Shown here one piece after another: positions 1-33,687 of a stretch of DNA of 33,687 nt (positions are counted from its first letter, which is position 1; each line of letters begins with the position of its first letter). The stretch is from Pelagicoccus sp. SDUM812003 (GTDB lineage Bacteria > Verrucomicrobiota > Verrucomicrobiia > Opitutales > Opitutaceae). The notes under the pieces were generated by a model, which saw only the letters and a program-made list of their open reading frames with translations, was not told the DNA's origin and searched no databases. The position numbers and the translations under genes were made by a program. Location: positions 1-33,687 of the forward strand of contig NZ_JARXHY010000026.1 in NCBI RefSeq assembly GCF_031127815.1. The letters run 5' to 3'.

Positions 1-114
1 CCCCCCCCTTGCCGACAGTCGTATTATTATCATTATTTAAATCGAGACCCAACCAGATAGTTAACAGAAATCAGATCTTCCCATTCCAACACGTCAAAGG
101 TAACGCTTACAGAA

Positions 115-1176
115 TTGAAAATCCTCAACATAGTCCCGGACCTTTCGAGTGGAGGCGCTGAAAAACTTGTCGCCGAGTTAAACCAACAATTCGTTATTCG
201 CAAGCACAAGAGCATAACCCTCACACTTTGTAACAATAAAAACGATTCCACCCAAAGCCTGAACCACAAAAAGCCATACGATGCGCTGAAGGCGCCTCAT
301 CGGTTGATCTCTTGGTATTTGAAGAATGGTCCATTCGAAATAGTTCATCTACACCTAACACCTGCTCAACTACTTGCGCCCTATATCAAGCTAATTGACC
401 CCCAGGCGATCCTGGTGACAACAGAACACAGCACAACCAACCGCAGAAGACAATTGCGATTCGGAACTCTATTAGACGCCGTGCTCTATTTTCAGTTTTC
501 GAAAGTGGTTTGCATAAGCCAAGGGAGCAGACAATTTTTAACCAAAGATCGACCGTATCTAAAACAAAAAACCTCTGTCATACTAAACGGAATCGATTCT
601 TCCAGATTTCGTAGATCAGAAGTTGAACAAGATCCTACGCTTATACTATCAGTCGGCAGACTAGTGCACGCAAAGAACTTCCACTCTGCCATTCTTGCCC
701 TAAAAAATATTAGAGATCTAAACTTCAAATACTTGATTGCCGGTACAGGCCCTGAGCAGCAAAAGCTACAGGACCTCATTATAAACAGCAGACTTGAAGA
801 CAAAGTGAAACTTGTGGGTCACATACAAAATATACCTAGATTCCTATCCAAAGGAAGCATATTTCTTACTCCATCAAACTCTGAGGGGTTTGGATTGGCC
901 GCCGCTGAGGCGATGGCTTCAGGACTCGCCATAATCGGAAGCAACGTACCAGGACTGAGGGAGGTAATAGGAGAGGACAACGAGAGCTGCCTCCTTTCGA
1001 ATCCAACTGACCTTGATAAAATGAGCTCGAACTTAAGAGCGGTTTTAATGAATTCAGCATTAAGAGAACGGCTACAATCAAATGCCTTAAAAAGGTCCAA
1101 GAAATTCTCTATACTGGATTCTTCCGACCGACATCTCTGTTTGTATAACCACCTGAATTCTCCTGAAATCATTTAG
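115..1176 (+). CDS. GT4 family glycosyltransferase
   Basis: Probably transfers a sugar from a nucleotide-sugar donor to a lipid-linked polysaccharide intermediate on the cytoplasmic side of the membrane. The 353-residue product has the GT-B layout of family GT4. An N-terminal GGAEK motif sits near residues 13-17, a linker motif follows (VILNGID), then a donor-domain start (SVGRLVHAKN). The retaining-GT signature E-x7-E is formed by E257 and E265 in SEGFGLAAAE. The start is TTG at 115: the frame has a stop at 58-60 and no ATG between, and the N-terminus from this TTG matches the family (MKILNIVPDLSSGGAEK). The next GT4 gene starts 5 bp after the stop, so they are probably co-transcribed. Acceptor and donor cannot be told from sequence. 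Confidence 0.88.
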   Translation: MKILNIVPDLSSGGAEKLVAELNQQFVIRKHKSITLTLCNNKNDSTQSLNHKKPYDALKAPHRLISWYLKNGPFEIVHLHLTPAQLLAPYIKLIDPQAILVTTEHSTTNRRRQLRFGTLLDAVLYFQFSKVVCISQGSRQFLTKDRPYLKQKTSVILNGIDSSRFRRSEVEQDPTLILSVGRLVHAKNFHSAILALKNIRDLNFKYLIAGTGPEQQKLQDLIINSRLEDKVKLVGHIQNIPRFLSKGSIFLTPSNSEGFGLAAAEAMASGLAIIGSNVPGLREVIGEDNESCLLSNPTDLDKMSSNLRAVLMNSALRERLQSNALKRSKKFSILDSSDRHLCLYNHLNSPEII

Positions 1177-1181
1177 CCCTC

Positions 1182-2306
1182 GTGAAAATCTTTATTCTCA
1201 GTGCATACACACGTTCACTGATAAATCTGCGCGGTGAAATGATACGTTCTCTAACGGAACGAGGTCACGACGTTGTGGCACTCGCCCCAGAATGCGACTC
1301 CGAACTCACCTCTCGCCTCAGATCAAGGGGAGCTAGATTCATAAAGCTAACCATCAACAGAGCAGGTCTATCTCCAATAGGGGACCTGCGTTACACAATC
1401 CGCTTGGCGAGAATTCTATCGAATGAAAAACCAGACCTTTTGCTTTCGTATAACATAAAGCCAGTAATATTCGGTTCTTTTGCAGGACGCCTTGCAGGTG
1501 TCAAACACCTTGCGACAATCGTCGCTGGACTTGGATACGCCTTTTCACAACCCAGCAGCAACAAACACCGACTAGTCAGTAGCCTAACCAAGCTACTCTA
1601 TCGCAACGCGATCTCCCGCCACAGCTTGATGATTTTTCAGAATAACGACGACCGAACTGATTTACAAAAACTAAAGCTGCTCAATCCACGCACAACCACT
1701 ATCGTGGTTGGTGGGTCTGGTGTCGACACATCATGGTTCACAGAGAGCACCCCTTCGACAACTCCGGTCAGCTTTCTCCTGACAGCCCGCTTAATTTCCG
1801 ATAAGGGCATTTATGAGTACTATGAGGCTGCAAAACGTATCTTGGCATCAGGCAGAAAAGCACAATTTCAGCTACTTGGCCCCTTCGACAGCAACCCGAA
1901 GGGAATTACCGAAAATGTGGTGAAAAAATGGAAGGCTGAGGGCATAATTCAATACTTGGGCGAATTGGACGACGTACGTCCCGCATACAATAACTGTAGC
2001 GTTTTCGTTTTACCATCCTACTATCGGGAAGGATGCCCCCGTTCTAGTCTCGAAGCCTTATCCTGTGGCAGACCGATCATTACAACAAACTCTGTAGGCT
2101 GTCGCGAAACCGTTATTGACGGGAAGAATGGATTTCTCGCACGGCCCAGATCGATCGAAGATATCGAGCAAGCCATGATACGCTTTATCGACGATCCCAG
2201 CCTAATTCACCGAATGGGCAAAGCGTCTCGCAAACTTGCAGTGGAACGATTTGACGTCCACACCGTCAACAGACGGATCATAGAAGCAATTGAAGCGTTG
2301 CCATGA
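1182..2306 (+). CDS. GT4 family glycosyltransferase, PglA-like
   Basis: A second retaining GT-B glycosyltransferase (374 residues). The overall pattern resembles bacterial GT4 enzymes such as PglA, which add HexNAc early in glycan assembly: a short N-terminal Rossmann half, LLSYNIKPVIFG, then LTARLISDKGIYEYYEAAKRI, and the E-x7-E signature at E283/E291 (REGCPRSSLEALSCGRPII). The start is GTG at 1182, 5 bp after the previous stop. The 3' end overlaps the next gene by 4 bp (ATGA), which indicates translational coupling. Together with the downstream epimerase it forms a typical module in which the sugar donor is made beside its transferase. Donor specificity is inference only. Confidence 0.88.
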   Translation: MKIFILSAYTRSLINLRGEMIRSLTERGHDVVALAPECDSELTSRLRSRGARFIKLTINRAGLSPIGDLRYTIRLARILSNEKPDLLLSYNIKPVIFGSFAGRLAGVKHLATIVAGLGYAFSQPSSNKHRLVSSLTKLLYRNAISRHSLMIFQNNDDRTDLQKLKLLNPRTTTIVVGGSGVDTSWFTESTPSTTPVSFLLTARLISDKGIYEYYEAAKRILASGRKAQFQLLGPFDSNPKGITENVVKKWKAEGIIQYLGELDDVRPAYNNCSVFVLPSYYREGCPRSSLEALSCGRPIITTNSVGCRETVIDGKNGFLARPRSIEDIEQAMIRFIDDPSLIHRMGKASRKLAVERFDVHTVNRRIIEAIEALP

Positions 2307-3283
2307 ATCCACAGTCAATTATTGTAAGTGGTGCCTCGGGCTGGCTCGGGAGAGAAATCCTCAAGTCCACCGCGAGAAAAACTGCATTTGGCCTGTTTCG
2401 AGACAAAGCCGTGGCAGATGCGTACGGTTCAACCTTTGCAGGTGATTTAAGTGATCCACTGCGCATCAGTCGCCTCGTAGAACAATATAACAACTTGGAC
2501 TTACAAGCCGACTGCTTCATCCATTGCGCCGGGTTAGCTCATCAGCCAAACGAGACGCAAGAAATAAAAAGGGCGATGTGGCAAACGAACGACATAGGCA
2601 CTGCCAACGCTCTAGAATTCTGTAAGCAAGTTGGAATAAACAAATTCGTCTACATCAGCACCATAGCAGGTTACGACTGGACCTCTATCGAACAAGCCAC
2701 AGAGGATTCGAAACTTGTCCCGATAACCGAGTATGCGAAATCAAAAATTTCTGCCGAAAACCGGGTACTCGCATCTCCAATCGATAGTCGAATAATACGA
2801 TTAGCAACAGTTTTCGGCCAAGGCGACATAGCTAACTTCTCTCGACTTTCGACCCTACTACGCAAAAGACGATTTCCAATACCAGGCGAAGGAATCGCTC
2901 GAAAGAGTGTGATCCCTATAGACACGGCCGCGAGCCTTATTGCGAAGTTCGCAACGATGGACAAAGTCCCATACCAAACAATAAACCTTGCTCTTCCCGA
3001 AGCACCGACTCTCAACGAGATATGTGACTGCTTTTCGCGAGTATGTAAATTCCCTAGAGCTCCACGAGTTCCACTCCCCGCTATCAAGGCCCTGGCAATG
3101 ATAGGAGATTGCTTCAGTACTATCTGGGAAATGCCCTTTAGCACCAATGTGCTGAATAAGCTAACGACTTCAACTTGCGTAAACACGGACCGCATTCAAA
3201 CGATCTTCCCCAAGGAACTCTTAGAAAGTTTTGAAGTTAGCCTCGAGCGCCACGCTAACTACTATCAGTCCCTACATTCATAA
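2303..3283 (+). CDS. NAD-dependent sugar epimerase/dehydratase (extended SDR)
   Basis: Likely acts on a UDP- or dTDP-sugar in the cytoplasm to supply donor for the neighbouring transferases. The 326-residue protein begins with the NAD-binding glycine motif (G10-A-S-G13-W-L-G16), has the conserved HCAGLAH strand end, the active-site ST pair at 119-120 and the catalytic Y144-x3-K148 (EYAKSK). The second half (ATVFGQGD, then VIPIDTAASLI) follows the UDP-GlcNAc/GalNAc 4-epimerase-like SDR subfamily found in O-antigen loci. Its ATG overlaps the preceding TGA as ATGA. The exact reaction (4-epimerase or 4-reductase) cannot be fixed without comparison to characterised enzymes. Confidence 0.85.
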   Translation: MNPQSIIVSGASGWLGREILKSTARKTAFGLFRDKAVADAYGSTFAGDLSDPLRISRLVEQYNNLDLQADCFIHCAGLAHQPNETQEIKRAMWQTNDIGTANALEFCKQVGINKFVYISTIAGYDWTSIEQATEDSKLVPITEYAKSKISAENRVLASPIDSRIIRLATVFGQGDIANFSRLSTLLRKRRFPIPGEGIARKSVIPIDTAASLIAKFATMDKVPYQTINLALPEAPTLNEICDCFSRVCKFPRAPRVPLPAIKALAMIGDCFSTIWEMPFSTNVLNKLTTSTCVNTDRIQTIFPKELLESFEVSLERHANYYQSLHS

Positions 3284-3922
3284 GTATTCGATAACAGAAA
3301 TACCTTATTACATTCTTATGGATAGCGTACATGCCATGTCACTCCTATACCAGTTACTTCGACTCTATTTGTAACATACACGTTTCATCAAACGACTGCA
3401 ACGCAAAGACAAAAAACTTAAACTCGCAGATCAGAACATCAATTTCACACAATGGCTATTTAAGATGCGCGTTTTTTAGCGCCATTGAACCAAACATCCT
3501 CCTAGACATAATCTCCACTTCGTATGCAAACATTTTCTACCTCGTTCCGCAAACGATCAACAGATTCATTTCAACAGAAAATAAAATAAATAACCAGAGC
3601 AATAAAACATTTCAGAGAATAACCAAGGAAACGCAAAGACTACGAACACACCACAGAAACAAACCAACACACGATTTACACCTTGGAAATCATCTAGACA
3701 TTCACATCACCTCGACAAACATCCTCTTACCACTTAGCAGCTAATCATCTTTAAAGCTACTATAAACCGAGAAGACCTCTTCTGAAAGCATTCTTGATCC
3801 AAAGCACCGACAACGCAACCACATACCACTGCTCCTAAAATACAATCCTCGCTCCTAATAGCGCCTACACACGATTTAAACACTTCAAAATAACCAGAGA
3901 GCAACAACTAATTAATATTTAT
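3284..3922 (+). other. Intergenic gap, strongly G-poor, no convincing gene
   Basis: A 639-bp gap between the epimerase and the fucosyltransferase. The + strand is conspicuously rich in A and C and poor in G. One open frame of 137 codons (3331-3744) spans it, but its product is Asn/Thr/His-rich, has no recognisable domain and may be open by chance. A second frame around 3384-3480 reads as a short basic peptide (with KLKLADQNINFTQWLF) before a stop, which could be gene debris. A small palindrome (AGAAGACCTCTTCT) lies at 3770-3783. I see no promoter I would defend. Confidence 0.5.
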
Positions 3923-4975
3923 ATGAAAAAAGCCTGCTTGGTAGTAAGTAATTATCTGACAGGAAACAAAATTTTTGATACGAATCGTCATCGTGACAAC
4001 TGCGTAGACCGCTTTGTAAAACTCAAAAAAGCTATGCGGCAAGAAGGTTACGATTTATCAACGCACGACATAAACAGCATTGAACAGTCACAAATCGTTA
4101 TTTATGCCTCCAATATGCCCGAAACACTTCCAAAGGAAGAAGACATAGAAAAAAGCTATCTTATTCTAAGCGAAAGCGAGTTCATTCGCCCAGATAACTA
4201 CGACGTAAAAAAGCACGCATTTTTCAATAAGATATTCACCTGGGCAGACGACCTAGTAGACAATAATAAATACATTAAACTTAACTACGCCCACGCATTT
4301 CCGACGCACATAAACAAAGACTTATCCACTAAAAAAAAATTATGCGTCCTAATCTCCGGCAATAAAAAGCCAATACCCACACTAAACAAAAAACTACTAG
4401 CCCTCGACCTCTACGGAGAAAGAGTAAAAGCGATTCGTTGGTTTGAAGCAAACCAACCGAATGACTTTGATCTGTATGGAGTTGGCTGGGACAGATATCG
4501 CTTTAGCGGACCCAAAATCATCAGAGCACTCAACAGGATACCGCGACTTGCGCAATTCACGCTAAAACTCACGGGTTCCGCTTACTCTTCGTACAAGGGT
4601 ACAATCAAGCACAAAAAGCCAATCATGCAGCAATACAAATTCTCTATAAGCTACGAGAACGCAAGAGACATACCAGGATACATAACCGAAAAGATATTTG
4701 ATAGCTTTTTCGCAGGCTGCGTACCTATATACTGGGGAGCTAACAATATATCCAATCACATACCGACCAACACGTTCATCGACAAACGTAACTTCGAAAG
4801 TTACGAGGAACTTCACCGATACATAAAAAGTATAACAGATAGCGATTACTTAAGAATACTAGAGAACATAGAAGACTACCTATACTCCGACCTAGCATAC
4901 CCATACAAGAGCGAGGGCTTCGCACAAACGATAATCCGAACGATCTTAAACAACTACGGAAGAAACAAGCGATGA
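3923..4975 (+). CDS. GT10 family (alpha-1,3/4-fucosyltransferase-like) glycosyltransferase
   Basis: Predicted to add fucose, or a related deoxy sugar, from a GDP-sugar to a glycan acceptor. The C-terminal half carries the GT10 hallmark: YKFSISYEN at about 238-246, then GYITEKIFDSFFAGCVPIYWGA at about 252-273, and a tail resembling the NTFID/YL motif of bacterial FucTs. The N-terminal half (FTWADDLVDNNKYIKLNYAH) fits the acceptor-binding domain. Length (350 residues) is usual for bacterial members. The upstream bases are A/T-rich with no Shine-Dalgarno. The 3' end overlaps the GT11 gene by 4 bp (ATGA). Composition is A-rich and G-poor, unlike genes after 8.2 kb, suggesting separate acquisition. 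Confidence 0.88.
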   Translation: MKKACLVVSNYLTGNKIFDTNRHRDNCVDRFVKLKKAMRQEGYDLSTHDINSIEQSQIVIYASNMPETLPKEEDIEKSYLILSESEFIRPDNYDVKKHAFFNKIFTWADDLVDNNKYIKLNYAHAFPTHINKDLSTKKKLCVLISGNKKPIPTLNKKLLALDLYGERVKAIRWFEANQPNDFDLYGVGWDRYRFSGPKIIRALNRIPRLAQFTLKLTGSAYSSYKGTIKHKKPIMQQYKFSISYENARDIPGYITEKIFDSFFAGCVPIYWGANNISNHIPTNTFIDKRNFESYEELHRYIKSITDSDYLRILENIEDYLYSDLAYPYKSEGFAQTIIRTILNNYGRNKR

Positions 4976-5817
4976 TCATCGTAAGAGTTTCAGGCGGGAT
5001 AGGCAATCAGCTGTTTCAATATGCAATTGGCCGCGCAGCGTCTCACCACCACCAAGTTCCACTCAAACTAGATACCACATCCTACGAGACCTACACACTG
5101 CACAATGGCTTTCGCCTAAAACAATTCCTCACCCAATCGGAGATCGCCAAAGAGCAGGAGATACGAAGACTCAAAGGAGCAGACAATCTCATTTATCGTG
5201 CATTAAGAAGAGCGGGAATAATTAAACGCAATACATACTACAGTGAGAAAGAAAGGACGATATTCGACCCTGTTGCCTTATCAAAAAACCCGGTTTATCT
5301 AGATGGATACTGGCAAAACGAAAAATATTTTTCGAACATCAGGCAGATCTTACTGCAAGAAACGCAACCATCCGAACCTCTTAGCACCCAAGCTCAAGAT
5401 CTATTTCTAATGACCCAAAGGAGCAATACAGTAAGCATTCACGTAAGAAGGGGGGATTACCTCAATCATCCAGAGATAGGAGTGCTTAGCCTAGATTACT
5501 ACAAGAACGCAACAGATTACATAAAATCAAAGGTGCAATCACCTAAGTTTTACATTTTCTCAAATGACCTAGAGTGGTGTGAACAGAATCTCAATTTCAT
5601 TAAAAACCCTATCTACGTTAACAACACTGTCACTGAAATCGACGATATCACGCTCATGAGCCAGTGCCAGCACAACATCATCGCGAACAGCTCCTTTAGC
5701 TGGTGGGCTGCTTGGCTAAACCAACGCACACACAAGATTGTCATTTCTCCGAAAAAATGGATGGCTGAAAACAACCGTGGTTACAGATGGGCACTCGAAT
5801 CCTGGATAGAATTATAA
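4972..5817 (+). CDS. GT11 family (alpha-1,2-fucosyltransferase-like) glycosyltransferase
   Basis: An inverting transferase predicted to add alpha-1,2-linked fucose from GDP-fucose. All GT11 landmarks are present in the 281 residues: N-terminal GGIGNQLFQYA (8-18), GYWQNEKYF (112-120), the donor-binding HVRRGDY (157-163), FYIFSND (193-199) and NSSFSWWAAWL (239-249). Bacterial GT11 enzymes modify O-antigen or capsule side chains. Its ATG overlaps the GT10 stop, so the two fucosyltransferase-type genes are translationally coupled. No GDP-fucose synthesis genes (gmd, fcl) are in the window, so the donor must come from elsewhere or the enzyme uses another GDP-sugar. Confidence 0.92.
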   Translation: MIIVRVSGGIGNQLFQYAIGRAASHHHQVPLKLDTTSYETYTLHNGFRLKQFLTQSEIAKEQEIRRLKGADNLIYRALRRAGIIKRNTYYSEKERTIFDPVALSKNPVYLDGYWQNEKYFSNIRQILLQETQPSEPLSTQAQDLFLMTQRSNTVSIHVRRGDYLNHPEIGVLSLDYYKNATDYIKSKVQSPKFYIFSNDLEWCEQNLNFIKNPIYVNNTVTEIDDITLMSQCQHNIIANSSFSWWAAWLNQRTHKIVISPKKWMAENNRGYRWALESWIEL

Positions 5818-5831
5818 TACCTACATCTACA

Positions 5832-6596
5832 ATGAACAAAAAAGAAACAGAGAAAGACATACAGACCAAGCAAGACATCGAATACCGGTTCCCCTATCAC
5901 TACATCCCAGAGTACAAAAAGAATTTCTTCCAAAACTTCACTTGGGGATGGTCAATAAATTACGTTACCGCGATAGAATTTATACTAGAGGAAATCAAGG
6001 AATTAGACCAAAATATTCAATCAATTTATGACTTAGGCTGCGGAGACGGGAGAATAACGAAAGAGCTACACGAGGAGTTTAACAACAAAGAGGTAATAGG
6101 TATCGACTACTCTGAAAGGGCGATAAACCTAGCCAAAGCAATGTCTCCAGCAGTTGACTACAAACGATTAGATATTACCGAGGCAAAGAATATGAAAAAG
6201 GTCGACGCACTGACCTTAATTGAAGTCCTTGAACACATACCTTTGAAATCATGTGAAAACTTTGTGAATGCCCTATCCGGACTGATAAATACTGGTGGCT
6301 TTCTCTTCTTAACAGTACCCCACAAGAACGTACCCGTCTCATACAAACATTTTCAACATTTCGACCTAGAAACCTTAAAAAAGTATTTCGAGGGTGATTT
6401 TACATTTGAAAAAGTGTGTTACATACAAAAGTCACCAGTTCACAAGAAATTAGTTTCAAAGATAATAAACAACAACTTCTACGTAATCAAAAGCAAAACC
6501 ATCAACAACGCCTACCATAGATATTACAAAAACCACTGTTTTCACGCCAAGAACAATAATTGCGAAAGGATATACTTGAGACTGAAAAAAAAGTAG
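5832..6596 (+). CDS. SAM-dependent methyltransferase
   Basis: A class I methyltransferase, probably acting on a sugar of the polysaccharide or a precursor. With the ATG at 5832 it is 254 residues long. The SAM-binding motif I is DLGCGDGR (about 67-74), followed by the acidic strand-2 end (EVIGIDYS), and motif IV/post-motif region LTLIEVLEHIP with the hydrophobic FLTVPHKN strand. I prefer the ATG at 5832 to an upstream GTG-like extension because it lies 14 bp after the GT11 stop and the extra 15 codons would overlap GT11. The C-terminal ~60 residues are very basic and Asn-rich with no known domain. The target (sugar O-methylation or other) is unknown. Confidence 0.8.
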   Translation: MNKKETEKDIQTKQDIEYRFPYHYIPEYKKNFFQNFTWGWSINYVTAIEFILEEIKELDQNIQSIYDLGCGDGRITKELHEEFNNKEVIGIDYSERAINLAKAMSPAVDYKRLDITEAKNMKKVDALTLIEVLEHIPLKSCENFVNALSGLINTGGFLFLTVPHKNVPVSYKHFQHFDLETLKKYFEGDFTFEKVCYIQKSPVHKKLVSKIINNNFYVIKSKTINNAYHRYYKNHCFHAKNNNCERIYLRLKKK

Positions 6597-6773
6597 GAAC
6601 GCACTAGCGACAGAGCAAGAAACCAACCTCATCGCCGCCCTGACCCGAAGACTACCATCAAAGACCCCAGGAGACTTGAACTATTATCCAACAAAGCTAT
6701 CAAATCATCAGGAACTCAGCCTTCATCGCGGCACTGAACGATTTGGGACTTACTCCTAATTTTGAACAAATTC

Positions 6774-7862
6774 ATGCCAGCCAACAAACCAGCCATCTCA
6801 ATAGTAATGTCCGTTTACAACAGCGAGAAATACCTCGCTGAATCAATCGAGAGCATCCTCCATCAAACGTTCACCGACTTTGAGTTCATTATTATCGATG
6901 ACGGCTCTGCCGACAGGAGCCGATCGATCATTGAGTCCTATCTGGCAAAAGACAAACGAATCACGTTAATCAGCCGCGAAAACAAAGGCCTACCATACTC
7001 ACTAAACGAAGGCATCGCACTTGCGGAAGGAAGATACATCGCACGCATGGACGCTGACGATATTTCCCTGCCCAATCGTATCGAGAAACAGATCGCGTTC
7101 ATGGACTCACACAAAGAGATTGGGGTTTGTGGAACATTAGCTTACCTCTTCCAGGACAACCCCACAAAAAGGCAAGTATTGCGACACCCAGAGGACCATG
7201 ACTCATTGAGAGTGCGATTACTGTTTTCTGTTTGCTTCATCCACCCGACAGTTATCATCCGAAAAAAGCTGCTAGACGAACTAGATTATATTTACAACGT
7301 TGATTTCAACAACTCTCAAGACTACGAACTCTGGTCAAGATTGGCCGACAAAACTAGATTTTTCAACATTCAACAACCACTAATATATTACCGGGTGTCC
7401 CCCACAAGCATCACCGCGAACACGAACAAAGAGAGACTAACCTCAAGATACCCGCTAATTTCCAAGGTTCAGAAAGAGCAACTCGCGATACTTGGATTAG
7501 ACTTGAATGCAGACGAATCAATCATGCATTTTAGACTTGGATTAAATACTGACATGATACTCCTGAATAAGAATGCTAGCTATGTTAAAAGCCACCTGTA
7601 CAGGTTAATCAAAGCGAACAGAAAAGAAAGACAATTCGACAGAATAAAACTATACAACTTCTTGTCCAAAAAGTATTTTATATTTACAGTGCTTACATTT
7701 AAAAACAACTATAAAAACAATATCTTAAACCTTTTTAGCTTTATGTTCATAAGAGGACTTATTCAGATTTCATACGAACAGGTGCTTAATCTCTTACTCA
7801 TTACCTCATTACTGTCCTCTTCAAAGCACACAACCAAAGACCGTGAATCACTAAACAACTAG
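6774..7862 (+). CDS. GT2 family glycosyltransferase
   Basis: An inverting GT-A glycosyltransferase (362 residues from the ATG at 6774). The N-terminus shows the classic GT2 start (PAISIVMSVYNSEKYLAESIESILHQ), the nucleotide-binding IIDDGS, GLPYSLNEGIALAEGRYIARMDADD with the metal-binding DxDD, and a later FNNSQDYELWSRL acceptor segment. A TTG four codons upstream (6762) would also be in frame. ATG is chosen because neither has a ribosome binding site and the family start fits both. The last ~100 residues are lysine-rich with hydrophobic stretches (about 335-352) that may associate with the membrane. It is separated from the methyltransferase by 177 bp with no clear gene. Confidence 0.88.
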   Translation: MPANKPAISIVMSVYNSEKYLAESIESILHQTFTDFEFIIIDDGSADRSRSIIESYLAKDKRITLISRENKGLPYSLNEGIALAEGRYIARMDADDISLPNRIEKQIAFMDSHKEIGVCGTLAYLFQDNPTKRQVLRHPEDHDSLRVRLLFSVCFIHPTVIIRKKLLDELDYIYNVDFNNSQDYELWSRLADKTRFFNIQQPLIYYRVSPTSITANTNKERLTSRYPLISKVQKEQLAILGLDLNADESIMHFRLGLNTDMILLNKNASYVKSHLYRLIKANRKERQFDRIKLYNFLSKKYFIFTVLTFKNNYKNNILNLFSFMFIRGLIQISYEQVLNLLLITSLLSSSKHTTKDRESLNN

Positions 7863-8176
7863 CAAAGTATTGTTAGACTTGAAATCAAATCAAAAGCATT
7901 TTTATAGTTTAAAACAGCAAGGGCCATCGACCACCAGAATGCTCAATCACACCCAGCAGCAATATAAAGCAGAGGCGACTAACCCACTATACAGCATCTA
8001 GAGCCCACTAAACAGGCTTCGTCGTCAATCGATTCCGAGACGAGCAAATCATTCGAATGAGCTTGGCCGTGACAAGAAAAACTCAAGACTTACCGACATT
8101 CGCATCCGAAAGAGTCCCATTGTAAATCTGCAAATCTGATCACGTACATCACAGACTACCATTGAATACCTTGATT
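7863..8176 (+). other. Intergenic region at a composition boundary
   Basis: A gap of about 340 bp including the promoter below. I see no gene in any frame. It separates the A-rich, G-poor fucosyltransferase block from the more balanced genes that start at 8206, and its right end carries the consensus promoter at 8177-8205. It may be a junction between two differently inherited polysaccharide modules. Confidence 0.5.
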
Positions 8177-8205
8177 TTGACATCCGCTATCAACACCTCT
8201 ATAAT
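8177..8205 (+). promoter_or_regulatory. Consensus sigma70 promoter sequence abutting a start codon
   Basis: TTGACA at 8177-8182 and TATAAT at 8200-8205 are both perfect consensus hexamers separated by exactly 17 bp. The ATG of the next gene begins at 8206, directly after the -10 box. A normal start point 6-8 bp past the -10 would therefore lie inside the coding sequence. The sequence match is direct observation; its activity, and how the mRNA could carry the start codon, are unresolved. Confidence 0.5.
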
Positions 8206-9174
8206 ATGACAATTCTCGTAACAGGCTGTGCTGGATTTATTGGCTGGAGGACTTCCTCGATGCTCATAGAGCAGGGACACAAGGTCATCGGTATTGATAA
8301 TTTCAACTCTTACTATGACACTCGATTGAAGGATTGGCGCACCGAACAGTTGAAGAAAAGTGATTCGTTTGAACTTGTGAATGGTGATATCGAAAACCTA
8401 GGGCTGCTCAACTACCTGTTTTCGAACCATCGTTTTGATGCCGTCATCAATCTCGCTGCACGGGCTGGGGTTCGCTATAGCATGGAGAATCCGCATGTCT
8501 ATCTGAATTCGAACGCAGATGGCACGCTCAACCTGCTGGAATGCATGCGGAAGAACAACATAAAGAAATTGGTTCTCGCCTCGACATCATCGCTTTATGC
8601 AGGCCAGGAAATGCCCTTTCTGGAGTCACTTCCGGTCAACCAACCGATCTCTCCGTACGCTGCCTCGAAAAAGGCGGCCGAAGTGATGGCCTACACCTAC
8701 CACTACCTCTATGGGTTCGATGTGTCAGTGGTACGCTACTTCACAGTATATGGGCCAGCTGGCAGACCAGATATGAGCCCACTTCGATTTATCAAATGGA
8801 TTGACGAAGGTACCCCCATCAAGCTCTTCGGCGATGGCACTCAATCTCGCGATTTCACCTACGTCGACGACATTGCCCGCGGCACCATTCTTGCCCTAGC
8901 AGAGGTGGGGTATGAAATCATCAATCTAGGAGGAGGAAACAATCCGATTTCCATTCTTAAGATGATCAATACTTTCGAAAAGCTGCTTGGAAAGAAAGCG
9001 ACTATCGACGAGCGTCCTTTCAACAAATCCGATATGAAACACACCTGGGCCAACATCGAAAAAGCGAAAGAGCTGTTAAACTGGTCGCCAGAAATAGACT
9101 TTGATACAGGAATGCAACGTACCGTAGATTGGTATCTTGAGAACAAGGAATGGGTCTGCGATTTACGAATCTAA
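8206..9174 (+). CDS. UDP-glucuronate 4-epimerase-like SDR
   Basis: Probably interconverts UDP-glucuronate and UDP-galacturonate, giving an acidic sugar donor for the capsule or exopolysaccharide. The 322-residue protein starts with MTILVTGCAGFIG (NAD motif G7-x2-G10-x2-G13), has NLAARAGVRYSMENP, a signature of the GalE-like glucuronate epimerase subgroup, the ASTSSLY strand, and the catalytic Y151-x3-K155 (SPYAASKKAAE). DFTYVDDIARG and a C-terminal NWSPEIDFDTGM complete the extended-SDR fold. The start cannot be further downstream without removing the glycine motif. Base composition is more balanced than the genes upstream. Other UDP-hexuronate or UDP-hexose 4-epimerase activities remain possible. 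Confidence 0.87.
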   Translation: MTILVTGCAGFIGWRTSSMLIEQGHKVIGIDNFNSYYDTRLKDWRTEQLKKSDSFELVNGDIENLGLLNYLFSNHRFDAVINLAARAGVRYSMENPHVYLNSNADGTLNLLECMRKNNIKKLVLASTSSLYAGQEMPFLESLPVNQPISPYAASKKAAEVMAYTYHYLYGFDVSVVRYFTVYGPAGRPDMSPLRFIKWIDEGTPIKLFGDGTQSRDFTYVDDIARGTILALAEVGYEIINLGGGNNPISILKMINTFEKLLGKKATIDERPFNKSDMKHTWANIEKAKELLNWSPEIDFDTGMQRTVDWYLENKEWVCDLRI

Positions 9175-9187
9175 CTTGTTTACACAC

Positions 9188-9202
9188 TTCGCATATTGCG
9201 AA
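9188..9202. repeat. Perfect 6-bp inverted repeat in intergenic space
   Basis: TTCGCA-TAT-TGCGAA lies 13 bp after the epimerase stop in the 66-bp gap before the WecA-like gene. No T-run follows, so it is a weak terminator candidate. It could equally be an operator or an RNA hairpin. Confidence 0.35.
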
Positions 9203-9240
9203 ATTGAAGTAGATTCCAAATTACAACGTTCCATTAGCGA

Positions 9241-10245
9241 ATGACCTCCACCACGCTCCTTCTGTTCGCAATCGCCAGCCTTGTTTTGGGAACTTTGGGC
9301 ATTCCTCTGTATATACGCATGGCACGAGCGAGGAATATACTCGACACACCCAACCAAAGGAGCTCGCACTCCATTCCCACTCCAAGAGGGGGCGGTATAT
9401 TCATTCCAATTGGTCTCATCGCCTCTTTATTCATAGGATTGCAAGTATTCGAAATACAACTCGAAGATCCCTCTCTCTTGATCGCATTCTCGGCTGTAGC
9501 TCTCATCGGGTTTGTGGATGATATAAAGAATCTTCCCTCAACCTTGCGCTTATCCGCCCATCTCACTTGCGGAGCTAGCGTTGCATGGACCGCCCTGCCA
9601 GAACAGTCCAACGTCCTAGCGATGCTCACCTTGGCGATCTTGACCATCTGGCTCGTTGGTTGCCTGAATATCTTCAACTTCATGGACGGCATCGACGGGA
9701 TCGCGACCTGCCAGGGGATTGTTGCGGCAGTCGTTTGGTACGTAATCTCCAAAGACTCCCAAAACACAATGGGCTCACTGCTAGCGACGGTCACAATCGG
9801 AGGTCTCCTAGCATTTCTGCTATTCAATTGGCCGCCTGCAAAAGTCTTCATGGGCGATAGTTCAAGCGGGTCGCTTGGGTTTCTCTTTGGGGCCTTTCCT
9901 TTGCTCATCGCCTCTAGTGATCTGTACGATCTGTGGATCCATGTTAATTATGGGGCACTCGCTCTTTTTCCTTTTCTATTCGACGGCTCCTTTACTCTGT
10001 TTCGGCGTTTGATGCGGAATGAGAATGTACTCGAAGCGCATCGATCCCATCTCTACCAGCGTTGGGTGCAAAGCGGGAAGTCACACCGCTTCGTCACCTC
10101 AGCCTATACGCTTTGGGCAACTCTTTGCGGTACGGTCTGTCTCCTTTCCTATTTCAATCTATCGCCACTCTGGATCTCCTGGGTAATCGCCTGTCTTCCG
10201 GCTCTTGGATTACTTCGGCACTCACAGAGATTTCCTCGTCAGTAG
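9241..10245 (+). CDS. WecA/WbpL-type polyprenyl-phosphate sugar-1-phosphate transferase
   Basis: Integral membrane enzyme predicted to start each polysaccharide repeat by moving a sugar-1-phosphate (typically a HexNAc-type sugar) from a UDP-sugar to undecaprenyl phosphate. The 334 residues contain about ten hydrophobic segments and the superfamily motifs in order: SSHSIPTPRGGG (41-52), the Mg-binding FVDD (91-94), NIFNFMDGIDG (143-153), KVFMGDSSSG (201-210) and the cytosolic HRSHLYQR (267-274). The last differs from MraY and fits WbpL/WecA-like enzymes. It follows the UDP-uronate epimerase with a 66-bp gap. It is the only initiating transferase in the window, so it is probably the first-step enzyme for the whole locus. 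Confidence 0.9.
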   Translation: MTSTTLLLFAIASLVLGTLGIPLYIRMARARNILDTPNQRSSHSIPTPRGGGIFIPIGLIASLFIGLQVFEIQLEDPSLLIAFSAVALIGFVDDIKNLPSTLRLSAHLTCGASVAWTALPEQSNVLAMLTLAILTIWLVGCLNIFNFMDGIDGIATCQGIVAAVVWYVISKDSQNTMGSLLATVTIGGLLAFLLFNWPPAKVFMGDSSSGSLGFLFGAFPLLIASSDLYDLWIHVNYGALALFPFLFDGSFTLFRRLMRNENVLEAHRSHLYQRWVQSGKSHRFVTSAYTLWATLCGTVCLLSYFNLSPLWISWVIACLPALGLLRHSQRFPRQ

Positions 10246-10333
10246 AGCTCCTCTCGGGGCGTACGGAACACCTTAATCAGCATGCTGGCCGCAACCTTTC
10301 AAAGAATTATGCTAGACATACATAATGTTTCCT

Positions 10334-10353
10334 TTGCATTATCATTGATGCAA
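10334..10353. promoter_or_regulatory. Inverted repeat overlapping the ATPase start
   Basis: TTGCAT and ATGCAA are separated by 8 bp, the right arm reaching the A of the ATG at 10353. This could be an operator or a hairpin that occludes initiation. The arms are short, so chance is a real possibility. Confidence 0.25.
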
Positions 10354-11720
10354 TGAGAAGCCTCCGATTTTTGGACAGAGAAGGGGAACTCGAAAAACTA
10401 CGCTCATTCGCAAGCCTTGAGGTACCTTCACTAGCGATTCTGTACGGAAGACGCCGTTGCGGAAAATCGCGTCTCCTGCAAGAGTTCTCACGAGAGCAAG
10501 ATCTCTACTTTCTCGCAGACAAACAAGACCCTACCTTGCAACGCGAACGACTTGCCCGCGATGTAGCCTTGCGATTCGACGGATTCGATCAGGTCCAGTA
10601 CCCTTCCTGGGAAAGCATCCTCACCCAAGTTGACGGAAGGATGTCTCAGGGAAGCTGCCTTATTCTGGACGAGTTCCCCTACCTGGCAGCGACCAGCCCT
10701 GAGCTACCAAGCGTTATCCAAAGACTTCTAGACACGCGCCGCCTAAAGAACACCCACCTGATCCTATGCGGCTCATCGCAGCGCATGATGCTCAATCTCG
10801 CCATGGGAGCCGCGGAGCCTCTTTATGGTCGAAGCCAACTGTTCATGAAAATTCGTCCGCTAGAATGCGGGTGGATCACTAAAGCTTTGAGCTTCGATGC
10901 CAACGACTCAATCACGGCCTACGCAACACTCGGCGGGACACCTCGCTATTGGGAACTGGCGCGAAGTTATGACTCCATCGAAAGCTTCACCAAGGCTCTC
11001 ATCTTAGATCGCGATGGCATCCTCCACGATGAGATGCGCAGGCTTCTACTAGACGATCTAAACGATTCCTCACTGGCGATCTCGTTGCTGTCACTGATCG
11101 GAAACGGTTCCCATCGAATTTCAGAACTTGCAGCGCGTATCGGCAAACCGGCTACGCAGCTAACACGCCCTATCGCAAACCTAGTGGAACTTGGCTACGT
11201 ACGCCGCGAAACCCCTTTTGGCGAGAACGAGAAAAAGTCGAAACGCGGGCTCTATAAACTGTCGGACCCCTACCTAGCCTTCATCTACAAATTCGTAGAA
11301 CCTAATCGATCTCGGCTCGAGATGGGAGATACGAACACTGTTTTCGACGATATAACCCCATCCCTTTCCCAACACGTGAGTCTGGTATGGGAAGATCTGG
11401 CTCGCCGTTCCGTTTCCCGACTGAACACTGCGAACATGGTCTGGCAACCCGCAAAACGTTGGTGGAAAGGCTCTAATGACAGAGAGATCGATATCGTCAG
11501 CGAATCCGCCGATAAACGGTGCGTTCTCGTCGGCGAAGCGAAATGGTCGAATTCCATCGACCCAATCAGAACACTCTATCGCCTTCAGGAAGTAGCCGAG
11601 CAGCTGCCAATCAGAAAGGGCCAGGAGCTCCGATTCGCCCTGTGGAGTAAAGCAAAAGCTGGCAAGAAAGGTGACCTCCACCTCATCAGCCCAACTACGG
11701 TGCTCAATGCTCTAACATGA
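10353..11720 (+). CDS. AAA-type ATPase with DUF234/nuclease-like C-terminus
   Basis: A 455-residue member of the archaeal-type ATPase family common in Archaea and scattered in bacteria. The ATPase domain has Walker A GRRRCGKS (32-39), Walker B CLILDEFPYL (102-111) and a sensor-like LILCGSSQRMM. A winged-helix region follows (about 245-300: ISELAARIGKPATQLTRPIANLVELGYV). The C-terminus carries D380 in REIDIV and E395-x-K397 in VGEAKW, the arrangement of PD-(D/E)xK nuclease folds, as expected for DUF234. The biological role of these proteins is not established; mobility or defence roles have been suggested by their distribution. It has no evident link to polysaccharide synthesis and interrupts the locus, so it may be an inserted accessory gene. 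Confidence 0.85.
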   Translation: MRSLRFLDREGELEKLRSFASLEVPSLAILYGRRRCGKSRLLQEFSREQDLYFLADKQDPTLQRERLARDVALRFDGFDQVQYPSWESILTQVDGRMSQGSCLILDEFPYLAATSPELPSVIQRLLDTRRLKNTHLILCGSSQRMMLNLAMGAAEPLYGRSQLFMKIRPLECGWITKALSFDANDSITAYATLGGTPRYWELARSYDSIESFTKALILDRDGILHDEMRRLLLDDLNDSSLAISLLSLIGNGSHRISELAARIGKPATQLTRPIANLVELGYVRRETPFGENEKKSKRGLYKLSDPYLAFIYKFVEPNRSRLEMGDTNTVFDDITPSLSQHVSLVWEDLARRSVSRLNTANMVWQPAKRWWKGSNDREIDIVSESADKRCVLVGEAKWSNSIDPIRTLYRLQEVAEQLPIRKGQELRFALWSKAKAGKKGDLHLISPTTVLNALT

Positions 11721-11776
11721 TCCCCCCACCCAATTCCAACATGTGCTCAATGATACTTCCCTTGATCCATAAAATC

Positions 11777-11804
11777 TTTGCGTTCTTCGCGTACTTCGCG
11801 GTTA
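11777..11804 (+). repeat. 28-bp TTCGCG-type interspersed repeat, copy 1
   Basis: Begins TTTGCGTTCTTCGCG and ends CTTCGCGGTTA. It matches the copy at 14448-14475 at 25 of 28 positions. It is itself built of three ~9-bp units of the form TTYGCGTNC, and sits 13 bp upstream of the Wzi-like start codon. Confidence 0.7.
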
Positions 11805-11817
11805 TACACACCTTTCA

Positions 11818-13356
11818 ATGAAGAGATCCCATTCTTTTTCCCTCCTAGCAATTGCGTGGGCTGTGTCAGCAAGCTCCACAGCGCTTGCTTCTCCGCGCAT
11901 CGAGTCCGACTCAATTACAGATCGCCACGACATGCTGCTGCTTCGAGACAACGCAGCGATCGAAAGCGCTGTGCTGACTTGGCCATGGCCCCTCGGGCGA
12001 GACTCCCTCGGCGATCACGGATCAGTGATCGGTGATCTCGAATCGCAGGCAGTCGCCCAAAGTCGGATGGGGGCACTTTACGAAAATGAAAGCGAGCTAG
12101 GATTTGGAGCGACTGAAGCATCGTTTTCTATCGCGTCCGATACGCTTCCTTTCCGCAGCTTTGGTTCGCAACCTCGGGAGCAGTTCCAAGCATCCCTTTC
12201 GCAGTCCTGGCTGAGCGAGTGGTTCGCGGGGAACTTGTCGTTCACCTACGCGGACGATCCCTTGGATGGGGACGAGTTTCGCCTCGACGGGTCCTACTTG
12301 GCCGTGGCTCTCGGAAACTGGTCCTTCGGGATCGATCAGGTGGAGCGCTGGTGGGGACCGGGCTGGGACGGTTCGCTGATCCTTTCCAACAACGCTCGCC
12401 CCGTTCCCGCTCTATCGCTCACTCGCATCTCGCCCGATGCGTTTGAAAACAAGTGGCTCAAGTGGATCGGCCCTTGGACCTTCACGACCTTCATGGGACA
12501 GCTGGACAACGACGAGGGTGAACGACCCGGCTCCGACGCACGCCTTTTCGGCATGCGCATCGACTTTTCCCCGTTCGGTTGGGACAATTTGGACATCGGG
12601 TTGAGCCGAGCGGCACAATGGGCGGGTGACGGACGTCCCGGAGGATTGGATACTTTTTGGAAACTACTTTTAGGCGAAGACAACGCGGTCAACGGAATCA
12701 CCAACGAGAACGAGCCAGGCAACCAGCTGGCAGGGATCGACTACCGTCTAAGAATTCCCGGCTACAATTTCGCTCACTACTTTCAGATAATTGGCGAGGA
12801 TGAGGAAACCTTTCTTCCTGATGCCAACATGATTATGGGCGGTTTCGAAACATGGGGCGAGCTTGCGAGAACTGGAACGACCTGGAGAGCGTACTGGGAA
12901 TGGGCGGATACTCGAGCCGGGTATTTAAGACGAGATCCACGTCCAAGTCGGGATTTCAACACAGCCTACAACCACGGAATCTACCGCAGTGGGTACCGCT
13001 ACCATGGTCGATCCATCGGGCACGCTATGGACGGAGACGGCGTGATGCGCTCCATCGGCGGGTTCATCGTTCAAGAAAACGGAAACCTTTGGGGAGCCAA
13101 ATACCGTAACTACTCCCTCAACCGCGATGGTCGAGGCCCCAATTCCGTCACCATCGAACCTGTCGAAGGACAGTCCTTCGAAGTTTTCACTGAACTCAGC
13201 GACCTTTCATTCCTTCCTTTTATCAGCCATCAGCCATCAGCCATCAGTCATCCGAGGCTGAACCTTGGCCTCCACTACATCGACGAGGAGAATCAAGTCA
13301 GCGGAGAGAGCGATGACGACTTCGGCGGGCATGTGTCGATCACAACGTCGTTTTAG
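11818..13356 (+). CDS. Wzi-like capsule assembly outer-membrane beta-barrel protein
   Basis: Predicted outer-membrane barrel that anchors or organises exported polysaccharide at the cell surface. Residues 1-24 form a signal peptide (hydrophobic core, cleavage after STALA). The mature part has alternating amphipathic strands, the family-typical W-W-GPGWDGSLILSNNARPVPALSLTRIS segment (about 183-206), WKLLLGEDN, and ends in aromatic F512 as expected for BAM-assembled barrels. At 512 residues the length fits the Wzi family. A heptanucleotide tandem repeat lies inside the coding region near residues 469-477 (ISHQPSAIS). A TTCGCG-type repeat precedes the start and there is no Shine-Dalgarno. A candidate terminator follows at 13420-13440. 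Confidence 0.85.
   Translation: MKRSHSFSLLAIAWAVSASSTALASPRIESDSITDRHDMLLLRDNAAIESAVLTWPWPLGRDSLGDHGSVIGDLESQAVAQSRMGALYENESELGFGATEASFSIASDTLPFRSFGSQPREQFQASLSQSWLSEWFAGNLSFTYADDPLDGDEFRLDGSYLAVALGNWSFGIDQVERWWGPGWDGSLILSNNARPVPALSLTRISPDAFENKWLKWIGPWTFTTFMGQLDNDEGERPGSDARLFGMRIDFSPFGWDNLDIGLSRAAQWAGDGRPGGLDTFWKLLLGEDNAVNGITNENEPGNQLAGIDYRLRIPGYNFAHYFQIIGEDEETFLPDANMIMGGFETWGELARTGTTWRAYWEWADTRAGYLRRDPRPSRDFNTAYNHGIYRSGYRYHGRSIGHAMDGDGVMRSIGGFIVQENGNLWGAKYRNYSLNRDGRGPNSVTIEPVEGQSFEVFTELSDLSFLPFISHQPSAISHPRLNLGLHYIDEENQVSGESDDDFGGHVSITTSF
13222..13249 (+). repeat. Heptanucleotide tandem repeat inside the Wzi-like gene
   Basis: Three perfect units of ATCAGCC (13222-13242) and a fourth with one mismatch (ATCAGTC, 13243-13249). 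It encodes ISHQPSAIS in a predicted loop or strand of the barrel. Gain or loss of one unit would shift the reading frame upstream of the last ~35 codons. Confidence 0.8.
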
Positions 13357-13373
13357 TTCGGCAAATCGCCGAA

Positions 13374-13402
13374 ATTTAAGATCTAAAACCAAAAATTGAA
13401 AA
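13374..13402 (+). repeat. Diverged copy of the ATTGAAAA intergenic repeat
   Basis: About 20 of 29 positions match the repeat at 16992-17020. The right half-site ATTGAAAA is intact, and the left half-site reads ATTTAAGA 21 bp upstream. Followed by AATTAGGAACC, also found after the copy at 14337-14365. Confidence 0.4.
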
Positions 13403-13419
13403 TTAGGAACCCTTTCCAC

Positions 13420-13440
13420 GAGCACCGCTTTGCTCTTTTT
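13420..13440 (+). terminator. Candidate intrinsic terminator after the Wzi-like gene
   Basis: GAGCA, a 6-nt loop (CCGCTT), TGCTC, then five T. The stem is only 5 bp, so it would be weak. It lies 64 bp after the Wzi stop. Confidence 0.4.
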
Positions 13441-13520
13441 GCAAACCTGCAATCTTAAGTTTTTAGTCTTCAATCTCTCCCCCCTTGCTCCCCTCCCCGT
13501 TGACGAGAACGTTGACACCT

Positions 13521-13539
13521 GATGCGCGATGCGTGATGC
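13521..13539 (+). repeat. Heptanucleotide tandem repeat upstream of the antitoxin gene
   Basis: GATGCGC, GATGCGT and GATGC in tandem (about 2.7 units of 7 bp), 8 bp before the antitoxin ATG. TTGACA at 13512-13517 lies just upstream, so the repeat occupies the spacing between a possible -35 box and the A/T-rich CATATATG at the start codon. Confidence 0.6.
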
Positions 13540-13546
13540 TTCATAT

Positions 13547-13777
13547 ATGAGAACGACCGTCAATCTGGACGAAGACATCATCCAGTCCGCTAAGGCTTTG
13601 GCGGAACGCTACAACAAAACACTCGGCCAGGTGCTGTCAGAGTTGGCCCGCAAGGGACTTCAAAAGCGGAAGACACAATTAGGCACCCGCAATGGCATTC
13701 CGATCCTTAACCCCAGCTCCGTAGACACCACCCCGCTCACTATCGATGAGGTAAATGAGCTGCGCGACTCCGAGTAA
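13547..13777 (+). CDS. vapB: VapB-like antitoxin (ribbon-helix-helix type)
   Basis: A 76-residue antitoxin expected to bind and neutralise the PIN-domain toxin encoded next to it and to repress the shared promoter. The N-terminus MRTTVNLDEDIIQSAKALAERYNKTLGQVLSELARKGL has the strand-helix-helix pattern of RHH/CopG DNA-binding proteins; the C-terminus is extended and variable, as in toxin-wrapping tails. I chose ATG 13547 over an upstream frame opening at 13529 because the RHH strand (RTTVNLD) should be at the very N-terminus and the upstream codons come from a tandem repeat. The stop TAA is followed immediately by the toxin ATG. Confidence 0.85.
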   Translation: MRTTVNLDEDIIQSAKALAERYNKTLGQVLSELARKGLQKRKTQLGTRNGIPILNPSSVDTTPLTIDEVNELRDSE

Positions 13778-14206
13778 ATGTCACGCTACCTGCTCGACGT
13801 TAACGTACTGCTGGCTCTCTTCGACCCTACTCATCTGCACCACGAGCAGTGCCATGACTGGGTCTCTCGACAGGGATCATTTGCTTGGGCGAGCTGTCCT
13901 CTGACCGAAAACGGATTTGCCCGCGTCATTTCCAACCCGAAATACCCGAATATTGAAACCACCCCGCAGGAAGCCCTTTCATCACTCAACCAATTCGCTC
14001 AAAGCAGCAACCACTCCTTTTGGCCTGACTCAATAAGCCTCCGAAAGCACGACGTCACGAAGTTTGGCCCCAAACAGCTTACCGACACTTATCTGGTCCA
14101 ACTGGCCTCGAAAAACGACGGCAAGCTCGCCACCCTCGACAGACGACTGAAGCGCGCCTGGAACAATACGCCACACGCCGACCACGTCTTTCTTATTGGA
14201 AACTAA
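13778..14206 (+). CDS. vapC: VapC-like PIN-domain ribonuclease toxin
   Basis: A 142-residue PIN-domain endoribonuclease; family members cut tRNA or rRNA and arrest growth when the antitoxin is lost. The acidic active-site residues are all visible: D7 (YLLDVNVLLALFD), E44 (PLTENGFARV), D103 (LTDTYLVQLA) and D121 (LATLDRRL). Length is normal for VapC. It directly abuts the antitoxin (stop then ATG with no gap), the standard arrangement. The pair interrupts the export genes and lies between two related 3' ends of wzi-like sequence, which suggests insertion. Confidence 0.9.
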   Translation: MSRYLLDVNVLLALFDPTHLHHEQCHDWVSRQGSFAWASCPLTENGFARVISNPKYPNIETTPQEALSSLNQFAQSSNHSFWPDSISLRKHDVTKFGPKQLTDTYLVQLASKNDGKLATLDRRLKRAWNNTPHADHVFLIGN

Positions 14207-14283
14207 CCTCCAAACCGAAGATCGAAAACGGGCTGGAGCGTAGCGAAAGCAGATCGAGATTCCTCTTTATTCCACGCTGCCTC

Positions 14284-14331
14284 GCGGAGAACGCGTCCGG
14301 AGGCCACTTGTCGATCATCACTTCGTTCTGA
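14284..14331 (+). pseudogene. Remnant 3' end of a second wzi-like gene
   Basis: The frame ending at TGA 14329-14331 finishes in GGHLSIITSF, against GGHVSITTSF at the C-terminus of the intact Wzi-like protein (8 of 10 residues). DNA identity over the last 33 nt is about 23/33. No start or upstream barrel sequence is recognisable, so this is a fragment. It is followed by an intergenic repeat related to the one following the intact gene. Confidence 0.5.
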
Positions 14332-14336
14332 ACCGA

Positions 14337-14365
14337 ATTGAAAATTACTAATTGCTGATTGGAAA
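14337..14365 (+). repeat. ATTGAAAA intergenic repeat copy
   Basis: ATTGAAAA at 14337-14344 and ATTGGAAA at 14358-14365, the half-sites starting 21 bp apart. Matches the repeat at 16992-17020 at about 22 of 29 positions. Continues into AATTAGGAACC, as at 13401-13411. Confidence 0.5.
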
Positions 14366-14447
14366 TTAGGAACCTTCTCCGCGGTTAAGCTCTTGTCTGG
14401 CCCAATCTGCTATCTTGAACTTTTAATCTCCGATCCGTCAAAATCCC

Positions 14448-14475
14448 TTTGCGTCCTTCGCGTTCTTTGCGGTTA
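14448..14475 (+). repeat. 28-bp TTCGCG-type interspersed repeat, copy 2
   Basis: Begins TTTGCGTCCTTCGCG and ends CTTTGCGGTTA. It shows 25/28 identity to 11777-11804, has the same orientation, and lies 29 bp before the start of the export gene. Both copies precede a surface-export gene on the same strand. Confidence 0.7.
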
Positions 14476-14504
14476 GTCACTACTCCCATTTTCAATTCAG
14501 ACTC

Positions 14505-16976
14505 ATGAAGTTGCCCAAGATCCTTCTTCTTTCGTTCCTAGGTGTTTTCAGCGCCGTCAGCTCGAACGCCCAGACTCTATCCTCAGAGCAGCAGGCGAAA
14601 CTCAACAGCCTTCCGCCTGCCTTGCGGGCCCAGGCAATCGAGGAGCTTCGCAAGTACAATTCCGCCAACCAGTCGGAAAACGCCAATAGACCGATCGAAC
14701 AGCAGGAAGTCGTCACCCGAGACGAGACGGTCGAGTCCGACGAACGCATCAAGGAGTCGTTCGAAAAGTCCACTGGGACCTCGGAAGACGAAGAGCAGTT
14801 CAGCGAGAAAAAGATCGAGCAGGAGCTCAAGCAGTTCGGCTACAATCTCTTCGCGGGCACGCCCACCACCTTCGCCCCTGGCACCATAGACATTCCCGTC
14901 CCGGTGGACTACGTTGTCGGCCCCGGCGATCAGGTGCGCATCCAGCTCTTCGGCAAGCAAAGCGCTAGCTACGACCTCTACGTCTCCCGCGAAGGGATTC
15001 TCCAAGTGCCGGAGCTCGGCCCCATATCCGTTGTGGGGCAAACCTTTCAGGAGCTGAAACAGAATATCGCCAGGCGCGTGTCCGAGCAAATGATCGGCAT
15101 GGACGTCTTCATCACCCTCGGCGAGCTTCGCTCCATCCGCGTCTTTCTTCTCGGCGACGTGAAGCATCCCGGGGCCTACACGGTGAGCTCGCTTTCCACC
15201 ATCACCAACGCTCTTTTCGTCAGCGGTGGCATTCGCTCCATCGGCTCCCTGCGCAACATCGAATTGAAGCGAGAGGGTGAAGTCATCGCGATTCTCGACC
15301 TGTACGATCTCCTGCTGAGGGGAGACATTTCCAAAGACCTGCCTCTGCAACCTGGCGACGTGATTTTCGTGCCGCCGGTCGGCAAGCTCACTGGTGTAGC
15401 AGGCGAAGTCCGCCGTCCTGCCATCTACGAATTGAAAAACGAGGATAGCATCGATCAGGTTATCGAACTTGCCGGCGGGCTGACTTCGCTGGCCTACCCA
15501 TCGCTGTCCCAGATCGAGCGCATCTCCGACAACGGTCTCAAGACCTTGCTGGATGTTGACCTAACGAAAAGCGGCTCGGGAGATACTCCGATAAAGGATG
15601 GCGACACCGTGCGCATCTACTCAGCGCTCGATCGAGTGGACAACTACGTTCGCGTGGAGGGCATGGTGGAACGCCCGGGAGACTACCAGTGGCACGAAGG
15701 CATTCGCATATCCGACATCATTTCACACATCGAACAACTGCAGAACGACGCCGACCTTAGCTATGCTCTCGTCGTCTCCAAGAATCCCATCGACGGTCGA
15801 TGGAGCACGCGCTCCTTCAGCTTCGAGAAGTATTTCCTTGGCCAGGATTCGAGGCACAATCTCGAACTGAGACCGAACGATCGCATCATCGTTTTCGATG
15901 ATACCAACGTGGAGCGAGAGAACATCGAGCAAGTGATCGAACGCCTCAAGGCCCAAGGCACCAGCGCCGAGCCTCAGAAGATCGTCAGCATCTCCGGAAG
16001 CGTGCGCCACCCGGGAGAATACCCGCTCGACCAGCAGATGCCCATCTCCGACCTGATCCGAGCGGGCGGCGGCTTCACCCAGGACGCCTACACGCTCGAG
16101 GCGGAACTTCTACGCTTCAGCGACAACGGGAAGACCGTCAGGGACTCCATCTTGCTGCCCATAGACTTGGTAAGCTTGGAATCCAACCCCAGCTTGGACA
16201 TCGAGTTGAAGCCCTTCGATTTGCTCACCATCAAGCGCATCCCCGAGTGGACAGAAAACGAGCAGATCGAGCTTTCGGGGGAAATCCGTTTCCCCGGAGT
16301 CTATACGATCGAGAGGGGCGAAACGCTCTCGCAAGTCATCGAACGAGCAGGAGGGCTCACCTCGCTCGCCCACCCTGAGTCGGCCGTTTTCCTCAGAGAA
16401 AGCCTGCGGGTGGCGGAGCAGGAAAACATCCTGAAGCTTCGCGAGCGCCTGCGCGGCGAGATCGCCAGCACCTCTCTGCAAAACGACGACGTCTCTTCGG
16501 ACAGTATCAGCACCGCGGAGTCCCTTCTGGAGCAGCTTGAAAACACTGAGGCGGCGGGACGGCTAGTAATCAACCTGCCTGAGATCCTAATGGGCATGAG
16601 GGACGTGACGCTCAAGGCCGGCGACAAGCTCAAGGTGCCCAAGGAGCCGCAAGCGGTCACCATCATCGGAAGCGTCAACTACCCCACCTCCCATCTTTAT
16701 CAAAATGACCTGACGCGCGACGATTACATCTCCCTCTCCGGAGGCCTGATGCGCAACGCTGACAAGAAGCAAATCTACATCGTGCGTGCCAATGGACGGG
16801 TCGAAACCGAAAAACGCTCCCGCTTTTTCCCCAATGGAAGCATTAGTATCCAACCCGGCGATACGATTGTGGTGCCGATCGACGTGGATCGCATGGCTCC
16901 GCTAAAGCTCTGGAGCGCCACCAGCCAGATCTTCTATCAAATCGCCCTCGGCGCCGCCGCTATCAATTCGTTCTAG
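14505..16976 (+). CDS. Polysaccharide export protein with multiple SLBB domains (Wza-like)
   Basis: Predicted periplasmic/outer-membrane export channel component. The 823-residue protein starts with a signal peptide (1-22, ending SSNA) without a lipobox Cys. A charged Gln/Glu-rich linker follows, then the polysaccharide-export (PES) domain at about 130-215 (DYVVGPGDQVRIQLFG, VPELGPISVVGQTF). About five to six SLBB units follow, recognisable by repeats of the form G-x-V-x-x-PG-Y and AGG: VKHPGAYTV, VRRPAIYEL, VERPGDYQW, VRHPGEYPL, IRFPGVYTI and VNYPTSHLY. This is much longer than E. coli Wza (~380) and resembles multi-SLBB export proteins of non-enterobacterial phyla. The Wzz-like partner follows after a small inserted gene. 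Confidence 0.9.
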   Translation: MKLPKILLLSFLGVFSAVSSNAQTLSSEQQAKLNSLPPALRAQAIEELRKYNSANQSENANRPIEQQEVVTRDETVESDERIKESFEKSTGTSEDEEQFSEKKIEQELKQFGYNLFAGTPTTFAPGTIDIPVPVDYVVGPGDQVRIQLFGKQSASYDLYVSREGILQVPELGPISVVGQTFQELKQNIARRVSEQMIGMDVFITLGELRSIRVFLLGDVKHPGAYTVSSLSTITNALFVSGGIRSIGSLRNIELKREGEVIAILDLYDLLLRGDISKDLPLQPGDVIFVPPVGKLTGVAGEVRRPAIYELKNEDSIDQVIELAGGLTSLAYPSLSQIERISDNGLKTLLDVDLTKSGSGDTPIKDGDTVRIYSALDRVDNYVRVEGMVERPGDYQWHEGIRISDIISHIEQLQNDADLSYALVVSKNPIDGRWSTRSFSFEKYFLGQDSRHNLELRPNDRIIVFDDTNVERENIEQVIERLKAQGTSAEPQKIVSISGSVRHPGEYPLDQQMPISDLIRAGGGFTQDAYTLEAELLRFSDNGKTVRDSILLPIDLVSLESNPSLDIELKPFDLLTIKRIPEWTENEQIELSGEIRFPGVYTIERGETLSQVIERAGGLTSLAHPESAVFLRESLRVAEQENILKLRERLRGEIASTSLQNDDVSSDSISTAESLLEQLENTEAAGRLVINLPEILMGMRDVTLKAGDKLKVPKEPQAVTIIGSVNYPTSHLYQNDLTRDDYISLSGGLMRNADKKQIYIVRANGRVETEKRSRFFPNGSISIQPGDTIVVPIDVDRMAPLKLWSATSQIFYQIALGAAAINSF

Positions 16977-16991
16977 CACCGCTTTGCGGTG
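16977..16991. repeat. Hairpin directly after the export gene stop
   Basis: CACCGC-TTT-GCGGTG, a perfect 6-bp stem starting at the base after the TAG. Shares ACCGCTTTGC with the hairpin at 13420-13435. No U-tract follows; it may be part of the repeat-flanked cassette. Confidence 0.45.
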
Positions 16992-17020
16992 ATTGAAAAT
17001 TGAAGATTACAGATTGAAAA
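16992..17020 (+). repeat. Left inverted repeat flanking the four-helix-bundle gene
   Basis: Contains ATTGAAAA at 16992-16999 and again at 17013-17020 (21 bp apart, about two helical turns). The reverse complement of 17406-17434 matches it at 26 of 29 positions. Ends 4 bp before the ATG at 17025. Confidence 0.8.
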
Positions 17021-17024
17021 AACT

Positions 17025-17396
17025 ATGGCCGCGTACAAGTCCTTCGAGGAACTACCCGTATGGCAAGAATCAAGGGCAATCGTCGCTCTTATATACTCTC
17101 TGACAAAAGGCTCTAACTTCGCGAAAGATTTCGGTCTAAAGGATCAAATACAGAGAGCCGGCGTCTCTATCATGACCAACATAGCCGAAGGCTTTGAACG
17201 CCGATCTACTAAAGAATTTTGTCAGTTCCTAAATTACGCTAAAGCCAGTTCCGGTGAAGTACGTTCACTCACCGTCGTTGCTTCGGACCTAAAATACATC
17301 ACAGATGAGCTGTTCAATTCAGTCCGCGACAAAACAATAAGTCTATCAAAATCAATCTCAGGATTTGACCGCTATCTAAGACAGTCAAATCGCTAG
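17025..17396 (+). CDS. Four-helix-bundle protein (23S rRNA-IVS / S23 family)
   Basis: A 123-residue protein of the S23/TIGR02436 family, first seen in intervening sequences of 23S rRNA genes and related to the Avd accessory proteins of diversity-generating retroelements. The family pattern is clear: FEELPVWQESRAIVALIYSLTKG, DFGLKDQIQRAGVSIMTNIAEGFERRSTKEFCQFLNYAKASSGEVRS and a C-terminal helix. The molecular function of free-standing members is unknown; oligomeric nucleic-acid binding is plausible. Here there is no rRNA or reverse transcriptase nearby. Its composition is lower in G+C than its neighbours, and inverted repeats lie immediately outside it, so it is probably a late arrival between two export genes. 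Confidence 0.9.
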   Translation: MAAYKSFEELPVWQESRAIVALIYSLTKGSNFAKDFGLKDQIQRAGVSIMTNIAEGFERRSTKEFCQFLNYAKASSGEVRSLTVVASDLKYITDELFNSVRDKTISLSKSISGFDRYLRQSNR

Positions 17397-17405
17397 CATA
17401 TCGAA

Positions 17406-17434
17406 TTTTCAATCTGCGATATTCAATTTTCAAT
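17406..17434 (-). repeat. Right inverted repeat flanking the four-helix-bundle gene
   Basis: TTTTCAAT occurs at 17406-17413 and 17427-17434, the mirror image of the left copy with the same 21-bp spacing. It ends 3 bp before the ATG of the Wzz-like gene, so it occupies that gene's initiation region. Confidence 0.8.
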
Positions 17435-17437
17435 TAG

Positions 17438-18373
17438 ATGAGCGAAGCGAATCAACAACCTCCTCCGTATCCACCTTATCCCTACTACCCGCAGGAAGAA
17501 GACGAGCTATCGCTCATCGATCTCTGGAATATCGTCTGGAGGCGCAAATGGCTGTGGCTGACGCTCGGGCCGCTGGCTGGTGTGCTTGGCATCTTCTACG
17601 CTCTCAACGCCCCAGTATACTATAAGGCAGAGGCCACGCTCGCCCCTAGCAATGAAGAGAAATCCGGAGGAGGCCTCGCAGCTCTCGCGGGTCAATTCGG
17701 GGGCCTCGCCTCCATGGCCGGCATCGACTTCGGCGGAGGCGGCTCGACCGATAACGCCCTCGCCGTGTTGAAATCGCGTCAGTTCCTGGCCCCATTCCTC
17801 ACTCAGGAGGAGCGGCTAAAGGCTCTGTTTCCCAATCAATGGGACGAGGGAACCCAGCAATGGACCGTGGCCAAGGAGCGTCGAGGCGAAGACAATCGCC
17901 CGACCAAACAAGAGGCATACGACCGATTCACAAACGGGATCCTGTCCGTTTCACAGGACAAGAAATCCGGCATCGTGACCGTGGCCCTGGAAATGCAAGA
18001 CCCAAAACTTGCGTCGGCGTGGACCAACGAATTGATCGCGACCCTCAACGAACACCTCAGGAAACAGGCTCTCGCCGAAGCGAGCAAAAACCTGGAATAC
18101 TTGAACGAGCAGCTCAGCAAAACCAAGGTGCTCGAAATAAGAGAGGCGCTTTATACCCTGATAGAAAGCCAGACCAAAAACGCCATGCTCGCCAATGCGA
18201 AGAAGGACTACGCTTTCAAGATCATCGACCCGGCTGTCACTCCAGAAGTGAAGTCCAAACCGAAAAGAGGTCTGATCGTGATCGCGAGCGGTATGCTGGG
18301 CGGATTCTTAGGGCTGTTTCTCTGCTTCGTTTTCCACTTCGTCGAAACCGCTAAGAAATCCAAATCCTCCTAA
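17438..18373 (+). CDS. Wzz/GumC-like polysaccharide chain-length protein
   Basis: Inner-membrane polysaccharide co-polymerase expected to set chain length and to contact the SLBB export protein. The 311-residue protein has a cytoplasmic Pro/Tyr-rich N-terminus (PPPYPPYPYYP), TM1 at about 36-56 (RRKWLWLTLGPLAGVLGIFYAL) followed by the Wzz motif NAPVYYKAEATLAP, a periplasmic domain with a long helix (about 200-240), a C-terminal Pro-rich segment (DPAVTPEVKSKPKRG) and TM2 at about 279-303. There is no Walker A/BY-kinase domain, so it is Wzz-like, not a full Wzc. A Gly-rich stretch lies around 74-107. It would pair functionally with the 14505-16976 product. Confidence 0.9.
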   Translation: MSEANQQPPPYPPYPYYPQEEDELSLIDLWNIVWRRKWLWLTLGPLAGVLGIFYALNAPVYYKAEATLAPSNEEKSGGGLAALAGQFGGLASMAGIDFGGGGSTDNALAVLKSRQFLAPFLTQEERLKALFPNQWDEGTQQWTVAKERRGEDNRPTKQEAYDRFTNGILSVSQDKKSGIVTVALEMQDPKLASAWTNELIATLNEHLRKQALAEASKNLEYLNEQLSKTKVLEIREALYTLIESQTKNAMLANAKKDYAFKIIDPAVTPEVKSKPKRGLIVIASGMLGGFLGLFLCFVFHFVETAKKSKSS

Positions 18374-18585
18374 AGATAGGGCGGTACCGCCGCGTCACGC
18401 CTAGTTAGGCGCAAAACCATCGTCAACTCCGACAACGCCCTCTGGGGTTTCAGAAAGCTGAACCCACCGCCGAACCGATCATATTGCGTAAAACGTCGCC
18501 TCAGCGCGGCGACCTAAAAGCCCTAGGGAGGCAACCTTCCTCAGCATAAAACGCTTCGCCAAGCCATTGGCAACCATGGTCTTAC
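18374..18585. other. Structured intergenic region between convergent genes
   Basis: Contains a perfect 12-bp palindrome GGCGGTACCGCC (18380-18391), a hairpin CGCCT-AGTT-AGGCG just after it, and GTCGCC/GGCGAC separated by 7 nt around 18502-18520. No open frame of interest. Because the genes on both sides point into it, bidirectional termination is the simplest role, although none of the stems has a strong T-run. Confidence 0.4.
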
Positions 18586-19737
18586 TTATCTGCGAAGCAA
18601 TACTCGTTCACGAAGCCACAAAGCGGGTCCGAGAATGAAATACAATCCTCGCAGCCAGGGGGGCAGCGTCACCTTCTCGTAGGCGTTGGGCCAGAGCAGG
18701 AGCTGCAGCACATAGCCCGTCTTCTGCCGCAAGCTCGCGTAAAGCGAACAAACGAAAAGGCTTCTTCGAGCCATGTTCGTCGCCCTTCCCGGATACCCCT
18801 CTTCGGCGAGAATCTGTTCGATGCAAAATCGCTCTCGCCAGCTCGACACGCTCCGTGGAGGTTCGGGATGGGTATCGTCTCCTGATTCAGACCGCCAGAA
18901 TCGCCCCGCAAGGCGCGATCTGATACGGGACGCTTCGCAGGGATAAGGCTCCGTGGTTGCTTGCGAAAGCTGATGCGAATCCCAAAGCCATTTCAGTCGA
19001 TTCCAGCAATGCGAAGAGCCATGGATATCCAGATAGGCCAGCAGCTCGCGAGCTCCTGGTATCGCGACGCTCCGGCCGGAAATCTGGACCTGGCGGCGAC
19101 TCGCCCAAAGCTGATCATCGGTAAACGGCATCAGAGCCTCGTTTCGAGACAGTTTCCAATGGAGCTCGATCAGTACGGTCCCCTTTCGGAGATGGATGTG
19201 ATAGAGGCTGGGGGGTCTTGCGTTTCCAGATAGGATCAAATCCCAAAGGGGTTTGTCGAGAATCTCGAATCCAAACCCGCCTAGCAGATTCACTGCTCGG
19301 GCGAGATCCCGCTCGCGAACCAGCAAATCCAAGTCATTGAACTCTCGCTTCACGGGATCTCCATAAATCAGCTGGGAAACGATTGGTCCTTTCAAACTCA
19401 GATAAGGGATCTCCTCTTGCTCAAAGCGCGAGGCGACTGCCAGCAGCTCAGCCACGGCCTTCATTTGCGTGAGAGTGATTCGATTCCTAGCTTGGGTCAG
19501 CTCGCTGCGAATTGCGGGATCGATGACTCGCCAGTGATCGCTTGCTTGAAGCTGAGCGCAAACCGCGACCAGCACCCGGTGCCGGGCAAGAAGCTTTGAA
19601 AATCTCGACCAGTCGATGCGCTGGTCGAGGGAATCGTCGTTACCTAGAGGCCCCTTTGGACCAGACTCGAGCGAAGCCAGGAGCAGACGCAGCTCCGGGC
19701 AGACGCTGGCGATTCGAGAACTCCGCTGCCGCCGCAT
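18586..19737 (-). CDS. Uncharacterised nucleotidyltransferase (NTP_transf_5 type)
   Basis: A 383-residue protein with the fold signature of the uncharacterised NTP_transf_5 group: LSLKGPIVSQLIYGDPVKREFNDLDLLV (about 113-140), where D135-x-D137 would bind metal, followed by IELHWKLSRN and a lengthy helical C-terminus. The substrate is unknown. Genes of this group are known to occur in lasso-peptide clusters, which matters because one lies 2.5 kb away. I chose ATG 19737, 11 bp after the upstream dehydratase stop; the frame stays open further upstream but would overlap that gene. It probably shares the dehydratase transcript. A role in polysaccharide or lipid modification is the alternative. Confidence 0.75.
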   Translation of the reverse strand: MRRQRSSRIASVCPELRLLLASLESGPKGPLGNDDSLDQRIDWSRFSKLLARHRVLVAVCAQLQASDHWRVIDPAIRSELTQARNRITLTQMKAVAELLAVASRFEQEEIPYLSLKGPIVSQLIYGDPVKREFNDLDLLVRERDLARAVNLLGGFGFEILDKPLWDLILSGNARPPSLYHIHLRKGTVLIELHWKLSRNEALMPFTDDQLWASRRQVQISGRSVAIPGARELLAYLDIHGSSHCWNRLKWLWDSHQLSQATTEPYPCEASRIRSRLAGRFWRSESGDDTHPEPPRSVSSWRERFCIEQILAEEGYPGRATNMARRSLFVCSLYASLRQKTGYVLQLLLWPNAYEKVTLPPWLRGLYFILGPALWLRERVLLRR

Positions 19738-19748
19738 CAAGATGCGAA

Positions 19749-21725
19749 CTACGCCGTCTTCCCTTTGAAGGATACGATTTTCGCTCCCTCGGCTTTCACC
19801 CCGTCGTGGCGGTAGGCGCTGCCCACTTCCGCATGAGCGGGGGCCCACTGCGGGGCGGAGAAATCGGGAATGTACTCCGGCACGAAGCTGTTGAGCTTGC
19901 GCTTGAGAGCGTTGTAGTCGGAAGAACGCAGCAGTGGGGAGAGCTCGCGAAGAAACTTCCGCACCTCAGCCTCGTCCGATCGCTGACCGGTGAATCGAAA
20001 CACCTTCTTGTTTTCGGTGAGCTCCAAGGTCTCCTGGCCGTGCTGGAGTTCCTCGTAGAGCTTTTCGCCGGGGCGCAATCCAGTGAACTTGATCTCCACA
20101 TCCTCGCCCACTCTGAGTCCGCTCAGCTTGATCATCTGCTTGGCGAGATCGTAGATCTTCATCGGCTCACCCATATCGAGGACGAAAATCTCTCCTCCCG
20201 CGGCGTCGATGGAACACTCGAGCACCAAGCCCACCGCTTCAGGGACCGTCATGAAATAGCGGGTGATCTCCGGATGGGTCACCGTCAGGGGACCGCCTTC
20301 CTCCAACTGTCGCTTGAAGGTGGGAATAACGCTGCCCGAGGAGCCGAGAACGTTTCCAAACCTCACCGCCACGAACTGCGTGATCTTCGAAGAGCCTTGA
20401 ATGGATTGCAGGAAGATCTCGGCTAAGCGCTTGGACACGCCCATGACGTTGGTCGGATTGACGGCCTTGTCGGTGGAGATGAACACGAAGCGCTCCACCT
20501 CGTGCTTGATCGCCAGATCCGCCAAAAGGGCGGTACCCAGCGTATTGTTGCGTATGGCCTCCCCTGGCTGATGCTCCATCATGGGCACGTGCTTGTGGGC
20601 CGCCGCGTGGAAGATCACATCCGGAAGAAAGCCGCCGAGAAGAAAATCCATGCGGGCCTCGTCGGTGATATCGCCGATGAAGGCATGCGAAGCGATTTCC
20701 GGGAACTCCGTCTTTATCTTTTGCTCGGTCTGAAAAAGCAGGTACTCCGCACGCTCGACCATCAACAGCATGCTAGGATTGCACTGGGCGATCTGATGAC
20801 AGAGCTCTCCGCCGATGGTTCCGCCAGCGCCCGTGACCATCACGACCTTTCCTGTAAGCTCCTTTAGAACCTTCTTGGAGTGCAGCTCTATCGAGTTGCG
20901 CCCGAGAAGGTCATCGATTTTCACCGGGCGGAGCTTATCCAGCTTTTTCCGTCCCGATACCAGGTCGTCCCAAGAGGGCACGGTTTCGATGGGGATCTCG
21001 AAACGCTCGGCCTGCTCGGTGATCTCGCGAATCTTGGACGGGGTCGCAGTGGGCATGGCCACGATCAGCTTGGTCACATTGCCATCTCGAGCGTTGGTCA
21101 TCAGGGCGCTTACCGATCGGTAGACCTTCAAGCCGTGAACATGCTTGTTCCACTTCAGAGAGTCGTCGTCCACGAAAGCAACCGGAACCAGCGACTTTCC
21201 CGACTTGCTCATCAAATGGGCCGCGAGCGCCGCGCCCGTCTGCCCGGCCCCGTAGATGGCCACGCGTTGCTGGGCGGACCCGTCCGATAGGGCCGCCATG
21301 CCAGATCGCTTTTCGCGAAAGATTCGAAGCGAGGTTCGGAAAACGCAAATGAGACTGACGGAGAAAAAGTAGTCCAGCACGATGGCCGACTTGGAAGCGA
21401 GCAGTCCCAAATCGGAGTAGAAGGAAGCGACGAGAAAAACCAGCATCGGCGCCCCCATGGCCGCAGCCAGCCGGTACACGTCGGGAAGCCGGAAAAACGT
21501 GAGCAGCCCCTTGAATTGACCGAAAGCCAGCAATGAAAGCAGCTTGATCGGGATCAACCAGAAAACGGTCTGAAGCAGGAGGCCCTGAGTCCGATCGCTG
21601 ATGGTGAAGCTGTCCCTGAACTCGAAGGCCAGCATCACGCTCGCCGCGCAAAGAAGGCCGTAAGAAACAAGCAGGATGGGAATTCTAGACTGTTGCTTCA
21701 GCCAGAGGGAGGTTTGGGCTGTCAT
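19749..21725 (-). CDS. FlaA1/PglF/WbpM-type UDP-sugar 4,6-dehydratase, membrane bound
   Basis: Predicted to convert UDP-GlcNAc to a 4-keto-6-deoxy sugar, the first step to bacillosamine, QuiNAc or FucNAc. The N-terminus has four hydrophobic segments and a first Rossmann-like domain (AIYGAGQTGAALAAHL). The C-terminal domain has the SDR NAD motif VTGAGGTIGGEL, HAAAHKHVPMME, FVFISTDKAVNPTNVMG and MGVSK, where Met replaces the usual Tyr of the catalytic triad, as is characteristic of WbpM/PglF/FlaA1. RPGEKLYEEL follows. Starts at 21725 or 21767 (658 or 672 residues) are both possible; neither has a clear Shine-Dalgarno. It supplies sugar precursors for the polysaccharide genes on the opposite strand. 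Confidence 0.92.
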   Translation of the reverse strand: MTAQTSLWLKQQSRIPILLVSYGLLCAASVMLAFEFRDSFTISDRTQGLLLQTVFWLIPIKLLSLLAFGQFKGLLTFFRLPDVYRLAAAMGAPMLVFLVASFYSDLGLLASKSAIVLDYFFSVSLICVFRTSLRIFREKRSGMAALSDGSAQQRVAIYGAGQTGAALAAHLMSKSGKSLVPVAFVDDDSLKWNKHVHGLKVYRSVSALMTNARDGNVTKLIVAMPTATPSKIREITEQAERFEIPIETVPSWDDLVSGRKKLDKLRPVKIDDLLGRNSIELHSKKVLKELTGKVVMVTGAGGTIGGELCHQIAQCNPSMLLMVERAEYLLFQTEQKIKTEFPEIASHAFIGDITDEARMDFLLGGFLPDVIFHAAAHKHVPMMEHQPGEAIRNNTLGTALLADLAIKHEVERFVFISTDKAVNPTNVMGVSKRLAEIFLQSIQGSSKITQFVAVRFGNVLGSSGSVIPTFKRQLEEGGPLTVTHPEITRYFMTVPEAVGLVLECSIDAAGGEIFVLDMGEPMKIYDLAKQMIKLSGLRVGEDVEIKFTGLRPGEKLYEELQHGQETLELTENKKVFRFTGQRSDEAEVRKFLRELSPLLRSSDYNALKRKLNSFVPEYIPDFSAPQWAPAHAEVGSAYRHDGVKAEGAKIVSFKGKTA

Positions 21726-22235
21726 AGAAGAGAGGATGCTCGCGCTATCGCACGACTTCGAAACCATTCCCGTTTCGAAGCCCTTGATAAGCAGGTTGTG
21801 TCACAAATGCTCTTTCCATTAGTTGAAATACCTAGAGTGCTGCAAGAGAAACAGCGATACTGTCGGGCAATTGCAAGCAGAATAGCTTTAGCCCTGCCAT
21901 ACCAATCATTTAGCCAGCTTATGAAGATCGAATTGGAAACAAATCTCATGACGTCGATTAGCAAGTCTTGATCGAAGATTCTTCAGATCACCCGAGAGAT
22001 TTCGGATTCTAACCCTTGACCGGGCTCGCCGGGAATCAATGCTTCTAGGCGCCTTCGCCAACCAACGACTATGCCGACTCCGACTTGGACCTACCTCATC
22101 TTCGGGCTAAGAACGCGCTCTCAAGTCCCGCTGCCTCTCAGCTATCCGAATCGTCCCTCGCGATCCACAAACCGACGACTGTATTGACCCGTTAGACCAA
22201 AGAAAAGTCGTTAGCGATAGCCGCCAAAGTCTGGA
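21726..22235. other. Divergent intergenic region upstream of the lasso-like cluster
   Basis: About 510 bp between the divergent dehydratase and HPr-kinase-like genes. Short open frames on both strands near 21690-21970 overlap the dehydratase 5' end and show no coding character. Promoters for both directions are expected here. I see only partial matches (TTGACC near 22015 and 22182), so none is called. In particular no lasso B2 protease or second precursor is visible. Confidence 0.4.
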
Positions 22236-23135
22236 ATGCCTCAATACATCGCCTACTCACTTAGAATCCAATCCGAGTTCGAAATCCCCGAGTTTCACCA
22301 GGCCTCCTTCCCTGATGGCAATCTCGACGTAGCCATAGCCTCGAACACCGTCGGGTCCATAGGAACCCCCGCCGAGCGTGGAGTCACTTGGAAAGCATCT
22401 GCAAACCTATTGGAACTCAGGGTTCCGTCCGTCGCCAATTTCCTCGTTGTCGATGGCCGCAACATTCACATCGAACTATTCGACCCAACTAAAGAACGAG
22501 AGATGCGCGTCTATCTGCTCGGTTCCGTAATTGCGGCGCTACTTTACCAACGTGGCGATCTTGTCATGCACGCCTGCTCGATTGCTACCCCCAATGGAGC
22601 GACATTGTTCTGCGGCAAGTCGGGAGCCGGCAAATCAACCCTCGCAGCCACTTTAGCGCTAAACGGCTATCCAATGATCGCCGACGATGTAACCGTCATC
22701 CGCAACTCAGACGGATGCGGCTTCTATGCCCCTCCGTCCTTCCCAATCTCCCGCTTGTGCGGCGATGTCGTTTCGCTCTTAAACTGGACAAAAGCTAAAT
22801 ACGCGCCGCTCGAACTCGAAGAACGTAAGTTCCAAACCAGCTCTCCCCGCTTCGCTAGCAAAGCCCAGCTGCCAACCAGAATCGCTTTCCTCATACCAGA
22901 CGCTGTAGAACGGATCTCCATCCGACCATTCAGTCCCCTTGAATCCATCAGCAATCTAGTAAAAAGATCATATCGCTACCGATTCGCAGTTGGCATGGGG
23001 CTAAAAGAAGCGCACTTCAAAAACATCACAGAGCTCGCTCAATCGGTCCAATGCTTCGAGATTCGCCGGCCCATTGGCCTGCAAAACCTAGATTCTTCAT
23101 TGCGAGCGCTCATGGACTTCGTAAGAGACGAATAA
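22236..23135 (+). CDS. HPr-kinase-like protein, lasso-cluster kinase type
   Basis: Probably a tailoring kinase. The 299-residue protein has an N-terminal beta-rich domain, LVMHACS (110-115), Walker A GKSGAGKST (127-135) and YPMIADDV (145-152), the HPrK/P-type catalytic core, but lacks the HPr-binding architecture of true HprK. Homologues in paeninodin-type lasso clusters phosphorylate the side chain of the precursor's C-terminal serine; the precursor encoded 1.2 kb downstream ends in Ser. It is the first gene of a tightly spaced + strand run (4 bp to the sulfotransferase). Other HprK-like proteins of unknown function accompany PqqD-like genes, so the kinase activity is inference. Confidence 0.82.
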   Translation: MPQYIAYSLRIQSEFEIPEFHQASFPDGNLDVAIASNTVGSIGTPAERGVTWKASANLLELRVPSVANFLVVDGRNIHIELFDPTKEREMRVYLLGSVIAALLYQRGDLVMHACSIATPNGATLFCGKSGAGKSTLAATLALNGYPMIADDVTVIRNSDGCGFYAPPSFPISRLCGDVVSLLNWTKAKYAPLELEERKFQTSSPRFASKAQLPTRIAFLIPDAVERISIRPFSPLESISNLVKRSYRYRFAVGMGLKEAHFKNITELAQSVQCFEIRRPIGLQNLDSSLRALMDFVRDE

Positions 23136-23139
23136 CGGC

Positions 23140-23976
23140 ATGCACGGCTTCATCTGGCTAGCGTCCTATCCGAAGTCCGGGAACACTTGGCTGAGAGCTT
23201 TCCTCTGCAGCTACTTTCTGCGCGATGGCGGGACCATCGAACTCGACCGGCTCCCTTTCGGCTCTTTCATCACCCAACGCGAACTGATCGACGACTGGAT
23301 CGGCTTCGAATCATCCGATTGGCCCGACCAAGAAATAGACCTCTATCGCCCCGCCATCCACCTCCGACTCGCGGAGAAACTCCCCGAGCTCTCGTTTTGC
23401 AAGACGCACGAACGCTTCCGCGAAAACCGCGAGGGCGACAGCATTTTTCCAACAAAAGCCACTCGCGCCACCATACTCATCGTACGCGACCCGAGAGACG
23501 TGGTCTGCTCCTTCGCCCACCACCTGCGAAGACCGATCCAAGAAGTCATAGACATCTTGGCAGACGAGGAATACATCCTTGACCACGCTCCCCTCAGCGC
23601 ATTCTCGAAAATCCCTGAACCTCTCGGATCCTGGAGTGGCCACACTCTCTCTTGGCTAGACTCCCCCCTAGATCCCTACATCATCCGGTACGAAGACATG
23701 GCAAGCAACCCAACCGCGACTTTCGAAAACCTTCTGTCTTTTCTCGGCTATACCGTAGACTCAGCCAAGCTCCAGAAAGCTATCGTCGCCACGCGCTTTG
23801 CCCAACTTGCCAAACAGGAGTCCGAATCCGGCTATCGGGGCAAAAATCCAAACGTGAAAACCTTCTTTCGCCAAGGAATGCAGTCAGCATGGAAAAGACA
23901 CCTTACGCCACTGCAAGAAGAGCAAATTTGCGAGCGACATGCAGCCATGATGCATCAGCTGAAATACGAGTTTTAG
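23140..23976 (+). CDS. PAPS-dependent sulfotransferase
   Basis: A soluble 278-residue sulfotransferase of the Sulfotransfer_1 type. The 5'-phosphosulfate loop is ASYPKSGNTWLR (about 8-19) and the 3'-phosphate site ILIVRDPRDVVCS (112-124). YEDMASNPTATFENLLSFLGY and the C-terminal FFRQGMQSAWKRHLT (residues near 243-257) complete the PAPS-binding signature. It begins 4 bp after the kinase gene, so it very probably belongs to the lasso-like operon. The acceptor could be a hydroxyl of the peptide (Ser, Tyr or a beta-hydroxy group) or a sugar attached to it; sulfation of the nearby polysaccharide is the alternative. Confidence 0.88.
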   Translation: MHGFIWLASYPKSGNTWLRAFLCSYFLRDGGTIELDRLPFGSFITQRELIDDWIGFESSDWPDQEIDLYRPAIHLRLAEKLPELSFCKTHERFRENREGDSIFPTKATRATILIVRDPRDVVCSFAHHLRRPIQEVIDILADEEYILDHAPLSAFSKIPEPLGSWSGHTLSWLDSPLDPYIIRYEDMASNPTATFENLLSFLGYTVDSAKLQKAIVATRFAQLAKQESESGYRGKNPNVKTFFRQGMQSAWKRHLTPLQEEQICERHAAMMHQLKYEF

Positions 23977-24012
23977 CTTGATAACCCATTCGCCACAAGC
24001 ACCTTCTAATAC

Positions 24013-24300
24013 ATGAATTTCGCGGAGTTAACTCCTTCTTCCATTGTGGCCCGGAACGAAGAAATCCTTTCTACATGCCTTGGCGAAGAAACGGTGATGA
24101 TGGACATCGAAAGCGGGAATTACTTCGGCCTTGGACTCATCGGCTCGCGTATCTGGCAACTCATCGAAACCCCCAACTCCATCCAACAAATTCTCGATAG
24201 TCTCCTTGCTGAATATGAAGTCGAAAAGGAACAGTGCCTCGAAGACATAATCGATTTTCTCGACCAGCTAGCCCAAAACCGCATAGTGCTAACCAAGTAA
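24013..24300 (+). CDS. PqqD-like leader-recognition protein (lasso B1)
   Basis: A 95-residue RiPP recognition element protein. It is predicted to bind the precursor leader and deliver it to the processing enzymes. The PqqD fold pattern is clear: a beta-rich start (IVARNEEILSTCLGEETVMMDIESGNYFGLGLIGSRIWQLI), then helices (SIQQILDSLLAEYEVEKEQCLEDIIDFLDQLAQNRIVL). It is free-standing, as in clusters with split B1 and B2, and lies 20 bp before the precursor gene. No Shine-Dalgarno is visible. Confidence 0.9.
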   Translation: MNFAELTPSSIVARNEEILSTCLGEETVMMDIESGNYFGLGLIGSRIWQLIETPNSIQQILDSLLAEYEVEKEQCLEDIIDFLDQLAQNRIVLTK

Positions 24301-24320
24301 CCCTCTGATCAAAATCGCAT

Positions 24321-24479
24321 ATGAACGATCCGGAAAACCAGCCTCTGGAAAGACCAGAAGCCCAGTCATCGAAAAAACAATGGAGCAAGCCCGAGCTCAA
24401 AGCTCTCGAAATTTCCGAGAACACCAAATCAGGGCCACTCATCAATATTAGTGAGGATGCTTTCTACCGCCCCTCTTGA
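24321..24479 (+). CDS. Lasso-peptide-like precursor (A)
   Basis: A 52-codon gene between B1 and the cyclase. The leader carries W21-x2-P24-x-L26-x2-L29 (QWSKPELKAL), matching the aromatic-x2-P-x-L element bound by B1 proteins, and Thr35, the conserved penultimate leader residue. Cleavage after K36 leaves the core SGPLINISEDAFYRPS (16 residues). Ser1 would join the Glu9 side chain in a 9-residue ring, with a 7-residue tail and Phe12/Tyr13/Arg14 as possible plugs. The x-Gly-Pro start resembles paeninodin (AGPGTSTPD..., ring at Asp9). Cleavage one residue later (Gly1 with Glu8 or Asp9) is the alternative. The stop overlaps the cyclase start (TTGA). Confidence 0.82.
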   Translation: MNDPENQPLERPEAQSSKKQWSKPELKALEISENTKSGPLINISEDAFYRPS

Positions 24480-26092
24480 CCATCGGCTTTAATAGCTTGG
24501 ACTCTCAGGTCGTCAGCTTCCCTCTAAAGCCGCAGTCCGTCCCTAACTCACAACTCCTTTTCCTCGAGGGGAATTGGCGATCCGGGCCCAATGAGCTGCT
24601 TAAGCTCTACGAGCAGTATGGCTTCGACCTGCTCCCTAAGCTTACAGGTGGATTCGCATTCGCCTTAATCGACTATAAACGGGATCTGATATTTGCCGCT
24701 CGCGACCTTGCTGGCATCGTCCCTTTCTACTTCGAGCACAGCGCACGCGAGCTAAAGTTCAGCTCTTGCCTATCCTCTCTCGTATCATCTGGAGCCGAAA
24801 CCACCCTCGATGAAGCCGAAGCCAAACGTTTCCTGTCTTCGAGCTTCCTATCCCCAAGCCAAACGGGATACCTAAACATAAAGGTCCTACCTCCCGGGCA
24901 CTATCTAACTGCCAAAGCCGATACACTCAGTATCAGTCCCTATTTCGCGGATACAAGCCTTGCCCCCCGGGCCGGAACAGACGAATCATACTCAGAGGAG
25001 CTCAAAAAGCTCCTGATAACAACGATCCGCGACCATACTCCTCGCCGAGCAAACTGGGGCACGCACATCAGCGGGGGACTCGACTCAGCCACGGTCACGC
25101 AGATCGCTAGCGACCACGCGGACAATTCGTCTACCGGAGGCTTCTCCTGGCTTCCAGCACCCAGCGACTCAAACCGCACTAGTTTCGAATACGAACTCGC
25201 TTACGCTTCCTCTCGATCGAGCAACTCCCCCTTAATCTTTTGCGGCCCTACAGCCGACGACGTAGTCAGTGTTTTAAGGAGGTCGTGGCCCCAACAACCC
25301 TACACAGGGTCGCTATTGAACGAATGGGCAGTATTGAAAGCAGCCCAAGCTCGCGGCATTACCTGCCTGCTTTCGGGATGGGGCGGAGACGAACTTGTGT
25401 CACATAGCGGCTCAAAAACCCCGCTGTCTTTGCTCCGCAGCAAACAATGGAAGGACCTTCAAGTCTACTACTCCAACGCTGGACGCCACCCGCGCCTCCG
25501 CATCGGCCTTCTTGCTGCGAAACAGCTCCTCCGAAACGGCTCGAGCCGCCTCTTCCCCCGCCCCGCCAAACCCAACCCTTTCCTTTCTCGCGCCGTCAAT
25601 CACGAAAGTCTTTCTCGTTTCCCCTCTACGAGAAGTACTCTACAGGAGCAACAGCGAGAGCTCATCAATCACGGAGCCCTTCAAGCTCGACTCGCGTGCT
25701 GGCACGCAGCTGGAGCCAACCACGGCATTTCTTACATTTTCCCGCTTTTAGACCGACGGTTGATCGAATTCTCCCTAAGGCTGCCCCCACTGCAGTTCAA
25801 CGACGGCAGAACAAAGCGAAAAGTCTTTAGAGCCGCAACGCATGGAATTATTCCCGAACTGATTCGAACCAACAAAGACAAGAACGATCCCATCAGATCC
25901 GAGGCTCTGCTACAGGCCCTGCGCTCCGGCCTCGCGGAAATCGGCTGCGAACTCAGGCAGAGAAGGACGCAACCTAAACGTGCAAGCTACCTCGACATGA
26001 AACATATACTCAATGAGCTCTCTCCAGAAAAACTGGCTCAACGAACACGATTTCGTCACCTACTCACCAGCCTCGCATTTCTCGACTTTTAA
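24476..26092 (+). CDS. Lasso cyclase-like asparagine synthetase homologue (C)
   Basis: Predicted to adenylate the core's acidic side chain with ATP and close the isopeptide ring. Residues 1-~160 resemble the glutaminase domain (LTGGFAFALIDYKRDLIFAARDLAGIVPFYFE), without an N-terminal catalytic Cys, as expected for lasso cyclases, which do not use glutamine. The synthetase domain has the ATP loop SGGLDS (199-204) and LSGWGGDEL (299-307). The 538-residue length is usual. The start is TTG at 24476, overlapping the precursor stop by 4 bp (TTGA); no ATG is available near the N-terminus, so translation is probably coupled to the precursor. Confidence 0.88.
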   Translation: MTIGFNSLDSQVVSFPLKPQSVPNSQLLFLEGNWRSGPNELLKLYEQYGFDLLPKLTGGFAFALIDYKRDLIFAARDLAGIVPFYFEHSARELKFSSCLSSLVSSGAETTLDEAEAKRFLSSSFLSPSQTGYLNIKVLPPGHYLTAKADTLSISPYFADTSLAPRAGTDESYSEELKKLLITTIRDHTPRRANWGTHISGGLDSATVTQIASDHADNSSTGGFSWLPAPSDSNRTSFEYELAYASSRSSNSPLIFCGPTADDVVSVLRRSWPQQPYTGSLLNEWAVLKAAQARGITCLLSGWGGDELVSHSGSKTPLSLLRSKQWKDLQVYYSNAGRHPRLRIGLLAAKQLLRNGSSRLFPRPAKPNPFLSRAVNHESLSRFPSTRSTLQEQQRELINHGALQARLACWHAAGANHGISYIFPLLDRRLIEFSLRLPPLQFNDGRTKRKVFRAATHGIIPELIRTNKDKNDPIRSEALLQALRSGLAEIGCELRQRRTQPKRASYLDMKHILNELSPEKLAQRTRFRHLLTSLAFLDF

Positions 26093-26101
26093 CCATACCC
26101 A

Positions 26102-26680
26102 ATGACCTCGAAGCCTCATCCTCCACTCCCACACGTATCCAAGCCTTCGAACATCAAAGACCTTGGGCCCATCGACATTGCTCAGCTAAAATCATTGGTG
26201 CTTAAGCTGAGCGAAAACGTTTGGAACCGAGAAAACGAGTCAAAGGAAAATAAATACTTCTGCTTTCACCACACCAGGCACATCGTCTTTCGATTCATAA
26301 CAGCCAATCAGGATCCAAGAAAGGGGTACTCGAATCCCATCTGGCAGGTATGGAAACCCCAACTCCTACCCATCTTTGAAGCCGCATGTTCCTCTTACGG
26401 ATTCCAAAACCCCTTCTACCCTAAGGTCATGCTGGCTAGGCTCGCAGCAGGTCACGTCATCGATCGGCACGTGGATGGAGCAGGTTCAAACCTGCTAACC
26501 CACAAGATTCACATTCCCATACAAACCAACCCTCTCGCATTGTTCCATTCTGAAAACGATTCCTACTATCTTGAAGAGGGACGTGCCTATGAAGTGAACA
26601 ACGTCAAAGCCCACGGCGTTGAGAACCTAGGTCAAGAGGACCGAATCCATCTGATTTTCGAAGTCTTCGACAACGCCTGA
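26102..26680 (+). CDS. Aspartyl/asparaginyl beta-hydroxylase-like dioxygenase
   Basis: A 192-residue Fe(II)/2-oxoglutarate oxygenase. The iron ligands are H123-x-D125 (IDRHVDGAGSN) and H171 (KAHGVENLG), with R181 in EDRIHLIFEVFD placed to bind 2-oxoglutarate; THKIHIPIQTNP and the YYLEEGRAYEVNN strand fit the Asp/Asn hydroxylase cupin fold. It starts 9 bp after the cyclase stop, so it is probably in the same operon. The core contains Asn6 and Asp10 as candidate targets. Hydroxylation would create a new OH that the sulfotransferases or glycosyltransferase could use. The substrate is inferred from context only. Confidence 0.8.
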   Translation: MTSKPHPPLPHVSKPSNIKDLGPIDIAQLKSLVLKLSENVWNRENESKENKYFCFHHTRHIVFRFITANQDPRKGYSNPIWQVWKPQLLPIFEAACSSYGFQNPFYPKVMLARLAAGHVIDRHVDGAGSNLLTHKIHIPIQTNPLALFHSENDSYYLEEGRAYEVNNVKAHGVENLGQEDRIHLIFEVFDNA

Positions 26681-26683
26681 CGA

Positions 26684-28378
26684 ATGAACGGCGCCCTCGC
26701 AACGGTGACCTCCAACGACTTCGTCAATGGAACTCAGATCATGATCCGCTCGTTTCTTAACACAAACGAATGGTTCAACGGCGACATAATAATTTTCCAC
26801 ACACAGGAACTCAGCTGCGACGCTCGCGCTTTCTTGAGCAGCCTCGGCCCACGAATTCAGCTGCGACTTCCCTCCCCTTTGATCGCACAAAGAATCGAAG
26901 GTATATTTGCCCACTCGCCAAACTCGGAAACCACAAAACTACGATTCCAATCTCTTAATTGCTTCAGCCTAAGAGGCTACAGCGAGATCCTGTTCTGCGA
27001 CAGCGATATTCTATTCCTCGCAGACATCAGCGAGCTTCTCAACGCCTCAGGGGAGTTTGTCGCCGCTCCAGATGGAGCTAATTCGATGGGAAAAGCCCGC
27101 GATCGAGCCAGTTTTGAAATCATCGAAAAAAACAGCGAAAACAGGCTGCAAAGCACTTTCAACAGCGGCTTGTTCCTAGTCAGAAACGGACTACTGAATG
27201 ACGAAACAGAAAGGCTGGTGCTACAAGAACTCACCGAAGAAAAGTGGCGTGCCACACAAACTCAACACACCGATCAAGCCGTTCTCAATCGCATTTTTGC
27301 GGACCAAGCGACCTTGGTGTCGTCAGTCTACAACTACCCTCTTCGCCACCTCTCAACTCTTCGCAATCTAAACAGCATCACCCCCAAAAGGGCAAAAGCC
27401 CTTCACTTCAACCTTCCCCTCCGTCCGTGGAACCCACGCTCGAGCGACCTATCCGATTCCGTCGATACCGACCTGCGAGAAGCCTACCTAAAGTGGCACG
27501 AAGAAGCAGCCAAATGGCCGCGATACAATTCCCCCAAAACCAATCCCAGCCTCCCCAAGCCATTCAGAGGCTCACGCTACGATCTTAATCACCTGATAGA
27601 TAAGCATATCTTCATTCTCTCGCCCAACAATAGCGGATCCACATTTCTCAAAAACGCTCTCTCACTTTCTCGGAAAACCTGGAATCTTGAACGCGAAGGC
27701 CAACATACCTTCGGCTTCCAAGGTCCTAACCCCTCAAAACACAACAACCCACTTCTGTGGGCAAGCGACCCCAAACTCCTCCAATCGCTCCGCAATCCTT
27801 CCAACTACGACTGGAAGAAAACGAAAAAAGCATGGTATTTCCAAGCGTTCGCCCAAGACCCTAATGCCAACATCTTCGTCGAGAAATCGCCACCCTTCCT
27901 TCTGCTGGCCAAAAGCCTAGCCGAAAACTTCAAGAATCCCCATTTCATTTTTCTGAGTAGAAACCCCTTCGCCGTTGCCGAAGGAATCCTCCGGCGTCGA
28001 TCGAAAGACTTTCCGAATCGAAGCATAGCTATTGAACAAACTGCCCTCCATATAACAACTTGCTTAAGTATCCAAAAATCAAATATAGAGGCATTCCGAA
28101 CCAACGCACTACACTTCACTTACGAACAATTGTGCGACCAAACGGACGCCATAGCTCAAAAGCTCTCCGATCTCGCTCCAGAACTATCTGACTTAGATCT
28201 AAACCAAGTCATCCCAGTCAAAAGTCTATATGCAGAAAAACCGAGAAATATGAACAGCGAGCAGATCGCTCGACTTAGCGACCATGACCTAGCAGCCCTA
28301 TCGAAGTGCTTCGCCCCTCATGTTCGATTGTTCGATTTTTTTGGATACAGTCCCTACACCACTAGTCCTTTCTCCTAA
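26684..28378 (+). CDS. Fusion of GT8-like glycosyltransferase and sulfotransferase
   Basis: A 564-residue two-domain protein. Residues 1-~250 resemble GT8-type GT-A transferases: SEILFCDSDILFLADI with the metal-binding D106-x-D108, TFNSGLFLVRN, HTDQAVLN and ALHFNLPLRPW. Residues ~305-560 form a sulfotransferase: HIFILSPNNSGSTFLKNAL (phosphosulfate loop, about 308-326), FVEKSPP, and FIFLSRNPFAVAEGI (421-435, 3'-phosphate site). It starts 3 bp after the hydroxylase stop and is the last gene of the run. A protein that both glycosylates and sulfates would be unusual in a RiPP cluster. The linker is intact with no frameshift, so the fusion looks genuine. Substrates are unknown. Confidence 0.8.
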   Translation: MNGALATVTSNDFVNGTQIMIRSFLNTNEWFNGDIIIFHTQELSCDARAFLSSLGPRIQLRLPSPLIAQRIEGIFAHSPNSETTKLRFQSLNCFSLRGYSEILFCDSDILFLADISELLNASGEFVAAPDGANSMGKARDRASFEIIEKNSENRLQSTFNSGLFLVRNGLLNDETERLVLQELTEEKWRATQTQHTDQAVLNRIFADQATLVSSVYNYPLRHLSTLRNLNSITPKRAKALHFNLPLRPWNPRSSDLSDSVDTDLREAYLKWHEEAAKWPRYNSPKTNPSLPKPFRGSRYDLNHLIDKHIFILSPNNSGSTFLKNALSLSRKTWNLEREGQHTFGFQGPNPSKHNNPLLWASDPKLLQSLRNPSNYDWKKTKKAWYFQAFAQDPNANIFVEKSPPFLLLAKSLAENFKNPHFIFLSRNPFAVAEGILRRRSKDFPNRSIAIEQTALHITTCLSIQKSNIEAFRTNALHFTYEQLCDQTDAIAQKLSDLAPELSDLDLNQVIPVKSLYAEKPRNMNSEQIARLSDHDLAALSKCFAPHVRLFDFFGYSPYTTSPFS

Positions 28379-28591
28379 AGCGAGAATGACAGTAGGCCTA
28401 TCACACACCGGCGCAAAGAACTCATTCATTCAAAGCCCCAAGGAATCAAAAGCCATACTCACCGTGTGACATCCACTGGCAATATCCGTTGCCAAACGGG
28501 TAATTCAGTATAGATAACGTCCGAAAAGTTTCGCACAATAGATGATGAAACCTCGAAGCCAATCGACTTAGCCAAATAGCCGTTCTTCCAA

Positions 28592-29440
28592 TCAGACCGA
28601 CCCATACCCGAGATTCATCTGTGATAGCCACCTATACAAAGCAGAGTCAGCGGAAGAAGCAATTCTCGGCACCAATTTGAATTCCCGAAACCCCATCTCG
28701 AGGAAGGCCTCAACATCAAAATAAACAAAACCTAAGGACTTTCGGTTTAAAACTTCCCGAGAACACCCGCGAGTAACTGCCTTACCTTGGTTTTTCTGCG
28801 ATACACCATAGTAGCAAGTCCGTGAGGGGCAGTTGTACGCACACCCGCCGTTGGCAAAAAGTATAACTCGCCGTTTCTCGGGCAGATTCGACAAGAAATC
28901 GAGGTCGTCATTTCGATCCATAGGAAGCACCACTTGATCGTAAAGGTCGAATGCACTTTCCAAGCGCCGCTGCGAATCGATCTTTTTTATGACGCTAGCC
29001 TTGAGGCTGTACTTCGGGAAATCGTTCTTGATCTGACGAGCCAAGGAATCGTTTACGCAAATAATCGAATTCCCTGTACAATGGTGCTTTTCCAGTATCG
29101 GCAAGGTCAACTCGTAATCCTCCTTGCGAAAGAAATGGTTCGTCAGAGTCAAGGCGATCCGAATTCCTGCACGGTCAAGCGCCTTTACATGCTCCTTGGT
29201 CAATGAGCGCTCGGTAGAATGCACTCGTCCACCATACAGTGGAGATGCTATATCCAATGATCCGAACACGCTATCGATCTGCCCCAAGCCTACGTAAAGG
29301 TAATGAACCTTCAGGTAAGAAATAACATCTATTTCAGAAGATATACTCCGGCTAGACACCGTGTATCGGGCTAATGGTGACGAAAACGCCCTCAATCGTC
29401 GCACCGTCTCTGATAAAGAATGCTCAACGATACTCGCCAC
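28592..29440 (-). CDS. Hypothetical protein with Cys cluster
   Basis: I do not recognise this 282-residue protein with certainty. It has alternating beta/alpha pattern (YLYVGLGQIDSVFG, GIRIALTLTNHFF, SIICVNDSLARQI, DQVVLPMDRNDDL) suggestive of a TIM barrel, and a cysteine cluster at C200-x3-C204-x4-C209 with C226 (ANGGCAYNCPSRTCYYG), which could bind a metal or Fe-S cluster. This recalls U32-peptidase-like barrels, but the classic signature is absent. The start is GTG at 29440. It is convergent with the lasso-like operon (214 bp apart). A link to RiPP or polysaccharide modification is possible but unproven. Confidence 0.65.
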   Translation of the reverse strand: MASIVEHSLSETVRRLRAFSSPLARYTVSSRSISSEIDVISYLKVHYLYVGLGQIDSVFGSLDIASPLYGGRVHSTERSLTKEHVKALDRAGIRIALTLTNHFFRKEDYELTLPILEKHHCTGNSIICVNDSLARQIKNDFPKYSLKASVIKKIDSQRRLESAFDLYDQVVLPMDRNDDLDFLSNLPEKRRVILFANGGCAYNCPSRTCYYGVSQKNQGKAVTRGCSREVLNRKSLGFVYFDVEAFLEMGFREFKLVPRIASSADSALYRWLSQMNLGYGSV

Positions 29441-29515
29441 TTACTTCTCATTGTCTCCAAATCGCTAGAAGGTCAAATTCAGATTCCAACCAGTTCACAT
29501 AGGTCATCTACTTAG

Positions 29516-29551
29516 ACAAAAAGGACACCGAACTAAGATCGGTGCCCTTCA
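29516..29551 (-). terminator. Intrinsic terminator after the VPDSG-CTERM gene
   Basis: Read on the minus strand: GGGCACCGA, loop TCTTAGT, TCGGTGTCC, then TTTTT. A 9-bp stem with one mismatch, 24 bp after the gene's stop at 29575. Confidence 0.85.
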
Positions 29552-29574
29552 GTTATAAAATCAAAATGTGAGAC

Positions 29575-30216
29575 CTAAGCTTTGCGTCGCTTAAGCGCGA
29601 AAAACCCAATTAAGACAGCCCCCATCAAGCCAACCAGGCTGCCAGAATCCGGGACGGGTTTGGTATCGACTGCCATTATGCCAGCCTTGAGGCCAAGCCA
29701 CTCGTCGCCTTCATAAGTGACCGAGTAGTTTATAATGCCAGTTCTTTGCAGACCGACCTGTATCGACCCGCCAAAAACACTACTATCGAGAAGCAGCTCG
29801 ATGTCCTCGCCAGTCTCAAAAATATCCCCAGAACCAACGACACCAGCGCCACTTCCCGCCGCAACTCCGCTCAGCGAAAAAACCGACCCGATGATGGGAT
29901 CGAGAATCGTTCCCAACCCGATCGAAACAATCTGCTTTTCCCTGCTCAAGTTCTTAAAAAGAAACGAAATCTCCAGGTCAGTGATCAACTCTCTCAATGG
30001 GTTAAAACCAAGGCGATCTCTTTCTTTCGCTAGATCGCCGTTCGGATTGAGGATATTGAACTCACCATAAAACGTCTGAGATTGGCTGTCATTGGGATCG
30101 AACACGTGCTTAACGATATCGATATCCACATATTTGCTTGTTTGCCACAGAGCAGCGTTGGCTGCTGAAGTCCCTAGGAAGAGAAGAGTGGCAAGGGTTA
30201 GAAGTTTCGTTTTCAT
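29575..30216 (-). CDS. Secreted protein with VPDSG-CTERM sorting signal
   Basis: A 213-residue exported protein of unknown function. A signal peptide occupies residues 1-21 (MKTKLLTLATLLFLGTSAANA). The C-terminus has VPDSG, a hydrophobic segment (LVGLMGAVLIGFFAL) and a basic end (KRRKA): the VPDSG-CTERM variant of the PEP-CTERM/exosortase signal known from Verrucomicrobiota. These proteins are expected to be cut at the motif and attached to extracellular material; the system co-occurs genomically with exopolysaccharide loci. The middle domain is beta-rich with no recognised family. ATG 30216 is chosen because the signal peptide begins there; an upstream extension (to 30288) has no coding look. 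It is followed by a terminator. Confidence 0.85.
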   Translation of the reverse strand: MKTKLLTLATLLFLGTSAANAALWQTSKYVDIDIVKHVFDPNDSQSQTFYGEFNILNPNGDLAKERDRLGFNPLRELITDLEISFLFKNLSREKQIVSIGLGTILDPIIGSVFSLSGVAAGSGAGVVGSGDIFETGEDIELLLDSSVFGGSIQVGLQRTGIINYSVTYEGDEWLGLKAGIMAVDTKPVPDSGSLVGLMGAVLIGFFALKRRKA

Positions 30217-30581
30217 GATGTTGTTCGGGTTCGCAGTGGGATCTGCTGAGTCGAACAAAACTATCCCACTGCCAGACGATTTCCACAAGTCGCTCTACGA
30301 CAGTTGCTTGCAAATAAGGGTTTCCCCTACAAGGCCATTGGGCCATAAAAAGCCTTCACTCTAGGGGCGCTAGGCGCCTTCGCTCAGGACTTTGGTCAAG
30401 GACTTGTAAAAACGCTGGCCGAACCTCCCCGCTAGCCGCCGTTTCGCGGCGTTTTTACACCTGTAAAGGCCGATTTTACGCCCTCGTGGGTAATTTGATT
30501 CACCTAACGGATCTAATACCCGAAATAAGTCCTGCCATCCAACGACTTACAGAACCCTACACCCATCGGGGATTCCCCGAC
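30217..30581. other. Intergenic region with inverted repeats
   Basis: 365 bp between the VPDSG-CTERM gene and the DNA methyltransferase gene, both on the minus strand. No gene seen. It holds the structure at 30405-30459, TTTACA-CC-TGTAAA at 30454-30467, and GGCGC-rich short repeats (GGGGCGCTAGGCGCC near 30364-30378). The promoter of the VPDSG gene should be here but I see no confident match. Confidence 0.45.
30405..30459. terminator. Nested inverted repeat, possible terminator of the ilvA-methyltransferase transcript
   Basis: Outer arms TGTAAAAACGC (30405-30415) and GCGTTTTTACA (30449-30459) pair perfectly over 11 bp. Inside, CGCCG-TTTCG-CGGCG (30437-30451) forms a second stem that competes with the right outer arm, followed by TTTTT. 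Each strand ends in T5 after a GC stem, so it could terminate in either direction. Confidence 0.45.
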
Positions 30582-31538
30582 TCAACCGATTCGGGCCATG
30601 ATCTGACGCCCGACCGCTTCGATCACGTCGGCCACCACCGCGTTGCCAAACTGCTTGTAGGCCTGCCCGGGACGGGGATCGATCTGGTACTCCTCAGGGA
30701 AACCCATCAAGCGCCGGCATTCGATGGGATCGAGTTTCCGCACCTTGCCATCGACGAGATAGGCGCCGGTCTTGGCGGCCGCGCCACCTCCGTGGGCAGA
30801 GAGCGTGATGGCGTGGCCTTCGATGGAGTAGATACGCTCGCCTTGCCCGCCTTTGTTGATGCGGCCGATCTGGATCGGGCGGTTGGGACGACGTTCCAAG
30901 AGCTCCGAGACATCCGTTCGATCGATCGAAATGTCGTCGCGGTTGATGACCCACCGGGCAGCCTGGCCGTTTTTTAGAAGGAAATCCTTCAACCTCACCC
31001 GACGGCCTTCGGCCGGCGGAAACGAAAACTCTCCCTTCGCCACATCCTTTCGAATCCCCACGATGTAGAGCCGCTTGCGAGCCTGCGGCACCCCGTAGTC
31101 CGAAGCGTTGAGCACGTCCCATTTCGTGGCGTAACCCGCTTCCTCCAGCATATCCACGGTGCGTTGCAAGGTCTTGCCGCCCTGATGCTTCACGTAGTTG
31201 GCCACGTTCTCCAGAAACACCGCCTTGGGCCGCTTGGCGCTCACGATGCGCATGACTTCGAAAAACAGCGTCCCGCGAGCGTCCTCGAAACCGAGCTGCT
31301 TGCCGCTGACCGAAAAGGGCTGGCAGGGAAAGCCGCCGCAGAGCACCTCATGGTCCGGCACCTCCTCGGCGGCTATCTTTGTGATATCGCCCGCCGGCCG
31401 GTGGCCGAAGTTTCGCTCGTAGGTCGCAGCGGCATGCTTGTCGATCTCGCTGCTAAAAACGCAGCGCCCGCCGAGACGCTCCATGCCGAGGCGAAAACCG
31501 CCTATGCCCGCGAACAGATCTATGAAGGTAAACGTCAT
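30582..31538 (-). CDS. C5-cytosine DNA methyltransferase
   Basis: Predicted to methylate carbon 5 of cytosine in a short DNA site. The 318 residues contain the conserved motifs: I FAGIGGFRLG (9-18), IV GGFPCQPFS (69-77; nucleophile C72), VI ENV (110-112), VIII QARKRLYIVG (152-161), and X YKQFGNAVV near residue 300. The target-recognition region before motif IX is short, as in small Dcm-like enzymes, so the site cannot be predicted. It starts 15 bp after the ilvA stop on the same strand and has one of the few Shine-Dalgarno-like sequences in the window (GGAG, 5 bp before ATG). No restriction endonuclease is adjacent, so it looks like an orphan methyltransferase. Confidence 0.93.
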   Translation of the reverse strand: MTFTFIDLFAGIGGFRLGMERLGGRCVFSSEIDKHAAATYERNFGHRPAGDITKIAAEEVPDHEVLCGGFPCQPFSVSGKQLGFEDARGTLFFEVMRIVSAKRPKAVFLENVANYVKHQGGKTLQRTVDMLEEAGYATKWDVLNASDYGVPQARKRLYIVGIRKDVAKGEFSFPPAEGRRVRLKDFLLKNGQAARWVINRDDISIDRTDVSELLERRPNRPIQIGRINKGGQGERIYSIEGHAITLSAHGGGAAAKTGAYLVDGKVRKLDPIECRRLMGFPEEYQIDPRPGQAYKQFGNAVVADVIEAVGRQIMARIG

Positions 31539-31553
31539 GACTGCTCCGTCTCC

Positions 31554-33074
31554 TTAAACGATGCGCCGCAACGCCTGCGGCGAAACCTCCTTGGCGTGCC
31601 GTAGCGATGTCTCGCCCTCCAGCACCGCCGTTCGAAACGCCTGCCGCTTCTCCTCGTCCGCGAAATCGAAGCCGATCAAGACTCGCCCCACGCGCTCGCC
31701 GGTGTAGCTGTAGTTGAAGTAGACGATGCTGGCCTCTCGCGAGTGCCCTTGCAGAAACTCCTTCAAGGCGCCAGCCCGTTCCGGAAACTCGATGCGGATG
31801 AACACCGGACGTTCCAGCAGACGAGGATCGAACTGGATCATGCGAAACTCCACATCCTCCTGCCCGGTGACCTCTTCGAACGCGATGCCCAGCGTACGTA
31901 AATCCTTTTCGAAAACTGAAATCTCCTCCGGCATGGCATCGATGCCGATCACCGGGGTAGCTTGCTTCCCGGCCACCATGCCATGCTGAAACTCGATGAT
32001 GTTCACCGCGTCGGGAAAACGCTCCAGCAAATCGAGCAAACTGCCCGGCCGCTCCTCGATCGTGAAGCGGTAGTACTTGCGATGGGCTGAACCGATGCCA
32101 GCGTGACGCACGATCCAAGCGAGCTGACCGAAATCCATATTTCCGCCACACACGATGGTCAGCACCCGCTTGCCTCGGCAAGCTTGACGCTCCTTCATCC
32201 AAGCCGCCAGACCCATGGCCCCCGCCGGCTCAGGAATCACCCTTCGCTGCTCCCAAAGCAGCTGGATCGCCGCGCAAACCTCTTCGTTGGTCACGGTGAT
32301 GAAGCGATCGACAAGCTGGGCGCAGAAGTGGCTGGTCAAATCTCCCGCCCGCTTGACCGCAGTCCCATCGCAAAAGACGTCCACGTAGTCCAGCGTCACC
32401 GGACCTCCGTTTGCCACCGCGGCCGCCATGGAAGCCTGCTCCACCCCTTCCACGCCCACCACTTCGATTTCCGGATAGTAGCGCTTGAGCCAACAGGCCA
32501 CACCGGCCGCCATGCCGCCGCCGCCGATCTGCAGGTAGACCCGGTCGAAACCGCCTTGGCCCGACATCACCACCTCATCAGCCAAGGTGCCTTGCCCCGC
32601 CATCACCGCCAAGTCGTCGTAGGGATGGATGTAGGCTCGGCTTGCCTCGCGGGAAACCCGTTTGGCCTCCTCGGAGGCCGCATCGTAGGAATCCCCCACC
32701 AGCTTGACCACCACGCTGCGCCCGCCGATGGAGCGCACCGCGTTCTGCTTCATCATAGGGGTGGACCGGGGCATGAAGATGGTCGCCGTGGTGCCGAGCT
32801 TTCGAGCCGCGAGGGCCACGCCTTGAGCATGGTTTCCCGCCGAGGCGCAAACCACGCCGCGCTCCAGTTCCTGAGGGCTAAGCAGTTTCATGCGGTTGTA
32901 AGCCCCACGCCACTTGTAGGCGTGGATGGGGGAAAGGTCCTCCCGCTTCACGTACACCGCCTCGTCCGCATCCAGATCAAGAGCTTCAAGCGGCGTCGCC
33001 CCAGCCGCTTCATAGACGCGTTGGCGAGCGGCGAGCGTTTCATTGAAAAGGTCGTCGAGGGTGGGAATGGGCAT
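31554..33074 (-). CDS. ilvA: Biosynthetic threonine ammonia-lyase (threonine dehydratase)
   Basis: PLP enzyme that deaminates threonine to 2-oxobutanoate, the committed step to isoleucine. The PLP lysine is K54 in HAYKWRGAYN; SAGNHAQG (77-84) and the glycine loop GGGGMAAG (about 187-194) hold the cofactor phosphate. The C-terminal ~180 residues form the regulatory region with two ACT-like subdomains (YYRFTIEERPGSLLDLLERF and VFIRIEFPERAGALKEFLQG), so the 506-residue protein is the long allosteric form inhibited by isoleucine, not the short catabolic one. It is probably transcribed with the downstream DNA methyltransferase (15-bp gap). This is a housekeeping gene marking the edge of the accessory region. 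Confidence 0.95.
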   Translation of the reverse strand: MPIPTLDDLFNETLAARQRVYEAAGATPLEALDLDADEAVYVKREDLSPIHAYKWRGAYNRMKLLSPQELERGVVCASAGNHAQGVALAARKLGTTATIFMPRSTPMMKQNAVRSIGGRSVVVKLVGDSYDAASEEAKRVSREASRAYIHPYDDLAVMAGQGTLADEVVMSGQGGFDRVYLQIGGGGMAAGVACWLKRYYPEIEVVGVEGVEQASMAAAVANGGPVTLDYVDVFCDGTAVKRAGDLTSHFCAQLVDRFITVTNEEVCAAIQLLWEQRRVIPEPAGAMGLAAWMKERQACRGKRVLTIVCGGNMDFGQLAWIVRHAGIGSAHRKYYRFTIEERPGSLLDLLERFPDAVNIIEFQHGMVAGKQATPVIGIDAMPEEISVFEKDLRTLGIAFEEVTGQEDVEFRMIQFDPRLLERPVFIRIEFPERAGALKEFLQGHSREASIVYFNYSYTGERVGRVLIGFDFADEEKRQAFRTAVLEGETSLRHAKEVSPQALRRIV

Positions 33075-33092
33075 GCGGAGGGAAGATCGAAA

Positions 33093-33275
33093 TCAGGAAT
33101 AGAAGGACCCCCAGATGCTCATGAAAAGCACCGTGCCAAACCAAGCGGAAATCGTAGCGAAGACACCGACCTGCGGAACGAAGAGGAAAAGGGCCGCCGC
33201 AAAGAGGGTCGCTACGATGACGGGTAGGATCACAACCTTCAATAGATTGCGCTTCGGGGGTTCGTCTTCGTCCAT
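33093..33275 (-). CDS. Small two-helix membrane protein
   Basis: A 60-residue hypothetical protein with a charged start (MDEDEPPKRN) and two predicted membrane helices (about 11-32, LLKVVILPVIVATLFAAALFLF, and 37-57). It is placed 18 bp upstream of ilvA on the same strand, so it may lead the ilvA transcript. ATG 33275 is preferred because the frame upstream (to 33365) is not hydrophobic and has no coding character. No known family is recognised. Confidence 0.6.
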   Translation of the reverse strand: MDEDEPPKRNLLKVVILPVIVATLFAAALFLFVPQVGVFATISAWFGTVLFMSIWGSFYS

Positions 33276-33687
33276 GCGAGCAGACGCTAGCTGCAAAATC
33301 CGAAATCCAAAGCTCAAAAAGCGGGAATCTTCCAACGCGACGGTCGCCATGGAGGGCAAGGCCAAAAGGTGGAGCGGGACCTCCGGGCACGCTCGTAGGT
33401 CGCATCCCTGTGCTCGCGCTGGAAAACGCGAGCCCAGAGGTCTCGCGCCACCCTGGGACCTCGCACGCCCTCGCCTTCAATCCCCGAACAACTTCTCGAT
33501 CTCTTGACGGTCGCGCTCGGTAGGGCGGCCGAGATGGACGTCGCTTTCATCCCTTTGCCCACCGGGACGGCGGACTCTACCACGCGAAACGGGGCCACTA
33601 CCCCAGCGGCCAATAGAAACAGAACGCGTCGGGACGCCGCGTCCCACCTAGTCGCGCCCAACCCCTAACTCTCCTTGTGGCCCGAAT
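33276..33687. other. Repeat-rich window end with a possible gene-tail fragment
   Basis: About 410 bp without a clear gene. A 15-bp near-palindrome GGGACGC-C-GCGTCCC lies at 33631-33645 and GC-rich segments around 33370-33470 look repetitive. On the minus strand, a frame ending at about 33480 finishes in HLGRPTERDRQEIEKLFGD, which resembles the GRPTKRDRR-type tail of Hsp15-like S4-domain proteins, but the frame has a stop at about 33650 and no S4 domain. It may be a broken or window-truncated gene tail. Confidence 0.35.

Follow-up and report, generated by a model that had tools for sequence, protein, structure and literature searches.

Does the run of seven genes at 22236-28378 (+) on a contig of Pelagicoccus sp. 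SDUM812003 make one lasso-type peptide, or do its hydroxylase and glycosyltransferase-sulfotransferase genes serve the capsule locus that lies upstream? The window, i.e. the whole 33.7-kb stretch of DNA that was analysed, is an entire contig, and its upstream part encodes glycosyltransferases, Wzi, a polysaccharide export protein and Wzz. The first-pass annotation had described seven genes on one strand, separated by at most 36 bp or overlapping, and had assigned domains to each of them. All seven open reading frames were recovered at the same positions, with spacings of 4, 36, 20, -4, 9 and 3 bp, and profile searches agree with the earlier reading of their domains. The genes considered here are:

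22236..23135, + strand: K, HPr-kinase-like lasso kinase (TIGR04352 and PF07475, both below cut-off)
23140..23976, + strand: ST1, PAPS-dependent sulfotransferase (PF00685, E 1e-25)
24013..24300, + strand: B1, PqqD-like leader-recognition protein (NF033536, lasso_PqqD_Bac)
24321..24479, + strand: A, 52-aa precursor with predicted core SGPLINISEDAFYRPS (leader motif; NF033524 below cut-off)
24476..26092, + strand: C, lasso-type asparagine-synthase-like cyclase with a TTG start (PF00733; NF033535 below cut-off; SGGLDS motif)
26102..26680, + strand: HYD, Asp/Asn beta-hydroxylase-like Fe/2OG enzyme (PF05118, E 3.7e-9)
26684..28378, + strand: GT8-ST2 fusion, with a GT8 N-terminal half and a Sulfotransfer_3 C-terminal half (PF01501, PF13469)
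18586..19848, - strand: NTP_transf_5, possible extra tailoring gene outside the operon (PF14907, E 1.5e-49)

BLAST relatives of NTP_transf_5 are found near lasso genes in L042, L069 and L070, and we take PsmN of pseudomycoidin to belong to the same family, PF14907. Judging from the sequence evidence set out below, we consider it probable that the operon's product is a single lasso-type peptide whose tail is modified in several ways.

Precursor, core enzymes and the B2 step

The precursor carries the lasso leader pattern (W/YxxPxL, with Thr two residues before the core; window precursor: WSKPELKALEISENTK), and its leader, of the form W-x-x-P-x-L...T-K, is equal in length to those of five relatives. 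Against the NF033524 paeninodin family it scored 18.6 bits (E 0.0011), below the cut-off of 27. The predicted core has Glu9 as the Asp/Glu looked for at position 7-9 and ends in RPS, providing the C-terminal Ser that a paeninodin-type kinase substrate requires. Its predicted [M+H]+ is 1747.865 as the bare macrolactam, and 2085.836 with O, hexose, SO3 and HPO3.

B1, the leader-recognition protein looked for in a lasso cluster, scored 87.0 bits against NF033536, above the cut-off of 80. Cyclase C matched PF00733 above cut-off (E 1.9e-26) and the NF033535 lasso cyclase family below its cut-off of 525 (161 bits, E 4.5e-47). It is 538 aa long vs 613-617 aa in three relatives, the ~75 fewer residues being N-terminal; its glutaminase-like domain is shortened, with the first part absent, and the SGGLDS motif is present. 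K gave matches below cut-off to TIGR04352 (HprK_rel_A; E 3.6e-12, 46 bits, cut-off 200) and PF07475 (E 5.8e-5). The His-Lys-Asp-Asp catalytic motif of lasso kinases, as given in the available part of PMC9266682, was recognized by eye at the catalytic positions of K. The H, P-loop K and DD positions are kept, again by eye, in 6/6 aligned kinases (MHA, GAGKST, ADD), and K is predicted to phosphorylate the C-terminal Ser of the precursor.

Neither a B2 peptidase nor an ABC transporter was found in the window, and the earlier description of the cluster as compact, which holds for the spacing of its seven reading frames, must be qualified because B2 and exporter are not part of it. An assembly-edge effect was rejected as the cause of the missing B2, since 22 kb and 5 kb of contig flank the operon. 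The sole convincing B2 of the genome is an orphan B2-like gene on contig C3 (PF13471, 81.3 bits), and a second B2-like place lies within a 1043-aa frame (PF13471, 26.2 bits). A second lasso-like cluster of the same genome (L019) is likewise without B2. The gene at L019:13620-14570 and its BLAST relatives appear sulfotransferase-like by eye; the C4 gene itself matches no Pfam family.

Absence of B2 and exporter, together with the shortened cyclase, might indicate a decaying cluster, as might the lack of fusion matches in any other genome among 132 of the order, including nine listed genomes of the same family (a plasmid search with the fusion returned one weak match). All seven reading frames, however, are open and tightly spaced with intact motifs, and in G580 too the only B2 match stands apart from the main cluster, adjoining an ABC transporter. 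We regard decay as very unlikely.

Tailoring genes and their relatives in distant phyla

HYD matched PF05118 with E 3.7e-9 (37.1 bits, cut-off 22.6), and its residues H123, D125, H171 and R181, presumably the metal and 2OG ligands, are invariant in 5/5 aligned sequences; its AlphaFold model (pLDDT 34) was too poor for structure search. In the fusion, both PF01501 (GT8, E 1.2e-15) and PF13469 (Sulfotransfer_3, E 1.7e-8) exceeded cut-off. The two halves are separate genes in L036, L042, L043 and L069, and their fusion in the window is a usual sign of a functional link; in L070, a run of Ns breaks GT8, which is not in frame with ST2. The best Foldseek match of the ST2 model (pLDDT 77.6) was tyrosylprotein sulfotransferase-2 (3ap3; TM 0.55, 15% identity, rmsd 7.6), with modest TPST TM-scores (0.50-0.60) and large rmsd throughout, and curacin-type, olefin-synthase and heparan sulfotransferases match as well. 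A bifunctional ATP-sulfurylase/APS-kinase, a source of PAPS, is encoded 1 kb beyond ST2 in L042.

Searches with HYD identified seven strong genes (the window's and six others, E <1e-70), six of which sit in loci that also encode a cyclase and a lasso precursor; the seventh (L035) adjoins a lasso-type kinase on a contig of 7.4 kb. The six loci, all with HYD, GT8, ST2, precursor and cyclase, comprise the window, a second verrucomicrobial MAG, three Acidobacteriota and one Chloroflexota. Kinase, ST1 and B1 lie at the same locus in five of them and together on a separate contig in G422, a fragmented genome. HYD is the best conserved protein among these relatives (54-64% identity; ST2 44-61%, kinase 28-52%, cyclase 28-48%). 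Several loci are MAG contigs; GT8 contains the N run in one, and the cyclase has masked stretches in another. The sequences thus show the gene set and its order in the window, together with a module that is conserved between distant phyla.

To compare precursors, we used 31 stretches: the six HYD loci, L019, 20 acidobacterial B1 loci (L112-L131) and four plasmid loci (L154-L157), with L035/L040 and L140 (same genome as L036) left out. The 20 B1 genomes, besides the HYD genomes, were drawn mostly from the top of a list of 71 with a B1-type match. Precursors were picked by eye among regex candidates, and dropping L120, L123 and L125, which had no clear precursor, left 22 comparison loci. A C-terminal motif, [E/D]-[D/N]-x(1-4)-Y-x(1-3)-Ser, occurs in 6/6 HYD loci vs 0/22 comparison loci with a lasso-type precursor, a contrast to be read with the motif's derivation from the same six loci and their shared ancestry in mind. 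Among 7868 small ORFs (35-100 aa, from redundant loci), the leader motif combined with a Y-x(1-4)-S end was found only in the six precursors and duplicate copies. The conjecture that all seven genes share one substrate thus gains support from the relatives' loci and their common precursor motif.

Alternatively, the lasso pathway might consist only of kinase, ST1, B1, A and C, with HYD and GT8-ST2 sharing no more than a transcript with them and decorating surface proteins or the polysaccharide of the adjacent capsule locus. The upstream capsule locus is compatible with this, as are the glycosyltransferase-, epimerase- and methyltransferase-like neighbours seen by eye in L036 and a HYD relative (40%) carried by an Asticcacaulis plasmid, whose neighbours include a TonB receptor and annotated sulfotransferases and no lasso genes. 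The HYD/GT8/ST2 trio, however, accompanies lasso genes in 6/6 readable strong loci, the precursor motif goes with it, and no capsule-assembly gene was seen by eye in the stretch read of L042 and L069. We rejected HYD and GT8-ST2 as capsule-locus genes because the trio follows lasso genes in relatives, and consider a lasso pathway of those five genes quite unlikely.

The first-pass annotation had proposed to judge membership of these genes by whether their homologues occur regularly with polysaccharide genes and without lasso genes. All six readable strong loci are lasso-linked; the weak HYD and ST2 relatives that were inspected are mostly without lasso genes. Of 28 weak HYD places (groups of 3, 22 and 1, plus 2 on plasmids), 16 were inspected (15 stretches, by eye and BLAST), and lasso-like neighbours were seen only in L038; some weak relatives without lasso genes adjoin annotated or suspected sulfotransferases. 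Four weak ST2 relatives among 396 Acidobacteriota genomes, a sample that evidently left out the ST2-carrying G580 and G662, had no B1, kinase or cyclase match nearby.

ST1 (PF00685, above) has Teg14 (E 9.8e-14), Teg12 (E 2.8e-13) and StaL as its nearest solved relatives in the PDB by sequence, sulfotransferases whose substrates are nonribosomal glycopeptides. Precursors end in Ser in 10/10 ST1-associated loci (ST1 lies at the locus itself in nine, and elsewhere in the genome in G422) vs 3/18 loci without ST1, a count that omits a second, Ser-ending candidate in L131. Matches to kinase, B1 and cyclase occur together in just two of the plasmid loci, L155 and L157; L156 has kinase and ST1, and L154 ST1 only. 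The simplest reading of the Teg/aryl-type relatives, ST1 acting on the conserved Tyr, was rejected: the precursor candidates of L155 (which also has no acid in its core) and L157, both ST1 loci, lack a core Tyr, and Tyr therefore goes with the HYD/GT8/ST2 trio.

Proposed pathway and ring size

We infer the following enzyme-to-residue assignments. B1 would bind the leader (WSKPEL) and hand the linear precursor to the tailoring enzymes; CanE and the known lasso kinases take the precursor in its linear form, some of them aided by B1 (PMC9266682 and PMC10368454, in the parts available). The kinase would phosphorylate the C-terminal Ser16, and HYD would beta-hydroxylate Asp10 (Asn in some relatives), neighbour of the ring-closing acid. 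GT8 may then attach a sugar, most simply at the new Asp10 hydroxyl; ST2, fused to GT8 or encoded near it, may sulfate that sugar or Tyr13, and ST1, whose gene is paired with the kinase gene, may contribute another sulfate. Next, a B2 peptidase whose gene lies in another part of the genome would cleave after Thr-Lys, and the cyclase would link Ser1 to Glu9, which leaves a charged tail of 7 residues beyond a ring of 9.

Instead of a threaded lasso, the product might be a simple macrocycle or a tailored peptide that is unthreaded or linear. With cleavage after Thr-x, the six cores have their motif acid at positions 9, 9, 10, 10, 11 and 11, and those of L042, L043 and L069 have no acid at positions 1-9; natural lassos described in the accessible text of PMC9266682 close at residue 7-9, and linear phosphorylated peptides are known from related clusters (PMC13381572, in excerpt). 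The window core nevertheless permits a normal Ser1-Glu9 ring, the cyclase is retained in 6/6 loci, and engineered fusilassin tolerates a ring of up to 10 (excerpt of PMC13352647). Start residues also vary, metanodin beginning with Asn1 (excerpt of PMC12670498), and cleavage may therefore be shifted in the relatives. A product other than a threaded lasso seems unlikely to us.

Related gene sets and a shared peptide motif in distant bacteria suggest a real, unstudied natural product family. We offer only tentatively, with more doubt than confidence, its fullest description: a cross-phylum lasso-type family whose tail bears beta-hydroxy-Asp/Asn with a sulfated sugar attached, Tyr or Ser with a second sulfate, and phosphoserine at the C-terminus; some members would have rings stretched to 10-11 residues, and some genomes would encode the leader-removing peptidase off-cluster.

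Comparison with known systems

If correct, the one-peptide reading would provide an enzyme set for peptide sulfation and glyco-sulfation with exact predicted masses, suggest that the B2 step can come from elsewhere in the genome, and make a short precursor motif usable for finding further members; the relatives pose a direct question on the upper limit of lasso ring size. In the open-licence literature searched, as far as its text was available, we found neither a sulfated lasso peptide nor a lasso peptide to which an Asp/Asn beta-hydroxylase-GT8-sulfotransferase set had been assigned. A Pontixanthobacter gene list (PMC10040529, in excerpt) gives near-consecutive orthologue numbers for a lasso B2, nucleotidyltransferase, sulfotransferase, aspartyl beta-hydroxylase, second sulfotransferase, PqqD, asparagine synthase-related protein and glycosyltransferase. 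These genes are listed there only as halotolerance-correlated, and the likeness rests on orthologue numbers rather than on seen adjacency, GT family or precursor.

In rumen bacteria, lasso genes often have glycosyltransferase genes close by (36% of clusters), and one lasso peptide is reported to be glycosylated on Ser; the available portions of these sources (PMC7533575, PMC13352647) do not pair either with HYD and sulfotransferases. HYD can be likened to CanE of canucin A, which performs B1-aided Fe/2OG beta-hydroxylation of Asp on a linear lasso precursor (PMC9266682, in part); CanE targets the C-terminal Asp14 vs the proposed Asp10 for HYD, and the likeness is one of described activity.

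Paeninodin-type clusters share with the window A, B1, C, an HPr-kinase homologue and a C-terminal Ser acceptor, and a sulfotransferase gene, also present in the window, opens some Firmicutes clusters; in the accessible parts of these reports (PMC8498205, PMC9266682) no HYD, GT8 or ST2 is described. The window also differs in having a precursor that stays below the NF033524 cut-off and a B2 that is unlinked. Pseudomycoidin (psm), as excerpted from the same two papers, combines a kinase with the nucleotidyltransferase-type PsmN and carries phosphate and hexose on the C-terminal Ser, and the window's NTP_transf_5 is of the kind that PsmN is said to be (PMC9266682). The pseudomycoidin sugar goes onto the phosphate via PsmN, whereas the window adds a GT8, two sulfotransferases and HYD.

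Composition and surroundings of the operon

The seven genes at 22236-28378 on the forward strand, described in the first-pass annotation as a compact lasso-peptide-like cluster with four potential tailoring proteins, are all present on one strand with tight spacing, and Pfam and NCBIfam scans agree with the families named there. The PqqD-like protein B1 exceeds the curated cut-off of the lasso PqqD model (NCBIfam scan), and Pfam cut-offs are passed by the Asp/Asn beta-hydroxylase (HYD), the sulfotransferase ST1, both the GT8 and ST2 parts of the fusion protein, and the PF00733 domain of the cyclase. Lasso-related or kinase-specific models match the kinase, precursor and cyclase only below curated cut-offs, and alignment with relatives reveals a shortened N-terminus in the window cyclase.

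On the upstream side, 468 bp separate the operon from a divergent polysaccharide gene; on the downstream side, a convergent ORF follows after 213 bp. The upstream region is a capsule locus, a setting already reported for paeninodin-like clusters in Bacilli (PMC13381572). The first 8 kb of this locus (1-8000) are AT-rich (40-45% GC versus 52-56% at 10-22 kb), and positions 26001-30000, from HYD and GT8-ST2 to beyond the operon end, have a lower GC content (47-50%) than the kinase-to-cyclase part (53-54%).

The closest solved structures to ST1 are Teg14/Teg12, with aryl and steroid sulfotransferases of mammals next. The ST2 model (pLDDT 77.6) best matches human tyrosylprotein sulfotransferase-2, and also curacin, olefin-synthase and heparan sulfotransferases. 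The nearest sequence relative of GT8 is glycogenin. HYD residues H123, D125, H171 and R181 are kept in 5/5 aligned sequences. Cross-locus conservation is 54-64% for HYD and 44-61% for ST2, and lower for the cyclase (28-48%) and kinase (28-52%).

Distribution of the hydroxylase, GT8 and ST2

HYD was searched for in overlapping samples: 387 genomes from the phylum, 197 from the class that includes a second verrucomicrobial MAG (G422), and 162 and 298 from the classes of G550 and G551 (the genomes of loci L042 and L043), with differing thresholds and one added named-contig scan. Seven strong HYD genes were identified in six genomes (our own, G422 with two, G550, G551, G580 and G662), six of them accompanied by a lasso precursor, cyclase, GT8 and ST2. 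The gene order in L042 is NTP_transf_5, B2 (leader peptidase), kinase, ST1, B1, precursor, cyclase, HYD, GT8, ST2, a small ORF and ATP-sulfurylase/APS-kinase. Separate genes encode GT8 and ST2 in L036, L042, L043 and L069, with a methyltransferase-like ORF between them in L069, and the two are fused in the window; in L070, an N run breaks up GT8, whose reading frames differ from that of ST2. A search of 131 further genomes from the same order as the window's gave no match to the fusion protein.

Weak HYD homologues occur at 28 places, of which 16 were inspected and one (L038) has lasso-like neighbours. Some adjoin sulfotransferases (annotated in L046; suspected in L071, L073, L076 and L078), so lasso peptides are not the only setting in which a hydroxylase is paired with a sulfotransferase. 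Among 396 Acidobacteriota genomes, four weak relatives of ST2 were found, and none has a match for B1, kinase or cyclase close by; near one of them, L152, lies a weak NTP_transf_5-like gene. By the first-pass annotation, regular occurrence of these enzymes without lasso genes and always with polysaccharide genes would refute their membership in the pathway. Six of the seven strong HYD genes lie with lasso genes; the 15 inspected weak places that lack lasso-like neighbours and the four weak ST2 relatives count against the lasso reading.

On an Asticcacaulis plasmid (L046:11357-16307), a TonB receptor has as neighbours an Asp/Asn beta-hydroxylase and three genes annotated as sulfotransferases, and the ORF at 14517-16307 looks like a fusion of one hydroxylase and one sulfotransferase half; these genes possibly form a non-lasso hydroxylation-sulfation system. 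By eye, tail-collar-like proteins of the FPPRGWAFCNGQ type turn up repeatedly in the vicinity of HYD homologues, most of which are weak (L035, L038, L072, L074 and L076). L038 comes from a genome in the window's own family; there, an ORF at 16577-16786 with a lasso-like leader (WVAPVVTPLGVGETETGAG...) lies near the weak HYD homologue and asparagine-synthase-like and NTP_transf_5-like genes.

Precursor cores and ring size

The precursors of the six HYD loci share the leader motif Wx2Px[LI]x8Tx[SG].

Cores of the six precursors, following Thr-x
Window: SGPLINISEDAFYRPS
G422: SGGLAGKPEDATYRPS
L042: GNPNTGPTTENTIGTYAPTS
L070: GGAGDKDDQDDIFYTKS
L043: GGPGTFNSPGDNPAYAS
L069: GGTYVTMMVGDDAWYKS

The core end [ED][DN]x(1-4)Yx(1-3)S is found at 6/6 HYD loci versus 0/22 comparison loci in which a precursor is present, a covariation rather than an independent test, because the motif was read off the same six loci. 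The core Tyr goes with the HYD/GT8/ST2 trio. Asp or Asn directly follows the motif acid in all six cores and, judging from sequence, would be a fitting site for the PF05118 enzyme. A C-terminal Ser is present at 10/10 ST1-associated loci (G422 at genome level) versus 3/18 without ST1. Alphaproteobacterial plasmids (L154-L157) also carry relatives of ST1 together with precursor-like ORFs whose last residue is Ser, and there are kinase, B1 and cyclase matches in L155 and L157; the candidate core of L155 lacks an acid with which a ring could close.

If cleavage follows Thr-x, core positions 1-9 contain no acid in three relatives, which therefore have larger rings, a shifted cleavage site or a product that is not a canonical lasso; this, like the shortened window cyclase, counts against the lasso reading. 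In the Acidobacteriota loci L115-L119, where kinase, B1, B2 and cyclase are all present, the first acid of the conserved precursors (...SLTQGSPQGTGKNLGFGDDILQ...) is the 14th residue after Thr-Gln, suggestive of an unusual ring or cleavage.

Leader peptidase, second cluster and known lasso pathways

Neither B2 nor an ABC transporter was found in the window, which is the whole contig. A genome-wide search of our genome (97.5% complete) with Transglut_core3 gave matches in two places, and another contig carries a second lasso-like cluster.

B2-type matches and second cluster in our genome
Contig C3: orphan B2-like gene, 170 aa (Transglut_core3, 81.8 bits)
Within a 1043-aa frame: second match (Transglut_core3, 26.2 bits)
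Contig C4, L019:6238-14570: second lasso-like cluster with precursor, B1, kinase, cyclase, ABC transporter, 2OG oxygenase and JmjC-type oxygenase

The C4 precursor core is GLPGDGVDGGAGGDSRS if cleavage follows Thr-Ala, and the cluster also holds a sulfotransferase-looking ORF (by eye; no Pfam match). No B2 was found in the C4 cluster; because neither it nor the window has its own, the C3 gene may serve both. B2 is linked to the cluster in L042, L043 and L070. Within the limits set by contig breaks in both genomes, the sole B2 match of G580 adjoins an ABC transporter and is not on the contig of the main cluster, and in G422 the sole B2 match and the precursor and cyclase genes lie on separate contigs.

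Lasso peptides are known that are phosphorylated, carry a hexose on the phosphate or are beta-hydroxylated at Asp, and Firmicutes clusters with sulfotransferase genes have been described (PMC8498205; PMC9266682), among them one in Paenibacillus polymyxa CR1 and an operon that came out of a canine-source screen (PMC11381294). The main text of the 2022 review of such modifications has no word starting with 'sulf' (PMC9266682). Glycosyltransferase genes are commonly near lasso genes in rumen bacteria (PMC7533575), and a 2026 review cites Ser glycosylation of a lasso peptide (PMC13352647). A Pontixanthobacter gene set in a halotolerance study, listed there under nearly consecutive orthologue numbers and not named as a cluster, looks like the window cluster (PMC10040529).
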